A DNA stretch of 64,000 nt from Thermocoleostomius sinensis A174 (GTDB lineage Bacteria > Cyanobacteriota > Cyanobacteriia > Elainellales > Elainellaceae), in assembly GCF_026802175.1 (NCBI RefSeq), contig NZ_CP113797.1, positions 5,743,026-5,807,025 on the forward strand, given 5' to 3'. Below the pieces are notes generated by a model. It did not search any database, was not told the DNA's origin, and saw only the letters and a program-made list of their open reading frames with translations. Below, in pieces: positions 1 to 64,000 of the stretch. Every line of letters begins with the position of its first letter. Position 1 is the stretch's first letter. A program made the translations under genes and the position numbers.

Positions 1-2
1 AA

Positions 3-89
3 ACTCTAGTCGAATTGTGCGATTGCAGACAGGAACCCACATACTATAACGCGACCAAAATCATCACGCTGACTTTGACTTATGGGTAA
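3..89 (+). CDS. C-terminal end of an upstream gene, possibly a TonB-dependent receptor (partial)
   Basis: The frame beginning at base 3 is open from the window edge to a TAA at 87-89, overlapping the next gene by 8 bases. Its last residues, ATKIITLTLTYG, alternate hydrophobic and polar residues, as the final beta-strand of an outer-membrane barrel would. The following PepSY and FecB-like genes fit an iron-siderophore locus, where a TonB-dependent receptor commonly comes first. Only 28 codons are visible and no plug or barrel motif can be checked. Classical barrels usually end in an aromatic residue and this one ends in glycine, so the call is tentative. Confidence 0.3.
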   Translation, partial: TLVELCDCRQEPTYYNATKIITLTLTYG

Positions 90-1173
90 AAAAGTAATTC
101 GCCATTCAGTATTTTATCTGCATCGCTGGTTGGGACTGGGAGTCGGTCTGTTGCTCTGCATTGCAGGACTGACGGGCAGTGTGTTGGTCTTCTGGCATGA
201 AATCGATGCCTGGATTTTGGCACAGCGGTTTGGATCAGTCGATTTAGCTGGAGAACGCATCCCCATTGCAACAGTCATTGAAACGGTGAACGCAGCCTAC
301 ATCCCTGACGAGTTCACGCTCAGCAGCCTTACTCTTCCAACCCTTTCCCATCAGCCCTACGTTGTGTGGCTAGAGGATGCAGCCGCACACCACTGGCAGG
401 TATTGGTCAATCCCTACATGGGTCAGGTGATGGGCGATCGCCAATGGGAAACCAGTTGGATTGGTCGCATTTATGCTCTCCACTATTCACTGCTAGCCGG
501 GGAAGTAGGCAGCTTGATTATGGGTATGGTTGCCCTTTTTGCCTTCATCCTCAGTCTCACAGGCATCATTCTCTGGCCGGGTTGGCGCAAGCTGATCGCT
601 GGGTTCAAAATCAAATGGCGGGCACATCCAAAGCGTATAAACTTTGACCTTCATAAAGTCATCGGCATCATCGCCGCATTATTTCTTGCAGCGATCGGCT
701 TCACAGGCTTTAGTTGGAATGTTCCCCAGGCGCGAGTGACCGATGCTATCCATGCGGTGACGCTCACCCCCAAACCTGCCGATCTCTCCTCTCGCTCCAT
801 TCCCGGTCAATCACCGTTGCCGCTTGGCAATCTGGTGCAACGAGCAGAAGCAGCCATGCCTGAAGCCGCGATGACTTATGTGGTGTTTCCCAGTGAACCA
901 GAGGACCCCTTTCGAGTTGGCAAGAAGCAGGCCCAGGAGAAAGACAGGTATGGGCAAACGCAGGTGTATCTGGACCAATTTAGCGGCGAGGTACTTCAGA
1001 TCAATGACGGGCTGAATCCATCTCGGGCAGATGCAATTCTGAATCAATTTGGACCGCTGCACTATGGCACTTTTGGTGGGTTGCCGACCCGAATTCTATA
1101 CGTGTTTGTGGGACTGTCCCCAACGGCGCTGTTTATCACAGGTTTAGTCATGTGGAGGTATCGAAAAACATGA
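82..1173 (+). CDS. PepSY-associated transmembrane protein (siderophore/iron uptake locus)
   Basis: This 363-residue inner-membrane protein belongs to the PepSY-associated TM helix family, often encoded beside TonB receptors and iron-siderophore binding proteins and proposed to act as ferric-siderophore reductases or processing factors. Visible features are an N-terminal HRWLGLGVGLLLCIAGLTGS membrane helix (about residues 15-35), a periplasmic PepSY-like stretch, helices around 145-170 and 195-215 (the second after FDLHKVIG), and a last helix near 340-360. The conserved histidines in HRWLG, HYSL and DLHK would suit heme or metal binding. The stop overlaps the next start as ATGA, which indicates translational coupling. 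The substrate is not readable from sequence. Confidence 0.85.
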   Translation: MGKKVIRHSVFYLHRWLGLGVGLLLCIAGLTGSVLVFWHEIDAWILAQRFGSVDLAGERIPIATVIETVNAAYIPDEFTLSSLTLPTLSHQPYVVWLEDAAAHHWQVLVNPYMGQVMGDRQWETSWIGRIYALHYSLLAGEVGSLIMGMVALFAFILSLTGIILWPGWRKLIAGFKIKWRAHPKRINFDLHKVIGIIAALFLAAIGFTGFSWNVPQARVTDAIHAVTLTPKPADLSSRSIPGQSPLPLGNLVQRAEAAMPEAAMTYVVFPSEPEDPFRVGKKQAQEKDRYGQTQVYLDQFSGEVLQINDGLNPSRADAILNQFGPLHYGTFGGLPTRILYVFVGLSPTALFITGLVMWRYRKT

Positions 1174-2082
1174 CAGCTACAACAGGGGAATTGTATCGAG
1201 CCACAGACGCAACAGGGACAGAAATTCGATTAAACCAACCCGCAGAACGAATTGTCTGTTTCACTGCAACTGGCATTGATATTCTTGCAGAACTCGGTTT
1301 AGCATCTGTGGGCTATCTCTCCCAAGGCATTGCCGATTATCCCGAATCTTATGGCGATCGCGCCCAGCAGTTTACCGCTATCGGTTTCTGGATGTTGCCC
1401 AATTTAAAGACCATTCGCCAGCTTCAACCGGATTTGATCTTGGGATGGCGATTTCCCTATCGGTTTTACCAGCACTGGCTGCGGCAAATGGCCCCAACCT
1501 ATCTGATGAGCGGCAGTGGATATAATCCTGCGTTAGCCCGATTACGTGATGTGGCTCAACTAACCGGACGTATTACCGAAGCAGAAACCGCGATTCAGCA
1601 ACTCGAATCACAGCTTCAGACCTACCGCACAATCATTTACAGCCCATCCCAAAAAGACCGTGTTAATGATGGGCGGCTCTATGCTGAATTCGCTTTCCCG
1701 TCGATTCATTGTTGAGACAAATGTTGGAACGATGGGTAGTTGGCTGCAAGAACTAGCTCATTATCTCTGGACTGAACCTACGGGAAACAGAATAGAACCT
1801 GGTTTGATGAATGTTTCCCTCGATCGCATCCTTCAGGGTAATCGGGATATCATCTTTGTGCAAACCTATCCGCCTTCTGGTGCTCCTCTCTCCCAGCAGC
1901 TTGCTAAGCATCCGCTGTGGAAGCAATTAAAAGCCATGCAAACTCATCAAGTCTACGAGGTCGAGCAATTCTGGCACTCTGGCAACGGTACACGAATGAT
2001 TCGTCTCATGCTTAATCAATTGCTGTCCGTCATTTATCCTCAACTGTTTCCTCAACCATCTTCTAAACTCAATGAACACTAA
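1170..2082 (+). pseudogene. Iron-siderophore ABC transporter substrate-binding protein (FecB-like), frameshifted
   Basis: Two overlapping frames together encode one periplasmic-binding-protein family member. The N-terminal half (ATG at 1170, stop near 1715) contains RIVCFTATGIDILAELGL and LKTIRQLQPDLILGW. The C-terminal half continues in the next frame with MMGGSMLNSLSRRF, GTMGSW, NVSLDRIL and HPLWKQLKAMQ. The frames meet at a run of five A (1651-1655). Removing one A restores continuous reading, SPSQKTVLMMGGS, so either a real single-base insertion inactivated the gene or the run is a sequencing error. No secretion signal is visible before the binding domain, which is odd for a periplasmic protein. 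GGAGG at 1154-1158 and the ATGA overlap with the PepSY gene support the start. Confidence 0.75.
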
Positions 2083-2251
2083 AGGACTACGACAACGAGA
2101 ACTGTGCGATCGTCTAGGACTGAACTATAAGAGCGTGGCTCAGTTCGCTCGACAATTGGGACTCAGCACCCATGCCTATTTGCAACAACAAACTGGCTGG
2201 ATTTTGCGAGATGAGCGTTACTATCCACCTGAAACTCAGTTCAAGGACTAG
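2072..2251 (+). CDS. Small basic protein, 59 residues, possible helix-turn-helix
   Basis: A short frame starts at an ATG overlapping the end of the FecB-like gene by 11 bases and runs 59 codons to a TAG. The product begins MNTKGLRQRELCDRLGL and continues SVAQFARQLGLSTHAYLQQ, which looks like two short helices around a turn, as in small HTH or XRE-like proteins. It ends in a tail with paired tyrosines and prolines. The overlap suggests coupling to the iron locus. I do not recognise a named family. It could be a regulator of the cluster or a conserved cyanobacterial small protein. The coding call rests on the clean frame, its position and the protein-like composition. Confidence 0.5.
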   Translation: MNTKGLRQRELCDRLGLNYKSVAQFARQLGLSTHAYLQQQTGWILRDERYYPPETQFKD

Positions 2252-2263
2252 TCGAGTGACTCT

Positions 2264-2923
2264 ATGAAACCAACGCTGATCAAAATTGCTGAACTGAGCT
2301 TGATTGGTTTGTTGATGGTTCTCACCTTCTGGCTGGTCAATCAAGTAGGCATTGACCAAGTGCGAGCCAATGTGGATCAACTCGGCTTCTGGGCACCGCT
2401 AATTGTGTTGCTGCTGCGGTTAACCAGCATCGTAATTCCCGCTTTGCCCGGAACTGCCTATTCGATTCTGGCAGGCACCCTTTTTGGATTTGTGGAAGGA
2501 TTAGTAATAATTGCAATCGCTGATTTCATTGCTTGCACGACGAACTTCCTGATTGCCAAACGCTATGGCAGAGGCATTGTCCAACGTTTGGTCGGTCAAC
2601 GCTTCATGGGCAAAGTCGATCGCCTCAGCTATCGGTATCTCGAAGGCAATTTTTTCCTGCTGGCTGGCGTCTTGATGACAGGCGTATTCGACTTCGTTTG
2701 CTATGCGGTAGGTTTAACACGGATGTCGTGGCGGAGCTTTGTGGGGGCATTGAGTCTGAGTATCGTGATTGCCAAACCACCGATTGTGGCGATCGGTGCT
2801 GGGATCTTTGAGGGGGGCAGAATCCTGTTGGGGATCGCGCTCTTGGGCACGTTTGCGTTGGCCATTTTGACGGGATGGCTAAGACGCAATCAGAATTTGG
2901 AGGAACAGAGCAATGGTGAATAG
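2264..2923 (+). CDS. TVP38/TMEM64-family membrane protein
   Basis: This 219-residue integral membrane protein has the SNARE-associated/DedA-like (VTT) fold of the TVP38/TMEM64 family. Visible are an N-terminal helix (about 10-30), the family signature around residues 60-105 (PALPGTAYSILAGTLFGF, then an acidic residue and CTTNFLIAKRYGR), and later helices near 130-150 and 175-205. The family is thought to be lipid scramblases or transporters, and in cyanobacteria its role is unknown. It starts 12 bases after the 59-residue protein on the same strand, so it may be the last gene of that transcript. Length is normal. Confidence 0.85.
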   Translation: MKPTLIKIAELSLIGLLMVLTFWLVNQVGIDQVRANVDQLGFWAPLIVLLLRLTSIVIPALPGTAYSILAGTLFGFVEGLVIIAIADFIACTTNFLIAKRYGRGIVQRLVGQRFMGKVDRLSYRYLEGNFFLLAGVLMTGVFDFVCYAVGLTRMSWRSFVGALSLSIVIAKPPIVAIGAGIFEGGRILLGIALLGTFALAILTGWLRRNQNLEEQSNGE

Positions 2924-3004
2924 CCTGGAAGGATTTAGCCGAGCAATCCTCAAAAACTGGTTGACACTTTCCCCTCACTTTGCTGATAATTAGAGTTTGT
3001 GTGA

Positions 3005-4384
<1,380 letters not shown>

Positions 4385-4418
4385 AGTTTTTAGTTTTTAC
4401 CCACTTAGTTAAGTCACT

Positions 4419-5048
4419 ATGGAACTTACGCTCGATTGCAAAAAACGGCCCGAAGGTAGCAAGCCCAATGCCCTACGTCGCGAAGGACGGTTGCCGGCTG
4501 TCCTGTATGGACACAAGGGAAATGAATCGGTAGCGATTACTGTCGATGCTAAAGCGGCTCAGATGCTGCTGAAAAAAGCTTCGGTGAACAACACCCTAGT
4601 AAATCTGAACGTTGCTGATTTACCGTGGCGGGGCAAAACGCTGATTCGAGAAGTGCAAACCCATCCTTGGCGCGATGATATTTATCATCTCAGCTTCTTC
4701 TCGGTGGGTGCTCAAGAATCTCTGCAAGTAACCGTGCCGCTGCACTATGTTGGCACTCCCGTTGGGGTGAAAAATGAGGGTGGTGCTTTGGATACGGTTC
4801 TGACAGAACTAGAAGTGTCCTGTTCGCCAGATAATATTCCCGATACGATCGAGGTGGATGTCTCGAATCTGCATGCAGGAGACTCGTTGCACATTAATCA
4901 ACTGAAATTGCCTGCCAATGTAGAAGTTGTGGCAGATGGCGAACTGGTGGTTGCAACGGTGTTGGGCAAGGGTGGTCAGGTAACCGCTGAAGCTGAAGCC
5001 CTGGAAGCTGAAGAAGCGGCTGAGGCAAATACAGAAACAGCCGAGTAG
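4419..5048 (+). CDS. rplY: 50S ribosomal protein L25/Ctc-type
   Basis: This 209-residue protein is the long (TL5/Ctc) form of bL25, which binds 5S rRNA. The N-terminal domain (1-90) shows RPEGSKPNALRREGRLPAVLYG and HPWRDDIYHLSFF. The C-terminal beta-domain includes VPLHYVGTPVGVKNEGGALDT and PDNIPDTIEVDVSNL. It ends in an acidic, alanine/glutamate-rich tail, common in this family. It lies just after purA and ends 38 bases before a strong intrinsic terminator, so transcription likely stops here. Confidence 0.96.
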   Translation: MELTLDCKKRPEGSKPNALRREGRLPAVLYGHKGNESVAITVDAKAAQMLLKKASVNNTLVNLNVADLPWRGKTLIREVQTHPWRDDIYHLSFFSVGAQESLQVTVPLHYVGTPVGVKNEGGALDTVLTELEVSCSPDNIPDTIEVDVSNLHAGDSLHINQLKLPANVEVVADGELVVATVLGKGGQVTAEAEALEAEEAAEANTETAE

Positions 5049-5086
5049 GTTGCCAATCTAGTTGGTGAGTTTTAGATGAAATTTTG

Positions 5087-5110
5087 GCCAGGGGCACACC
5101 CTGGCTTTTT
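5087..5110 (+). terminator. Intrinsic terminator after rplY
   Basis: A perfect 7-bp stem (GCCAGGG at 5087-5093, CCCTGGC at 5099-5105) with a 5-base loop is followed directly by five T. It sits 38 bases after the rplY stop and before the next gene start, the right place to end the purA-rplY transcript. Confidence 0.88.
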
Positions 5111-5155
5111 AATTGATATAGCGATGGATGAGTCAGCCCCTATTTAGATAAGCCC

Positions 5156-6769
5156 ATGACCGACAGTATGCTTCCTCCGGTAATTCAGCAGATGATGCGC
5201 CCGGAATTTTATCCCCACCCAGTTCCCCCGATCGAGTATCATGCTCCCCCCTCTACCAATCTGGAACCAGAGGAGTTTTATCCGTCCCCCGATGCTCCGG
5301 TGCAGTTGATTCAAACGCATGTGTCCTATGTGTTGCTGACTGGAAACTATGCCTACAAACTGAAAAAGCCCGTTGATTTTGGTTTTTTAGACTATTCCAC
5401 CATAGAAAAACGCAAACACTTTTGTGAAGAAGAACTGCGTCTAAACCAGCGAGCCGCCGCAGAACTTTATCTAGAAGTGCTGCCCATTACCAAAACAAAG
5501 GCAGGCTCGACGCTCGATTATCAACTAGGTGGTGACGGCGAAGTGGTAGATTATGCCGTCAAGATGCAGCAATTTCCGCAAGAAACCTTGTTGACCGAAC
5601 TGTTCGATCGCGGCGAATTAACTGAAGACTTGCTGCAAAAACTGGCAAGGGTAATTGCTGAGTTTCATCTTCACACGTATACCGACGATCGCATCCGCAG
5701 CTTTGGCGAAGTAGCGCAAGTACGAGAAGCGTTTGATCAAAACTTTGAGCAGACGGAATATTACATTGGCGGGCCACAAACTCAGCAACAATTTGACGAC
5801 ACCCAAGCTTACTGCGATCGGTTTTTTGCCGAAAAGCAAAAGTTATTTGTCGATCGGATGCAGAACAACTGGATTCGCGAATGTCACGGCGATTTGCACC
5901 TGCGCAACATCTGCTATTGGAACGGCAAGCTGCTGCTGTTTGACTGCATTGAATTCAACGAACCGTTCCGCTTTGTTGATGTAATGTTCGACATTGCTTA
6001 CATTGTCATGGATTTAGATGCACGGCATCGTCCTGATCTTAGTACAGTCTTTTTGAATGCTTACATCGAGCAAACAGGAGATTGGGAGGGGCTACAAGTT
6101 TTGCCAATCTACGTCAGTCGTCAAACCTATGTGCGGGCCAAAGTCACGTCCTTTTTGCTCGACGATCCCGGAGTCCCCGCTGCCGAAAAGCAAAAAGCGT
6201 TTGACACCGCCGCAAGCTACTATCGGATGGCTTGGGACTATGCCCAACCACGTCAGGGACGGTTGTTTTTGATGTGCGGGCTGTCTGGCTCCGGTAAATC
6301 CACCACGGCACGGCAGTTGGCCAAGCAAACCGGCGCCATTCACATTCGATCGGACGCCGTGCGTAAGCATCTAGCAGGAATTCCGCTGCATCAACGCGGT
6401 GGCGACGAATGGTATACACCGGAATGGAACCAGAAAACCTACGATCGCCTGTTAAATCTGGGCCTTCAGTTGGCGAGTCAAGGCTATACTGTGGTGCTGG
6501 ATGCCAAGTACGATCGACAGTTGTGGCGCACAGCGGTGATAGAGGCTGCCAAAACTCATTCACTGCCGCTGCAAATTCTACACTGTGATGCACCGCTGGA
6601 AGTCTTGCGCGATCGATTGCAACAGCGTACAGGAGATATTGCCGACGCCACCGTGGATCTGCTAGCTAAACAGTCGTTGGAGCCGTTTAGCCCAGCCGAG
6701 CAGCTCTATGTGCGCCCAATTGACACAACCCAAGACATCCACAGCCAACTTGAAAAATTAGCGGTTTAA
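5156..6769 (+). CDS. Bifunctional aminoglycoside phosphotransferase-like/P-loop ATPase protein
   Basis: This 537-residue two-domain protein is annotated in many bacteria as bifunctional aminoglycoside phosphotransferase/ATP-binding protein. The first ~350 residues have an APH/choline-kinase fold: KLKKPVDFGFLDYST as the nucleotide lysine region, CHGDLHLRNI as the catalytic loop and DCIEFNEPFRFVDV as the metal-binding aspartate. The C-terminal ~170 residues are a small kinase-like P-loop domain with LMCGLSGSGKSTTARQLA (Walker A) and VVLDAKYDRQLWR. Substrates are unknown; the family name does not imply antibiotic resistance. It is transcribed after the rplY terminator, so it probably has its own promoter in 5111-5155. 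Confidence 0.88.
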   Translation: MTDSMLPPVIQQMMRPEFYPHPVPPIEYHAPPSTNLEPEEFYPSPDAPVQLIQTHVSYVLLTGNYAYKLKKPVDFGFLDYSTIEKRKHFCEEELRLNQRAAAELYLEVLPITKTKAGSTLDYQLGGDGEVVDYAVKMQQFPQETLLTELFDRGELTEDLLQKLARVIAEFHLHTYTDDRIRSFGEVAQVREAFDQNFEQTEYYIGGPQTQQQFDDTQAYCDRFFAEKQKLFVDRMQNNWIRECHGDLHLRNICYWNGKLLLFDCIEFNEPFRFVDVMFDIAYIVMDLDARHRPDLSTVFLNAYIEQTGDWEGLQVLPIYVSRQTYVRAKVTSFLLDDPGVPAAEKQKAFDTAASYYRMAWDYAQPRQGRLFLMCGLSGSGKSTTARQLAKQTGAIHIRSDAVRKHLAGIPLHQRGGDEWYTPEWNQKTYDRLLNLGLQLASQGYTVVLDAKYDRQLWRTAVIEAAKTHSLPLQILHCDAPLEVLRDRLQQRTGDIADATVDLLAKQSLEPFSPAEQLYVRPIDTTQDIHSQLEKLAV

Positions 6770-6794
6770 TTAAGGCAGAGGATCATTCACGCTG

Positions 6795-7229
6795 GTGCAA
6801 GGCATGTACAAACTTGAATCGGAAGAGGGCTTTTTTGGTGGCATCATCATCTGGGGTATTTTTGTGCTGTTGCTTTGGTTGGTTGGAATTCCCGCCGTTT
6901 TATGCATTTTGCTGGGCGGTTTCGCGGGAGCCGCTGTCTGGCTAATCATTGCCTTCTGGCGGGCCCAAAAATCGGACGATCCCCCCAAAAAGCGAGAAGA
7001 AGACAGCGCGATTCGCCCAGTGCGGCGCTTGATTCAACGATTTCCTGGCGTTGGGTTTGGCGATGGTTCCGTGCAAGGTTCCAGAGCACCCCAGCGCATT
7101 ACTAGAGATCCCAGATCTGGAGAGGTTCAGTTAGCTAGGCGAGGTCCGATCGCTCGGAAACGTCCGGCTAGTTCGTCGTTGCGCGAGGCGATCCGTCGCC
7201 GTAAGGAGAATTCATCAAACCAACTTTAA
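6795..7229 (+). CDS. Small membrane protein with basic cytoplasmic tail, unknown function
   Basis: This 144-residue protein has one long or two closely spaced membrane helices (about residues 15-55: IIIWGIFVLLLWLVGIPAVL, then a glycine-rich turn and AAVWLIIAFW). A strongly basic, Arg/Pro/Ser-rich tail follows, with no recognisable domain. The start is GTG at 6795, with AGAGG at 6777-6781 upstream; an in-frame ATG at 6804 is an alternative. It follows the APH/ATPase gene by 25 bases and is probably in its operon. I do not recognise the family. Confidence 0.6.
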   Translation: MQGMYKLESEEGFFGGIIIWGIFVLLLWLVGIPAVLCILLGGFAGAAVWLIIAFWRAQKSDDPPKKREEDSAIRPVRRLIQRFPGVGFGDGSVQGSRAPQRITRDPRSGEVQLARRGPIARKRPASSSLREAIRRRKENSSNQL

Positions 7230-7315
7230 TCTGAATGCATTGAGATAGCTGATTGAAACTGATTGAGTTCGTTCAAGGATAAAAAGCCCAGAAACAAGAG
7301 CCGGAGGGTTTGTGA

Positions 7316-8245
7316 ATGACAACTGCTTCCGTTCACAGTGATGTTGATACAATTTGGCCCCAGTTATCCTATGCAGATTGGGCAGAGACCTATGCTACGT
7401 TGCATCGGTGGACACAGATTGTTGGAAAAGTTCGATTGGCTTTGTCTCCGCCGCTCAATCATTGGTGGCAATCGACCCTTTATATTACGCCTCGTGGGTT
7501 AACAACTTCGGCAATTCCCTATCAAACGCGAAATTTTCACATCAATTTTGATTTTTTAGCACACCAACTTCAGATAGAAACAAGTGACGGCATGATGCAG
7601 AGGATCGCCCTTGAGCCACAGTCCGTTGCAGAGTTTTACCGGCAAGTGATGTGTTGCTTGCGAGACATGGGGATAGAGATGCGCATTTGGACAATGCCCC
7701 AGGAAATTGCTGATCCGATTCCGTTTGAGCAGGATCATCACCATGCAGCCTACGATGCGGATGCGGCGCAGCGGTTCTGGCGCATTTTAGTGCAAGCCGA
7801 TCGCATAATGACTAGCTTTCGATCGCGGTTCATTGGTAAGTCTAGCCCGGTGCATTGCTTCTGGGGTAGCTTTGACTTAGCCGTAACTCGGTTCTCTGGA
7901 CGACCTGCACCCGAACACCCCGGAGGCGTCCCCAACCTGGCCGACTGGGTGACTCGCGAAGCCTATTCGCACGAAGTCAGCAGTTGCGGGTTTTGGCCGG
8001 GCAGCGCCTCAACAGAACCGTTATTCTATGCCTACGCTTACCCTGCCCCAGATGGATTTGCCGACTATTTCGTGCAACCAGACGCCGCCTACTATAGCAC
8101 TCAAATACAAGAATTTGTTTTGCCTTACGATGCCGTCAGACTTGCCAACAACCCGGATGCCGCCCTGCTGGACTTCTTCCAAAGCACCTACGAAGCCGCC
8201 GCCAACCTGGGACAGTGGGCGCGATCGGGCTTAGAACGAGCTTGA
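7316..8245 (+). CDS. DUF5996 family protein
   Basis: This 309-residue soluble protein matches the DUF5996 family by its opening WPQLSYADWAETYATLHRWTQIVGKVRL, the PPLNHWWQSTLYITPRGLTT strand, and the later HCFWGSFDLAVTRFSGR and SHEVSSCGFWPG segments. The family is widespread in bacteria and has no known activity. No signal peptide or membrane segment is visible. The conserved Trp, His and Cys residues suggest a binding pocket, but that is inference. Length is normal. It is encoded alone, with an 86-base gap before it and a convergent gene after it. Confidence 0.88.
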   Translation: MTTASVHSDVDTIWPQLSYADWAETYATLHRWTQIVGKVRLALSPPLNHWWQSTLYITPRGLTTSAIPYQTRNFHINFDFLAHQLQIETSDGMMQRIALEPQSVAEFYRQVMCCLRDMGIEMRIWTMPQEIADPIPFEQDHHHAAYDADAAQRFWRILVQADRIMTSFRSRFIGKSSPVHCFWGSFDLAVTRFSGRPAPEHPGGVPNLADWVTREAYSHEVSSCGFWPGSASTEPLFYAYAYPAPDGFADYFVQPDAAYYSTQIQEFVLPYDAVRLANNPDAALLDFFQSTYEAAANLGQWARSGLERA

Positions 8246-8338
8246 AGCAGTGGGAACAGAGCGCTGAGGATTAGAAAGATTGGGAGCTTGCAGAGTTAAG
8301 CAAAAGTTAAGAAAACTGTTGTCTTTCATCCTTCATCC

Positions 8339-9634
8339 CTACCGTTCGTCCCATTCCACCGCTGCATCGGTCACGGCTTGCTCAACGGTCTTTTCACCCA
8401 GCATCGCTGCTTGCAGATTGTCGTACACAATCTTCTGCAATTCTTTAATGTCTTTGATGGTGGGCAATAACACTTCGGCGTCCTGCATTTGCTTAGCGCT
8501 GATCAATCGCGCTTGTTCTGCGGCTGGGGCATCGGCTGCCACATTGGTGAAGTAGCTATCGTTTAGGGCCGCCACAGTAGAGGGTAAGACATTGGCGGCT
8601 TTGGCAAAGGCAAGTTGGTTGTCATCGTTGGTGAGGAACAGGGCAAACTTCAGCGCCGCATCGGGTTGATCGGTGTTACGCGGAATCACAATATTCATCA
8701 CGGCCACATTTTTCTTGTTAGTGGGACCGCTGATTTGGGGAGCGATCGCTGAAACATCAGCAATTGCTGGAGCATTGGTCTCGATGGTTTTGAGAAACTG
8801 TGGCCCTGTGGAGAGAAACGCCGTTTCGCCAGCTTGATACAGTTCGATCGCCCGTCGATGCCCCTGCGTCAGTACTTCTCTGGGCAGCAATCCCTGTTGA
8901 TACAAATCAGTCCAATACTGAAACACAGCTTTACCTTCTGGTGTATTAAAAGCCGCTTTGCCCTCATCGTCAATTAACTGTGCGCCCATTTTTACAAACG
9001 ATTGCAGCACACCGGCCGAGTCTTCTGGCACAAAGGTGGCAAAGTAGGCATATTTTCCAGTTTTTTCTCTAATTTCCCTAGCCGCTTGGGCTAATTCTTC
9101 ATAGGTCGTGGGCGGTTGCGACAGTCCCGCCTGCTGCAACAACTCTTGGTTGTAAATGGTGACGTGCGTATCTAAATACCAGGGAAACCCAAAGCTTTGC
9201 CCATCGATCGTATTGGCTTGCCAAATTTTGGGCAAATATTTCTCGCGATCGGCGGCGGATACCCGTTCGTCTAGGTTTAGCCAAGCGTTGCGTCCTGCCA
9301 ATTGCGCCGCAAAATCGGGGTTTAGGTTCACTACATCTGGGGCGGTTCCTGCTGACACGGCAGTAAGAATCTTGCTTTGCATGTCTGCCCACGGCACATC
9401 GACCCAGCGCACGGTGGTACCCGGATTTTCGCGCTCAAATTGGGCAATCAACTCATTAAAGTAATCTGTGAATTCCGGTTGCAGTTGCATGGTCCAGAAT
9501 TCCACTTCAGCAGTGTCGGAGGCTGATTGTCCCGCCTCAGAAGAGGGTTGGGGACTGCAACTGGCGATCGCCCAACTCAAAAACAACCCCAAGAGGGCGA
9601 GCACGCTAAACGTTTTAATTCGGCTTCGTTTCAT
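8339..9634 (-). CDS. Sugar ABC transporter substrate-binding lipoprotein
   Basis: This 431-residue member of the MalE/UgpB cluster of extracellular solute-binding proteins would capture a sugar or polyol in the periplasm for a CUT1-type ABC importer. The N-terminus has a lipoprotein signal with lipobox IASC (Cys about residue 26). It is followed by VEFWTMQLQPEFTDYFNELI, WVDVPWADMQSKILTAVSAG and APDVVNLNPDFAAQLA, the classical first-lobe signature, and later FPWYLDTHVTIYNQELL and TDQPDAALKFALFL. No permease or ATPase genes are adjacent, so it may share an orphan transporter elsewhere. The specific ligand cannot be read. Confidence 0.9.
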   Translation of the reverse strand: MKRSRIKTFSVLALLGLFLSWAIASCSPQPSSEAGQSASDTAEVEFWTMQLQPEFTDYFNELIAQFERENPGTTVRWVDVPWADMQSKILTAVSAGTAPDVVNLNPDFAAQLAGRNAWLNLDERVSAADREKYLPKIWQANTIDGQSFGFPWYLDTHVTIYNQELLQQAGLSQPPTTYEELAQAAREIREKTGKYAYFATFVPEDSAGVLQSFVKMGAQLIDDEGKAAFNTPEGKAVFQYWTDLYQQGLLPREVLTQGHRRAIELYQAGETAFLSTGPQFLKTIETNAPAIADVSAIAPQISGPTNKKNVAVMNIVIPRNTDQPDAALKFALFLTNDDNQLAFAKAANVLPSTVAALNDSYFTNVAADAPAAEQARLISAKQMQDAEVLLPTIKDIKELQKIVYDNLQAAMLGEKTVEQAVTDAAVEWDER

Positions 9635-9950
9635 GGATAGTTTCTTGATACCTCAAGTCATTCAATGTCCATTCAATCAATTTAGTCGAGTCTGGAAGCA
9701 AGGTAGTTTCATTTTCCTAAAAATAATTTGAACCAATGTTCTCATCCCAGCGCTCAGTGGATGGATAATGGTCGCATTTCCTAATCGATCGGTAACACTG
9801 ATTACCTAGGCATCACGGGTTTGGGAACGAGTGCTTCAGGTTAACAACTTGGCAGAAAACAGCAAAGACACACTTCGCTAAAGTTGATACGCTTGAAAGC
9901 GAAATGCAGATACACTGTGATTAACTAGATTTGCCACCGCTGCCCCAGGC
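9635..9950. other. Divergent intergenic region without a gene
   Basis: These 316 bases separate the divergently transcribed sugar-binding lipoprotein and the Ser/Thr kinase, so they must hold promoters for both. I see no convincing coding frame, RNA or repeat. Confidence 0.5.
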
Positions 9951-12050
9951 TTGCCCAAGTGTATGCAGATTCCAACGGAAGGACAATTATTAGGCGGCCG
10001 CTATCGAGTCATTAGCACCCTTGCTAGTGGTGGATTCGGGCAAACTTATGTAGCGGTCGATACCCATCGACCTGGCAGCCCCCGTTGCGTGGTCAAGCAA
10101 CTGAAACCGTTGAATACCCAGGAAGAGGTTTTGAAACAGGCGCGACGCTTGTTTGCGATCGAAGCTGAAACCCTGGAACGTCTAGGTCATCATCCACAAA
10201 TTCCTCGGCTATTGGCTTACTTTGAAGAAGGCGAGGAATTTTACCTGGTGATGGAGTATATTGACGGGCATCCCCTGTCCCAGGAAATGAGTCCAGGTCA
10301 ATGCTGGCATGAGGCTCAGGTTTGCCAGATGCTGAAGGAAGTATTGGGGATTTTGGAGTTTGTGCATGGCAATGGCGTCATTCACCGCGACATTAAGCCC
10401 GAAAATTTGATTCGTCGTGCTTCCGACCACAAGCTGGTGCTAGTCGATTTTGGAGCCGTCAAGCAAGTACGGGTGCAAGTACCAGGACAAACCGCCACTA
10501 TCTTTACGATTCCAGTTGGTACGTTGGGCTATCTTCCCAGTGAACAGCGAGATGGGCATCCCCGCTTCAATAGTGATATTTATGCACTGGGTATGACCGC
10601 AATTCAAGCGCTAACCGGGTTTAATCCAGGGCAAATTCGCAGCGATCCGGAAACTTTGGAGCGAGTTTGGGAACCCTACGCCGATGCCAGTCCTGCCTTA
10701 AAGGCGATCGTCAGTCGCATGGTGCGGTTTTTGTTTCGCGAACGTTACCAAACCGTGGGCGACATTCTGGCAGATTTAGAACCGCTGATAGAGCGGCAAG
10801 CCCGAACGGAAGTTGCTACCCAACCGCCTTCCATTGAAACCGTGCGGTTGCCCAGTGAACCGTTGCCGTTGCCAGATCCCCCGCCTGTTCAGCCTCCGGC
10901 AAGCAATACGTCCAACGCCTCCAACAGCGTCTTACCCGTTGTGCCAGCGCCACTAGTTGCCGCAGAAGGCAGCAATGGCTCGGCATCCGTCACCTATCCC
11001 CACTACGGACCATCACCCAACTCCGGATCGCCTGCGATCACGGCCTCGATGGCTCCGGTTTATTCGAATGCCAACGCTCAACCCAGCTATCCTCCTACTC
11101 AGGTGGCTATCCCACTGTCACCTGACCCCCAGCCTGACCAACGCTCATTCAGATTCCCTCGCCGGAAACTATGGCTGTGGACAGGAATTTTACTAGTAGG
11201 AGCCGCTGCAATCGGCAGTTTTAATCTGGTGCAGCAGCGAATGCAACAACAAGCGTATGCCGATGCTCAGAGCGCTCTCGATCAAGCTAATGCACTGCAA
11301 GCCGAGTCTGAATTTGAGGCCTGTGTGCAGCAAGCTAATCAGGTTCCGTCCAATTATTCTGAGTTGTATGAATTGGCTCAAGGATTGGTAAACGAGTGCC
11401 AGCTAGCCCTGGCTCAGCAGTTGGCCACCGCAGGACGGTATAAAGACGCCATCACCGCCGCCAGCCAAGTTTCGGCGTCTAGTTCTGTTTACAATGCCGC
11501 CCAAACCAATATCACACAGTGGTCAGAGCGCATCTTATCCTTAGCCATCGATCGATTAAATCAACAGGGAAATCTAGACGAAGCCATTGCCCTTGCCGAA
11601 GCGATTCCCCGCTCGAGTTCGGTCTATCAAACGGCACAAGATCAAATTAGTCAGTGGCGCACGGATTGGGCTAAGTATCAAAGGCAGTTGGATATCGCCA
11701 AGCAAGCTCAAAATGAAGGACGTTGGCAGGCCGCGATCGATGCAGCTAACCAATTGCCCAATACTCCTTATTGGCAACGGCAAGCAAAACCTATCCTCGA
11801 TCAGGCGCGAAGTGAACTGAATCAGCGCAGTGCACCACCGCCCGCCCCATCAGTTTCGGAAGCCCCTGCACCCGTCTACTCGCAACCGATTAACCCGGAA
11901 CCAACCTATCAAGACCCTGTGTATTCCGAACCTGTTCAGGAACCTGTTTACTCTGCTCCGCCTGTCTATGAGCCACCAGTCCCTACCCCTGCTCCGCCCC
12001 CTGTGGAGGTTAATGAATGTCCGCCTGGCGTGCAACCTCCTTGTGTTTAA
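9951..12050 (+). CDS. Membrane-anchored Ser/Thr protein kinase with periplasmic repeat region
   Basis: This 699-residue Hanks-type kinase has its catalytic domain at residues ~18-285: glycine loop ASGGFGQTY, lysine in VVKQL (about 49), HRDIKPENL (145-153) and DFGAVKQV (166-173), all intact. A proline/serine-rich linker (290-400) leads to a single membrane helix (about 407-425, LWLWTGILLVGAAAIGSF). After it come repeats rich in Ala, Gln and Asn with recurring QAN-QVP and A-x-ASQV patterns resembling degenerate TPR-like helices, then a proline-rich end. The outer part is presumably a sensor. The start is TTG at 9951 or, equally likely, ATG at 9963. A COP23 gene overlaps the end and a TPR gene follows. 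Confidence 0.93.
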   Translation: MPKCMQIPTEGQLLGGRYRVISTLASGGFGQTYVAVDTHRPGSPRCVVKQLKPLNTQEEVLKQARRLFAIEAETLERLGHHPQIPRLLAYFEEGEEFYLVMEYIDGHPLSQEMSPGQCWHEAQVCQMLKEVLGILEFVHGNGVIHRDIKPENLIRRASDHKLVLVDFGAVKQVRVQVPGQTATIFTIPVGTLGYLPSEQRDGHPRFNSDIYALGMTAIQALTGFNPGQIRSDPETLERVWEPYADASPALKAIVSRMVRFLFRERYQTVGDILADLEPLIERQARTEVATQPPSIETVRLPSEPLPLPDPPPVQPPASNTSNASNSVLPVVPAPLVAAEGSNGSASVTYPHYGPSPNSGSPAITASMAPVYSNANAQPSYPPTQVAIPLSPDPQPDQRSFRFPRRKLWLWTGILLVGAAAIGSFNLVQQRMQQQAYADAQSALDQANALQAESEFEACVQQANQVPSNYSELYELAQGLVNECQLALAQQLATAGRYKDAITAASQVSASSSVYNAAQTNITQWSERILSLAIDRLNQQGNLDEAIALAEAIPRSSSVYQTAQDQISQWRTDWAKYQRQLDIAKQAQNEGRWQAAIDAANQLPNTPYWQRQAKPILDQARSELNQRSAPPPAPSVSEAPAPVYSQPINPEPTYQDPVYSEPVQEPVYSAPPVYEPPVPTPAPPPVEVNECPPGVQPPCV

Positions 12051-12657
12051 ATCTGTGCTTAACATTTTTACCATTATCGGGTTTGTCCTGAGCTTGACTA
12101 TAGCCGCGATCGCCCTCAGTCCTCAGCCTGGACGAACGCAAACCGCCGATGGGTTTCTGTGTGATCAAGACGGCAACGAGCGTAGCGGTGGCTTTCCAGT
12201 GGTGATGGCAATCAGCAGAGGGCAGCGTATTCACTTATTGACCGTTACCGACAATACCCAATTGCCGCCATTTGACGACCCGATCGCTCGGTGTAATCAA
12301 ATTGTGGCCCGGTTTCAAAATGCCTTTATTGAAGGCGGGGCTGACGTTTTCAGCTACCTCACCTTTGGCTATGTCAACAATCAGCCCGTGCTCTGCGTGC
12401 CCATGAGTGCCCAAGATCGACAAAATGGGATTTGTCAAGCTAATGATGTGTTGATCACGTTCCGCAGCGAACAACGTGGGTGTTTGTTTATTCCTGCGTT
12501 TTTGGAAAATTTGGCCATGCAAAACGTGGGCGGAATTGCCAGCAATACTAACTTTGAAGCGATGCGCGATTTGTGCCGTCAACAGTTTTCGGATCTGGCT
12601 GGTCAAAGCGATGCTCAAATTCAAGCTGCGTTTCGGGCACTGACATTTGTGCGTTGA
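12013..12657 (+). CDS. COP23-domain secreted protein
   Basis: The product (about 214 residues from ATG 12013) has a hydrophobic signal (FTIIGFVLSLTIAAIALS) and then the Cys-containing core of the circadian oscillating protein COP23 family: FLCDQDG, ARCNQIVARFQ, CVPMS, GICQANDVLITF, RGCLFIP and MRDLCRQQF. Spaced cysteines suggest disulphides in an exported protein. ATG 12013 has GGAGG only three bases upstream and overlaps the kinase by 38 bases; GTG 12055, just after the kinase stop, is an alternative giving a more compact signal peptide. The overlap points to co-expression with the kinase. COP23 function is unknown beyond a circadian-cycling membrane-associated protein described in Cyanothece. 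Confidence 0.85.
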   Translation: MNVRLACNLLVFKSVLNIFTIIGFVLSLTIAAIALSPQPGRTQTADGFLCDQDGNERSGGFPVVMAISRGQRIHLLTVTDNTQLPPFDDPIARCNQIVARFQNAFIEGGADVFSYLTFGYVNNQPVLCVPMSAQDRQNGICQANDVLITFRSEQRGCLFIPAFLENLAMQNVGGIASNTNFEAMRDLCRQQFSDLAGQSDAQIQAAFRALTFVR

Positions 12658-12751
12658 TCTGTTCGTTTATACGTTTATTCATGCATTCGTTGAGCCAATC
12701 GCTTGTGCTTTCTTTTTTCTGTTTCAGTCAGTGTCTCCCTGAATCGCCCCT

Positions 12752-13813
12752 ATGAATCGTATGAATCGATCGATCGTGCTAGTTCGGTTTCTATCTCGTT
12801 TGTCGCTTGGCCTATCCCTCAGCGTATCTCTGAGCCTATCGTTCAGCCTACCTCTGAGCCTGACTCTGTTTCCTGAGGTTGTGTTAGCCCAATCGGTAGA
12901 TGATTTATTTAGGCAGGGGTTAGATGCAGATGCCGCCGGACGAGACGGTGAAGCCGAAGCAATTTGGCGCAGAGTCATCATGTTGGAGCCAAACAATGCT
13001 ATTGCCTATTACAACTTGGGCTTAGCGCTACACCGCCAAGACAAACTAGAGGAAGCGGTTTCTGCCTACCGTCAAGCGATTCAACGTGATCCCAACTATG
13101 ACGAGGCTTACTATTCCTTGGGAAACGCCCTTTACGATCTACGAAGCTACGAAGCAGCGCTGAATGCCTATCGTCGATCGATCGAAATTAATCCTAGCTA
13201 TGCCTATGCTCACAACAACCTTGGCAATACGCTCTATGTGTTGGGCAGTCTGGAAGAGTCGGCGGCCGCTTTTCGCACGACGCTGAATCTTCGAGATGTG
13301 AAGGGGAGTCCTGCTAGTGCCCATGCCCTAGCCTATGCCAATCTGGGTGATTTGTTTCTAGAACAGCGGCAGTTTAGCGAAGCGATCGATCAATACCGTC
13401 AAGCAATTGATTTAGCCCCAGACTATGCGGGAGCATACAGCGGACTAGGGGCGGCGTTGAAACAACAGGGACAGAATGAAGAGGCAATCGACATTTTTGA
13501 GCGAGTCTTACAGTTGCCGGATGTAGACCTGCTGCCAACCTCTGCTCACACCTTGGCCTATACCAATCTAGGCGATATTTTCCTAGAGCAAGGACAAACC
13601 GAAGCCGCCGTAGCTGCCTATCGCAGTGCTTTGACCATTGATCCAGACTACGACATTGCTCAGCAGAGTTTATTCAGGGTAGAACAGCCTTCTACTGTCC
13701 CATCCTCACCTCCATCAGACCCAATCCTTCCTTCTACTGTGGCTACCACCACCGACTTGCCACAACTAGGAGCGGCATTGCGATCGGCAGTCGTCAACCT
13801 TTTCAGTCCGTAA
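12752..13813 (+). CDS. Exported TPR-repeat protein
   Basis: This 353-residue protein has a signal peptide followed by at least six tetratricopeptide repeats (about residues 47-310), seen as recurring A-x-AYYNLGLALHRQ, EAYYSLGNALYDL, AHNNLGNTLYVLG, YANLGDLFLEQRQ and YTNLGDIFLEQGQ units followed by EAI/EAV-x-x-Y-R-x-A helices. A low-complexity Ser/Pro/Thr tail follows. The signal region is unusual: alternating Leu and Ser (LSLGLSLSVSLSLSFSLPLS) encoded by near-repeats. TPRs mediate protein binding, so an assembly role at the envelope is likely. It is 94 bases after the COP23 gene, probably the same transcript. Confidence 0.88.
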   Translation: MNRMNRSIVLVRFLSRLSLGLSLSVSLSLSFSLPLSLTLFPEVVLAQSVDDLFRQGLDADAAGRDGEAEAIWRRVIMLEPNNAIAYYNLGLALHRQDKLEEAVSAYRQAIQRDPNYDEAYYSLGNALYDLRSYEAALNAYRRSIEINPSYAYAHNNLGNTLYVLGSLEESAAAFRTTLNLRDVKGSPASAHALAYANLGDLFLEQRQFSEAIDQYRQAIDLAPDYAGAYSGLGAALKQQGQNEEAIDIFERVLQLPDVDLLPTSAHTLAYTNLGDIFLEQGQTEAAVAAYRSALTIDPDYDIAQQSLFRVEQPSTVPSSPPSDPILPSTVATTTDLPQLGAALRSAVVNLFSP

Positions 13814-13856
13814 CGTGGGTACTGGTACAACGGCTAAATACTCGTCAACCCAATGC

Positions 13857-15449
13857 TTAGGCATTCGTAACGCTCACGATGAAGGGTGTGGTGGCATCGC
13901 TATAGGGGCGCACGCGCACATAGTAGGTATCGCCTGCGCTCAAACCATCTGTGGTACTGAGAAACACCCGCTCCGAGTTTGTGCCAGCGTTGACGCCTTC
14001 CAAATTGGCGATCGGTTCAAAGGCATTATTGAAAATTTGAATATCGGCATCCGCGCTGAGTCCATACAAATTGATAAAAATTCCGTTCCCCGTGAACGAG
14101 CCGACTCGGAAGCGATAGAACTCATTTTCACCTACGTAGTCGATCGAACCGCCGCGAGTGAGTGGATCACCTTCAAACACGCCTAAATACTCTGCACTGG
14201 CAAATCCGTCTTCATTGCCCCGACTGGCGATGAGCGATAACTTATAGCCCGTTTGCGCATTGGAGTACGGCAGCACCCGAGCGTAATAGGTTCCAGTAGG
14301 AGCATTGGTATACCAAATCCATTCTTCTTGTGTGCCCGACAAGATCGATTCAGCCAAGATATTGCCGCTGCTGTCATAAAGCACTAGATCAGCATCTGCC
14401 GTCAGATTAGACAGAGAGACAATGAAACTACCAGGGGTCGTGTGATTGAATACAAAGAAGTCATTGGCATCTCGCCCATACGTTTCATTGAACCCAATTC
14501 TGCCTGCCTGAGTTAGCGGAGCGGTTGGAACATCGCTGCCAAAAATGCTAGATGTAGAATCAAAAATTGGCAGCGTCCCTAAATTCATGGCATCTGTAAA
14601 GGTACCGTTGAAATCTTGGGGAGTTGGATCTGGCTGGGGATTGTTGTCTACGGGCGGTGCAGGCGTGGGCGCAGGTGGAGCGGCAACGGTGCTGATCACC
14701 AGACGGTATTTGGTTCGCGCATTTCTAGACCCCGGCAAAACTTGGATATAGTAAAGGCCAGCCTCTAGAGAATTCAGCGTGATGCTGTCTGGTTGACGGC
14801 CATTAGTGTCCGATCGCCCAATTTCCACTCCCGCCTGATTAAATATTCGCAAATCAGCGTCGGCTTTCAACCTATTCAACGCAACAGTAAGGCCACCTCT
14901 GGCGGCTAGGTTTACGCTGAAATAATCATTGCGATCGCGGTCTCCTTCTTCAATGCCACCAATCGAGTCTCGACGCTGACGAGTGGTGCTTAGCACCCCC
15001 AAATCCGTTGCAGTCTGTCGCCGGCGATTGATATCACCCCCATCTCCATCGCGAACATTTTTAACCCGAATCACGAATGACTGCTCATAGGTGTTGCCGC
15101 TGCTATCGGTGGTTGCCACTCGAATGACATAGGCATTTTGCCGCTCAAAGTCAAAGCTTCGTCGCGCTTTCAGAACATTTCCATCGATCGTAAAGGCAGA
15201 GCGACCCGAAATTAGGCGATAGGTATGCCGGCTAGAATCAGAGTCTTCGGTAGATAGCTCACCAATGCGCGATCCTCTGCGTCGATTCTCTTTAATGGTT
15301 TGAGCGGACAGAGTGATAGCGGTTGGGCGACGATTGCCTCGTAGAGGACTGAAGAAATCGTTGTCACTTCCGCCTCGATCGTTACTGGAACCATCATTCT
15401 GACTACCATTATCCTGAGCGCCACCATTGGGGCCTTGATTCCCTGGCAT
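13857..15449 (-). CDS. Cadherin-like and pre-peptidase C-terminal (PPC) domain protein
   Basis: This protein of about 530 residues opens with a Gly/Asn/Asp/Gln-rich segment, then a cadherin-like domain (about 45-150: AITLSAQTIKENRRRGSRIG, YRLISGRSAFTIDGNVLKARRSFDFE and a Y-x-IRVATTDSSG strand). Three PPC beta-sandwich modules follow (about 160-255, 275-415, 420-530), each with D-x-NDFFVFN/NDYFSVNL, L-x-ADADL-x-(I/L)-(F/Y) and YY-x-(Q/R)VLPGS/PYS motifs. PPC domains usually occur on secreted proteins. No classical signal peptide is visible, as in cyanobacterial proteins exported by type I systems. ATG 15449 is chosen because AGGAG lies six bases upstream; a TTG five codons earlier also opens the frame. 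Confidence 0.85.
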   Translation of the reverse strand: MPGNQGPNGGAQDNGSQNDGSSNDRGGSDNDFFSPLRGNRRPTAITLSAQTIKENRRRGSRIGELSTEDSDSSRHTYRLISGRSAFTIDGNVLKARRSFDFERQNAYVIRVATTDSSGNTYEQSFVIRVKNVRDGDGGDINRRRQTATDLGVLSTTRQRRDSIGGIEEGDRDRNDYFSVNLAARGGLTVALNRLKADADLRIFNQAGVEIGRSDTNGRQPDSITLNSLEAGLYYIQVLPGSRNARTKYRLVISTVAAPPAPTPAPPVDNNPQPDPTPQDFNGTFTDAMNLGTLPIFDSTSSIFGSDVPTAPLTQAGRIGFNETYGRDANDFFVFNHTTPGSFIVSLSNLTADADLVLYDSSGNILAESILSGTQEEWIWYTNAPTGTYYARVLPYSNAQTGYKLSLIASRGNEDGFASAEYLGVFEGDPLTRGGSIDYVGENEFYRFRVGSFTGNGIFINLYGLSADADIQIFNNAFEPIANLEGVNAGTNSERVFLSTTDGLSAGDTYYVRVRPYSDATTPFIVSVTNA

Positions 15450-15933
15450 AACGTTCTCCTGCAATCATTCAGTAGCGTGATAAGAGGGATATAGAGGTCT
15501 GTGACTCAATGCCTTCACCCTACTAGAGCGCAAGCAGGGAATCTAGCGCATTAAACGCAACGTTGATTGCATTTAAGTGCAATTTAATTGGCAGAATGTA
15601 TCGATCGCTAAATGAATACTTAGAACCTTTCCTTGAAAATGCTGAGAATTAAGATATCGGAAAGCCTTGCTTGAGTCAATTCAGCCAAACAAAACCTAAC
15701 CTTTTCTTTGGATTTCTTAATCGGCTAATCACGGTATAAATTTTTAGGCATTACTATTGAAATAAAGGGAAGCTGCCATGGTTGCAAGTTGCTGAATTTG
15801 CTTTGCTCCCCCAACTCCTGCTCCTAATACCAATCCTTTATAAGGTTGTACATGTTGCCAATCCCTCCCAACCGCTCCTGTTCAATAGAATGGAACGATT
15901 GCCCCAGCAACCCGATTGCTTCATTTCGCTGGC
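15450..15933. other. Intergenic region without a convincing gene
   Basis: These 484 bases, AT-rich near 15580-15770, lie upstream of the PPC-domain gene (minus strand) and downstream of the GNAT gene's stop. They should contain the PPC gene's promoter. A 67-codon frame at 15782-15985 has no family features and overlaps the GNAT end, so I do not call it. Confidence 0.5.
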
Positions 15934-16419
15934 TTATTCCAACTGTTCTATCTGCACTGGCAAAGCACGCTGCGAAATAGTTTGATTCAACAACACCATG
16001 GTGGTGGATTCGTTGACCTTAAAACCAATGCGCTGATAAAACTCTTTTTGCTTAGTGGTCATTAAATATACTCGCTCTACCCGATTCACATGCGGGTGCA
16101 TCAGGACGGTTTCGACAAGTTTGCGCCCTAGACCGGCTCCTTGATAGTTTGGATGAATTACCACATCCCAAATTGTGGCGCGATAAATGCCATCAGACAT
16201 GGCACGAGCAAAGCCAATCAATCGATCGCCATCCCAAACTGTGACGATCGGTTTGCTATTGGCAAGGGCAACGGCCCACGCTTCAGGAGTGCGACCTTGG
16301 GCCCAAAATGCAGTCATCTCAAACAAGTCTTGTAGCTGACGAAGATCTAGCTTACGGGAACAAATTCCCTCTGGCGACTCATCTTGTACCCAAAACTGAA
16401 TGTGGCTGCAATCCGTCAT
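15934..16419 (-). CDS. GNAT-family N-acetyltransferase
   Basis: This 161-residue GCN5-related acetyltransferase would transfer acetyl from acetyl-CoA to an amine. Motif A is visible as IWDVVIHPNYQGAGLGRKLVETVL (residues ~85-108), with the Q-x-x-G-x-G/A pyrophosphate loop. The later KEFYQRIGFKVNE segment is the typical C-terminal tyrosine/GF motif. ATG 16419 is chosen because GGAG stands eight bases upstream; a longer TTG-initiated version would add 22 unconserved residues. The substrate is unknown. The gene is monocistronic. Confidence 0.88.
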   Translation of the reverse strand: MTDCSHIQFWVQDESPEGICSRKLDLRQLQDLFEMTAFWAQGRTPEAWAVALANSKPIVTVWDGDRLIGFARAMSDGIYRATIWDVVIHPNYQGAGLGRKLVETVLMHPHVNRVERVYLMTTKQKEFYQRIGFKVNESTTMVLLNQTISQRALPVQIEQLE

Positions 16420-16702
16420 TGACAAATCTCCGCAATGGTTTCTAAGGTGTAAATTCAAGTGGTCAGTGTCAACGGCTAGCTTCAAAAAGCGTAATAATTA
16501 TCTGCTGACTAGGGTAAATTGACTGTGACCCGGCTTACCTCCCCTGTCTGGATGACTGTTTTATACCAGTAGGCTGAAACTTGGTCGGTTCGTCAGGGTG
16601 GGTTAAATAGTCAGAAGTTGACTCACGACCCAGGGGTCATTTCCTTGGCGTCGCTTTATCTCTACGGATTTCAACGCTCCTTATTGTTGCTACAGTGCCA
16701 CT

Positions 16703-17440
16703 ATGCCTTTTCAGATTAAGCCCTTCCAAATTCACCCATCTCAGTTAAACCGTCGATTGGGTAAAAACTTGGGTAGAAAGTCAGGTCGGCAAATTCGTAG
16801 AGATGCCCATGCGACCCACCGGGCGAGTGCAATGGCAACACCACCCGATGCTTTGCCGCCACCCAACAAACCGATCCGAGTGGGACGGCGATCGCCGTTA
16901 GGATTATTGCTATTTCTGCTGTTGTGGAGCATCATTTTGGGGCTTGGCCTAGCACAAGCTGTCACTCCCCCATCTTCTCTATCCTCCCTAGCTGGAGGTA
17001 AAAATACTCCAGCGATCGCACAAGCCTTCGAGCCAGATCCAGACGGACTCACCGATCCAGTGCCGCCAGAACTTCAACTTGGACAAGAACTGTATCTGGA
17101 AAACTGCGCCACCTGTCATGTAGCCTTGCCACCAGCAGTGATGCCTACCGAATCATGGCGAGTAATTCTGACCCAGCCCACCCACTACGGTGCGCAAATT
17201 ACACCACCCGTACAGCCCGGTTTACAGATAATTTGGAACTATATTTCCCTCTACTCGCGTCCGCTCAAACCAGACGAACCCGTGCCCTATCGCCTCCGCA
17301 GTTCCCGCTATTTCAGAGCGTTGCATCCCGACGTTGCATTCGACGATCGCGTCTCTGTACGCAGTTGTATTAGTTGTCATCCTGCCGCCGAGCAGTTTAA
17401 CTATCGCCGCCTCGCTGCCGACTGGCAAACCACTCCTTGA
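16703..17440 (+). CDS. Diheme c-type cytochrome
   Basis: This 245-residue protein has two heme-attachment motifs, CATCH (about residue 138) and CISCH (about 226), and belongs to the diheme cytochrome c (DHC) family found in cyanobacteria. A long basic N-terminal extension precedes a hydrophobic helix (LGLLLFLLLWSIILGLGLAQ, about 70-90) that could be an anchor or signal, with AQAF-like cleavage sites after it. The heme domain has ALPPAVMPTESWR and HYGAQITPPVQP between the hemes. It probably carries electrons in the thylakoid lumen or periplasm. The ATG at 16703 may be upstream of the true start, since the first ~50 residues look unlike a signal n-region. Confidence 0.85.
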   Translation: MPFQIKPFQIHPSQLNRRLGKNLGRKSGRQIRRDAHATHRASAMATPPDALPPPNKPIRVGRRSPLGLLLFLLLWSIILGLGLAQAVTPPSSLSSLAGGKNTPAIAQAFEPDPDGLTDPVPPELQLGQELYLENCATCHVALPPAVMPTESWRVILTQPTHYGAQITPPVQPGLQIIWNYISLYSRPLKPDEPVPYRLRSSRYFRALHPDVAFDDRVSVRSCISCHPAAEQFNYRRLAADWQTTP

Positions 17441-17861
17441 TCGGCCATTTTCATCGTGGCGACCTGCCAACAGGCGGGATGGGATGATGCTGATTTGGCT
17501 CAGGGGAAGTAGCGCTCTAGGATTTAGCTTCTAGGTAGTTTGCATTGTATGTGAAGCTAGCCTGTGAGAAAGCAAAGACAATCTTAGCCTCTGAAGCTAT
17601 CATTTTGCTACGGAATAATCAAGTGATTTATGAACGATCCGTCTCCTTCCTCCCCAGCCTCAAATGATAGGATGAGGATACACTAGACATAATGTTCAGA
17701 ACATCCTGTTCAGAGTGAAATGTTTAAAGTGAATGGCGTTGTGGGCATCTATGATTCGATCGAGTCAGCCTGCACCCAATCAACCAATCGGTTAAGTGAC
17801 ATCTGAACAGTCCCATCAGGTGACCAACTCTCATATTCCTAACTAGAGCCTTTCGTTTGCC
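17441..17861 (+). promoter_or_regulatory. secA upstream region with an inverted and a direct repeat
   Basis: There is no gene in these 421 bases. At 17692-17704 lies a perfect inverted repeat, ATGTTC-A-GAACAT. TGTTCAGA occurs at 17693-17700 and again at 17707-17714, so two copies are 14 bases apart, more than one helical turn. This could be an operator controlling secA, whose start is at 17862. It does not match the cyanobacterial LexA box well. I see no other element. Confidence 0.35.
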
Positions 17862-20678
17862 ATGTTAAAAAATCTGCTGGGCGATCCCAATGCAAGGAAG
17901 CTTAGAAAATATAAGAACGACATCGTCGAAATCAATTTGCTTGAAGAAGAAATTCAAGCCCTATCGGATGAACAGCTAGTCGGGAAAACGGCAGAATTCA
18001 GGCAGCGAATCGAAAACGGAGAGAGTCTGGACGATCTCTTGCCCGAAGCGTTTGCAGTTGTGCGAGAAGCTGGCAAGCGTGTGCTGGGAATGCGCCACTT
18101 CGATGTGCAGTTAATTGGCGGCATGGTGCTGCATGATGGACAGATTGCCGAAATGAAGACGGGGGAAGGCAAAACCCTGGTGGCAACGCTGCCCGCTTAC
18201 CTGAATGCGCTGTCTGGGAAGGGCGTGCATGTGGTAACGGTGAATGACTACTTGGCCCGACGCGATGCCGAATGGATGGGGCAGGTACATCGATTCTTGG
18301 GCTTAACCGTAGGACTGATTCAGCAAGGCATGACCCCCACCGAGCGCAAAAAGAACTATGGCTGTGATATCACCTATGGCACCAACAGCGAACTGGGGTT
18401 TGACTACCTGCGCGACAATATGGCCACCTCTATGCCAGATGTGGTACAGCGCCCGTTTAACTACTGCATTATTGATGAAGTAGACTCGGTTTTGATTGAT
18501 GAAGCCCGCACCCCTCTGATCATTTCAGGTCAAGTAGAGCGCCCCAGCGAGAAATATATGCGGGCGGCTCAGGTGGCGGCAGCCTTAATCAAGAAAAAAG
18601 ACGAAGATGACCCAGACGGGCATTATGAGGTAGACGAAAAGCAGCGAAACGTCTTGCTGTCGGACGAAGGATTTATTCGGGCTGAGCAACTGTTGGGCGT
18701 TAAGGATTTATTTGACCCGAAAGATCCGTGGGCGCACTATATCTTTAATGCCATCAAAGCCAAAGAGTTGTTCATCAAGGACGTAAACTATATTGTTCGC
18801 CACGACGAAGTGGTGATTGTAGACGAATTCACAGGACGGGTAATGCCGGGTCGTCGCTGGAGTGATGGGCTGCATCAGGCGATTGAAGCCAAGGAAAATG
18901 TGGAAATTCAACCAGAGACACAAACTCTGGCAACCATTACCTACCAAAACTTCTTCTTGCTCTATCCCAAACTGGCGGGTATGACGGGAACTGCCAAAAC
19001 GGAGGAAGCAGAATTTGAGAAGATTTATAACCTGGAAGTGACGGTCATTCCCACGAACCGCCCCACTGGACGGAAAGACTTGCCCGATGTGGTATACAAA
19101 ACGGAAGAAGCGAAGTGGCGAGCGATCGCCCAGGAATGCTCTGAAATGCACGAAATGGGACGTCCGGTGCTGGTGGGTACAACAAGCGTCGAAAAGTCGG
19201 AGCTTCTGTCCCGGATGTTGAGCGAGTTGAATGTAAACCACAACTTGCTGAACGCCAAGCCGGAGAACGTGGAGCGGGAATCGGAAATTATTGCGCAGGC
19301 CGGCCGCAAAGGCGCGGTGACGATCGCCACGAACATGGCAGGACGTGGAACTGACATTATTCTGGGCGGGAATGCCGATTACATGGCGCGCTTGAAGCTG
19401 CGGGAATATTTTATGCCCCGTATTGTCCAACCTGAAGATGAGGAAGGCTTTGCGGTGGCTAAGGTGATGAGCGGCAGTGGTCGATCGGGTGGTAAAGGCT
19501 TTATGCCCAATGCTAACCAGAAGGTGAAGACCTGGCGAGCCTCACCACAAATTTTCCCCACCGAGTTATCGAAAGAAACCGAGAAAGCCCTCAAAGAAGC
19601 AGTGGACTTCGCTGTGCAGCAGTATGGCGAGCGATCGTTGCCGGAACTGAAAGCGGAAGATATTGTCGCCACTGCGTCTGAAAAGGCCCCCACTGATGAT
19701 GCCGTGATTCTGAAGCTGCGCAAGGTCTACAACGCTATTCGCCAAGAGTACGAGCAATTTACCCATGCTGAGCATGATGAAGTGGTGCAGGTGGGTGGGC
19801 TGCACGTAATTGGAACAGAGCGCCATGAGTCTCGCCGCATTGATAACCAGTTGCGGGGCCGAGCCGGACGCCAAGGCGACCCCGGTTCGACGCGGTTCTT
19901 CCTGAGCTTGCAAGACAACTTGCTGCGCATCTTTGGGGGCGATCGGGTCGCTGGCTTGATGAATGCCTTTCGCGTAGAAGAAGACATGCCAATCGAATCA
20001 GGAATGTTGACGCGATCGTTGGAAGGAGCACAAAAGAAAGTTGAAACCTATTACTACGACATTCGGAAACAGGTGTTTGAATACGACGAAGTGATGAATA
20101 ATCAGCGTCGGGCCATCTATGCCGAACGTCGTCGTGTATTGGAAGGACAAGACCTGAAGGAACAGGTAATTAAATATATTGAACGCACCATGAACGACAT
20201 TGTGGATGCTTACATCAATCCCGATCTACCGCCGGAAGAATGGGATTTGCAAAGCATTGTCGGTAAAGTGAAAGAATTCATCTATCTGCTCAAGGATCTA
20301 GAACCAGACCAACTCACCGATCTCTCAGTGGGCGAAATTAAGACCTTCTTGCACGAACAAGGGCGCATTGCTTACGACATTAAGGAAGCACAAATTGATC
20401 AAATTAAACCGGGATTGATGCGCGAAGCCGAACGGTTCTTTATTCTGCAACAAATCGATACCCTCTGGCGAGAACACCTCCAGCAAATGGAAGCGCTGCG
20501 GGAAGCGATCGGGCTGCGCGGCTATGGTCAACGCGATCCGTTGATTGAATACAAGAGCGAAGGCTACGAACTGTTCCTGGAAATGATGACCAATATTCGT
20601 CGGAATGTGGTCTACTCGCTGTTCCAGTTCCAACCACAACCACAGCCCGTTCCCCAACCCTCGTCAGAAGTGGTTTAG
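17862..20678 (+). CDS. secA: Preprotein translocase ATPase SecA
   Basis: SecA drives Sec-dependent export through SecYEG. The 938-residue product has [20 protein letters not shown] (Walker A), [52 protein letters not shown] (DEAD-like box), [41 protein letters not shown] and [20 protein letters not shown]. The C-terminal part keeps the helical scaffold ([24 protein letters not shown]) but ends in a Pro/Gln tail with no Cys-rich zinc/SecB-binding motif, which is normal for cyanobacteria. Length is normal. The cyanobacterial enzyme serves both plasma and thylakoid membranes. Confidence 0.98.
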
Positions 20679-20710
20679 TGAGACCTTATCGCTAGAAAAC
20701 TAGGATAGAG

Positions 20711-20872
20711 AGGCTGTCCATTGTCTGGTGGGGTGGTTGATTGGCTGACAAATCTCGATTCCCCTCACCTTAAGTCCCTCTCCCTCTGAGGGACTTTAAA
20801 ACACATGGGGGCAAGGGTTGGGAGATGAGGGGGCAAAGAGTGGTCAGTCAATTAGGGTAGGATGGACAGCCT
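20711..20872. repeat. MITE-like repeat with 11-bp inverted ends
   Basis: AGGCTGTCCAT (20711-20721) is repeated perfectly inverted as ATGGACAGCCT (20862-20872), bounding 162 bases. Inside are a second imperfect inverted pair (TTGATTGGCTGACA against TGGTCAGTCAATTA), a CCCCTCA...TGAGGGG pair and a hairpin AAGTCCCTC/GAGGGACTT. The nested symmetry and the CCCTCA-type core match three other intergenic repeats in this window. It lies just after secA and could also fold into a structured 3' end. Confidence 0.7.
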
Positions 20873-21107
20873 AGTTCAAACCAACTTTCGTTTTACCGTC
20901 CCTCAACGATCTATCATTTCTGCTAACTCATCTATCCATACTTGTGGCAACCACACCTCTGCGTCTGGTTGCTCGGGGGATTCCATTGGATTAGGAACAT
21001 TTCGAGTTGAATTGAGATTGTGCCCTGTTGCAGTGTGAGTCGGCGTGGCTCGACGTTCAACTAATTGAGGTTTATTTACGATCGGAGCAGATGCGGCGAT
21101 GGTCTGA

Positions 21108-22020
21108 GAGGGTGTTTGAGAAGCCAGGAAGGTCGTAAAAAAGCTCACTCAGTGTAGGCTGCGAATAGCAAATATCTACAGCCCTGAGTGAGTCAGATGA
21201 GTAAAGCATATCCCAGTAACCTAACCCGCGCCCAATATGAGGTTTTGAGTGAATTAATTCCAGCAGCAAAGCCAGGTGGTCGTCCTCGCAGCGTTGACCT
21301 GTGGGAGGTGCTCAATGCCATGCTCTATGTTCTGGTTGAAGGCTGTCGTTGGCGTTCTTTACCTGGTGATTTCCCAGCCTGGCAGACGGTGTACACGTAC
21401 TTCCGCAACTGGCGATTGGACGGCACCTGGATTTCCATTCATGACCAGTTGCACCAGTGGGTTCGCATCGATGCGCAACGCTATCCTAGTCCATCAGAAG
21501 CGATCATCGATAGCCAAAGCATCAAGAGTGCAGCAGGAGTTCATCAACAAGTTGGCTTTGATGGAGGCAAGCTGATTACAGGACGCAAACGATTTTTAAC
21601 GGTGGATACGTTAGGACTGGTTTTGCGGGTGTTTGTGAGTGCGGCAAACCTGGGGGAACGCGAAGGGGGCAAACGTGTCCTCAAACGAGTCAAACGGATG
21701 AAGAAAAAGGTTTCACGCTTAATCACCATTTGGGTAGACGGCGGGTTCGATGGCGCCCCTTTTCTGATGTGGGTGATGGATGTTTGTCGTTGGATTGTGC
21801 AAGTTGTACTGCGACCTGAGCAAACCAAAGGCTTTAGCTTGCTCAAAAAGAGGTGGGTGGTAGAACGAACTTTTGGTTGGCTAATGGGATGCAGACGGTT
21901 GGTCAGAGACTATGAATTATTACCAGAGACATCAGAAACCTTGATCTACCTTGCCATGATTCGGATTATGGTGAGGCGGTTGGCATAAATTTGACACCTC
22001 AAATCTTTTCAAACACCCTC
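21108..22020 (+). mobile_element. Complete IS5-family insertion sequence, 913 bp
   Basis: The element is bounded by inverted repeats GAGGGTGTTTGAGAAG (left, from 21108) and the complement of GAGGGTGTTTGAAAAG (right, ending 22020), 15 of 16 matching. It is flanked by a 3-bp TGA direct repeat (21105-21107 and 22021-22023). A TNA-type target duplication is typical of IS5-family subgroups such as IS427/IS1031. It contains one uninterrupted transposase gene, so it may be active. It splits the 98-codon minus-strand gene. Confidence 0.9.
21197..21988 (+). CDS. IS5-family transposase (DDE)
   Basis: This 263-residue transposase reads as one frame. The N-terminal DUF4096-like DNA-binding part shows LTRAQYEVLSELIPAAKPGGRPR and WRSLPGDFPAWQTVYTYFRNW. 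The catalytic core has the first Asp in AIIDSQSIKS, the second in IWVDGGFDG and the Glu in WVVERTFGWLMGCRRLVRDYE, the usual IS5 DDE layout. ATG 21197 is chosen; a GTG three codons earlier also opens the frame. All catalytic residues are present, so the element could be autonomous. Confidence 0.93.
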   Translation: MSKAYPSNLTRAQYEVLSELIPAAKPGGRPRSVDLWEVLNAMLYVLVEGCRWRSLPGDFPAWQTVYTYFRNWRLDGTWISIHDQLHQWVRIDAQRYPSPSEAIIDSQSIKSAAGVHQQVGFDGGKLITGRKRFLTVDTLGLVLRVFVSAANLGEREGGKRVLKRVKRMKKKVSRLITIWVDGGFDGAPFLMWVMDVCRWIVQVVLRPEQTKGFSLLKKRWVVERTFGWLMGCRRLVRDYELLPETSETLIYLAMIRIMVRRLA

Positions 22021-22336
22021 TGAGGGCGAATTAAGTGCAGAAGCAGACGATTAATCGCGGCAAACCGGGCTGCTATCCATCGCAAAACCGCTCGATTAAG
22101 TATAGAAACTTCCATGGGATTACTTTATATAAATAAAAAATAGAAATAAGCTATTTCAAGGCTAAATGAAAAATCTTAAAACAGCGGCTAAAATCTCAAT
22201 CCCTCTAAACTCTTCATGAATCGTATAACTATCGTATAGGTATTGTATAGCTCCAGACATCAGCGCTTAATCTTCCTTTCCGCTGCATCGTGAAAGGTGT
22301 ATGCTGACAACAATTTCAACAAGTTCAACAACCAGT

Positions 22337-22780
22337 TCAATACTTCGACCCTGGCAGTATCACAAAGTCAATCGCTTCTCCTAACCCTAGCCCAATTACC
22401 GCAACAACTACTAGCGTCACAAACACATCCAGTTGCTTGGTTCCAGCCGACTTAAGGTCAAGAGCAGCCAACAGCATCGTGATCAATGGAGCCGCCAGAA
22501 ATGTCACGATCGCTGGTTCTACAGTAATTAGTGCCAAAAGCAAGCTAAACATGAGACTGAGGCTAATGACAACCCACAAACTTTGCGAACCAAATAGCCC
22601 CAGCAACAGTTCGACAATCGGATTACTCTTCCAAGCGATGGCGATCGTTAAACTTGTAACCAGAATTCCTACCAACCAAACCACGTGGTAAGCCGATAAA
22701 TACCAACCTAGCAAGACATAAGCTAGTAAAACCAGTCCTAGCGAAACCCAGGATAGCTTCAGCCATTCAACGTCATCCAT
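22337..22780 (-). CDS. Four-helix membrane protein, unknown function
   Basis: This 147-residue hydrophobic protein has about five predicted membrane segments: residues ~12-30, 33-50, 66-85, 88-106 and 123-140. An acidic N-terminus (MDDVEWLKL) precedes the first, and the last ends near EAIDFVILPGS. It resembles small conserved cyanobacterial membrane proteins of unknown role, but I do not recognise a named family. The ATG at 22780 is clean. The gene is alone between the IS-split gene and the LuxR-type regulator. Confidence 0.7.
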   Translation of the reverse strand: MDDVEWLKLSWVSLGLVLLAYVLLGWYLSAYHVVWLVGILVTSLTIAIAWKSNPIVELLLGLFGSQSLWVVISLSLMFSLLLALITVEPAIVTFLAAPLITMLLAALDLKSAGTKQLDVFVTLVVVAVIGLGLGEAIDFVILPGSKY

Positions 22781-22895
22781 GTTGTCTTCGCTCTAAAGCA
22801 CCGTCATAAAATCCATTCCAACTATAGCGATTTCGACTAGACACTTTTGCAGCTAAATTTTCTATCTAAATGGCTCGACCGGCAAGGGGTGAGTA

Positions 22896-23591
22896 CTACC
22901 CACAAATACTCAGCCCCTCCACTTTATCGCGCTTAGCATGAATGCTCTTAATGTGCTTACGTACTGTGTCTTCGCTAATGTGCAGCGTAGCAGCGATCGT
23001 TTTATACGTTGCCCCCGCTTGCTTCAACTGCCAAACTTGCGTTTCTCGATCGGACAAGCCATACTTCTGAGCTTCGGTACTGGCTTTGTGTTGCGCCGAC
23101 TGCTGCCGATCTTCTAACGTCACCAACAAACAAGGGCCGTCGATCATTTTTAATTGCAGCCACTGGGCACGAATCCGAATCGAACCTGTCTCCTCGGTTT
23201 TAATTTCGTCTTCAATCACGAACACTTGAGGAGAAACAGATTTGCTCTCGGTCATGAGCGTTTGACAGCTACGCCAAATTGGTAATGGCACAGCACTTGG
23301 GCAAGAAGGAGGTAGAGAAGATGAAGCCGCTGCCAAAGTTTCAGTTAATTGGTAGCAAAGGCGCTTAGCGCAACGGTTGGCAAACAGCAAGTCTCCTTGA
23401 GCACTTAGCAGCATGATGCCATCCATTAGTCCTTCTAAAGCATACTGAATCAACACAGGCAAATTGTTCGAGCGAGGGCTGTCTGAAAGATATGCTAAAG
23501 ACGATCGAGGAGAACTAGCGGTTGTAGAAATCGTTGTTAAGGCAGCCATAGTCTGACGGGGCACAGGGGCACAAAGAGTTGTTGATATCAT
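22896..23591 (-). CDS. LuxR-family regulator with PAS-like sensor domain
   Basis: This 231-residue protein has a PAS-like N-terminal domain (about 45-150: IQYALEGLMDGIMLLSAQGDLLFANRCA) and a C-terminal LuxR/GerE helix-turn-helix (about 172-225: YGLSDRETQVWQLKQAGATYKTIAATLHISEDTVRKHIKSI). It lacks a receiver domain, so it probably responds to a ligand or protein rather than phosphorylation. Directly upstream of the start codon is a tandem 15-bp repeat that could be its own operator. Start ATG 23591 abuts the repeat and has no clear ribosome site; an in-frame ATG at 23549 is an alternative. The target genes are not identifiable here. Confidence 0.87.
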   Translation of the reverse strand: MISTTLCAPVPRQTMAALTTISTTASSPRSSLAYLSDSPRSNNLPVLIQYALEGLMDGIMLLSAQGDLLFANRCAKRLCYQLTETLAAASSSLPPSCPSAVPLPIWRSCQTLMTESKSVSPQVFVIEDEIKTEETGSIRIRAQWLQLKMIDGPCLLVTLEDRQQSAQHKASTEAQKYGLSDRETQVWQLKQAGATYKTIAATLHISEDTVRKHIKSIHAKRDKVEGLSICG

Positions 23592-23592
23592 C

Positions 23593-23622
23593 CAAACTAG
23601 ATCTGTACAAACTAGATCTGTA
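23593..23622 (-). promoter_or_regulatory. Tandem 15-bp direct repeat at the regulator's start
   Basis: CAAACTAGATCTGTA occurs twice with no spacer (23593-23607, 23608-23622), followed by a weaker third half (AAAAGATCCGTAA). Each unit contains the palindrome AGATCT. The repeat ends one base before the LuxR-type gene's ATG on the minus strand, where bound protein would block transcription or translation start. Autoregulation is inference. Confidence 0.5.
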
Positions 23623-23900
23623 AAAGATCCGTAAGCACCTTACTTCTAGTAGCCTGCCCTTATCATGCGGGTTAACCGAGAAGATCTAGAGAACGTGCTC
23701 AACTGACTGTGACGGTGTCGTCAATGCCAGAAACGGGAACAGAAACAAGAGCTTGGGGTAAAACATGTTTAGGAGATGATTGAAGAGATTATTGAAAAAG
23801 TGATCGCTGCATGAGCTTTCTCAAAGGGCGATCGCTAAACTGAGGAGAGAGGTAATCTGGATATATACTTTTGTTAAGCAAACCTTTGGACGTGTTTCCA

Positions 23901-24239
23901 ATGACAGCAGTAGTCACCATGTCCCCAATAGCCACACTAACGGCAATGACCACTTCGCCGACGATTGCACCAGAAAAATCTAGCCAAACGGTGCAAAAAC
24001 CCTATCCCAACTATAAAGTGATTGTGTTGAATGATGACTTCAATACGTTTCAGCATGTGGCCAACAGCTTGATGAAGTACATTCCTGGGATGACTAGCGA
24101 TCGGGCTTGGGATCTGACGAACCAAGTACACTACGAAGGGCAGGCTACCGTTTGGGTAGGGCCTCAAGAGCAAGCAGAACTATATCATCAGCAGTTAAGC
24201 CGAGCCGGATTGACGATGGCTCCTTTGGAAGCCGCATAG
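23901..24239 (+). CDS. clpS: Clp protease adaptor ClpS
   Basis: ClpS delivers N-degron substrates to the ClpC/ClpP protease. The product of about 112 residues has a variable Thr/Ala-rich N-terminus, then the ClpS core: YPNYKVIVLNDDFNTFQHV (the NDD of the N-degron pocket), the helix SLMKYIPGMTSDRAWDLTNQVHYEGQA and TVWVGPQEQAELYHQQLSRAGL. ATG 23901 is taken as the start; a TTG at 23871 would add ten residues. Cyanobacteria may have two ClpS types and I cannot assign which. It is convergent with malQ, 31 bases apart. Confidence 0.93.
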   Translation: MTAVVTMSPIATLTAMTTSPTIAPEKSSQTVQKPYPNYKVIVLNDDFNTFQHVANSLMKYIPGMTSDRAWDLTNQVHYEGQATVWVGPQEQAELYHQQLSRAGLTMAPLEAA

Positions 24240-24270
24240 CCTGTCGGTGTGCTCTGTCTGTCTGAATTGG

Positions 24271-25773
24271 TCATCGCTTGGACGCGAATCGACCATAGAG
24301 AACCGTCAGGTGACGCAGCCGATCGCTTAATTCCTCAGTCAGTGCGTCTGCCTGATAACGCCAGCCCCAATTTCCTGCTGCTCGACTGGGTTCATTCATG
24401 CGGGCCTCACTACCCAGCCCCAACACATCTTGCAGGGGAATGATGGCTTGATTAGCCACTGTGGCAAAGGCCAGACGCACTAGATCCCAGTGAATGCCCT
24501 GAGACGACTCACTCAAATAGCGCTGTACTCTTGCTTGTTCGTCAGGTGATCGTTTATTAAACCATCCCACAGTGGTGTCGTTATCGTGGGTTCCAGTATA
24601 GACGACACAGTTAGGCGTGTAGTTAAACGGCAGATAGGGGTTGTCTGGTTGCGAATCAAAGGCAAAGTGCAGCACCTTCATTCCCGGAAACTCGAACTCA
24701 TCTCGTAACGCCTCCACTTCTGGTGTAATCACCCCCAAATCTTCAGCAATAATCGGTAGAGTACCTAGTTCGTCTTTCAGGCGGGTAAAAAGCTGCTTAC
24801 CCGGAGCCAGCAACCACTGCCCATTGATCGCCGTTGCTTCACCTTGGGGCACCGCCCAGTAAGCTTCAAAGCCCCGGAAGTGATCAATCCGCACCAAGTC
24901 AACCCGCTCAAATAGCTTGCGAAAGCGTTGAATCCACCAGTTGAAATCATCTTCTTGCATTCGCTCCCAGTTGTAGAGAGGATTGCCCCACAACTGACCC
25001 GTGGCGCTAAAATAATCGGGTGGAACCCCAGCCATCTGCGTTGGTAGCCCGGTTTCTGAGTCGAGGCAGAATAAGTCTGAATGGGCCCACACTTCAGCAC
25101 TATCGTGAGCCAGATAGATGGGCAGATCACCTAAGACTTCCACCCCGTTTTGATTGGCGTAGGCTTTAAGCCCTGTCCACTGGCGAGAGAATTCAAATTG
25201 CAGAAACTTGTGATAAAAAATTTCATCCGCCAGCTTCGATCGCCACGCTTCTACAGCCTCCGGTTCGTGATGGGCGATCGGTGGTTCCCATTGATGCCAG
25301 CTTGCGCCACGGTGGGCATCTTTCAGCGATCGAAACAGGGCATAGTCTTCCAGCCAATCAGCCTGCATTTGACAAAAGTCTGCAAACGCCTGTTGCAGCG
25401 ATGCATCCGCTTGCGATCGAAACTGTTGACAGGCTTTGCGTAGCAGCGGTTCTTTACTGTGAATCACCCAACCATAATCAACTTGCAGCGGCAGTTGCGG
25501 CAGTTGGCGCAGATCGTCGTTTGTTAATAGCCCAATGTCTCGCAGTTGCTCTGGACTAATCAACAAGGGATTGCCAGCATTAGCTGAAAAGCACTGATAG
25601 GGTGAATCGCCATACCCGGTGGGTCCAAGCGGTAGAATTTGCCAGAGTCGCTGTCCTGCTGCGCGCAGAAAATCGATAAATTGATACGCTGTTGGGCCTA
25701 AATCACCAATTCCAAATTGACTGGGAAAAGAACTTGGATGTAGCAGGACGCCGCTGGATCTCGGGAATGGCAT
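24271..25773 (-). CDS. malQ: 4-alpha-glucanotransferase
   Basis: MalQ (amylomaltase, GH77) transfers glucan segments between maltooligosaccharides and acts in glycogen turnover. The 500-residue product opens with PFPRSSGVLLHPSSFPSQFGIGDLG and shows LGPTGYGDSPYQCFSAFA-like loop residues, EVLGDLPIYLAHDSAEVW, LVRIDHFRGFEAYWAVP (catalytic Asp), IIAEDLGVITPEVEALRDEF (acid/base Glu) and YTGTHDNDTTVGWF (third carboxylate). All GH77 catalytic residues are visible. ATG 25773 matches the usual N-terminus; a TTG two codons earlier is possible. It stands alone. Confidence 0.96.
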   Translation of the reverse strand: MPFPRSSGVLLHPSSFPSQFGIGDLGPTAYQFIDFLRAAGQRLWQILPLGPTGYGDSPYQCFSANAGNPLLISPEQLRDIGLLTNDDLRQLPQLPLQVDYGWVIHSKEPLLRKACQQFRSQADASLQQAFADFCQMQADWLEDYALFRSLKDAHRGASWHQWEPPIAHHEPEAVEAWRSKLADEIFYHKFLQFEFSRQWTGLKAYANQNGVEVLGDLPIYLAHDSAEVWAHSDLFCLDSETGLPTQMAGVPPDYFSATGQLWGNPLYNWERMQEDDFNWWIQRFRKLFERVDLVRIDHFRGFEAYWAVPQGEATAINGQWLLAPGKQLFTRLKDELGTLPIIAEDLGVITPEVEALRDEFEFPGMKVLHFAFDSQPDNPYLPFNYTPNCVVYTGTHDNDTTVGWFNKRSPDEQARVQRYLSESSQGIHWDLVRLAFATVANQAIIPLQDVLGLGSEARMNEPSRAAGNWGWRYQADALTEELSDRLRHLTVLYGRFASKR

Positions 25774-26040
25774 AAACAATTACAGGACAGGGTGAAACGA
25801 ATAGAAAATCAGATGAGGATTTCAACTGCAAGATAGGAGCCTGCACATTCGTGAAACGCTCCTGCGGAATTCATTCAATCTTTTAAAGTCTTAGGTTGAA
25901 ACGCACGTGAAAGTGCTAGCGAGCGATAGACTGTGGGAAACCTTCAAACCCACTGTAACTGAAAGCGATCGCCCTTCTATACAAAATTTACAGATTAATT
26001 ACGACTCGCTAGCTTATATAAAGACAATTTGAGGATAGGT

Positions 26041-26607
26041 ATGGAACAGGATGAACGCACAGAAAAGCAACGAATGTTGGACGGCGATCTCTATCTGGGA
26101 TCTGATCCAACTCTGGTAGCAGCACGACAGCGCGCTCATCGCTTACTGCAAACCTACAATCAAGTAGCGATCGAGGATACTCAACAACAAACCCAACTCT
26201 TACACGAGTTGTTTGGGCAGGTGGGAGCCAATCCTCAAATTATGCCGCCGTTTCACTGTGACTACGGCAGTCACATTTATGTGGGCGATCGGTTTTACAT
26301 GAATGTGGGCTGTGTGATTTTAGATTGCAATACCGTTCACATTGGCGATGATGTTTTGTGTGCGCCGCATGTGCAAATCTATACAGCCTATCACCCGGTT
26401 GATCCTACCGTGCGGCTAACTGGCCGGGAATATGCTGCGCCAGTTCGGATTGGCAACAATGTTTGGATTGGCGGTGGAGCGATCATTTGTCCAGGGGTAA
26501 CGATCGGCGACAACACAACCATTGGGGCCGGCAGTGTCGTCACCAAAGATATTCCAGCCAATGTGGTCGCGGTAGGAAACCCCTGTCGAGTGCTGCGATC
26601 GGTGTAA
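26041..26607 (+). CDS. Maltose/galactoside O-acetyltransferase family protein
   Basis: This 188-residue hexapeptide-repeat acetyltransferase of the Maa/LacA/NodL type transfers acetyl from acetyl-CoA to a sugar hydroxyl. An N-terminal cap ([28 protein letters not shown]) leads to left-handed beta-helix turns ([31 protein letters not shown]) with the catalytic histidine in AYHPVDP, and ends with [53 protein letters not shown] 26041 has GAGG eight bases upstream; a TTG at 26029 is less likely. It ends five bases from the convergent RND gene. Confidence 0.92.
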
Positions 26608-26612
26608 ATACC

Positions 26613-29600
26613 TCACTTAAACACGCCCGATTCGGTGAGTTCGCGTACCTGGGCTTGCCGATCTTTGTTAGGTGGGAAGAACCGATCGCTGATATTTTTG
26701 GTGATGATATACAGCATCGGTACAACAAATAAACTGAGGAATGTTGCTACGAAGAAACCGCCCACCAGAGCAGTTCCCAACGACTGTCGGCTTTCTGCGC
26801 CAGCCCCCACTGCAATCACCAACGGGAAGAAGCCAATAACGCTGGAAATTGCTGTCATCAGAATCGGTCGCAGCCGTTCTTGCGAGGCCTCGATCGCTGC
26901 CTGCACCGTAGACAAGCCCTCATCGCGCAGTTGGTTGGCATATTCCACAATCAGAATCGCATTCTTACTGGCTAAACCAATCAGCATCACCAAGCCAATT
27001 TGGCAGTAAACGTCATTGGCAAATCCGCGCAGAAACACGGCTAACAATGCACCGAGAATTGCTAGCGGTACTGAAAACAGAATAATCACCGGATCGAAGA
27101 AGCTCTCATACTGGGCGGCTAACACTAGGAAGACCATAATCAGTCCCAGCCCAAAGATAATCGGAGCCTGCCCACCCGACTCAATCTCTTCTAATGCTGT
27201 ACCTGTCCATTCATAGCCCAAGCCAGCCGGAAGCACCTGTGCCGCCGTTTCCTCCATGGCTCGAAGTGCCTGACCAGAACTGCTGCCCGGAGCCGCATTG
27301 CCTTGAATGGAGATCGATCGAAACAGGTTGTAATGAGTAATGGTTTGTGCACTTGTGGTTGGCGTCAACGTCACCAGATTGCCCAGTTGCACCATTTGTC
27401 CGGGTTCGCCATTTTGCCCCTGTGCTCGCACATAAAATTGGCGGATGCTTTCAGGATTCGATCGAAACTGCTCGTCGGCTTGTAGGTATACCCGATAGGT
27501 GTCTTGCTCGAGGGTAAAGTCATTCACATACTGCGAACCTAAAAAACTTTGCAATGTACTAAAAATATCGTCAATGTTAACGTTGAGGGCCTTGGCTCGA
27601 TCGCGGTTCACCTCTACCAATAATTGGGGCGTATTGGCGGTGTACGTGGAAAACACTCCCTCCAAATTCGGGTTTTGGTTGGCTGCTCCAATAAATTGGT
27701 ACATACTGCCCACAAACTGATCTAGCGACAGGTTGCCGCGCCGATCTTGAAGCTCCATTTGGAACCCGCCGTAGTTGCCCAATCCTTCGATTGACGGCGG
27801 CACGAGGGCAAAAATTCGCCCCTGCGGAATGCCAAAAAACTGCGGCTGTACGCGTCCAATAATGCCTTGAACGTTCTGATCGGCTCCGCTGCGGTCCTCC
27901 CACGGCTTCAGCAAGGTAAACATAATGCCCTGGTTGGGAGCACTGCCTGCAAAGCTAAAGCCTGTAACAGCAAAGTTCGAGGCTACTTCTGGCTGTTGAC
28001 GCACGATCGCATCCACCTGATCGAGAATCCGTTTGGTGTAATTCAGCGATACGCCTTCGGGAGCCTGAACGATCGTGATGAAATAGCCTTGGTCTTCTTC
28101 GGGCAAAAAGCCAGAGGGAACCGTGCGATAGAGCCAGCCCGTAAACAGCAGTAACGCTACAAACACCGCTAAGACAAGATATTTCAAGCGCACCAGAAAA
28201 TTTAGCGAACCTCGATAGCGCTGCCGCACCCAGTCTAAGCCTTGGTTAAACTTGGCAAACAGTCGCCCCAAGAAGTTGCGGTTTTCTGGGCGTTGTCGTA
28301 GTAGTAAGGCTCCCAAGGCTGGCGAAAAGGTCAGGGCATTGAAGGTAGAAACGACGATTGCAAAGGCAATTGTTAAGGCAAATTGGCGATAGATCGCTCC
28401 AGTTGTGCCGGGAAAAAAGGCCACCGGAATGAATACCGCCATCAGCACCAGCGACGTTGCAATCACGGCTCCGGCCAGTTCTCGCATGGCTTCTACAGCG
28501 GCTTTCACAGGCGGAATCCCCTGGTCTTGCACCTTAGCTGCGATCGCTTCGGTCACTACGATCGCATCGTCTACCACCACCCCCGTTACCAGCGTCAAAC
28601 CAAATAATGTCAGAGTGTTGAGTGAGAAGCCAAAAATTCGAGTGAAAATGAATGTCCCAATCAGTGAGATTGGAATGGCCAATGCTGGAATCAACGTGGT
28701 GCGCCAATCTTGCAGGAACAGGTAAAGAATGATCACCACCAGCAGAATCGCCGTCAGCAGAGTGACGACCACTTCTCTGAGTGAAATTGAGACGAAGGTA
28801 GTAGTGTCAAACGCCACAGCATAGTTTAACCCCGGCGGAAAGGATTCCTTCAGGCGCTCGAGTTCGGCTTGTACTGCTTGCGCCGTTTCCAGAGCATTGG
28901 TTCCCGGTCGCTGCAAAATTCCCAGACCGATCGCTTCGCGCCCGTTGTAGGTTAAGAAAGAGCTATAGTTTTCCGCTCCTAATTCCACCCGTCCCACATC
29001 TCGCACTCTAACCAAACTGCCCGCATCGCCCGTGGATAACACCAGATTCTCGAACTCTTCCACGCTGCGCAAGCGGCTCACCGCCCGCAGGTTCAGTTGG
29101 TATTCTTGTTCCTCTGAGGTGGGTTGTTGTCCGATCGCCCCAGCCCCCACCTGAATATTCTGTTCGCGAATGGCATTTGCGACATCCTGCACCGTCAAAT
29201 TACGGCTGGCCAGACGATTGGGGTCGAGCCAGAGCCGCATCGCATAGCGTCGTTCACCGAAAATCTGAATATCTCCAACCCCATCAATGCGCCGCAGTGC
29301 CTCCACCATGAAGGTGTCTGCGTAGTTACTCATGAACAGCGGATCATATTCACCGTTGTCGGCATAGATGGCGATCGCATTCAGGAAATTGCTGTTCTGT
29401 TGGTTAACTGTGACGCCCGTTTGAATCACCGACTCAGGCAACTGCGGTTCCACACGAGCCACCCGATTTTGCACATTCACCGTGGCAATGTTTGGATCAA
29501 CGTTTGATGCAAAGGTGACGGTAATTTGGCTTGTGCCATCGCTGCCACTGGTGGAGCTAATGTACCGCACCCCCTCAATCCCATTAATTTCCTGTTCCAG

Positions 29601-29795
29601 GATATTCGTCACTCCGGTTTCCACCGTTTCGGCATCTGCCCCAACGTAATTAGAGGTAATCACGACCTGCACTGGGCTAATGCTGGGAAATCGAGCGATC
29701 GGTAGCGTGGGGACAACAACGATGCCCAAGAAGACAATGATGAGAGTACAGACGATCGCAAAAATTGGTCGCTTGATGAAGAAATTAGAGAACAT
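26613..29795 (-). CDS. RND efflux pump inner-membrane transporter (HAE1/AcrB type)
   Basis: This 1060-residue proton-driven exporter of the hydrophobe/amphiphile RND family works with the adaptor encoded upstream and an outer-membrane channel. Twelve membrane helices are expected. The N-terminal FFIKRPIFAIVCTLIIVFLG, the proton-relay aspartate pair in GVVVDDAIVVTEAI and the relay lysine in IGLASKNAILIVEYANQL are visible. Duplicated porter domains lie between (around NPDIATVNVQNRVARVEPQLP-type sequence and its C-terminal copy). Length is normal and no frame break is seen. No outer-membrane TolC gene is adjacent, so an unlinked channel must serve. The drug or metabolite exported is unknown. Confidence 0.96.
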   Translation of the reverse strand: MFSNFFIKRPIFAIVCTLIIVFLGIVVVPTLPIARFPSISPVQVVITSNYVGADAETVETGVTNILEQEINGIEGVRYISSTSGSDGTSQITVTFASNVDPNIATVNVQNRVARVEPQLPESVIQTGVTVNQQNSNFLNAIAIYADNGEYDPLFMSNYADTFMVEALRRIDGVGDIQIFGERRYAMRLWLDPNRLASRNLTVQDVANAIREQNIQVGAGAIGQQPTSEEQEYQLNLRAVSRLRSVEEFENLVLSTGDAGSLVRVRDVGRVELGAENYSSFLTYNGREAIGLGILQRPGTNALETAQAVQAELERLKESFPPGLNYAVAFDTTTFVSISLREVVVTLLTAILLVVIILYLFLQDWRTTLIPALAIPISLIGTFIFTRIFGFSLNTLTLFGLTLVTGVVVDDAIVVTEAIAAKVQDQGIPPVKAAVEAMRELAGAVIATSLVLMAVFIPVAFFPGTTGAIYRQFALTIAFAIVVSTFNALTFSPALGALLLRQRPENRNFLGRLFAKFNQGLDWVRQRYRGSLNFLVRLKYLVLAVFVALLLFTGWLYRTVPSGFLPEEDQGYFITIVQAPEGVSLNYTKRILDQVDAIVRQQPEVASNFAVTGFSFAGSAPNQGIMFTLLKPWEDRSGADQNVQGIIGRVQPQFFGIPQGRIFALVPPSIEGLGNYGGFQMELQDRRGNLSLDQFVGSMYQFIGAANQNPNLEGVFSTYTANTPQLLVEVNRDRAKALNVNIDDIFSTLQSFLGSQYVNDFTLEQDTYRVYLQADEQFRSNPESIRQFYVRAQGQNGEPGQMVQLGNLVTLTPTTSAQTITHYNLFRSISIQGNAAPGSSSGQALRAMEETAAQVLPAGLGYEWTGTALEEIESGGQAPIIFGLGLIMVFLVLAAQYESFFDPVIILFSVPLAILGALLAVFLRGFANDVYCQIGLVMLIGLASKNAILIVEYANQLRDEGLSTVQAAIEASQERLRPILMTAISSVIGFFPLVIAVGAGAESRQSLGTALVGGFFVATFLSLFVVPMLYIITKNISDRFFPPNKDRQAQVRELTESGVFK

Positions 29796-29980
29796 AAGTT
29801 CTGAAGCTGGGGAGGGGACAGAGGAAAAACGGGCAGCCAGCGATCGAGATAATACCTTTGTTCTAAAAGACTACGGACTGTGGATAGATATCTGCATCAC
29901 CCGATCGGACAATTTAAGGTGCTGATTGTTAGTGTACTAATTTTTTACAATCGACCCAAAGACACGATGTCAAACCTAGT

Positions 29981-31264
29981 CTAGCCAGGGGGTTGCTCTA
30001 GTCCAGGTTGTCCTGGTGGTCCACCTGGAGGACCAGTCATGATGGGGGCACCGTCCATCAGGTTCAAAACTCCTGATGTAATGACCTGATCTCCTGCTTC
30101 CACTCCCGACAACACCTGATAATTATTGCCTTGGATACTACCCAAGCTCACAGGCTGTTGCCGCGCGATCATTTGCGGTTGCCCGTCCGGACTCGGCTCG
30201 CCCGGTTCAGCCATATACACAAACGTTTGTCCAGCGATGCGTGTCACGGCCGATGTGGGAATGAGGATGCCGGGACCGCTTTCCCAGATAATACGGGCCC
30301 TGACAAACTGTCCATCCTTGAGGTTGCCGTCATTAGGAAAACTGGCTTTGGCTAACACCGCCTGATCGGTAGTGTTCACTTCTGGTGAGACGAAGCTAAT
30401 TTCTCCGTTCACCAAAGGCGTACCTAAGTTATCAACTAGCTCAACAGGTAGTCCCACACGCAGTTGATCGGCTCGTTCGATCGGCACGGAAATATTTAAA
30501 TCCAGCACTTGGTTCTGGATGATGCTTGTGAGAACGTCTTGAGTTGACACCACATCACCCACCCTGACTGGAATGTTGCCAACCACGCCGGCAATGGGGG
30601 CATTGATTTCAGTATCGCTGAGGTTAGATCGAGCTACGGCTTGATCAGCTTGGGCCCGATCGAACTGTGCTTGGGCTTGGTTCAGTTCTGCCTGAGCCAC
30701 CCCAACGTTGTCTTCTGCTGCTCGCAGGGCCGCGATTGCTGTATTGCGCCGATTGGTGGCTTGATCTAGAGCTTGTTGCGATTGGGCGCCTTCTGCGGCC
30801 AGTTGTGCCGTTCGTTCATATTCAGTCGTTTGCAGTTCTACATCCGCGGCGGCCCGATCGCGCTCAGCTATCGCCGCTTGCACCCTGGCGCGAGCCGTGT
30901 TTACCGCCGCCTGGGCTGCACTGACATCAGCTGCTGCACCACTGACTTGGGCTTGATTCACATCCGACTTGAGTATCAGAATCGGCGTTCCAGCCTCAAC
31001 CCGTTGTCCTGGTTGAGCCAGAATGGAGACAATCCGTCCTTCGGTTTCAGGGCGCAACTGTACTCGCTCTTGAGCTTCCAGGGCCCCAACAAACTCAGAG
31101 CTTTCCTGCACTCTAGCTGTTTCAACTTGTTGGACTTCCACCAATGAAGGTGGCATTCCTTGCTCTTGGGTTGCAGACTCATTGCTGCACGCACTGGTGA
31201 ACACAGAGGCAATGAGGGCGGCACCAATCAACCGAGTGGAGAGAGAAAAGGGAACTTTTACCAT
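29981..31264 (-). CDS. RND efflux periplasmic adaptor (membrane fusion) lipoprotein
   Basis: This 427-residue AcrA/MexA-type adaptor bridges the RND pump and an outer-membrane channel. The N-terminus is a lipoprotein signal with lipobox TSAC (about residue 26). The lipoyl half-motifs are at FVGALEAQERVQLRPETEGRIVSILAQPGQRVEAG and later INAPIAGVVGNIPVRVGDVV. Between them (about 105-205) is an Ala/Gln-rich coiled-coil hairpin (AQVSGAAADVSAAQAAV). Beta-barrel and membrane-proximal domains follow, then a Gly/Pro tail. It is 185 bases upstream of the RND gene on the same strand, the standard adaptor-pump order. Confidence 0.94.
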   Translation of the reverse strand: MVKVPFSLSTRLIGAALIASVFTSACSNESATQEQGMPPSLVEVQQVETARVQESSEFVGALEAQERVQLRPETEGRIVSILAQPGQRVEAGTPILILKSDVNQAQVSGAAADVSAAQAAVNTARARVQAAIAERDRAAADVELQTTEYERTAQLAAEGAQSQQALDQATNRRNTAIAALRAAEDNVGVAQAELNQAQAQFDRAQADQAVARSNLSDTEINAPIAGVVGNIPVRVGDVVSTQDVLTSIIQNQVLDLNISVPIERADQLRVGLPVELVDNLGTPLVNGEISFVSPEVNTTDQAVLAKASFPNDGNLKDGQFVRARIIWESGPGILIPTSAVTRIAGQTFVYMAEPGEPSPDGQPQMIARQQPVSLGSIQGNNYQVLSGVEAGDQVITSGVLNLMDGAPIMTGPPGGPPGQPGLEQPPG

Positions 31265-31953
31265 TGGATAGCAGGAACCTTTAAGTAGCGTTCGAGAAAG
31301 TTACGAGACCAGTTACGAGACCATTTATAAGCAATTTACAAGTGTGATAGGAGTGCCATAACTGTAAAAGCGATCAAAGCTTGCTATATCAGTGCCGATC
31401 GATAACTTCCAGCCAATCGAGCCTGTCATGCTCGGGTGAGGTAAATCGGGTAAAATCGAGCGAGTGTTTTTGAAGTTGGGGCATAAAGTGAGGGCATCCG
31501 CCATTAAATCTTGCGATCGATACCTTTCGTTAAAGCTTTCATTAAAACTGTTAGAAAACTAATGAACCTCCGATGGAATTCGGTGCAAGTAGTGAACTCC
31601 TGGGGGCACAATTCGATTAAATAAATATAAAGATAATGTTACACAGCTTGCCATAGAAGTCATCCCACTGGGATCGTCCAGTTGGGTGATTGGTTGAAAG
31701 GGATTCACCTACGCTATCGCACGAGTCCATGTGGAACTGTCGCTGAAGTAGCACGTCATGCGGAGGACAGGGGGTAGGGGTTGGAGGTTCGCGCTGTAAG
31801 CGGTAGTTGCAGGAATTCGTCGCCGGGACAGGAAGATCGAGGAGGTGGGGAAGAGGCTAGGTGTTTTGCATCTTTGCAGAGTAGAGTATTATCTTGCTTT
31901 GAAGTGTCTGATGAGTGTGGGTCTGAAATGTTACGTGATGGTGGAGAGGAGCC
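31265..31953. other. Long divergent intergenic region
   Basis: These 689 bases separate the minus-strand efflux operon from the plus-strand polysaccharide-export genes, so promoters for both are expected here. Just before 31954, GAGAGGAGCC forms a good ribosome site for the GTG start. A 79-codon minus-strand frame (31756-31995) overlaps the exporter start, shows no conserved features and is not called. I see no RNA gene or repeat. Confidence 0.5.
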
Positions 31954-32772
31954 GTGAATAGCAAGGCAGCGATCGACAAAGGTAGAGTCCGGCACGTCGG
32001 ATCACACCGAGATTGGGAGAATTATCGCGACCTCGTGATTGTGCTGCTGCAACGCGAGTTGAAGGTGCGCTACAACAACAAACTACTGGGTTATTTATGG
32101 TCGATTGCCAATCCCCTCACCTCAGCGCTGGTTTATTTTGTGGCGTTTGGATTGATCATGCGCGTGCGAGAGCCAAACTATGTGTTGGTGCTGGTCTCTG
32201 GGCTATTTCCATGGCAGTGGTTTTCTAACTCGGTGGGTTCGGCTCCCAACCTATTTGTGGGCAGTGCCTCGCTGATCAAGAAATTAAATTTTCCCAGAAA
32301 TATTGTGCCGTTGTGCGCTGTGTTGAATCATATGATTCATTACATTGCCTCGGTTCCGGTGATTATCCTGTTTCTGTATATCTATCAGCAGTCGCCTCAT
32401 TGGTCTTGGCTGTATGGGTTTCCAATTTTACTGCTGATTCAGCTTGTTATGGTATACGGCATTGCCTTGGGGCTGTCATCAATCAATTTATTCTTTCGTG
32501 ATCTTGAGCGACTGACCAGCATCATTACGCATTTCTTGTTTTTCTTGACTCCGGTTCTCTACACCCTCGATCGCTTTCCACCGCAATATCACAAGTTGGT
32601 GGTGCTGATGAATCCGGCAGCGGGCTTGATGGTTAACTGGCGACAACTGATCATGGAGGGCACGCTTAACCCATTCTATGTTTTAGTGAGTATGGTCTAT
32701 GCGGCTCTATTTTTTGTCATTGGCTATGCCGTCTATAAGCAGCTTTCCTGGAAATTTGCCGAATTGCTATGA
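31954..32772 (+). CDS. Polysaccharide ABC exporter permease (Wzm/KpsM type)
   Basis: This 272-residue ABC-2 permease exports lipid-linked or capsular polysaccharide with the ATPase encoded next. The N-terminus has the amphipathic DLVIVLLQRELKVRYNNKLLGYLWSIANPL signature of the family. Six membrane helices follow (about 40-60, 70-90, 115-140, 150-170, 180-200, 240-260), with ITHFLFFLTPVLY and LMNPAAGLMVNWRQLI before the last. The start is GTG with a strong GAGAGGAG ribosome site. The stop overlaps the ATPase start by four bases (ATGA). Confidence 0.93.
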   Translation: MNSKAAIDKGRVRHVGSHRDWENYRDLVIVLLQRELKVRYNNKLLGYLWSIANPLTSALVYFVAFGLIMRVREPNYVLVLVSGLFPWQWFSNSVGSAPNLFVGSASLIKKLNFPRNIVPLCAVLNHMIHYIASVPVIILFLYIYQQSPHWSWLYGFPILLLIQLVMVYGIALGLSSINLFFRDLERLTSIITHFLFFLTPVLYTLDRFPPQYHKLVVLMNPAAGLMVNWRQLIMEGTLNPFYVLVSMVYAALFFVIGYAVYKQLSWKFAELL

Positions 32773-33548
32773 GAGATCCCGTTATCAGCTTTCACAACGT
32801 CAGTAAGTCATATCCGCTCTATCGTCGGTTGCGCGGCGTCAAAAACTTTTTCTTCAACTTTGCCACTAGCCTCAAGACCATGAAGGACGATCGCTATGAG
32901 GCCCTGCGGGACATTAATTTTGAAGTGTACGAAGGTGAAAAATTTGGCATTATTGGCCGCAACGGGGCTGGTAAAAGCACCACGCTAGGTCTGATTGCAG
33001 GAGTCCTCAAACCCGATCGCGGTACAGTCATTGTGAGAGGGCGAATTTCGCCGCTGTTGGCATTAGGAGCCGGATTTCACCCAGAGCTAACCGGCCGCGA
33101 AAACATTGTCCTCAATGGCGTGTTGATGGGATTGACCCGTAAAGAAGTGGCACGGAAAATGGAGGAAATTATTGATTTTTCAGAGCTAGGCGAGTTCGTC
33201 GATCGTCCCATCCGAGTTTATTCCAGCGGCATGCTGGCACGGTTGGGCTTTTCGGTAGTGGCACATTTAGACCCAGAAATTTTGCTGATTGATGAAGTGT
33301 TGGGCGTGGGCGATATTCGCTTTCAGCAAAAGTGTCTTAATAAAATGATGAGCTTCAAGGAAAGTGGTGTGACGATGGTCTTAGTCACCCATTCGGTAGC
33401 TAGCGTAGTGAATATCTGCGATCGGGCCATGTGGATTGAAGATCATGTGGTGCGGATGATTGGCGATCCGATCGAAGTAGTGGAAGGCTATTGTGAAGCG
33501 GCTGGTGTTCCCATCAATTTAAGCGCCGTCAATAAATCTGCGTTGTAA
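32769..33548 (+). CDS. Polysaccharide ABC exporter ATPase (Wzt/KpsT type, short)
   Basis: This 259-residue ATPase of the capsule/O-antigen export family has Walker A IIGRNGAGKSTTLGLIAGVLKP, the family's ISPLLALGAGFHPELTGRENIVLNG block, signature VYSSGMLARLGFSV, Walker B PEILLIDEVLGVGD and the switch histidine in LVTHSVASV. It lacks the C-terminal carbohydrate-binding domain of long Wzt proteins, so chain-end recognition is not built in. It is translationally coupled to the permease. With the sulfotransferase and glycosyltransferase downstream, it points to an exported decorated polysaccharide. Confidence 0.94.
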   Translation: MRDPVISFHNVSKSYPLYRRLRGVKNFFFNFATSLKTMKDDRYEALRDINFEVYEGEKFGIIGRNGAGKSTTLGLIAGVLKPDRGTVIVRGRISPLLALGAGFHPELTGRENIVLNGVLMGLTRKEVARKMEEIIDFSELGEFVDRPIRVYSSGMLARLGFSVVAHLDPEILLIDEVLGVGDIRFQQKCLNKMMSFKESGVTMVLVTHSVASVVNICDRAMWIEDHVVRMIGDPIEVVEGYCEAAGVPINLSAVNKSAL

Positions 33549-33600
33549 TTCGTTTGATTCAAGTTTTGAGTTAATCAGCTACCTATCCGTTGCCAACTGT

Positions 33601-35349
33601 ATGAGAGAATTTCCTGCCCAATATGACCTCAGCGCCAACGACGCCCTGTATTTTTCGCATATTCCCAAAACCGCTGGCATGACCTTCCGGACGATCGTGG
33701 AAGACCAGTTTCATGTCGATGAGATTTGCCCAGCTACGCTAAATGCCCAACTGGCGAAGCTCTCCGCCGAATCAATCCGTAACTATCGCCTGTTCCGGGG
33801 ACATTTAGGGTTCATCAATCTGCCGCAATTGTTGGCTGGCAAAGAAATTATCAACGTCACGGTGTTGCGCGAACCCGTGTCCCGGGTCATTTCTCACTAT
33901 GACTACATTCGGCGGATGCCCGGCGACCCTCACTATCCGGCTGTCAAAGATATGACGCTAGAGGAATTCTCCCAAAAGCTGACCGCAGGTAAGGTGGGCA
34001 AGAATATTCAAACCTATCATGTTGCCAAAACGCTGAAGTTTGATCTTGATCAATTGACGCCGGCCGAAACCCTCGACGTTGCTAAGCAGAGCCTCGATCG
34101 CTTTGCCTTTGTGGGACTGGTGGAACGGTTTCAGGATTCGCTGTTCTTACTATCTTACATTTTTGGCTGGAAGCCTATCATCAATACCCGCAAAGAAAAT
34201 GCTGCCAAGTCTAAAAAGGGCTTGACCGATATTCCCGCTAGCACGATCGAGGTCATTAAACAAAACACGGCGCTGGACGCTGAACTGTATCTCTATGCAA
34301 AAGAAATCTTTGAGCAGCGGTTTTCGCAAATGGTGACGGATCTGGTGCAGCGCTTTGGCGCAGACTGTGGGCTAGATCCTGCAACCACCGAAGCCAATCT
34401 CACCGAGGCACAACTAGCCCAACTGGTGGAGCTCCACTATCAACAGCGCTATGCCAAGTTGGAAAAACCTAGTTCGACCTCCTACGTGTACGATTTTTGT
34501 TTGCCGCTGCGAGGTACAGGCTGGCAACGGCGGGAACTACCCACCAACCAGCCTACTTATCGCTGGACAGGGCCCGGTACAACTTCGACGCTGGATTTGC
34601 CCGTGAAGGCAGATGTAGACAGCGATTTTTTGCTAGAGTTTCGCATCATTTGCCCGCAGGTGACACCCCCCGATATCCTGAACAGCCTTAGTGTCAAAAT
34701 CAACGGACAGCCGATCGCCATTGACATTCTGCATAGCGATCGCGGCACGCGCTTTTTCCAAGGATTGGTTCCCAAAGCCTATCTGAATCATCGATCGCCC
34801 TTCACCGAGTGCAGCTTTACGGTAAATCGTGTCTCATCGCTGAACGAAAACAATCCGCTTGACCCAGACACGCGCCCGGTGGGTCTGGCCTTTAACTTTG
34901 TGCAACTGTTTCCGGTGAATTTGCGACAGCAGCGCAGCGCCCTCACACCCTTCTTTGAATTTGAGTCATGGCGATCGACGGTGGATTTTCTGCAAAAACA
35001 CGCTCCTGCCGATGAAACTGTGATTGCACCACTCATTTTCCGAGTGGAACTAGAAAATATCGTGCAGGATTATGCGGCGTTTCTTAAGCAAACCGATGCC
35101 ACTTGGGTTGTGATTCACAAAGGTCGTGTTGATCAAATTGATCCGGTATTGCTGAAGTTGATGCGGCGTGGCTTTGCGCCTGTATTTGCCAACGATGTCT
35201 TTATTATTTACTCGACCCATTCCCTGCCCAAACTGACATATCTTTCCACCCACGTCAAACCGTTGTATGTCGATCGCCTCAAAACCCATACTCGCAATGC
35301 GGTGCGATTGGTCTATCGCAAAGTTAAAGCGCAACAAATCCAGTCATGA
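33601..35349 (+). CDS. Sulfotransferase-family protein with long C-terminal extension
   Basis: The N-terminal ~260 residues are a sulfotransferase domain that would use PAPS to sulfate a polysaccharide. The 5'-phosphosulfate loop is YFSHIPKTAGMTFRTIV (18-34) and the 3'-phosphate motif is VLREPVSRVISHYDYI (about 90-105). The remaining ~300 residues contain a beta-rich part (about 290-430, WQRRELPTNQPTYRWTGPG and DFLLEFRI) and an alpha/beta end (WVVIHKGRVDQIDPVLLKLMRRGF), neither of which I recognise. Position between the exporter and a glycosyltransferase suggests a sulfated exopolysaccharide. The extension could bind the glycan, but this is inference. Confidence 0.82.
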   Translation: MREFPAQYDLSANDALYFSHIPKTAGMTFRTIVEDQFHVDEICPATLNAQLAKLSAESIRNYRLFRGHLGFINLPQLLAGKEIINVTVLREPVSRVISHYDYIRRMPGDPHYPAVKDMTLEEFSQKLTAGKVGKNIQTYHVAKTLKFDLDQLTPAETLDVAKQSLDRFAFVGLVERFQDSLFLLSYIFGWKPIINTRKENAAKSKKGLTDIPASTIEVIKQNTALDAELYLYAKEIFEQRFSQMVTDLVQRFGADCGLDPATTEANLTEAQLAQLVELHYQQRYAKLEKPSSTSYVYDFCLPLRGTGWQRRELPTNQPTYRWTGPGTTSTLDLPVKADVDSDFLLEFRIICPQVTPPDILNSLSVKINGQPIAIDILHSDRGTRFFQGLVPKAYLNHRSPFTECSFTVNRVSSLNENNPLDPDTRPVGLAFNFVQLFPVNLRQQRSALTPFFEFESWRSTVDFLQKHAPADETVIAPLIFRVELENIVQDYAAFLKQTDATWVVIHKGRVDQIDPVLLKLMRRGFAPVFANDVFIIYSTHSLPKLTYLSTHVKPLYVDRLKTHTRNAVRLVYRKVKAQQIQS

Positions 35350-35352
35350 GAC

Positions 35353-36486
35353 ATGACCATGCCTGACCCATTGTCCGATTCGCTACTGGTGAATCTATCT
35401 TTTGTGGGCAAGAAGCCAACTGGGTTGGCCACCTATGCCATTAATTTGATCCCGGAACTTGCTCTGCCCAACCTAACTTTGTTGGCGTCCGATACGTTGC
35501 TGCCTCGCTTTGCCGATCGCTATTCCTGTTACCCAATTCCCGCAATCCTAACCCCAGAACAAGGTAAGCGCGGTCACATAGGACGACTATGGTGGACGCA
35601 GACCCAGATTTCTAGTATTGCGAAGGCGCTGCGATCGTCCTTGTTGTTTTCACCAGTTCCCGAAGCACCCTTATTCACAAAGATACGTTCGGTTGTTGTC
35701 GTTCATGATTTGATTCCATTACGATTTCCCCGATTAACTTCACCACTCACCCATTACTTTCGCTATTACGTTCCTCATGTTTTACAACAGGCAGAGCATA
35801 TTCTCTGTAATTCTGTGGCGACAGCTAATGATATCATTCAAACCTACCGTATTTCTTCTAAAAAAATTACATCAATTCCGTTAGCACACGATGTTAATCA
35901 TTTTCGTGTTCTTGATTTAAGTTCGTATCCATTTCCCGATCGTCCCTATTTCTTCTATGTAGGGCGACATGATCCATATAAAAACCTCGATCGAATCATT
36001 CGCGCGTTTGCTACACTACCCAACCATCAAGCGTATGATTTGTGGATTGCTGGCTCCGTTGATCCGCGCTACACACCGTTGCTGCAAGCCCAAGTGACGG
36101 AACTTGGAGTAGCCGATCGCGTCAGATTTCTGGACTATCTGCCCTACGAACAACTGCCGATTGTGCTGAATCAGGCATTGGCATTAGTCTATCCCAGCCT
36201 GTGGGAAGGATTTGGCTTTCCTGTGCTAGAAGCCATGGCTTGCGGTACACCAGTGATTACTTCTAACCTCTCTTCCCTCCCCGAAGTTGCAGGAGAGGCG
36301 GCCCTGCTGGTTGATCCCTACAATACAGCAGAAATTGCCACCGCTATGCAGCAAATTGCTAGTGATGACACCACTAGGACCCATCTACGATCGGCTGGAC
36401 TGGACAGAGCACGACAGTTTAGTTGGAGCAAGACGGGACAAGCAACCACCAACGTGTTGTTGCAGCATTTGTTGCAGCATTTATAG
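35353..36486 (+). CDS. GT4-family glycosyltransferase
   Basis: This 377-residue GT-B glycosyltransferase has an N-terminal acceptor domain opening [23 protein letters not shown] and a C-terminal nucleotide-sugar domain with [70 protein letters not shown]-type residues (the E-x7-E of GT4) and [16 protein letters not shown]. It likely adds a mannose- or glucose-type unit to the exported polysaccharide. It starts four bases after the sulfotransferase stop, so they are one operon. ATG 35353 or 35359 could initiate. Confidence 0.93.
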
Positions 36487-36581
36487 TCAGTAGGGGAATG
36501 ATCGGGGGGATTATCTCATCTCAAAATCAACTACGTCGGGTAACGAGTCATTGTGAGATTGTCAGGATCACATCGTCAGGA

Positions 36582-38069
36582 TCACGAAGAAAACGATCGC
36601 CACATCATCCCCACGAACCAGCCCCAACCCAACCCCACCAATGATGTTCCGGTCAAAACGAAAAACGTCTGAACGCGGCTCAAGCTTGTCCGCAACTTTT
36701 CTCCAGCCCCGGCTAAGGTTAACGCACCAATTCCAGCCCAGGCCCAAGCCAACGCGCCTGCCCACGCGCCAGATAAGCTTCCAGTCAACGTTCCTGCCGC
36801 CGCCACCGCCACGGCTACCAAAACCGCAACTGTTAAAGCCCCAGACAACGTCTCCGCCCCTGCACCTACGCTCGCTCCAGCCAAGGCGCCTGCCCATGCC
36901 CCCGTCCACGCACTCGGGCCAGTTTCTGCTACTGAGGTTGTTAGCGAGATGCCAAGTACTGCGTAGCCAGTCAATGCAAAGGACAGCCATTGCCAAGGAA
37001 TGGTTGCTAGCACCGATGGCGAGGGTGTGGTCGGTGCTGGTAGCTGGGATGTTGCTTGCGATCGAACGGATGCACCCAACCGAGTGGCTCGTCTGGAACG
37101 ATTGGCAGTTGTAGAAACCGATGGGATCAGCGGCATTGGGGATGGCACGATAGTGAAGGGATGATTTGGCACCGAATAGGCTGATTGGCTAAATGGGTTT
37201 CTTGCTAGCGCCATCGGTCGGGCGATCGGTTCTTCCAAGAGAATGAGCCACGCCTGCATCGATTGAGGTCGATCGACGGCTCTCAACGCCATCCCTTTCA
37301 AAATCGCGCTATTGACATAATCGCTAATGGCTGAATTGTAATGCTGTGGTGGTTCCAAGGGTGTGCCCACCAAGCGACTGGGGGCCGGTCGCGGCACAAC
37401 CCCGGTCAAAAGACAGTACAGCGTTGCTGCCAAGGCATACACATCGGTATAGGCTCCTCGTTTGGCACGGCGATCGTATTGTTCAATGGGCGAAAACCCC
37501 TCTGTGCGAGATTCTGTGTGGGTCAGGGTCAAACCAGGAATGAATTCGCGGGCCAGCCCAAAATCGATTAACACGGCTTCAGATGTTCCCGTGCGAATCA
37601 TGATGTTTTGCGGCTTCACATCTCGATGCAATAGCTCCAGCGAATGCACAATAGACAACGCTTCTCCGACTTGCCGAATATAATGCAGCGCCTCAGCTTC
37701 CGGCAATTTTCCCCGTCCCAAGCGTTCAGCCAAACTCATGCCCTGCACATATTCCATCACCATGCCATCTACCGTACCTTCGGGCGTCTCTTCGCGAATC
37801 AATTCTCGAACTTGCACTACATGGGGATGCCGACACCGAGCAAGCTTCAATGCTTCGTTGAGAAAATCTTGCTGCAATCGCGTTTGATAGTTTGCCCACT
37901 TTGGATCAAGTCTCAGTTCGTCTTTCAGGGTTTTAATGACTACCCATTCCTCGTTGGGTCTGGTGGGGTGTTGCCTTGCTAGATAAGTAATCCCCGCACC
38001 TCCCCATCCTAGGATGCGATCGATGATGTACTTTCCGCCCTGTAGCTCTTGTCCTGAGTTCCACGCCAT
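36582..38069 (-). CDS. Ser/Thr protein kinase with Ala/Gly-rich membrane tail
   Basis: This 495-residue Hanks-type kinase has its catalytic domain at residues 1-290: glycine loop ILGWGGAGITYLA, lysine in WVVIKTLKD (about 46), HRDVKPQNIM (148-157), DFGLAREF (169-176) and GFSPIEQYD. After a Ser/Thr/Pro linker comes a membrane tail from ~355. One normal helix (WLSFALTGYAVLGISLTTSVA) is followed by ~80 residues almost entirely Ala, Gly, Trp, Leu and Ser in recurring AGALAGA/GAWAGALA patterns, then a last helix (FFVLTGTSLVGLGWGWFVGMMW). ATG 38069 is chosen because the kinase fold begins there; a TTG at 38135 would add 22 residues. It is divergent from dxs. Confidence 0.9.
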   Translation of the reverse strand: MAWNSGQELQGGKYIIDRILGWGGAGITYLARQHPTRPNEEWVVIKTLKDELRLDPKWANYQTRLQQDFLNEALKLARCRHPHVVQVRELIREETPEGTVDGMVMEYVQGMSLAERLGRGKLPEAEALHYIRQVGEALSIVHSLELLHRDVKPQNIMIRTGTSEAVLIDFGLAREFIPGLTLTHTESRTEGFSPIEQYDRRAKRGAYTDVYALAATLYCLLTGVVPRPAPSRLVGTPLEPPQHYNSAISDYVNSAILKGMALRAVDRPQSMQAWLILLEEPIARPMALARNPFSQSAYSVPNHPFTIVPSPMPLIPSVSTTANRSRRATRLGASVRSQATSQLPAPTTPSPSVLATIPWQWLSFALTGYAVLGISLTTSVAETGPSAWTGAWAGALAGASVGAGAETLSGALTVAVLVAVAVAAAGTLTGSLSGAWAGALAWAWAGIGALTLAGAGEKLRTSLSRVQTFFVLTGTSLVGLGWGWFVGMMWRSFSS

Positions 38070-38352
38070 TGCCTTGAATGCTGCAAAACTGGCTTCATTC
38101 TTGCATAAACTCTGCAAATTTCGTAGAGAATGCAACGTTGTTCAATCAGGCTCTATCCTCCGTCCTAATTCTAATGTGCAGTGTCTGCGAGTTTCAGAAT
38201 TAGATAACGATTGCAACAATGGATTAACCTTGACTAAAGCGTTAATTTAGATAAATAAAACCTGCCCCCTGCGATCGGGCGTGTCCCCACAACTTACTAG
38301 AATGAAAAAATAATTAATGGCCGGTTAACATTGCGAGAGGAATTAATTCTAT

Positions 38353-40257
38353 ATGCATCTGAGTGAAATTACTCACCCAAATCAGTTGCATGGTTTATCC
38401 ATTCATCAGCTTAAGCAAATCGCTCGACAGATTCGCGAAAAGCACCTGGAAACCGTGGCAGCCACTGGGGGACATCTCGGCCCTGGCTTGGGAGTTGTAG
38501 AACTAACGTTAGGACTCTATCAAACGCTGGATCTCGATCGCGACAAGGTGATTTGGGATGTGGGACATCAAGCTTATCCCCATAAAATGATTACAGGACG
38601 TTACAATACGTTTAACACCCTGCGGCAGAAAGACGGGGTAGCTGGGTATTTAAAGCGCTGTGAGAGTAAATTTGACCATTTTGGAGCCGGACATGCCTCC
38701 ACCAGCATCTCGGCCGCCTTGGGCATGGCATTGGCACGCGATTTAAAAGGCGAGAAATTCAAAGTCGCAGCGGTGATTGGCGATGGGGCACTCACAGGCG
38801 GGATGGCGCTTGAAGCCATTAACCATGCTGGACATTTGCCCAAAACCAACTTGCTGGTGGTGCTTAACGACAATGAAATGTCGATCTCACCCAACGTTGG
38901 TGCGCTGTCTCGGCATCTCAACAAAATGCGCCTCAGCCCTCCAATGCAGTTCCTTACCGATAACCTAGAAGAACAATTCAAGCAATTGCCGTTTGTGGGC
39001 AACTCGCTTTCTCCCGAACTGAATCGCCTCAAAGAAGGGATGAAGCGGCTGGCTGTTCCCAAGGTAGGAGCCGTGTTTGAGGAACTGGGCTTTACCTACA
39101 TGGGTCCGATCGACGGCCACAACCTAGAAGAATTGATTGCCACCTTTCAGCACGCCCACAAACAGCCTGGCCCAGTGCTGGTGCATGTTGTCACCACGAA
39201 AGGTAAAGGCTATGCGATTGCCGAGCAAGACCAAGTGGGGTATCATGCCCAAAATCCCTTCAACCTAGCAACCGGAAAACCGCTTCCCTCTAACAAACCT
39301 AAGCCACCCGGCTACTCTAAGGTATTTGCCCACACGCTGACAAAATTGGCAGAAAATAACCCCAAAATTGTTGGAATTACGGCTGCCATGGCCACGGGAA
39401 CCGGCCTTGATAAACTCCAGGCAAAATTGCCAAAGCAATACATCGACGTGGGCATTGCCGAACAACATGCGGTGACGCTAGCGGCTGGTCTGGCTTGCGA
39501 AGGGATGCGGCCGGTTTGCGCCATTTATTCCACATTCTTGCAACGCGCCTATGACCAAATCATCCATGATGTTTGCATTCAAAACTTACCCGTCTTCTTC
39601 TGCCTTGATCGAGCAGGTATTGTCGGAGCCGATGGCCCTACTCATCAAGGTATGTATGATATTGCCTATTTGCGCTGTATCCCCAATATGGTGCTGATGG
39701 CTCCTAAGGATGAAGGCGAGTTGCAGCGGATGATTGTCACTGGAGTCGAGTACACCGACGGCCCGATTGCCATGCGTTATCCGCGTGGCAATGGTTATGG
39801 TGTGCCGCTGATGGAAGAAGGTTGGGAACCACTGCCGATTGGTAAAGGTGAAATTTTGCGTCATGGTGATGATGTACTGCTGTTGGGCTATGGCTCAATG
39901 GTGCATCCGGCATTGCAAACCGCAGAAATTTTGCACGAGCATGGTATTGAAGCAACTGTGGTCAATGCCCGCTTTGCCAAACCGCTCGATACAGAATTAA
40001 TCGTGCCATTAGCTAAGCAGATCGGGCGTGTTGTCACCCTAGAAGAAGGCTGCATTATGGGTGGTTTTGGCTCGGCGGTTGCTGAATCCCTGCTCGAGCA
40101 TGGAGTGGCCGTTCCCCTGACGCGGATTGGAATTCCGGATATACTGGTCGATCACGCCAAACCCGATGAATCCAAAGCGGATTTGGGATTAATGCCGGCC
40201 CAAATGGCCGATCGCGTTTTGCAATTATTTAGTTCTCAGCCAGCAATCATCGGTTGA
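38353..40257 (+). CDS. dxs: 1-deoxy-D-xylulose-5-phosphate synthase
   Basis: Dxs condenses pyruvate and glyceraldehyde 3-phosphate with thiamine diphosphate, the first step of the MEP isoprenoid pathway that feeds carotenoids and chlorophyll. The 634-residue protein shows [19 protein letters not shown], the [16 protein letters not shown] loop, the ThDP motif [21 protein letters not shown]...[23 protein letters not shown] and the C-terminal [29 protein letters not shown] ten or so bases before the ATG gives a good ribosome site. Length is normal. Confidence 0.97.
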
Positions 40258-40749
40258 GAGTAGTGAGATCAGACATCCTGAAATTGGTTGGGTTGGGGTT
40301 ACTGGCATCAGTGGAGGTGTAGCTACAAATCTGTGTCAGTCTTGAGTTCAGTTGCGTTGATCCGATTATCTCAACAGGTTCTTTAGTCGTGTCCAAATCA
40401 GGTATCAAGAACAGAACATAGTGCTCAAACAGACAATCGGTTTCACGTTCAACGCCAGAACCCCATCTAACCTCCTTATTTGAATTTTTTTTACAATTTT
40501 TGCTTAGTGTCCTGATCACACTTGATCAAGGATTTATTTCTCAATAGAAAGCTCTAAACCACTTTTCATCAACTTGATAAAGTGCACACTTGTTTGAACA
40601 GCTTCACTAACAAATTTTAGGATGAAAAAGTGGGCTTACTTCACCGTGTCTCTGGGAGCAAGATAGAGACAAACCAGATCTGGGCATTCTGTTGCAGGAG
40701 TATTGCTAAGGAATAGCCATTTTGTAAAAGCAAGCGATTATATGGTTTT
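40258..40749. other. Upstream region of the three-gene nuclease block
   Basis: These 492 bases are AT-rich from about 40480 and separate dxs from the wHTH gene. A 10-bp perfect palindrome, CTTGATCAAG, is at 40521-40530, with a related TGATCA a few bases before it; such a site could bind a regulator. A 90-codon minus-strand frame (40247-40519) overlaps the dxs end and has no conserved features. Nothing else is seen. Confidence 0.4.
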
Positions 40750-41664
40750 ATGAAAGCAATTGAACTTAAGTTTCTGCTCAAGTTGTTGGGTAAGTCAAGT
40801 TATCGTACGGTCATCTCAGAGCTTAAGCCGAGTGAGAAAACTAGTGCGTCAGAACGAAATAAAATTTGTATTGATTTGACCAATCGCGGTATTGTTGCCC
40901 ATTCGCGCAGAGTTGAGAAATTTAAACTCGAGCCGTCAGCTAGAGCATTGCTTGCAGTAGATGCGGCGGAATCTCCCTTGACGGCGGAACAATTGGCTGT
41001 GTTGCGAGCGTGTCAGAAGCAGGCAGCCACGCCTGGAGAGATCAAGAAAGTTGAAGCAGGCGATCGACAACGAGTTATCCAAGATCTGGAAGCCAAGGGT
41101 TTTATTAAGGCAGAAAAAGTTCAGATTCAAGAGGTTTGGTTGACCGATCGAGGTCGAGAATATTTGCGGGAAGAATGTCATGTGAGTGGTACTGCAACCA
41201 TTAGCCTCAACCTGCTGCAAAATTATATGAATTTCTTGCGAAAGGAATTGCACACGGCTTCCAAGGTTGCACCGATTGAATCTTCAGATTCTGCTACTGA
41301 ACTGAATCATGTACATGATACGACTGATTCTTTCAGTGAAGTAACTATATTGAAATCGGTTGAATCATCTGGTGCGATCGATGCAGCAGATAAACCCAGC
41401 GATGCAGAAATTTTACACCTCATTCAAGAATTAGATCGAGAACTGGGAACCGAAAACTATTTACCAATTTTTCACTTGCGGCAGAAACTACAACCGCCAT
41501 TGTCCAGGGAAGAACTTGATCAAGCCTTGTACCGTTTGGAGCGAAACGATCGAATTGAATTAAGTTCATTAGTGGAAGCAATTCGATATACTCCAGAACA
41601 AATTCAAACAGGTATCCCCCAAGAGGCAGGCGGTCCCTTGTTTTTTATAGTGGTCAACAATTGA
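40750..41664 (+). CDS. Multi-winged-helix protein, first gene of the nuclease block
   Basis: This 304-residue soluble protein appears to hold three winged-helix segments. The first (1-70) contains RNKICIDLTNRGIVAHSRRVEKFKL. The second (77-142) contains LTAEQLAVLRACQK, RQRVIQDLEAKGFIK and EVWLTDRGREYLREE. The third (217-290) contains FHLRQKLQPPLSREELDQALYRLERNDRIEL and ends GIPQEAGGPLFFIVVNN. A poorly ordered acidic linker (175-215) joins the last two. No enzymatic motif is visible, so it probably binds DNA or bridges subunits. It precedes the ATPase gene by 83 bases on the same strand. Base composition is clearly AT-richer than dxs. I do not recognise a named family. Confidence 0.72.
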   Translation: MKAIELKFLLKLLGKSSYRTVISELKPSEKTSASERNKICIDLTNRGIVAHSRRVEKFKLEPSARALLAVDAAESPLTAEQLAVLRACQKQAATPGEIKKVEAGDRQRVIQDLEAKGFIKAEKVQIQEVWLTDRGREYLREECHVSGTATISLNLLQNYMNFLRKELHTASKVAPIESSDSATELNHVHDTTDSFSEVTILKSVESSGAIDAADKPSDAEILHLIQELDRELGTENYLPIFHLRQKLQPPLSREELDQALYRLERNDRIELSSLVEAIRYTPEQIQTGIPQEAGGPLFFIVVNN

Positions 41665-41747
41665 GGCTTATAGAGCTTTTAGACCATCAGAAATTTTAGT
41701 GCAAATTTAATCGCAATTGGCATCTAGAGTAACAAAGGCAGTACGTT

Positions 41748-43733
41748 ATGGCATCTATTGACGAAATTATTTTACGTGCAGCAAATCCGTTTGATCCAGT
41801 TACATTTAAAACTGGAAATTTTTGGCAAGAAGATGATTCTAATGGGGAATACCAAACTGTGGAATCTATTCACCAAGAGGCAATCGAGCAAATTACCCAA
41901 ATGCTGGATACAGTTGCAGGCGATCATCGTACCCGCGCTGTCTTGTTGAAAGGCGATGTTGGTTCGGGCAAAAGCTATGTTTTGAGCCGTCTAAAACATT
42001 TGCTAAATTCCAAAGCCTTTTTTGTGTATATTGATCCGTTTAAAGACAGCGAGCATATTTGGCGACATACACTTCGGCGAACTGTTGATAGCTTAATGTA
42101 CAGTCCTGAAGGACAAGCAGAGTCACAGTTAATTCTCTGGCTCAAAAGCCTATCAGTATTTAGAGAACATAGTCTACTAAAAAATATCTTAGGCGAGCGA
42201 AGGCTGTTTGTTAATAACTTTAGAGCTACTTATCCCGTTGGAATTCATCAAGCCAAAGAGTTTTTTAGCGTTTTACATGGACTGACGCAACCTGAGTTAT
42301 ATTCGATCGCCTGTAATTGGCTACAGGGTGAGGATTTAGACGACGAAGATTTAAGAACTTTAGGCATAAGGAAATCAATAGATAGTGAAACGTTTGCCCA
42401 AGGAATTCTATCTAATTTTGGTAGAATTTCTACGTCAACTTACCCAATCGTCCTTTGTTTCGATCAAGTTGAAAGTAAGCTGATGCCGGATGGAACAGCC
42501 GATCTTCAACCAGTTTTTCAGGTCAACACTATCTTTCATACAGAAAGACTTAAAAACTTCTTAATTATTATCAGTGTTGTTAAAAATACTTGGGAAGAGA
42601 ATCGCAAACGCATCCAAGTATCTGATAGGGATAGAATTGAGAAGGAGGTTCTTCTGAATCGGATCAATTTAGATCAAGCAGAGGCAATTTGGGCAAGTCG
42701 GCTTTATCCGCTTCATATTCAAGCTGATCCAAAACCTGCAAATCCCATTTTCCCTCTATCTCGTCAAGAACTGGAGCAGAAAGTCCCAGGTGGAAAAACC
42801 ACGCCAAGAGCAGTGCTGGCAGCGGGGCAGCGTCTATTTTTGAAGTATAAGTCACAGATTGTTGGACATGAAATCCCCCTGCCTGATACAACAGCATCAT
42901 TCAAATTACTATGGGCGAAGGAGTTTAGGAAAACAAAGGAAAAGGTGACTCGCGTTCGTCATTTTTCCTCTCTTGAATTGACCACCATGTTACGGGAAGT
43001 TGTTGCAGTTTTGAATGCAGAGAAGATACAGCCCAAGTTTTTGCCTAGCCCAACCTATTCTAGTTATTCGTTTTCCTATCACCTGCCCGACCAATCTGAA
43101 AAAGTTGGCGTTGTTTGGGCAGAAGAACCAAGCCTGAACAGCTTCTATAACATTATGCATGCTTGTCAAAAAGCTAATGAACGCGGTTTATGTCAGAGGC
43201 TTTATTTACTACGTGCTGAACCCATTGGAGGAAATCGAAATAGAGGCCATCAGCTTTGCAATCAAATTTTTAATGGTTGTCCTCATGTTCGATTAAAACC
43301 TGACCTACACTCAATTCACTACTTGGCAACCTACGATCGTCTAGTCAACTCAGCAAAAGCTCAGGAGCTAGTGCTTAGTGGAAAAGCAATCAATCTCACT
43401 GATCTTGAAGAGTTAGTTCGAGAGTCGGAAGTATTACATGAGTGTCTTCTGTTGCAACAACTTGGTGTCGTTCCTAGAAAGAAAGTTGAGCCTGATCCAA
43501 CTAATTTTTCTCTAGAAGAGGCAAAAGAGTTTCTCTTGAATTTTGTCAAAATTCATCATGTCATTGCTCAGAAAACAGTGACTTGTACTGTGCACAATCA
43601 GTTTTCAGATTTGAACGATCGACAAATTCAAACGGTGATTCATCGTTTATGCCAAGATAAAAAAATTCGGATTCTTGATGAAAATGCTCCAGAGGATGAA
43701 AAAATTATCTGCCTGATTTCTCGAAGTGCTTAA
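41748..43733 (+). CDS. ORC/Cdc6-like AAA ATPase with C-terminal winged helix
   Basis: This 661-residue protein begins NPFDPVTFKTGNFWQED and has Walker A LLKGDVGSGKSYVLSRL (67-83) and Walker B PIVLCFDQVE (233-242). A WLQGEDLDDEDLRTLGIRKSID segment recalls BrxD-like ORC-type ATPases, and KTTPRAVLAAGQRLF (about 350-364) is likely sensor 2. Residues ~385-580 are an alpha/beta region (YSFSYHLPDQSEKVGVVWAEE, QRLYLLRAEPI) I cannot assign. Residues ~585-655 look like a winged helix (NQFSDLNDRQIQTVIHRLCQDKKIRIL). Such ATPases load or signal on DNA. The next gene starts 11 bases after its stop, suggesting one transcript. The gene is AT-rich. Confidence 0.8.
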   Translation: MASIDEIILRAANPFDPVTFKTGNFWQEDDSNGEYQTVESIHQEAIEQITQMLDTVAGDHRTRAVLLKGDVGSGKSYVLSRLKHLLNSKAFFVYIDPFKDSEHIWRHTLRRTVDSLMYSPEGQAESQLILWLKSLSVFREHSLLKNILGERRLFVNNFRATYPVGIHQAKEFFSVLHGLTQPELYSIACNWLQGEDLDDEDLRTLGIRKSIDSETFAQGILSNFGRISTSTYPIVLCFDQVESKLMPDGTADLQPVFQVNTIFHTERLKNFLIIISVVKNTWEENRKRIQVSDRDRIEKEVLLNRINLDQAEAIWASRLYPLHIQADPKPANPIFPLSRQELEQKVPGGKTTPRAVLAAGQRLFLKYKSQIVGHEIPLPDTTASFKLLWAKEFRKTKEKVTRVRHFSSLELTTMLREVVAVLNAEKIQPKFLPSPTYSSYSFSYHLPDQSEKVGVVWAEEPSLNSFYNIMHACQKANERGLCQRLYLLRAEPIGGNRNRGHQLCNQIFNGCPHVRLKPDLHSIHYLATYDRLVNSAKAQELVLSGKAINLTDLEELVRESEVLHECLLLQQLGVVPRKKVEPDPTNFSLEEAKEFLLNFVKIHHVIAQKTVTCTVHNQFSDLNDRQIQTVIHRLCQDKKIRILDENAPEDEKIICLISRSA

Positions 43734-43744
43734 TCAGTAGCTCC

Positions 43745-46405
43745 ATGCCCTATTTAACTACCCCTGCCGACATTCGATCGCTGATTGCCCAACTTACCAC
43801 CTATCCCATCCTTTGGCTAGATACTGAAGTAGCGGATTGGCAAACACCCAACCCCAAGCTATCGCTGATTCAAGTCTTGTTCAATTCAGATGATAGAACT
43901 GGTGAGTTCGCTTATATTTTGGATGTTCTCGATCGTCCTGATTTGATTCAAAACTTTGTTGTTGAAATTATGTGCAATGAAGCGATCGAAAAGGTATTTC
44001 ATAATGCCGCGTACGATTTGAAATTCTTGGGGGGCGATTGGGCACAGAACGTCACCTGCACCTTCAAAATCGTTCGACGAATGTCTAAAAGAAAGTTGGG
44101 TATTTCTAATCGCAAGTTGAAGACCTTAGCTAAAGAACTTTGTCACTTCACGGATATTGACATTGAAGAACAAACCAGCGATTGGGGTCGGCGGCCACTC
44201 AGTCAAAAACAACTGCACTATGCCAGGATGGATACAGTGTATTTGGCGCATGTTCATCAATATTTGCTTCAATTGAATTCACCTAAACCTGCTGTCTTAA
44301 CGCCACCAGATACCGTGAACAAGCCCACTGCCAATCCTTCATCGTTTAGTGTGACCCAAGTGCGAGTCGCGTTTGAATGTGCTCGTTTGTTTTACTTAGG
44401 GCATCACTTTGGCGGGATGACGATGTTTCTGCCGCCAGGGAAAGTATTGGGAATTGGCAGTGCCTTTCATGATTTATCGAATCAATTTGTCAAAACGGCG
44501 CGTCAGGATGCTCAATTTGCCAACTTGTTCAACTCGCCTGTCGATCAACTCAAGGTAGAACCGATCGCTACTCAGATGCAAGCCCTATTCTACGATCGGG
44601 TATTTTTTCCTTACCTACAATCGGTGATCCAAACAGAACCTAGTAGAGCACCGGCACTGCTTCAGCTTTGGAATGGATTGAAAGGCTTGATTCGGCGATG
44701 GGCAACGCTATTAGTCAGCAATCGCCAGGTTTGCAGCGCTGAGGAGGTGATTGAGAAAACCTTTCTGGTGCAAGAACTTAGCGTTCAACATCAGTTTTTG
44801 TTGCCTAACGGAACCCAACAACAAATAAGAGGTCGGTTTGACAGCTTGGTGTATGACTTTGCCAATCATCGCTTGTGTGTGGTTGAATACAAAACCTATC
44901 AATCGCTCGACCAATCGGCTCAACTGGCCCAAGTTGCGCTCTACAGCTATATGTTGCGCGAGAGAATTGGTGTACCGATCGATTCGGCAGTATACACAGC
45001 TTTGCCTGACTGGAAAGAACTCACTTTCACCTGGAATGAGCTAGAAACAACGGTGCATCACCTAATCCCGCACAAGCTTCAACAGATGCAGCAATGGCTC
45101 ACTTGGCAACAAGGACAACCCAACCCCCCGCCCCCCGCCGCGCAAGCTCACCTCTGCGACAGTTGCCCACAACGGCAAAAATGTCAGACCTTTTTCCCAG
45201 ACATCCCCACCAACCGTTCTGTGTATGATTCTGTCTCTAAACCGATCGCTGCGCCACCATCTACCGTAATTCAACCGCCTCGACAGAACCCCATTCAATC
45301 CACGAAATCCCCATCTTCCGTTCCTGAACCTGCTCCATCTAACGAGTCCGATCGCATGGGTGAACGTCTCGTAGAGACGCTGCAATCGTTTGGCATTGAA
45401 ACTGCCTATCAAGGAGCGGCTTTGGCTCCTGCCTTCATTCGCGTTAAACTTAAGCCTAATCCAGGGGTGAAAGTCAACTCAATTCTCCGGCTTTCTGACG
45501 ATCTACGAGTGCAACTTGGGTTGACCTACCCGCCGCTGATTGCCCCACAAGCTGGCTATGTCAGTGTGGATTTGCCCCGTCCCGATCGCCAACTGGCAAC
45601 GTTCGACCGCTACATTCCACTGCAAGCACAACCGGCTACTGCCCCGGTGCAAATTGCGATTGGGGTTGATTTAGAAGGGCAACTGGTGGAAGCCGATTTG
45701 TCTGATCCGAATACCTGTCATTTTCTGGTCGGTGGTACTACGGGTAGCGGCAAAAGCGAGTTTCTTCGATCGCTGCTGCTCAGCTTGCTAGTGCGACATT
45801 CGCCTGATTATCTAAAAATTGGGTTAGTTGATCCAAAACGAGTCACGTTCCCAGAGTTCGAGCAGATTCCCTGGTTGTATACGCCTGTGGTCAAGGATAG
45901 CGATCGGGCGATTGCATTGATGAACGAATTAGTGGCAGAAATGGACAGGCGCTATCAGCAATTTGAACAAGCCAAATGTCCCGATCTGGCAACCTACAAT
46001 CAGCATCAAGCCCCCATGCCTCGCATCGTTTGCATTTTTGACGAATACGCCGACTTTATGGCTGAGAAAGAAACACGATCGGCCTTGGAACTGAACATTA
46101 AGCGCTTAGGAGCAATGGCCAGAGCGGCTGGCATTCATCTAATTATTGCTACCCAGCGCCCAGAAGCTAAAGTCGTGACTCCTTTAATTCGATCGAACTT
46201 ACCTGGACGAGTTGCGCTCAGAACCGCCAGCGAAGCTGATTCTGCAATTATTCTGGGTGGAAGACAGATCGAAGCAGCCTATCTGTTGGGAAAGGGAGAT
46301 TTACTCTACCAAGCCGGAGCGCACTTACTGCGGCTACAAAGCCTGTTTGCACCTAGCATGGATGACACATTGTCCCAACTAATTGCCCCTCGTTCTTCTT
46401 CCTGA
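43745..46405 (+). CDS. Triple fusion: DEDDy exonuclease, Cas4/RecB-like nuclease and FtsK-type DNA translocase
   Basis: This 886-residue protein has three domains. Residues 1-175 are RNase D-like: Exo I D26/E28 (LDTEVA), Exo II D91 (HNAAYDLKFL), Exo III Y159-x3-D163 (HYARMDTVYL), all DEDDy residues present. Residues 200-485 are a PD-(D/E)XK nuclease of the Cas4/RecB/Dna2 kind: H242, D366 (RGRFD), E381/K383 (VVEYKT), Q396-x3-Y400, and four cysteines C212, C471, C474, C480 placed for an Fe-S cluster. A proline-rich linker (490-535) leads to an FtsK alpha/beta motor: Walker A GGTTGSGKS (663-671), Walker B VCIFDEYADF (D766, E767), ATQRP. There is no membrane part and no gamma domain. Composition is more host-like than the two genes before it. 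Confidence 0.88.
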   Translation: MPYLTTPADIRSLIAQLTTYPILWLDTEVADWQTPNPKLSLIQVLFNSDDRTGEFAYILDVLDRPDLIQNFVVEIMCNEAIEKVFHNAAYDLKFLGGDWAQNVTCTFKIVRRMSKRKLGISNRKLKTLAKELCHFTDIDIEEQTSDWGRRPLSQKQLHYARMDTVYLAHVHQYLLQLNSPKPAVLTPPDTVNKPTANPSSFSVTQVRVAFECARLFYLGHHFGGMTMFLPPGKVLGIGSAFHDLSNQFVKTARQDAQFANLFNSPVDQLKVEPIATQMQALFYDRVFFPYLQSVIQTEPSRAPALLQLWNGLKGLIRRWATLLVSNRQVCSAEEVIEKTFLVQELSVQHQFLLPNGTQQQIRGRFDSLVYDFANHRLCVVEYKTYQSLDQSAQLAQVALYSYMLRERIGVPIDSAVYTALPDWKELTFTWNELETTVHHLIPHKLQQMQQWLTWQQGQPNPPPPAAQAHLCDSCPQRQKCQTFFPDIPTNRSVYDSVSKPIAAPPSTVIQPPRQNPIQSTKSPSSVPEPAPSNESDRMGERLVETLQSFGIETAYQGAALAPAFIRVKLKPNPGVKVNSILRLSDDLRVQLGLTYPPLIAPQAGYVSVDLPRPDRQLATFDRYIPLQAQPATAPVQIAIGVDLEGQLVEADLSDPNTCHFLVGGTTGSGKSEFLRSLLLSLLVRHSPDYLKIGLVDPKRVTFPEFEQIPWLYTPVVKDSDRAIALMNELVAEMDRRYQQFEQAKCPDLATYNQHQAPMPRIVCIFDEYADFMAEKETRSALELNIKRLGAMARAAGIHLIIATQRPEAKVVTPLIRSNLPGRVALRTASEADSAIILGGRQIEAAYLLGKGDLLYQAGAHLLRLQSLFAPSMDDTLSQLIAPRSSS

Positions 46406-46426
46406 ATTGCTGCCGATCGATGCAAC

Positions 46427-46452
46427 AAAAAAGCGGCTCGATTGCGGCCGCC
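46427..46452 (-). terminator. Intrinsic terminator after the PEP-CTERM gene
   Basis: Read on the minus strand, GCGGC and GCCGC (46447-46451 and 46433-46437) pair over a 9-base loop and are followed by six T (46427-46432). It lies 18 bases after the minus-strand gene's stop, between convergent genes. Confidence 0.65.
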
Positions 46453-46469
46453 TATCTTCCCAGTCAAAT

Positions 46470-47411
46470 CTATGCTTTTTTCGTCTGTTGCCGTTGACTA
46501 ATCAAAAATCCCCCCAGTCCTGCTAAGCCAAGCAACAAAGCAGGTTCAGGAACAGATTGCTGAGGTGGCGGTTCAGGTGCAATTCCTTGCAGCGCCACTT
46601 CATAAATCGCGCTATGGGAAACGCCATCGCCTTTCTCAACCAGTCCAGAATTCACGCCACTGAAGCTATAGAGATACCCAGTTTGATTGTTGTAGGTATA
46701 CTTGATCAACTCGCTGGCTTGGAGCACTTTGGTTGCTAGCAGCGGGCGTAGCGCCCTCACTAAGTTTTTAGATTGCGTGCTGGCGTTGCTGCTCAAGAAA
46801 GCATCGATCGATTTTAGGAATAACGGGGTGGCATTCAGATGTCCTGCCAGTCCAATCTTGATTACTCCAGTGATATTGTTCTGGTTAACGTAGGCAACAT
46901 TTGGGTCGCTGAAGCGTTGAAACCCACCATGTTGGGTGAAGACATTGAAGAGTAGCGTCCCGTCTGCACTACCAACCATTGTGCCGAATCCATTAGCCGT
47001 TAACATATCATCAAACCAAGTTTGTCCAAGGGTTTTGCTGCCAACTGGACTAAGCCAATCTGCCATCGTTAAACTGCTTAACGTGATATCACGACCGCCA
47101 ATTTGCCCAGATAGGCTGCTAACACCTGTGTAGGCTGCAAACGCAGTGTTCGTCAATGTTTCGCTATTAGAAAACAACTCAACGTTTCCCATCGGATTGT
47201 TGAGGTCTCCACTCAGCACTTTTACCAGGTTTGCTGGTGTGTTATCTACCTTGAAAGTGTTGGTCTGATCGGCATCATAGGTCAAGTAGGATGCTGCTCC
47301 GCTGAGCGAAGGATTAGTGAGGCTGCCTGCCAATACAGGAGAGCTAGCGATCGTACCGAAACCCAAGCAGACAGACGTTCCAAGCAGAAATGATTTAATC
47401 CAGTTAGGCAT
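46470..47411 (-). CDS. PEP-CTERM sorting-signal protein (NF038130-like)
   Basis: This 313-residue secreted protein has a signal peptide (PNWIKSFLLGTSVCLGFGTI...PVLAG) and a PEP-CTERM tail (SVPEPALLLGLAGLGGFLISQRQQ) recognised by exosortase. The body, with SLSGAASYLTYDAD, NVELFSNSET, LSSLTMADWLSPVGSKTLGQTWFDDMLTANG and FNVFTQHGGFQRFSDPNVAYVNQ, fits the cyanobacterial NF038130 PEP-CTERM family as I recall it; function unknown, probably surface or exopolysaccharide-associated. ATG 47411 starts directly at the signal peptide; a longer version would add 12 residues. Convergent with the nuclease fusion gene. Confidence 0.85.
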   Translation of the reverse strand: MPNWIKSFLLGTSVCLGFGTIASSPVLAGSLTNPSLSGAASYLTYDADQTNTFKVDNTPANLVKVLSGDLNNPMGNVELFSNSETLTNTAFAAYTGVSSLSGQIGGRDITLSSLTMADWLSPVGSKTLGQTWFDDMLTANGFGTMVGSADGTLLFNVFTQHGGFQRFSDPNVAYVNQNNITGVIKIGLAGHLNATPLFLKSIDAFLSSNASTQSKNLVRALRPLLATKVLQASELIKYTYNNQTGYLYSFSGVNSGLVEKGDGVSHSAIYEVALQGIAPEPPPQQSVPEPALLLGLAGLGGFLISQRQQTKKA

Positions 47412-47431
47412 GTATAAAATTGCTCCACAAG

Positions 47432-47647
47432 ATGAGTAGGCAGTCATCGAAGATATTGAAGAAATCGATCAACTTGGGGGCAAGCGATTTGTTAACGGAA
47501 AAATTGATAATGCTTGGGACTGAAGCGAATAGCACTTCTTGGGGAGAGAAGCGCAATGCCATCATTCATGGCTCGATCCATAGCTCAGTCGAAAGCGACT
47601 CAATCAAGTTGATGGCTCAGTTTAGTATAGATAACATCACAACTTGA
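47432..47647 (+). pseudogene. Short frame with a HEPN-like RNxxxH motif, possible gene remnant
   Basis: A 71-codon frame from ATG 47432 contains GEKRNAIIHGSI, which resembles the R-x4-6-H active-site motif of HEPN ribonucleases (as in RiboL-PSP-HEPN proteins). A complete HEPN domain is longer, so if real this is a remnant or fragment. It lies directly beside the nuclease block's downstream neighbour and divergent from the PEP-CTERM gene. The rest of the frame shows no family. It could simply be a chance open frame. Confidence 0.25.
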
Positions 47648-47866
47648 TAGGTGAAGTTGTGATTGAGTTTGGCAATGGAAATGATGAACTTCTGAAGAGT
47701 TTTCAAACCTACCTGTAAAGCGGTTTTCCGTGATCTTATCGGTAGGCGCCACGAGAAACCGCACAATTACCCAACTTGAAGGAATACTGCACAAGAAAAC
47801 TACGGCAGTTTTAGAATGGCTACCGATGAGGAGGTTGAGCTTTTTTAAGAGCCATCTAGAAGACAG

Positions 47867-48160
47867 TTAGTAACGTCGTCTGCTACCGACGATCGCTCGA
47901 TTAATTAACCCCAGGACTGCTGAAAACAATGCTGCACCAACAATAGACCAGACGATTGGGAAAGAGGTGCCTCCAATGGCAAGCGGTAGAATTTCGGGTA
48001 GTCCAAACTGTCGTGCTACCCATAAGCCTAGATAGGCTCCTACCACTCCTACAAAGATAGAAGTCAAACAACCACCAGCCGTGTAGCCAACCAACGATTG
48101 GCCGATCGCACCACAAATAGCTGCGATGATGAGAAGAATTAAAAGTTCAACTATTGTCAT
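47867..48160 (-). CDS. GlsB/YeaQ/YmgE-family membrane protein
   Basis: This 97-residue protein has three membrane helices (about 2-20, 28-47, 60-88) and the glycine-rich pattern of the transglycosylase-associated GlsB/YeaQ/YmgE family: CGAIGQSLVGYTAGGCLTSIFVGVVGAYLGLWVARQFGL. Members are small stress-responsive membrane proteins, and GlsB anchors Asp23 in Enterococcus and staphylococci; the enzyme name in old annotation is not supported. It is monocistronic with 414 bases upstream. Confidence 0.88.
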   Translation of the reverse strand: MTIVELLILLIIAAICGAIGQSLVGYTAGGCLTSIFVGVVGAYLGLWVARQFGLPEILPLAIGGTSFPIVWSIVGAALFSAVLGLINRAIVGSRRRY

Positions 48161-48574
48161 AGCTAACGTACAAATGCATTCGGCAATACAGTGACAGGTT
48201 CAGTACTTAGGTGCATCCATCAAGTGATAGATTTTGAGTAGATGAAGAGAAAAAATAGTGAATCATTCAACTAATCTACCGAGCAGTAATTCAAAAACTT
48301 AAGTAAAAAAACAGCCAACTCAGAAGAACTCATGAGCCAAGGCTCCTTGTTCAACAACCGAGAGCGCTGTTAGCGGTCTGGTTGTCAATGGCAGGAGTCT
48401 AGCCTCTTCCGAGCGGCTGCCAATGCTGGTCATTAACAATGAGGTGTCTTGAGAAGTGAATGAGCATCACCATGCTTCACCATAGGAAGGAAAGGGGAAG
48501 AACTGGGGAAGACAACCTGTTTGGGGCAGAGATCGATCAGAGTGTGATTTGAGAAACCAAGGATTGCAGCGGCA
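48161..48574. other. Intergenic region upstream of the GlsB-like gene
   Basis: These 414 bases lie between two minus-strand genes. Apart from the candidate terminator at 48305-48345, I see no coding frame of quality. A transcript of unknown nature between the TPR gene's stop and the terminator is possible, since the terminator is 230 bases downstream. Confidence 0.4.
48305..48345 (-). terminator. Possible intrinsic terminator downstream of the TPR gene
   Basis: On the minus strand, AGCC-TTGG-CTCA and TGAG-TT-GGCT can pair around a ~10-base loop, followed by G and a run of seven T (48305-48311). The stem has an internal mismatch, so confidence is moderate. Confidence 0.45.
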
Positions 48575-49393
48575 CTATTCCAAGCGTTCGAGTTCTTCTA
48601 ACGCTCGTTGCTGAGCCTCGGTATTCCCCATGGATTCAAAAATCTCGGCAGCTTTCTGCAAATCGGTAATCGCTCCTTCTCGATCGCCCAGTTCAGATCG
48701 AGCTAGCCCCCGCGATACATAGGCAGGAGCAAAGTTAGTTTCAAGTTCTAGGGTGCGCGTAAAGTCAGCCACTGCACCTTCGTGATCATCGACTTCAGTA
48801 CGGGCAATGCCACGATTGTAGTAAGTGAGGGCAAAGGTGGGGTCTAGTTCGATCGATCGAGACAGATCTTCCAAGGCAGCTTCATATTCTCCGGTTTCTG
48901 CATGGGCTACACCCCGTCCCCCATAGGCAATCGCATCGTTTGGATCAAGCTCAATAGCGCGGCTATAGTCTAAAATGGCTCCTTCCATATCCCCCGATGC
49001 CGCCCGCACCAAGCCTCGGCTGCCATAGGCGGGAGCAAAATCCGGATCAAGTTCGATCGCCTGCGTGAATTGATCAATCGCTCCAGCATAATCGCCGGAC
49101 GCGGCTCGTTCTAACCCTCGGTTTAAGTAGGTGAAGGCATCATCTGAACGCTCGGTTGGACTGTCTGGGCTGGGTGTAAGCTGGGCGATCGTAGAAAATC
49201 TGGTCTGAGGTGATGAGTGAAGGGCTAGTAACTCTGTTCGATTAGGACTGAACTCCTGCGAGGCGAACTTCTCTAAACTCAACCCAGGTAAAGATGTGGC
49301 TGAAGCACGCTCAGCCAAACCAGTAACTAAACCTGTCATTGCCACCGCCGCACTGAAAACGCGAACCAAGTAGCTAAATAAAGAACTATTCAT
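48575..49393 (-). CDS. Exported TPR-repeat protein
   Basis: This 272-residue protein has a signal peptide (YLVRVFSAAVAMTGLVTGLAERASA) and four to five tetratricopeptide repeats (about 90-265), each of the form FAPAYGSRGLVRAASGDMEGAILDYSRAIELDPN. The repeats are of the Sel1-unlike, OGT-like TPR type with conserved G-A and DP residues. It probably sits in the periplasm and binds protein partners. A grxC gene lies 93 bases upstream on the same strand. No enzymatic domain is seen. Confidence 0.85.
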   Translation of the reverse strand: MNSSLFSYLVRVFSAAVAMTGLVTGLAERASATSLPGLSLEKFASQEFSPNRTELLALHSSPQTRFSTIAQLTPSPDSPTERSDDAFTYLNRGLERAASGDYAGAIDQFTQAIELDPDFAPAYGSRGLVRAASGDMEGAILDYSRAIELDPNDAIAYGGRGVAHAETGEYEAALEDLSRSIELDPTFALTYYNRGIARTEVDDHEGAVADFTRTLELETNFAPAYVSRGLARSELGDREGAITDLQKAAEIFESMGNTEAQQRALEELERLE

Positions 49394-49486
49394 GAGAATG
49401 ATACAAATGTTAGGGCAAGAATCTGGGCTACGGCATGATTGTACCTAGACCAAGTAATGGGTCGTCGGAGGACCAAGTAGCAGCCA

Positions 49487-49816
49487 TTATGAGGACGGGG
49501 ATAGCGTTGGCGGCTGCATCAGCAGAGGATCAAGCTTTCCTTGCCGATCGAGGGCATACAGATCATCACAGCCACCAATATGCTGATCATTGATGAAAAT
49601 TTGCGGAACTGTGCGTCGTCCTCTGGCCCGTTCTGCCATTTTTACCCTAGCCGCTCCATCACCATCAATCTTGTATTCGGTGAATTTGACTCCTTTCCAC
49701 CGCAGCAACACCTTCGCACGAATGCAATAAGGACAGGTTTGCCAAGTATAGATTTCGACGTTGGCTTTTACCTGCTCCGAGGAATGACCCAGGAAGAAAT
49801 TAATGAGATTTTGCAT
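49487..49816 (-). CDS. grxC: Glutaredoxin 3
   Basis: This 109-residue thiol oxidoreductase reduces disulphides or mixed glutathione disulphides with glutathione. It has the active site WQTCPYCIRAK (CPYC), the cis-proline RTVPQIFI and the GGCDDLYALDRQGKLD glutathione-binding end. A short hydrophobic N-terminal extension (MQNLINFFLGHSSEQVKANV) precedes the core and may be untranslated if a later start is used, but no better ATG is present. The length with extension is slightly over typical. Confidence 0.93.
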   Translation of the reverse strand: MQNLINFFLGHSSEQVKANVEIYTWQTCPYCIRAKVLLRWKGVKFTEYKIDGDGAARVKMAERARGRRTVPQIFINDQHIGGCDDLYALDRQGKLDPLLMQPPTLSPSS

Positions 49817-50043
49817 CGTAATCGGATAGGTAAGGATTCCTTTCTATGATTATCCTTCTGGGATGATTCTGTCATATCGCTCGGGCTAGCACCAATTTCA
49901 AAAATATTCTGCAACAACTCTTTTTTATCTCTGCTAACCAACTTCCTGCTTGACCTCTACCATACCACTCCTGTTCCTTTTCTGTTTGTTTCCTCGTCCT
50001 CCCTTTTTGGGTACGTTATCTCCAGAGAGAGAAGCCTAGATTC

Positions 50044-50187
50044 ATTAACCCGGCCATATTTGATTTTGCCTTCCGAACCCCCTCATCCCCCAGCCCCTTC
50101 TCCCAGAAGAAGAGAAGGGGAGTCAGATCGGAAGTCCCTCTCACGGAGGGCGAAGGCCGATGTCGTGACAACAGTTGCCGGGTTAAT
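50044..50187. repeat. MITE-like repeat with perfect 11-bp inverted ends
   Basis: ATTAACCCGGC (50044-50054) recurs inverted as GCCGGGTTAAT (50177-50187), bounding 144 bases. Inside is the core CCCCCTCATCCCCC with a hairpin CCCCTTCTC/AGAGAAGGGG, shared in kind with the other repeats here. The element sits 49 bases before the response-regulator gene, within a 420-base intergenic stretch (49817-50236) that otherwise shows nothing coding, so it may affect that promoter. Confidence 0.72.
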
Positions 50188-50236
50188 ATCTGAAACCCAT
50201 ACAGACTGAATCAAGCGTCGCCGAAGGAGCATATCG

Positions 50237-52030
50237 ATGGCTGTGATACAGGGAAGCAAACTGAGGTTGATGGTGGTTGATGATGAATCAGATAACCTGG
50301 ATTTGCTCTATCGCACATTTCGGCGAGAATTCGAGGTATTTAGGGCTGATAGTGGTATCAAAGCCCTGCAAATCCTAGAGCAAGAAGGAGAAATGGGCAT
50401 CATTATTTCAGACCAACGGATGCCTCGCATGAATGGGACTGAGTTTCTTAGCCGTACCGTTCAGCTTTATCCTGATACCATTCGCATTTTGCTGACTGGG
50501 TATACCGATGTCGAAGATTTGGTGGGCGCAATTAACCAAGGCAAAGTGTTTAAGTACATCACCAAGCCGTGGAATCCTCAAGAATTGGAGACGATCGTGC
50601 GGCAGGCGGCCGAAACCTATCAGGTGGTGAAGCAACGCACCAGTGAATTACACCGAATTCTGCGACGAGAATCAATCTTTAATGCTGTTACAACTGCTAT
50701 TCGTAGGTCGTTGGACTATCACAGTATGTTGAAAACGGTGGTCAATACGATCGGACACACCTTTAAAGCAGATGCTTGTGTGCTGTATCCCCTAGAAGCA
50801 ACCGCTAAGATTGAGTTACCCTTAAAGCCATATATTTATACAGCAACGCCTGCATCAGATTGTCCGATTCTTTTCCCTATCAACTTTGACAGTTCTCATT
50901 CAAGGTCTCACTCGCCCTCAGAGAAAGTTGGTGTGGCAACTGATATGGCAGAGGACCATTCTCTGTCCAAGCAAATTCACTTAGATCAGCTTTTCGACGA
51001 TCGACAAATTCAATGGCTTGAACCTGATGTTCATTATCCCTACAGGCGACTGGTTCTGCCATTAATCTACCAACAAGAAAACCTGGCGGTGCTGGTGCTT
51101 TATCAACGTGAACAAGCTCAGGTTTGGTCTGACGATGAGGTGTATTTGATTCAACAGGTGACGGAACAAGCTGCCCTAGCTGTATCGCAAGCCAAGCTCT
51201 ATCAACGCACGCAACAACAAACCGAGCAAATGCGTGCCGAACTGGCGGTGGCTCGTCAAATTCAAATGAATTTGCTGCGGCAGTGTTGGTCTACTTCGTC
51301 CACGGTACGAATACAAGCCCAGTGTCAGCCAGCGCGAGAAGTGGGCGGAGATTTCTTTGAGGTGTATGTTCACCCCCAAGGAGATGTGTGGATTGCGGTT
51401 GGCGATGTGTCGGGTAAAGGAGTGCCAGCAGCGCTGTTTATGGCCAGTGCCATTTCTCTGCTGCGGCGTGAACTGGCGCAAGAACATCCGCCTGATCCTC
51501 ACCTGATTTTACAAAACATGAATACCAGTCTGTCAGAGGATTTGGTAGGAAGCAATTGTTTTATCACAATCGTCCTAGCACGCTACAGTCCCAATCGGCG
51601 CGAATTAGTGTATGCCAATGCTGGACATATTTATCCATTGGTGTGGTCTCGTAAACTACTCTCTGGTTTAAGGACAACGAACATAGAGCAGGTCACATCC
51701 GATTATCTAGATTCAACTCATCTTGAACCTCACTACCTCAAGGTGCGCGGGGTTCCTTTGGGTATCCTTCCAGTGTGGCAAGCCGCTTCCGGTCATCTCA
51801 CCCTAGCCCCAGGGGAAATTTTGCTGATGACCAGTGACGGCATTACCGAAGCGACCATCATAAATTCTACTTCTGGCTCCCACAATTTCATGCTTCAGCA
51901 AACTGGATTATGGAATCTATTGTCGCAACAACAAGGGGAATTGAATCTGGGTGAGTTGCTAGCTCAAATTCAAGCTCATACGCCCTATCAGGAAGACGAC
52001 CAAACTATCCTTTCTCTGGAGGTTCTGTAG
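50237..52030 (+). CDS. Response regulator with GAF-like and PP2C (SpoIIE/RsbU) phosphatase domains
   Basis: This 597-residue protein has a receiver domain (10-125) with acidic D15/D16, phospho-acceptor D59 (IISDQRMPRMNG), T87 (LTGYTD) and K110 (YITKPW). A GAF-like region follows (about 150-325), then a coiled linker (RTQQQTEQMRAELAVARQIQ) and a PP2C-type phosphatase domain (about 345-595) with GGDFFEVYVHPQGDVWIAVGDVSGKGVPAALFMA and LLMTSDGITEA. It would dephosphorylate an anti-sigma antagonist in response to a two-component signal. The ribosome site is GGAG, seven bases before ATG. It is four bases from the anti-sigma gene. Confidence 0.94.
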   Translation: MAVIQGSKLRLMVVDDESDNLDLLYRTFRREFEVFRADSGIKALQILEQEGEMGIIISDQRMPRMNGTEFLSRTVQLYPDTIRILLTGYTDVEDLVGAINQGKVFKYITKPWNPQELETIVRQAAETYQVVKQRTSELHRILRRESIFNAVTTAIRRSLDYHSMLKTVVNTIGHTFKADACVLYPLEATAKIELPLKPYIYTATPASDCPILFPINFDSSHSRSHSPSEKVGVATDMAEDHSLSKQIHLDQLFDDRQIQWLEPDVHYPYRRLVLPLIYQQENLAVLVLYQREQAQVWSDDEVYLIQQVTEQAALAVSQAKLYQRTQQQTEQMRAELAVARQIQMNLLRQCWSTSSTVRIQAQCQPAREVGGDFFEVYVHPQGDVWIAVGDVSGKGVPAALFMASAISLLRRELAQEHPPDPHLILQNMNTSLSEDLVGSNCFITIVLARYSPNRRELVYANAGHIYPLVWSRKLLSGLRTTNIEQVTSDYLDSTHLEPHYLKVRGVPLGILPVWQAASGHLTLAPGEILLMTSDGITEATIINSTSGSHNFMLQQTGLWNLLSQQQGELNLGELLAQIQAHTPYQEDDQTILSLEVL

Positions 52031-52033
52031 TTA

Positions 52034-52480
52034 ATGAAAACGGAGCTACACATTCCAAGTGATTTGAAGTTTTTGACGATCGTAGAAAATTGGTTATTAG
52101 GATCTTTAGAACTTGAGCTTCATGATCAAGTTGAGTGGGCGCGGCAATCGAATCGGTTGCGATTAGTGTTAGTTGAAGCCTATTCCAACGTGGTACGTCA
52201 TGCTCACCGCGAACAGCCAAACCTACCCGTTCTAATTCGCATGGAACTCAAAGATCGTGATCTTCAACTAGAAATTTGGGATTATGGCAGCGGGTTCGAT
52301 TTGTCTACCTACTTGCCGCCTGAGCCTGACAATCAGCAAGAGGGGGGATATGGGTGGTTAATTCTAAATCGCCTGATGGATCGGGTGGAATATCGGTTGC
52401 AAATTAATGGAAAGAACTGTTTGGTGATGCAAACCACACTGCCGGATTTACCCGCTGAACCTATGATTCCAGAAGGCTGA
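52034..52480 (+). CDS. Anti-sigma factor/serine kinase (RsbW-like HATPase)
   Basis: This 148-residue GHKL-fold protein has the N box LVEAYSNVVRHAHRE, the G1 box EIWDYGSGFD and a GGYGWLILNRLMDRVEY G2 region. Such proteins phosphorylate an STAS anti-anti-sigma partner and bind a sigma factor. It begins three bases after the PP2C gene's stop, so the two are co-translated; together they form the phosphatase and kinase of a partner-switching pathway like the IcfG cluster of Synechocystis. No STAS gene is in the window. Confidence 0.92.
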   Translation: MKTELHIPSDLKFLTIVENWLLGSLELELHDQVEWARQSNRLRLVLVEAYSNVVRHAHREQPNLPVLIRMELKDRDLQLEIWDYGSGFDLSTYLPPEPDNQQEGGYGWLILNRLMDRVEYRLQINGKNCLVMQTTLPDLPAEPMIPEG

Positions 52481-52494
52481 CCGACCATCAATCA

Positions 52495-53691
52495 CTAAAA
52501 ATCTTGAGCAATGCCGCCAACGCTAGTGTTGGGATAGTAATTAGCCAAAATTTGCTTGTAGGTGTAACCCTGTTCGGCTAGCCCAAGTGCTCCTAATTGA
52601 CTCATGCCTTGTCCCTGAAATGCTTCTTTTACAATGTCATCGGATGCAGCGTAAAGCGACTCTACCACCTCACCTCGGTAGCTGACAAATTCTCCAGCGG
52701 TCGCATCCACAGCTTGACGAATGCGATCGTCTTCTCGATTTGTGCCGCTATATACCTGAAAGTATTCATCGTCTCCCAAATCATACAGAGTATTCACTGG
52801 TTCAAAATAATACGTCAAGGCATAGGAACGAGCAGCAACGGCTTGGGCTTTAAGTGCTTCTACATTCCAGTTGGCAGAAACTTCGCTAGCTACCACACTG
52901 TAAAGGTAATTCCGCAAACTCACAACATTGACCACCCACAGTCGCCCGTTCTCTACTGCCAGCAGCAAGCGACCCCGATAAGGTCGATCGCCTAGATAAA
53001 ACAGCGATCCAACTGGCGGTTCAATCCAGATTAATGATGGCAAAGCAGAACCGTTAAATGAAATCGAGCTACCATCGGCTTGGGCAGTATAACTTGTACC
53101 GGGCGATAAGGTATCGAGCCTATTGCCGTCCCCATCGAGTAGCAACGCCTCGTTCGATACGCCCACGGTTGCAGAGGAAACATTTACCTCGATCGCTACT
53201 TTCATCTCTACCAACGAGTCCACTGTGGGAATAGACGCTTCTAGCTCAGCAATGGCTTGCTGTTGAGCCGCTTGCTGTTCTTGGGTCAGGGTTGGTTCGG
53301 GTGCTTGCTCTATCTGTTGTTTTCCGGTGGTGGCTCGCTTGGCGGTTGGACTGGGCGATGCGGCAGGGGGAGCAGCGAGGCGAGGCGAAGGCGAGGAAGA
53401 CAGGCTAGTAACCCTGGCGATTGGGGAAGGCGCGGAGATTGGTACCGAGGGGGCTGCTGATTCAAACTGCGCAAACTGTGCAATCAGCCGATGGCTAACT
53501 CCCAGCAACAGCACGAACCCTAGAGACATTCCACTAAGCAATAGCCATCGCCGCGATCGGGTCAGCCGTTCGAACCGACTTAGCGGGATTAGTTTCGGAA
53601 GATGCCATTTGCGAAAAAATGCTTTACGAGAATCTTGTCCAGCCATACCCAACCGCAATTCATATTTATTCACTGATTCGATTTTAGGCAT
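52495..53691 (-). CDS. SpoIID/LytB-domain protein
   Basis: This 398-residue single-pass membrane protein has an N-terminal helix (about residues 48-68, WLLLSGMSLGFVLLLGVSH), a Ser/Pro/Ala-rich linker (75-145), and a C-terminal SpoIID/LytB domain with RPYRGRLLLAVENGRLWVVNVVSLRNYLYSVVASEVSANWNVEALKAQAVAARSYAL and GMSQLGALGLAEQGYTYKQILANYY. SpoIID domains are peptidoglycan lytic transglycosylases; in cyanobacteria the role is envelope remodelling. The first ATG (53691) lies inside the inverted repeat of a MITE-like element; an in-frame ATG at 53646 would remove 15 residues. It is convergent with the anti-sigma gene. Confidence 0.9.
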   Translation of the reverse strand: MPKIESVNKYELRLGMAGQDSRKAFFRKWHLPKLIPLSRFERLTRSRRWLLLSGMSLGFVLLLGVSHRLIAQFAQFESAAPSVPISAPSPIARVTSLSSSPSPRLAAPPAASPSPTAKRATTGKQQIEQAPEPTLTQEQQAAQQQAIAELEASIPTVDSLVEMKVAIEVNVSSATVGVSNEALLLDGDGNRLDTLSPGTSYTAQADGSSISFNGSALPSLIWIEPPVGSLFYLGDRPYRGRLLLAVENGRLWVVNVVSLRNYLYSVVASEVSANWNVEALKAQAVAARSYALTYYFEPVNTLYDLGDDEYFQVYSGTNREDDRIRQAVDATAGEFVSYRGEVVESLYAASDDIVKEAFQGQGMSQLGALGLAEQGYTYKQILANYYPNTSVGGIAQDF

Positions 53692-53834
53692 TGCTGAATC
53701 GAGATCTGATTCTAACCGACCCCCTCATCCTAGCCCGGCCCCCAACACGGCGAGGGAACTCGCGCTCCGGCTCTCTGCTTCTTTGGGAGAAGGGTGGGGG
53801 ATGAGGACAACTCCTGCGTGAATTCAGCAACGCC
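53687..53834. repeat. MITE-like repeat with 13-bp inverted ends overlapping a gene start
   Basis: GGCATTGCTGAAT (53687-53699) and ATTCAGCAACGCC (53822-53834) are inverted repeats with one mismatch, bounding 148 bases. The interior holds CCCCCTCATCC (53720 on) and GGGGGATGAGGAC (about 53797-53809), with an AGGGAACTCGCGCTCC-type middle. This is the same core as in the other repeats. Its left end contains the ATG of the minus-strand SpoIID gene. Confidence 0.72.
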
Positions 53835-53978
53835 CGATTTTATTCTGGCGCGATCGCCCTCAAACTCGACCAATCACTCGCTCAATTTGCAGGACTAATA
53901 GTAAACCTTGTTATCCAACTATTTTGCCAACGAAGAAGTTGATCTAGAATAAAGGTATCTCCATTTATTGTCTTCTGC

Positions 53979-54620
53979 ATGGGAGAATTTTCCGGAATAT
54001 TGCGCCAACAAGTCTTAGCCTGGTTAGCTGACAATGTTCCCGAATCCCGCATCAAGCATGTTCTGAGAGTCGAACAGATGGCTATTTCACTAGCTCAGAT
54101 ACATGAGTTAGATGTGGGTAAGGCGGCTCAGTCTGGGTTGATGCATGACCTCGCCAAGTATTTCAAACCGCAGCAGCTTCTAGAGATTGCACATCGGGAA
54201 GGCTGGACACTAGATCCTGTTGACGAACTGAATCCACACTTACTTCATGCCGATGTCAGTGCAGTTGTGGCACGAGACATTTTTGGAGTAGAAGATCAAG
54301 AAATATTAATGGCGATTGCAAATCACACCTTGGGTAGACCCGCCATGGGTCCTCTAAGTTGTGTCATATTCTTGTCTGACAGTTTAGAGCCTGGACGCGG
54401 TGATACACCAGAACTGAATACGCTGCGACGAGTAGCAGAACGTAATCTATTCCAGGCAGTTTGGATGAATTGTGACTATACGCTCAAATATTTAATTGAA
54501 AGTCGTCGATTAGTGCATCCCCGAGTGCTGTTAACCCGCAATTGGTTTTTGCAACACAGTCCGTTTTTGCCTCTAAAGAGGTCTTCTAACATGCTCCCTA
54601 CGCAGGCTCACGCTTCATGA
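53979..54620 (+). CDS. yqeK: HD-domain phosphatase YqeK-like (Ap4A hydrolase)
   Basis: This 213-residue HD-domain protein of the YqeK type hydrolyses diadenosine tetraphosphate symmetrically, as shown for the Bacillus and Staphylococcus enzymes. Metal-binding residues are the early RIKHVLRVEQMA (H), SGLMHDLAKYF (HD), NPHLLHADVSA and NHTLGRPAMGPLSC. It is followed by rsfS after a 173-base gap; yqeK-rsfS neighbours are common in bacteria. The C-terminus has about 35 residues beyond the HD core. Confidence in family is high, in precise substrate moderate. Confidence 0.9.
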   Translation: MGEFSGILRQQVLAWLADNVPESRIKHVLRVEQMAISLAQIHELDVGKAAQSGLMHDLAKYFKPQQLLEIAHREGWTLDPVDELNPHLLHADVSAVVARDIFGVEDQEILMAIANHTLGRPAMGPLSCVIFLSDSLEPGRGDTPELNTLRRVAERNLFQAVWMNCDYTLKYLIESRRLVHPRVLLTRNWFLQHSPFLPLKRSSNMLPTQAHAS

Positions 54621-54793
54621 ATCATTGCTGCACAGATACTATTGCAATTTTTGATTTGATTGTTTGTGCTGAAGCTCTTAACCGACGCGATCGGTTCTGT
54701 CCGTGGTCAGATAAGAAGCGATTGATAGCTCAATTAGCTTCTAGCTGGTCTCTTCTGCCCGTTGTTGAACTCATTAGGAGTCTTTAATTTTTG

Positions 54794-55234
54794 ATGCTAA
54801 GTTCCTCTTACATTCACTCAAACTCGCACCCGGTGGCGGCCAATTCATCCAACGCAACCTCTACTTCAGACGACGACAGCAGCTACTTGCTAGCCCAGAC
54901 GATTGCCCAAGCCGCCGACGATCGTAAAGGTGGTGATATTGTTCTGCTAAAAGTGGCTGATGTGTCGTACCTCGCTGACTATTTTGTGGTGGTGACAGGC
55001 TTCTCAAATGTGCAAGTGCGAGCGATCGCCAACTCCATTGAAGATCGGGTTGAAGAGGAATGGCAGCGCCGTCCGTTACGCACCGAAGGACAGATGGAAG
55101 GCAGTTGGGTGTTGATGGATTATGGCGATGTCATTGTTCATATTTTTCTGCCCAAGGAACGTGAGTTCTATAGCCTAGAATCCTTCTGGGGTCATGCTGA
55201 GCAAGTTCATTTCTCTCTATCCACTTCACCGTAG
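54794..55234 (+). CDS. rsfS: Ribosome silencing factor RsfS
   Basis: RsfS binds ribosomal protein uL14 and blocks subunit joining. The 146-residue product has a Ser/Asn-rich variable N-terminus, then [51 protein letters not shown] and [29 protein letters not shown], the complete family signature. Start is the ATG at 54794 (a TTG one codon earlier also fits); AGGAG at 54775-54779 is a little far. It precedes the CGLD27 gene by 45 bases. Confidence 0.95.
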
Positions 55235-55279
55235 ATTCGGTAAAGTAAAAGCATCTAGACCACAGCTAGGTGTGTTAAC

Positions 55280-55774
55280 ATGCCCTCTGCCCCTGTTTGT
55301 CCAGTGCCCATTGAGCAGCAGCCCATCAACGAATATCAAGAGTTAAAAGAGTCTTGGTTCTTTCGATGGGCGACATTGGATCTATGGGCATATTTGAAAC
55401 CTGTATTCGTTCTGTGGAGCGTGAGTTGGATTGTTTCGGGCCCAGTAGCAGCAGCTAGCTTCTCGTTGACTAAACATCCAACTCAGTTTGTTCTCCTAGG
55501 AGCCGCTGGAGCACTGGTTTTGCCAACCTTAGCGTTGTTGCGGCTATATTTGGGGTGGGTGTATGTATGTAATCGTCTGTTTCAACCAACTGTCCCTTAT
55601 GAGGAGTCAGGCTGGTATGATGGGCAAGTTTGGACGAAACCCGATGATGTACTACAGCGCGATCAACTGATCGTGACGTACCAAATTCGATCGATTCTCA
55701 AGCGGTTGCAGTTAACCTTCGCCGCGATCGCGCTTCTTTACCTGCTAGGTAGCGGTATTTGGCAACTTTTATGA
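55280..55774 (+). CDS. CGLD27-family membrane protein
   Basis: This 164-residue protein belongs to the CGLD27 family, conserved in the green lineage and diatoms as well as cyanobacteria. The N-terminus has CPVPIEQQPINEYQELKESWFFRW, then membrane helices at ~45-65, 70-95 and 145-162, with the invariant WVYVCNRLFQPTVPYEESGWYDGQVWTKP segment between. CGLD27 is linked in algae to chloroplast function and iron economy, with no known activity. It sits between rsfS and the asparaginase gene on one strand, an arrangement I recall from other cyanobacteria. Confidence 0.92.
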   Translation: MPSAPVCPVPIEQQPINEYQELKESWFFRWATLDLWAYLKPVFVLWSVSWIVSGPVAAASFSLTKHPTQFVLLGAAGALVLPTLALLRLYLGWVYVCNRLFQPTVPYEESGWYDGQVWTKPDDVLQRDQLIVTYQIRSILKRLQLTFAAIALLYLLGSGIWQLL

Positions 55775-55888
55775 AGGATAGATGAAGAATATATGAATGC
55801 TGGGAGAAAGATGGATAAAGCCCTAGCCTTTAGGTTTTAGCCTTTTGAGGGATTGCTACAGATACACGAACTATGGCACGGCTGACGC

Positions 55889-56845
55889 ATGACTAGGGGA
55901 AAACGCACGATTCATACCGCAGAACTGCAAGTACGGTTACTGCGCGAGGGCATCATTGAATCAACACACCGCGTTCAGGCAGTGGTGGCTGATAATCGAG
56001 GACGCGCATTGTCGGTCGCCGGTAGCCCTGAAACCGCTACATTTGTTCGATCGGCATTGAAGCCCTTCCAAGCTCTGACTGTTGCTAGTAGCGGCGCGCT
56101 AGAACGCTATAGCCTGACCGATCGCGACTTGGCCATTATTTGCAGTTCCCATCAAGGCACGGTGGAGCAGGCCCGGCAAGTCTTTAATATCCTTTGGCGC
56201 TGTGATGTCGATCCCTCGGCCTTACAGTGTCCCATTCCTCCGGGTCGGCGCAGTCGCTTAGAGCACAATTGTTCGGGCAAACATGCGGGAATGCTGGCAG
56301 TATGTCGGCAACTGAATTATCCGTTGTCTAACTACACCCAGCGAAATCATCCGGTACAGCGCTTGATTTTGGGCAAAATTGCTGAGTTACTGCGGATGCC
56401 CTCGGAAGAAATTATTTATGCCCATGACGATTGCGGCGCACCGACCTACTTTATGCAGTTGGTGCAGACGGCCACACTTTATGCGCTGTTGGCGTCGGGT
56501 GATAACTTGGACATGGAGCGGATTGTGCGGGCTATGACCCACCACCCGGTGATGGTGTCGGGAGAAGGCCAGTTTGATACGGAACTTATGCGTTTGACGA
56601 CTGGCGAACTAGTAAGTAAAGCGGGGTCGGAAGGAATTCAGTGCATAGCGCGAGTTGGAGAAGGCTTGGGGCTGGCGATTAAGGTGGAAGACGGAGCCAA
56701 ACGTGCCAAACATGCTGTCGCCATTCACATTCTCAAGCAAATGGGCTGGATTACGCCAGCGATCGCTGAAACCTTGACTGAAACTTACATGACCCTAGGT
56801 AACTTCAAACGACTGGAGGTAGTGGGTGATCTGTCGTTGCCTTAA
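55889..56845 (+). CDS. L-asparaginase II family protein
   Basis: This 318-residue protein is of the asparaginase family Pfam calls Asparaginase_II, unrelated in sequence to the classical AnsA/AnsB enzymes. It has VRLLREGIIESTHRVQAVVADNRGR, VRSALKPFQAL, DLAIICSSHQGT, EHNCSGKHAGMLAVCRQL, DDCGAPTYFMQL and SKAGSEGIQCIARVGEGLGLAIKVEDGAKRA, the family blocks with Cys, Lys and Ser candidates. It would hydrolyse asparagine to aspartate and ammonia. Length is normal. Confidence 0.9.
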   Translation: MTRGKRTIHTAELQVRLLREGIIESTHRVQAVVADNRGRALSVAGSPETATFVRSALKPFQALTVASSGALERYSLTDRDLAIICSSHQGTVEQARQVFNILWRCDVDPSALQCPIPPGRRSRLEHNCSGKHAGMLAVCRQLNYPLSNYTQRNHPVQRLILGKIAELLRMPSEEIIYAHDDCGAPTYFMQLVQTATLYALLASGDNLDMERIVRAMTHHPVMVSGEGQFDTELMRLTTGELVSKAGSEGIQCIARVGEGLGLAIKVEDGAKRAKHAVAIHILKQMGWITPAIAETLTETYMTLGNFKRLEVVGDLSLP

Positions 56846-56880
56846 TCACAGGGCGAATCCTGACTGACCAATCTTTTTTC

Positions 56881-56970
56881 CTTATCCCTCAATTCCTTCT
56901 CCCACAAGGGGCAAAGGGACATCAAAGCAAACCCCGGAGCGAAAGCTTCTCTCCGGTTCGGGATGAGGAC
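56881..56970. repeat. Degenerate copy of the CCCTCATCC-type intergenic repeat
   Basis: TTATCCCTCAATTCCTTCTCCC at the left (in two adjoining parts) and GGGATGAGGACGA at the right, with an inner hairpin CCGGAG/CTCCGG (about 56934-56955), repeat the core seen at 20761, 50080 and 53720. I do not find long outer inverted repeats, so this copy may be decayed. It fills most of the gap between the asparaginase and dapL. Confidence 0.5.
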
Positions 56971-57099
56971 GATTCGAGTTTTGTCCAGTCAATCGGGCGT
57001 CGTGGCTATAGCGATCGCTCGGTTCTAGCAATATTGAAGCCCGCCCTTAACCGAACTTAGCAGTGTAAGCTTTTCTAAGGTGTTTGCAATGAACCGAAG

Positions 57100-58335
57100 A
57101 TGGCGACAATTAACGACAATTATCTCAAACTCAAGGCTGGTTATCTCTTTCCCGAAATTGCTCGACGAGTGAGTGCATTTGCAGAGGCCAACCCCGATGC
57201 CAACATCATTCGGCTTGGCATTGGCGACGTAACAGAACCCCTGCCCGAAGCCTGTCGCATAGCCATGATTCAAGCAGTTGAAGAAATGGGCGATCGATCA
57301 ACCTTCAAAGGCTATGGGCCGGAACAAGGCTACGCTTGGCTGCGAGAGAAAATTGCGACTCATGATTTTCAAGCGCGGGGCTGTTCGGTGGATGCGTCAG
57401 AGATTTTTATCTCGGATGGGTCTAAGTGTGATACGGGTAATATTCTCGATATTTTTGGTAAGGATAATACGATCGCTGTCACCGACCCAGTTTATCCTGT
57501 ATATGTCGATACAAACGTCATGGCTGGGCATACAGGCGAGGTCAATGATAGAGGAGAATATGGTGGCTTAGTGTATTTACCGATCACGGCTGAAAATGAT
57601 TTCACGGCTGAAATTCCCTCTCAAAAGGTGGATTTAATCTACTTATGTTTTCCTAACAACCCCACTGGCGCAACCGCGACAAAAGCGCATCTACAAGCCT
57701 GGGTCGAGTATGCCAAAGCCCACGGCTCTATCATTTTCTTTGATGCTGCCTATGAAGCATTCATTACCGACCCAGACCTGCCGCATTCTATTTACGAAAT
57801 TGAGGGAGCGCGAGACTGTGCGATCGAGTTCCGCTCTTTCTCAAAAAATGCAGGCTTTACTGGAACTCGTTGTGCACTGACAGTGGTGCCCAAAACCCTA
57901 AAAGCCAAAGCGGCTGATGGCACAGATGTAGAGCTATGGAAGCTGTGGAATCGCCGCCAATCTACCAAGTTCAACGGCGTGTCCTATATTGTGCAGCGCG
58001 GAGCCGAGGCTGTTTATAGCGATGCTGGACAAGCCCAAGTTCGCGATCTGGTCAATTTCTACATGGACAATGCCAAAATTATTCGCCAACAACTGACGGC
58101 TGCCGGAATTGCTGTTTATGGTGGTGTCAATGCGCCCTATGTCTGGGTGAAAACGCCGCACGGACTGTCTAGTTGGGATTTCTTCGACAAATTGCTGCAC
58201 ACCTGCCACGTAGTAGGAACACCCGGATCTGGGTTTGGCGCTGCTGGAGAAGGCTATTTCCGCATTTCAGCCTTCAACAGTCGCGACAATGTGGAAGCAG
58301 CGATGCAACGGATCACAGACAAATTTAAGGCATAA
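57100..58335 (+). CDS. dapL: LL-diaminopimelate aminotransferase
   Basis: DapL converts tetrahydrodipicolinate directly to LL-diaminopimelate with glutamate as donor, the lysine/peptidoglycan route used by cyanobacteria and plants. The 411-residue PLP enzyme has [83 protein letters not shown] and the PLP lysine in [18 protein letters not shown] strong terminator lies nine bases after the stop. Confidence 0.97.
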
Positions 58336-58343
58336 GGTCCAAT

Positions 58344-58377
58344 AGAGGGGGAGGGTTCCTCCATCCTCCCTCTTTTT
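58344..58377 (+). terminator. Intrinsic terminator after dapL
   Basis: AGAGGGGGAGGG and CCTCCCTCT pair (several registers possible) around a short pyrimidine-rich loop, followed by five T (58373-58377). It is nine bases beyond the dapL stop. Confidence 0.72.
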
Positions 58378-58461
58378 CGCGGCAACGCAATTCAGCTTGC
58401 TTCGATTGTCTCCATCATCCCTTAAGATCCTACTGAGGGAATTTTGAGGAAAAGTTTGAAC

Positions 58462-59004
58462 ATGCTGAAGCGGATTGCAGCCATACTGCTAATAATTGTG
58501 AGTTTGAGTTTACAGAGTTGCGCTTCGGTAACATCTGGATTGGTTAGCTACGTAGACAGCTACGATGGCTATGAGTTTCTTTATCCCAATAGCTGGGTTC
58601 CAGTCAAGCTCTCGGAGGGTCCAGATGTTGTGCTACACGATTTGATTGAAGAAACAGAAAACGTCAGTGTTATCATCAACCCAGTTCCTGATAATAAGAC
58701 CTTGGCTGATCTTGGTACACCAAGCGAAGTCGGCTATCGGCTCTCTAAAAATGCGATCGCTCCTCCAGACTCGGGACGACAAGCCGAACTAGTCAATGCG
58801 GATTCTCATGAACTGAACGGAGTGACGTATTACCTACTAGAATACGTGGTGAAATTACCTACGAACCAAATTCGCCATAATTTAGCCAGTGTAGCGGTGC
58901 GACGAGGCCAACTCTTTACGCTCAATGTTTCTACGACCGATCGTCGTTGGGACAAAACGAAAGACATACTCTACAAAGTTGCAGACTCCTTCTCGGTCTA
59001 TTGA
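58462..59004 (+). CDS. PsbP/CyanoP-like lipoprotein
   Basis: This 180-residue thylakoid-lumen protein has a lipoprotein signal (KRIAAILLIIVSLSLQSC, lipobox LQSC) and a PsbP fold: YVDSYDGYEFLYPNSWVPVK, GPDVVLHDLIEETENVSVIINPV, TLADLGTPSEVGYRLSKN, ELNGVTYYLLEYVVKL and LFTLNVSTTDRRW. CyanoP assists early photosystem II assembly in Synechocystis. ATG 58462 starts the signal directly; a TTG six codons earlier also opens the frame and GAGG lies 12 bases before the ATG. Confidence 0.92.
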   Translation: MLKRIAAILLIIVSLSLQSCASVTSGLVSYVDSYDGYEFLYPNSWVPVKLSEGPDVVLHDLIEETENVSVIINPVPDNKTLADLGTPSEVGYRLSKNAIAPPDSGRQAELVNADSHELNGVTYYLLEYVVKLPTNQIRHNLASVAVRRGQLFTLNVSTTDRRWDKTKDILYKVADSFSVY

Positions 59005-59072
59005 CTATTAAGGATAAGGAATTGAGTAAGAATCGAGGTTAGATGAATCTTTGATTGACCAATCAATTCAGA

Positions 59073-59615
59073 TCAATATGCACCAATCCATGGTCCAGTT
59101 TTACGATCGGGAAGGTCCTGAATATGTGTTTCTTGCTTATAAACTTGAAAACCGCGAGCTTGATAATTGGCTAGGGCATGAGGGCTATCCAGACTACAGG
59201 TATGCACCCAGACTCGATTTGCCCCCATTCCCCAAGCTTTTTCTACCCCCACACTGAGTAGGTGTCCGCCCAAACGCTTGCCTATAAATTGTTTCAAGAT
59301 GCCAAAGTAGGCAATTTTAACGCTACCATCGGGCTGAGCTTCTAATTCTATGTACCCCGCAGGCGTTCCAGAGATATACGCTACCCAGGTTTGCACCGTT
59401 GATTGTTCTAAGTGATTAAGCCAGCGGCGATACGTCCAAGCAAGCCGATCGCACCAATACCAATCGCCACCCACGCTAGTGTAGAGAAACCGACTGAATT
59501 CGGGGGAGGGAATTTGGGCTTGCTCAATTCTCAACGCATAGTCACCTGGTGAAACGGGGCGCAGTTGTCGGCGATCGAGCATTTCTAAATACCAGGTAGT
59601 GACTTCAACCTGCAT
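59073..59615 (-). CDS. GNAT-family N-acetyltransferase
   Basis: This 180-residue acetyltransferase shows the GNAT core at about 80-165: VAYISGTPAGYIELE, KIAYFGILKQFIGKRLGGHLLSVGVEKAWGMGA (Q/R-x-x-G-x-G/A-like KRLGGH loop) and CSLDSPHALANYQARGFQVYKQE, the last being the conserved C-terminal alpha4-beta7. The N-terminal part (FLYTSVGGDWYWCDRLAW) is rich in aromatics. The substrate is unknown. It is alone between psbP-like and recQ genes. Confidence 0.88.
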   Translation of the reverse strand: MQVEVTTWYLEMLDRRQLRPVSPGDYALRIEQAQIPSPEFSRFLYTSVGGDWYWCDRLAWTYRRWLNHLEQSTVQTWVAYISGTPAGYIELEAQPDGSVKIAYFGILKQFIGKRLGGHLLSVGVEKAWGMGANRVWVHTCSLDSPHALANYQARGFQVYKQETHIQDLPDRKTGPWIGAY

Positions 59616-59693
59616 AGCATCAAAATAGCATCAAATAAGTTCAGCCGCTTCTACAATAGCCGACTTAACACCATGAGTTGTTTCTACCTTGCA

Positions 59694-61154
59694 TCATCGA
59701 TTTTGAGACAAGCATCGATCGCAGTGCCCACATCCCACTCCCAACGCTTCGGCCGCTTTAAGAAAGCCAAAGGCGCTCAACATAAACTGCCAACGACATT
59801 GCTTTGTCGTTAGATACTGAGTCATGGTCTGGGTTGCCTTGCTTTGCAGCTTAGTGTGCGGAACGATCGATCGATGAATGACATAGTGAAAGGGATCGAC
59901 CCACTCTAGTTGCCCAGTACTGTGCAGTAACGATAAAGCAACGTCGGCCTCCTTAAACTGGCGAGTCACCACGCTAAATTCTCCTTTCCCAGGAATTTGT
60001 TTCATGATCTGCTGCGCCAACTGCCGATGCTTATGGTCTTGTTTGAGAAAAAATTGTTGCCGATGCTTGTCTTGCGGATCAAGCCAGCCGGTCGGTTCAC
60101 TGACCAAACTCAAGGCTTCTGACGGGTTGTTGTCTCGTCCGGCTCGCCCAATTTCTTGCACATACTCCGAAAGTAGCAGCGGCACATGGAAGTGCACAAC
60201 CCATCGCACAGAACTGTGGTTCACGCCCATACCAAATGCTGACGTACAAACCACAAACAGCATGGTTCCGTTCAGCCAAGCTGTTTCGATCGCTCGGCGT
60301 TCATTGGTAGCGAGTCCAGCATGATAGGCCACTGTCGCGTAGCCTTGCTGAGTTAGCCAATCAGCAAGCGCTTCACCATCACGGCGAGTACGGACATACA
60401 CTAGTCCAGCTTGGTTCGGTCTGGCTTGAAGATAGCGAAGCAATTGCTGCCGCCGTCCTCTTGATGTCCAGGCAATGTTGACCGCTAGGTGTAAGTTGGG
60501 GCGATAGGGGCTTTGCAGAATGGTTTGGGGTTGTTGTAGCTGCAAGACGTGCTGAATGATCTGCTGAGCCTGAGGATCAGCGGTAGCGGTAAAAGCTGCG
60601 ATCGCCATTTTGGTTCCAGCAGGTTTATGTTGCAACAGCGCAGGACGCACAGTGCCCAAGCGGCGATACGCCGGACGAAACGTGTCTCCCCACTGTACTA
60701 GACAATGAGCTTCATCCAGAATCAGGGCGTTAATCTGAAGCTGTGGTTGACATAACCGTTGCCATACGGTTGGACTCAGCAACGTCTCAGGCGAGAGATA
60801 CAGCAAGCGCAGTTTTTGATGCTCTAGTGCCCATAGGGTTTGCCGTTTTTGCGGGGAGGTCAGTTCACTATGCAAAAGGGCGGCCGGTAGTTGGCGTTGA
60901 CGTAGCTCTTGGACTTGATTTTCCATCAGCGCCACCAAGGGCGAAACCACGATCGTCAATCCCTGGTTTAACAACGCGGGCAACTGAAAGCAAATAGACT
61001 TGCCGCCACCTGTGGGCATCACGATCAGGGCATCTCGGTGCTCCAGCAAACATTGAATCACTTCGTCTTGGGGATAGCGAAACTCGGTATATCCCCAAAT
61101 TTGTTGAAACCGTTGCAGAACAAGCTGGCGATCGGGCGGATATGGTGAAGACAT
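59694..61154 (-). CDS. recQ: RecQ-family ATP-dependent DNA helicase
   Basis: This 486-residue 3'-5' DNA helicase has FRYPQDEVIQCLLEHRDALIVMPTGGGKSICFQLPA (Walker A), LILDEAHCLVQWG (DEAH), FTATADPQAQQII, GLVYVRTRRDGEALADWLTQQGY, AFGMGVNHSSVRWVVHFHVP and EYVQEIGRAGRDN. The short C-terminal region ends with CGHCDRCL, the zinc-binding cysteines, and there is no HRDC domain, a normal short RecQ. It unwinds forks and recombination intermediates. It is followed on the other side by the Mnh operon's terminator. Confidence 0.94.
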   Translation of the reverse strand: MSSPYPPDRQLVLQRFQQIWGYTEFRYPQDEVIQCLLEHRDALIVMPTGGGKSICFQLPALLNQGLTIVVSPLVALMENQVQELRQRQLPAALLHSELTSPQKRQTLWALEHQKLRLLYLSPETLLSPTVWQRLCQPQLQINALILDEAHCLVQWGDTFRPAYRRLGTVRPALLQHKPAGTKMAIAAFTATADPQAQQIIQHVLQLQQPQTILQSPYRPNLHLAVNIAWTSRGRRQQLLRYLQARPNQAGLVYVRTRRDGEALADWLTQQGYATVAYHAGLATNERRAIETAWLNGTMLFVVCTSAFGMGVNHSSVRWVVHFHVPLLLSEYVQEIGRAGRDNNPSEALSLVSEPTGWLDPQDKHRQQFFLKQDHKHRQLAQQIMKQIPGKGEFSVVTRQFKEADVALSLLHSTGQLEWVDPFHYVIHRSIVPHTKLQSKATQTMTQYLTTKQCRWQFMLSAFGFLKAAEALGVGCGHCDRCLSQNR

Positions 61155-61224
61155 GACAGGACTGATAATGCACTGCTGATTAGAGTGCCCACATCCGACC
61201 TAGCTGGCTGACGGGACAGAACAC

Positions 61225-61260
61225 CAAAATCGGAGGGTGAGCCGCCACCCATCCTCCGAT
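61225..61260 (-). terminator. Intrinsic terminator of the Mrp/Mnh operon
   Basis: On the minus strand, an ATCGGAGG/CCTCCGAT stem (61260-61253 with 61236-61229), extended inside by GGGTG/CACCC pairing, is followed by TTTTGG. It starts five bases after the last antiporter gene's stop. Confidence 0.78.
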
Positions 61261-61264
61261 CGGT

Positions 61265-61927
61265 CTACAACAGCCCACGATATCGAATAAACAGTAAAAT
61301 TGCTGCCCATGACCCCAACGCCACTTTAATGGCCACTAGGATATTGAGTATGGGAATGACTCCACCACTGGCCAGTGCCCCCAGTTCGCCGTGCGGTAAC
61401 TCGATACCCACCAAGGTCAGCACCGCAAAGATAATAAAAATCAGCACTGAGACTTTTTCTAGAATGGCGGCTCGCCACCGCTGGTAGATTGCCTGCATCC
61501 ATTCTGGCGAAGAAGTAATAGCAACCAATCCGATCGCAGTTCCTCCCGCAACTCCCGCTGCAAATCCGCCACCAGGGCTGAGATGCCCGCGAATAGCCAA
61601 TTCGATGCTGACCAAGGCCGCAATGGTAGCTCCTAGACGTGCCAATACGATCGAAGGTTGATCGGTAAATTGGTAAACGGTCGCTGGCGGGCGTTCGTTT
61701 GCCAGTAGAAAATGCGCTCCCATGATGGCAATTGTAAATACAACCACTTCAAAGATCGTGTCATACAGTCGATTCCTGAAAATAATACCTGAGACAGCAT
61801 TGGGGACACCGCTATCTTGGACAACGGCTTCGACAATAGACATGTCCATCAAGACGGGGGCTGGATTGGGCAGAATTAAAAATTTGATATACAACGCAAT
61901 GCCAGCGACGATGTAAATCCACTTCAT
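61265..61927 (-). CDS. mnhB: Mrp/Mnh cation-proton antiporter subunit B
   Basis: This 220-residue membrane protein has about six helices. The first ~95 residues (MKWIYIVAGIALYIKFLILP, SGIIFRNRLYDTIFEVVVFTIAIMGAHFL) resemble the C-terminal part of MrpA/MnhB, and residues ~105-220 (LGATIAALVSIELAIRGHLSPGGGFAAGVAGGTAIGL) are the DUF4040/MnhB core with the conserved HLSPGGGF loop. Together with D-G it forms a multi-subunit Na+/H+ antiporter. Its start overlaps the DUF4040 gene's stop by four bases. It is the last gene of the operon. Confidence 0.88.
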   Translation of the reverse strand: MKWIYIVAGIALYIKFLILPNPAPVLMDMSIVEAVVQDSGVPNAVSGIIFRNRLYDTIFEVVVFTIAIMGAHFLLANERPPATVYQFTDQPSIVLARLGATIAALVSIELAIRGHLSPGGGFAAGVAGGTAIGLVAITSSPEWMQAIYQRWRAAILEKVSVLIFIIFAVLTLVGIELPHGELGALASGGVIPILNILVAIKVALGSWAAILLFIRYRGLL

Positions 61928-62547
61928 GAATGCGCCTCCTCCAAATTTGTGGCATCACTGGCATAGGATTTCATCTCCAGTGAATTAGCATAGGTCAGGC
62001 TCGTCAATGGAGATGAAAGCTCAGCTTGCAGGATTTCATAAAGACGTTGAATCCGAACATTAGTGCAATAGGGTGGGTCGTGTTGCGATCGGGCTTCAAC
62101 ACAGGTGGCATGGATGTCTTTATTTGCCAAGGCTTGCTGTAGCGACTGAGCATCGGGAAACGACACTAGCTCTAGGCGCATATAGTGTTTTGCCAAAACA
62201 GTACGAAGGTCAGTAAGGAGATGATCAAACGGCTGACTAGCTTGGGCAGGCACTGCGTTAACAGAGGGACTGCTCACTGGTTCAGGCAAATCGCTTGTCA
62301 GGATGCCCAGTCGCATCACCAAGGAGGAACGAACTGCCACTGCATACAGTGTAATGGCCAGCATGGTTCCCACCAAAGCTTCTGTTAATGCTACATCCGC
62401 CCCTCCAAGGACAGCATAGACCAAAGCAGCCACTGCGCCCAAGATGCCGCGGATGACCAAAGCATGGTAAGGATTCACCTGAAGTATTAACAGACCTGCC
62501 GACAGAGGTAGCAAGGCTGTAATTAGATAAACATAGCTATCTGTCAT
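61924..62547 (-). CDS. DUF4040-domain antiporter subunit (MnhA C-terminal-like)
   Basis: This 207-residue protein has four N-terminal membrane helices with LPLSAGLLILQVNPYHALVIRGILGAVAALVYAVLGGADVALTEALVGTMLAITLYAVAV, the DUF4040 motif found in the middle part of MrpA and in MbhD. Its C-terminal ~110 residues are soluble (FDHLLTDLRTVLAKHYMRLELVSFPDAQSL and NKDIHATCVEARSQHDPPYCTNVRIQRLYEIL), an unusual cytoplasmic tail. ATG 62547 has GGAGG five bases upstream; a longer frame to 62622 would run through the mnhG gene. It overlaps mnhG by 11 bases. Confidence 0.87.
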   Translation of the reverse strand: MTDSYVYLITALLPLSAGLLILQVNPYHALVIRGILGAVAALVYAVLGGADVALTEALVGTMLAITLYAVAVRSSLVMRLGILTSDLPEPVSSPSVNAVPAQASQPFDHLLTDLRTVLAKHYMRLELVSFPDAQSLQQALANKDIHATCVEARSQHDPPYCTNVRIQRLYEILQAELSSPLTSLTYANSLEMKSYASDATNLEEAHS

Positions 62548-62815
62548 ACATTCCTCCGCTAGAACAGTAGGCCAAGACATAGCCCAGCACAGTATTCCAA
62601 ATGGCCAATGAAATAATTGCAAGAATCAGTAGAGGCCATTCATTTGGAATTTTTAGAAACAAACCAAAAATGATGCTCATCGAGCCAAGTGTGTCAGCAA
62701 CAGAAAGGCTGTGTAGTTTAAATAAAACTGATCGATGACCAAGCAGAGGAACGGTTCCCCAAAACCAAAAGACAATACCGATACCAATACAGAGATAACT
62801 GAGTAGATCAATCAT
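62537..62815 (-). CDS. mnhG: Mrp/Mnh antiporter subunit G
   Basis: This 92-residue membrane protein has three helices and the family sequence GIVFWFWGTVPLLGHRSVLFKLHSLSVADTLGSMSIIFGLFLKI followed by a third helix. It belongs to the small MnhG/MrpG subunit family. Its start overlaps the mnhF stop by four bases. Confidence 0.9.
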   Translation of the reverse strand: MIDLLSYLCIGIGIVFWFWGTVPLLGHRSVLFKLHSLSVADTLGSMSIIFGLFLKIPNEWPLLILAIISLAIWNTVLGYVLAYCSSGGMYDR

Positions 62816-63078
62816 AGTTTTTCATGCGATAGATCATTCATGCGTTTAAGTACATGGGCTAATAGCATCAAGGCGGCATTTCCAACACTGAGGATGATCA
62901 CTCCTACTACCCCAATCATCCAGTCATCGCGCAAAACAGAGACAACTAGAATCATCACCGAGGTTTTGGTAGCAATACTGGCAAAGGCTAGCATTTTTTG
63001 CCAAATATCTTCATCCTGACAAGCTTCATAAATTGGAATTAGCAGCGCCAGAATCATGGCAATTAGAATCAGAGTCAT
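62812..63078 (-). CDS. mnhF: Mrp/Mnh antiporter subunit F
   Basis: This 88-residue membrane protein has three helices with TLILIAMILALLIPIYEACQDEDIWQKMLAFASIATKTSVMILVVSVLRDDWMIGVVGVIILSVGNAALMLLA, matching MnhF/MrpF/PhaF. The stop overlaps mnhG and the start overlaps mnhE, both by four bases, so all are co-translated. Confidence 0.88.
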   Translation of the reverse strand: MTLILIAMILALLIPIYEACQDEDIWQKMLAFASIATKTSVMILVVSVLRDDWMIGVVGVIILSVGNAALMLLAHVLKRMNDLSHEKL

Positions 63079-63479
63079 GCTTTTCTTCTCCGTCGCACTC
63101 GGTGGACTTCATACCAGCCATCTTCGTGGTATTTCAAAACGATCGTTTTAGGTGTGAACGTAATCAAAAAGATATCCAGAAAAATCAGTCCAGGTGTGCG
63201 CCCGGGTTTAACTCGTTCCAGCGTGATATCTTCCTCATTATGTGGACGCAGCATAATTTCAAAGGCTTCAAAAAAGGCCTGTGGAATGGCCACTATTACC
63301 TCGCCCAAGGCCCGCAGCCAATCCTTTAAAGCGCCCAATGATTTAGGTCCACCCGGTAATAGCAGCGCAACGCTGATACCGATGATGATGTTGGCCAAGC
63401 TCAAATTAGCCGTCAGCAAAAACCAAATAACCAGCCGCAGTATCAGATTTAAGTATCCAATCATGCCACCACCATCCAA
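63075..63479 (-). CDS. mnhE: Mrp/Mnh antiporter subunit E
   Basis: This 134-residue protein has an N-terminal pair of membrane helices (IGYLNLILRLVIWFLLTANLSLANIIIGISVALLL) and a soluble part with ALGEVIVAIPQAFFEAFEIMLRP and GLIFLDIFLITFTPKTIVLKYHEDGWYEVHRV, matching the MnhE family. It overlaps mnhD by 19 bases and mnhF by four. Confidence 0.9.
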   Translation of the reverse strand: MDGGGMIGYLNLILRLVIWFLLTANLSLANIIIGISVALLLPGGPKSLGALKDWLRALGEVIVAIPQAFFEAFEIMLRPHNEEDITLERVKPGRTPGLIFLDIFLITFTPKTIVLKYHEDGWYEVHRVRRRRKA

Positions 63480-64000
63480 AACAGCAAAATTAACATCACA
63501 CTCATCACCCCAACCAAATGTTCAAGTTGCTCTAGTACACGCGGTAGCTTCAAGGTCACTCGTTGCACGAGCATCCGATAGACTACCCAGCCAACCCCAA
63601 TAAAGCTGACCGCTTTGATCATATTGGCTAGGGTATAGGCTTCTAAATACACCCCATTTGTTGCAATGAGTGCACCGATTAATAAGGAAGCTGCTAGCCA
63701 AAAGCCAGGCTTAATCATGGCTTTACCAGTTTGGGTGTTGTGGGGCAAAAAGATAAATCGGGCATAGGCGATCGCCGTACCAACTACCGCAACGTTCATA
63801 GCGATCCATTGCCAAGGCAACAAATTCTTGAGCGTGAGTATCTTGGCTCCAAAGCCAACCAGAAAGGGAAACCCGGAAATAGAGAGACAAGCAACAACCA
63901 AAACCAACCAAAGCGATGTAGCGATCGGTTGCTGTTGTAACTCCTTGATGTTGCGACTGGGCAAAGCCCCAACCGACAAGAACAGGACTGCCTTTACTAG
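63461..64000 (-). CDS. mnhD: Mrp/Mnh antiporter proton-conducting subunit D, C-terminal part (partial)
   Basis: The last ~180 residues of an NADH-quinone oxidoreductase-like (NuoN/MnhD) subunit run in from the window end. Visible are LVLVVACLSISGFPFLVGFGAKILTL, the conserved discontinuous helix region (FPFLVGFGAK with the lysine), and ANGVYLEAYTLANMIKAVSFIGVGWVVYRML near the end. The frame is still open at 64000, so the start lies beyond. It heads the D-E-F-G-DUF4040-B operon as seen here; upstream subunits (C, another D) may lie outside. Confidence 0.87.
   Translation of the reverse strand, partial: LVKAVLFLSVGALPSRNIKELQQQPIATSLWLVLVVACLSISGFPFLVGFGAKILTLKNLLPWQWIAMNVAVVGTAIAYARFIFLPHNTQTGKAMIKPGFWLAASLLIGALIATNGVYLEAYTLANMIKAVSFIGVGWVVYRMLVQRVTLKLPRVLEQLEHLVGVMSVMLILLFWMVVA

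Follow-up and report, generated by a model that had tools for sequence, protein, structure and literature searches.

HerA–NurA comprises a ring motor and a nuclease as separate proteins, without an ORC-like loader or a DEDDy domain. The two activities also reside in separate proteins, again with neither of these parts, in DUF4297–HerA, where a ring motor of the FtsK/HerA superfamily is paired with a nuclease in a complex able to block phage (PMC11291478). Fusions of UvrD with a Cas4-like nuclease (pfam12705), argued to be defensive, join a nuclease of the superfamily discussed here to a DNA motor, but that motor is an SF1 helicase where the protein G3 described below has an FtsK ring (PMC5704561). 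SspFGH is a three-gene block with one Walker-A ATPase and a third protein with an FtsK-like C-terminus (PMC8092258), and DndFGH is a translocase–nuclease restriction module with a multi-winged-helix DndG and an FtsK/HerA domain in DndH (PMC10853773); its REase is type-II-like, in contrast to the Cas4/RecB-type nuclease of G3. Finally, Rakesh, Aravind and Krishnan (NAR 2024; PMC10853773) predicted Orc/CDC6-coupled ‘HerA/FtsK capture’ systems, which they argued to act against invaders and which consist, as their text sets out, of an Orc/CDC6 protein with an inactive REase (iREase) and a winged helix–turn–helix (wHTH), a multi-wHTH protein and an FtsK-alpha/FtsK protein, in some cases with a fused 3'-5' exonuclease. 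Literature searches found no experimental paper on an exonuclease–nuclease–FtsK fusion.

The locus analysed here lies within a 64-kb window (the whole stretch of DNA studied) of the cyanobacterium Thermocoleostomius sinensis A174 and consists, in the ORF list of this window, of three genes on the forward strand: G1 (40750..41664; 304 aa), a winged-helix protein that is likely the DNA-recognition partner; G2 (41748..43733; 661 aa), an ORC/Cdc6-like AAA+ ATPase over residues about 1–375, judging from predicted fold and Walker motifs; and, after a gap of 11 bases, G3 (43745..46405; 886 aa), an exonuclease–nuclease–motor fusion by Pfam and alignment. These are real genes and more than a chance arrangement, the same order and strand recurring across Cyanobacteria. 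The domains that a preliminary description had assigned to them are borne out by the ORFs, Pfam and predicted folds, but its view of the system as ‘undescribed’ has to be given up, as the class is already predicted in the text of PMC10853773, as an Orc/CDC6-coupled HerA/FtsK capture system.

G3 carries, all on the forward strand, a DEDDy 3'-5' exonuclease domain (residues 4–175; 43754..44269; Pfam DNA_pol_A_exo1, 1.5e-26), a PD-(D/E)XK nuclease of RecB/Cas4 type (residues 200–481, C212 included; 44342..45187; PDDEXK_1, 2.5e-13), an FtsK-alpha domain (residues 530–611; 45332..45577; FtsK_alpha, PF17854, 1.3e-9, above cut-off) and an FtsK/SpoIIIE motor (residues about 628–870; 45626..46354; FtsK_SpoIIIE, PF01580, over residues 628–806, 5e-40) with Walker A K670 and Walker B D766–E767. 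This content fits the earlier proposal of one motor with two nucleases, and the catalytic residues and cysteines named with it are indeed intact: invariant in all 35 aligned fusions, which were picked for full length (800–940 aa), are D26, E28, D91, Y159 and D163 of the exonuclease, H242, D366, E381, K383, Q396 and Y400 of the nuclease, the cysteines C212, C471, C474 and C480, and K670, D766 and E767 of the motor. In a relative outside this set (L104) E381 is replaced by Asp. The four cysteines may hold an Fe–S cluster. Since G3 stays below the curated cut-offs of the CRISPR Cas4 models (PF01930, 18.1 versus 22.7 bits; TIGR00372, 29.5 versus 65 bits), we call its nuclease Cas4-like, not Cas4. 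In profile searches against solved structures the chains nearest to the exonuclease were ‘ancestor of diDNase’ and nanoRNase C, and among phage records the best 10 of 187 matches to G3 hit the FtsK part. Classical FtsK/SpoIIIE proteins have N-terminal membrane and C-terminal gamma (KOPS) domains, whereas G3 has neither, as had been noticed: its top 19-residue Kyte–Doolittle mean is 1.03, and the KOPS-reading gamma domain is absent among the eight Pfam families matched up to E=1. As described in the text of PMC10853773, capture operons likewise encode an active REase, from one of two families, for which the PDDEXK_1 domain of G3, predicted to be active from its invariant catalytic residues, is the likely counterpart, and an FtsK with FtsK-alpha that in some cases, as in G3, is fused to a 3'-5' exonuclease. 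In PADLOC the best match of the motor is SspH (6e-67; the SspH models are 1255–1766 positions long); no SspF or SspG model appears among the G1 and G2 matches up to E=1, the library's content for SspF/SspG being uncertain, and G2 matches DndF marginally (0.0071).

G2 is, by its predicted model (pLDDT 88.9, pTM 0.89), an ORC/Cdc6-like AAA+ ATPase: the best fold matches are Cdc6/ORC chains (Drosophila Cdc6, Z 14.4; Pyrobaculum Cdc6, Z 14.2), Cdc6 ranks top in Foldseek (4.6e-5), and chains of BrxC, an ATPase of the BREX system, match at Z 11.4–11.6, the BrxC_BrxD Pfam match being under cut-off. At the sequence level G2 matches general AAA/KAP Pfam models alone, and weakly, and its profile found no convincing relative among solved structures (best RAD24, E 0.0089). 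Walker A K75 is kept in 103/103 aligned relatives, and Walker-B D239 is followed at position 240 by Gln or Asn in 102 of them and by His in the remaining one. Residues about 400–545 (42945..43382, forward strand) are probably an inactive REase ahead of a C-terminal winged-helix-like domain (residues about 580–661; 43485..43730, forward strand): in the predicted model residues 408–537 have an REase-like order of helices and strands, recognized from the model and sequence inspection with no separate fold match, and lack an ExK motif, while the C-terminal part, whose fold is likewise predicted, is the least conserved among the structured parts compared. Fold searches with the G2 model did not resolve these two parts. 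In the account of PMC10853773, the AAA+ part of the capture-system Orc/CDC6 ATPase is followed by an iREase and then by a C-terminal wHTH, an arrangement that G2 may share. The sister operons described there, with a second Orc/CDC6 copy or an REase partner, resemble the cyanobacterial variants found here. The ‘second Orc/CDC6 with disrupted Walker B’ of that text was not seen in our tandem G2 copies, as both keep Walker A and D239, each followed by Gln/Asn, so that the second copy is no more disrupted than the first.

The predicted model of G1 (pLDDT 87.8, pTM 0.56, which leaves the domain arrangement uncertain) has winged helices over residues about 1–148, a flexible linker and a conserved C-terminal domain (about 217–304) of helix–helix–helix–strand order, which may also be winged-helix-like. 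Residues 1–146 resemble MarR-type winged helices (Z 8.5–10.9 among the 50 matches listed); all sequence matches of G1 to wHTH Pfam families are under cut-off, and its profile gave nothing convincing against solved structures. By its predicted model G1 would correspond to the separate, rapidly evolving multi-wHTH protein that PMC10853773 describes for capture systems. The main text of that paper contains neither ‘cyanobacteri’ nor ‘Cas4’, and its text does not describe four features present here, namely the four-cysteine Cas4-like nuclease, the exonuclease-less forms, the Gln/Asn after the Walker-B Asp, and the loss of the module, by decay or by displacement, at a single chromosomal site beside a ParA gene.

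A scan of genome contigs yielded 257 relatives, of which the best 80, representing 78 distinct loci, were analysed; the hosts of all 78 are cyanobacteria by record title. That the genes travel together, a point the preliminary description had put forward for checking, is supported by a G3-type gene being the next module gene after G2 in 50/78 named loci, by short intergenic spacing in most of 21 measured G1–G2–G3 triplets, and by the co-divergence of the G2 and G3 trees (r 0.80 over n=47, none of 999 permutations exceeding 0.38). The ATPase/wHTH pair is also reused with other nucleases: a distant G1'–G2' pair (G2 profile, E 9.4e-26; G1 profile, E 1.5e-10) lies upstream of a DUF1802 protein bearing a GGxD...ECK motif, and a related ATPase carries a fused DEDDh exonuclease. 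At L081 the Cas4 domain within the fusion shows loss of catalytic residues and a separate Cas4-like gene adjoins G1. L213 is not module-free: next to a gene resembling an efflux transporter (identified by eye) it has a solitary G3 that lacks the exonuclease, with G1 and G2 not in view.

Presence is variable at the scale of the phylum, where G2 is patchy (33/292 genomes at E<1e-100), and G3 occurs in 3/35 genomes of the same family; the fusion is thus not universal, and the three genes do co-occur elsewhere, so that neither outcome named beforehand as refuting the preliminary description came about. Yet within one genus 14/16 species keep G3, every copy at most 0.5 kb from the same ParA gene, so that G3, near-fixed at one site, behaves there more like a lineage core gene. 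Trees group by order beyond chance, and much of the inheritance therefore looks vertical. The main rival to the reading that we favour below is that the module processes chromosome ends or aids segregation in polyploid cyanobacteria without a classical FtsK, as a bacterial counterpart to the HerA–NurA of archaea: FtsK would pull a broken or entangled chromosome, the nucleases would resect or clear it, and G2/G1 would load at particular sites. We consider this unlikely overall, though with appreciable points in its favour: besides the largely vertical trees and the ParA neighbour of all 14 G3-bearing species of that genus, a ParA-type gene adjoins the module in about 24 of the 42 loci with enough downstream sequence, G3 is the sole FtsK_SpoIIIE protein found in the single-contig window genome, and its motor is nearest to cellular FtsK structures (2iuu, 2.8e-62). 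Against it, G2 is missing from most sampled genomes of the phylum, G3 has no KOPS-reading or membrane part, a copy exists on a conjugative plasmid, and the window genome has the module but not that ParA gene (none found at E 1e-70). ParA as a functional fourth gene was likewise rejected on its absence from the window genome at this threshold and within 5 kb in 18/42 loci with enough downstream sequence.

The plasmid copy, on pPSE7367.01, also bears on a function in mobile elements, with the module as cargo or remnant of an integrative/conjugative element whose FtsK would move DNA between cells and whose nucleases would process it. The low GC of G1 (0.434) and G2 (0.402), both below the 5th percentile of window ORFs (0.456), and the lack of common flanks between the window and three same-family relatives (8–20 kb examined) would fit such an origin; we nevertheless regard it as very improbable, because G2 occurs in 1/72,556 plasmid records, the 64-kb window contains no tRNA, the ParA-side position recurs in Nostocales and others, and the 25 commonest Pfam families listed for 144 neighbours, beside 136 others, include no relaxase, integrase or transposase. 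These neighbours are 144 of 205 proteins from 26 chosen loci, 17 of which are represented. G3 has a GC of 0.485 and is not GC-poor in the same window.

At the ParA site L207 and L208 show decay, with C-terminal FtsK scars beside a ParA–ParB pair; their small ORFs, considered as exonucleases, are such C-terminal FtsK pieces. The module and an endonuclease–ParA/ParB pair are not mutually exclusive, as several named loci hold both, and in the genome sets compared both are present in G125 only. The check proposed earlier, for known defence genes beside the module, gave no clear support: PADLOC gave one match at E<=1e-10 among 10 window neighbours (mad3, 5e-18) and no clear defence enrichment in the 144 others, a single set with no control for comparison, in which the 25 most-matched families, PD-T4-6, mad6 and MkoA among them, had 3 members each, probably the three protein kinases among these neighbours, with 88 further families matched. 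Pfam identified among these 144 five Uma2 proteins (‘putative restriction endonuclease’) and two C-5 cytosine methylases. The recurrent neighbour clusters, present in at least 5 of 78 loci, were typed for ParA and, by Pfam, for eight others (two glycosyltransferases, IleRS, an SDH-type proteinase, HHL1-like, ParB-like and two without match), and five more were assigned by eye or left unnamed; the typed ones include no methylase. A phosphorothioation link through DndC is ruled against by its absence from the single-contig window genome (TIGR03183, 0 matches at E<=0.001).

We suggest, with somewhat better than even confidence, that G1–G2–G3 form one machine for degrading the double-stranded DNA of invaders, whether plasmid, phage or transferred DNA. 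Together with G1, G2 would form an ATP-controlled platform that recognizes and encircles target DNA and, as a complex acting in this presumed order, passes it to G3, whose FtsK ring would pump the duplex past the Cas4-like nuclease for cutting, the DEDDy exonuclease trimming 3' ends or clearing short products. The invariant active sites, operon linkage, G2/G3 co-divergence and patchy distribution argue for this reading, as do the reuse of the ATPase/wHTH pair with other nucleases, the Cas4-like gene in trans at L081, the GC-poor G1/G2, the plasmid copy, the decay at the ParA site (L207, L208), the counter-invader argument in the text of PMC10853773 and the phage block reported for DUF4297–HerA (PMC11291478). 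Against it stand near-fixation in one genus, the ordinary GC of G3, no clear defence neighbours, largely vertical trees and the finding of no G2 relatives in phage records or viral contigs. Because no modification gene was seen to travel with the module, discrimination of self from non-self may rest on the state, sequence or replication status of the DNA; a self mark set by a methylase encoded elsewhere in the genome is conceivable, and N6 methylases are present elsewhere in the window genome. The lack of a modification enzyme among the typed recurrent neighbours would also suit an abortive system, in which the triggered machine degrades the host chromosome too, and the cited texts report that the FtsK-like motor systems SspFGH and DndFGH harm host DNA when unrestrained (PMC8092258) and that DUF4297–HerA is a promiscuous dsDNase (PMC11291478). 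We judge this improbable: a fourth gene resembling a toxin is not common to all contexts (by eye and, for part of the clusters, Pfam), and nothing here separates abortive action from selective degradation.

A more specific form of the invader-degradation reading, for which we see a small chance, is a cyanobacterial ORC/FtsK lineage that senses invaders without a modification mark, in which an ORC platform slowed in hydrolysis (Gln/Asn for the catalytic Glu) would clamp onto DNA whose replication or partition is in an unusual state, triggering the Cas4-plus-DEDDy motor. If so, the ParA home and the displacement by an endonuclease–ParA fusion with a ParB-like partner would point to a chromosomal checkpoint against foreign replicons. 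The module offers a compact operon, in cultured organisms, for testing a predicted defence class; its active sites are intact, and there are natural variants without the exonuclease or with a nuclease in trans. Should restriction work here without a modification enzyme, how the host chromosome is spared becomes a concrete question, and the operon may be among the obstacles that hamper genetic manipulation of filamentous cyanobacteria.

Our analyses demonstrate that the winged-helix protein G1 (window positions 40750–41664), the ORC/Cdc6-like AAA+ ATPase G2 (41748–43733) and the fusion protein G3 (43745–46405), all on the forward (+) strand, are encoded by a real, conserved and well-formed operon. 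G1 and G2 are separated by 83 bases, and G2 and G3 by the 11 bases originally noted; of the 21 triplets whose spacing was measured, most are closely packed, with gaps reaching up to 680 bases in the exceptions. Among 78 loci from a G2 profile search (best 80 of 257 relatives; all cyanobacterial), a G3-type gene is the next module gene after G2 in 50, comprising 41 in which a single ORF encodes the three domains (some clipped at the stretch end), five without the exonuclease, two ended by the contig before the motor and two interrupted; the remaining 28 have either G1-G2 or G2 copies in tandem. The three genes do co-occur elsewhere, and the distances among G2 proteins correlate with those among G3 proteins (r 0.80, n=47, against at most 0.38 in 999 permutations). 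Since several contigs are identical, two of our locus sets partly overlap and their counts are not summed.

According to Pfam, G3 contains a DEDDy exonuclease, a RecB/Cas4-type nuclease, FtsK-alpha and an FtsK motor, and the residues singled out in the preliminary description are all invariant across 35 aligned fusions selected for full length. The nuclease is Cas4-like, with a score below both Cas4 cut-offs, and the solved chains nearest to the exonuclease are ‘ancestor of diDNase’ (7.4e-17) and nanoRNase C (5.6e-15). The motor is closest in solved structure to cellular FtsK (2iuu, 2.8e-62) and has SspH as its best PADLOC match (6e-67); as proposed, neither a membrane part nor a KOPS-reading (gamma) domain was found in G3. 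Because G3 is the sole FtsK_SpoIIIE protein found in this single-contig genome (5.81 Mb), a classical chromosome translocase is apparently missing.

By sequence G2 resembles named families only slightly, and its assignment as ORC/Cdc6-like is borne out by the fold of its predicted structure (pLDDT 88.9, pTM 0.89), which best matches ORC/Cdc6 chains (Z 14.4 and 14.2), with further matches to RdrA (Z 12.8) and BrxC (Z 11.6). In the model, the helix/strand order of residues 408–537 suggests a restriction-endonuclease-like fold in which the ExK motif is absent, and the C-terminal end that follows may be winged-helix-like. Walker A K75 is kept in all 103 tabulated G2 proteins, whose arrangement is known (three others, lying at contig ends, were left out), and the residue after Walker-B D239 is Gln/Asn in 102 and His in one. 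A catalytic Glu is usual at this position in ORC-type ATPases, and the G2' family, distantly related to G2, has Glu there (consensus FDEL). G1 is predicted to consist of winged helices. Over 47 triplets the G3 interdomain linker is the least alike of the parts compared (0.16) and the G3 motor the least divergent (0.76); the structured parts diverging most are the G2 C-terminal domain (0.43), the G2 restriction-endonuclease-like part (0.55) and the G1 N-terminal part (0.55).

Of 292 genomes from the phylum, 33 (the window genome among them) carry a G2 relative at E<1e-100 and 60 do so at E<=1e-3; G3 with Cas4 and motor parts is present in 3/35 same-family and 3/24 other genomes. In one genus G3 is present in 14 of 16 species (13 with matches to both G3 ends, one without the exonuclease and with a stop), every copy lying no more than 0.5 kb from a ParA gene, and a ParA of <400 aa lies within 5 kb downstream in 24/42 named loci; in two or three of these (L119, L166, L169) the ParA may be truncated or of another form. 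Among twenty ParA-anchored stretches, the complete module neighbours ParA in three and is missing from that position in 17; an endonuclease–ParA/ParB pair adjoins ParA in six of the 17 (L203, L205, L207, L208, L211, L219). Considering that L207 and L208 retain a C-terminal G3 piece, that L219 retains G1 and that L213 has a lone exonuclease-less G3 near ParA (12226–14292; no G1 or G2 in view), the module was formerly at this site and then lost or displaced in at least some lineages. The pair, an HSDR_N endonuclease–ParA fusion (~490 aa) with a ParB-like protein (~260 aa), is found repeatedly next to the module or in its stead, being seen also in L105, L106, L107, L108, L110, L111, L112, L125, L161 and L165; 22/146 genomes have a match to the fusion's N-terminal part at E<1e-30. 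A genome search detected no ParA of this type in the window genome, the flanks of its module are shared by none of three same-family relatives within the regions compared, and G1 and G2, but not G3, are GC-poor, which suggests local gain. In Pseudanabaena sp. PCC 7367, one copy resides on a conjugative plasmid.

Of the exonuclease-less G3 proteins listed, 11/13 retain every residue checked in the Cas4 and motor domains and two (L128, L132) are interrupted, while the DEDDy residues are kept in 8/8 listed exonuclease-only proteins. Stand-alone relatives of the exonuclease (~310 aa) occur in one genus and in L106, L111, L112 and L125, with DEDDy residues intact in all four loci. The L081 fusion (7924–15872) carries an inserted protein kinase domain (Pkinase 1.5e-34) and a Cas4 domain without H242, D366, K383 and Y400, and a separate Cas4-like gene (E381D) precedes G1. 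In the G1-G2a-G2b arrangement the first and the second G2 copies fall into clades of their own in a FastTree phylogeny that carried long-branch warnings (22 and 20 rows, support 100). G1 is followed by tandem ORC-like ATPases in L105–L108, L110–L113, L116, L125, L136, L142, L145, L153, L158 and L164; in L108, L110, L116 and L136 a G1-G2-G3 module lies near the tandem block (G3 lacks the exonuclease in L136 and is clipped at the stretch end in L108 and L110). Of 19 loci with at least 3 kb of sequence downstream of G1-G2a-G2b, eight have the HSDR_N–ParA fusion with its ParB-like gene following this arrangement; L132, counted among the 19, is actually a broken single G2. Distant but profile-related to G1/G2 is a G1'-G2'-DUF1802 nuclease-like operon (L182–L189, L194, L195), whose DUF1802 protein has a C-terminal GGxD...ECK nuclease motif; several of its flanking clusters are common to L183, L184, L186, L187 and L188. 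L190–L193 encode an ORC-like ATPase of ~800 aa, profile-related to G2 (E 2.7e-19), with an N-terminal DEDDh exonuclease (Pfam on L193 only).

The system had been thought possibly undescribed, but its class is already in print: PMC10853773, from sequence and structure analysis, sets out Orc/CDC6-coupled HerA/FtsK capture systems that share nearly all the features of this operon, and it suggests a role for them in intercepting invading DNA. The parts of that article available to us contain no test of these operons, and its main text mentions neither ‘cyanobacteri’ nor ‘Cas4’; an experimental test of operon function was likewise not found in the literature searched. Experimentally shown analogues are SspFGH (PMC8092258) and DUF4297-HerA (PMC11291478); a Cas4-like nuclease is reported to lower RSF1010 plasmid transfer or maintenance in Synechococcus elongatus (PMC10653904), and NrnC-like diDNases to be linked to defence genes in Gram-positive bacteria (PMC11706625). 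In the accessible text of PMC7159879, FtsK domains figure only as predicted inactive effectors of other systems.

Within the window, a 259-aa protein (32769–33548) matches PADLOC mad3 (5e-18), and a Ser/Thr kinase gene lies at 36582–38135. Methylases, encoded elsewhere in the genome, are not among the recurrent neighbours typed by Pfam. The defence neighbours anticipated for the module were not clearly present in a PADLOC scan of genes near the module in the window and in the relatives' loci, run with no control set, and G2 relatives were not found in phage or viral collections. Together with near-fixation in one genus and clustering of the tree at order level, this tells against defence, the competing explanation being HerA-NurA-like end processing of chromosomal DNA, which we consider less likely. 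Speaking for defence are composition, patchy distribution, repeated decay, occurrence on a plasmid, the recurrence of the ATPase pair beside other nucleases and the case made in print for the capture class. G1-G2-G3 is a cyanobacterial member of this predicted counter-invader class, and we somewhat favour the view that it defends its host against invading DNA.
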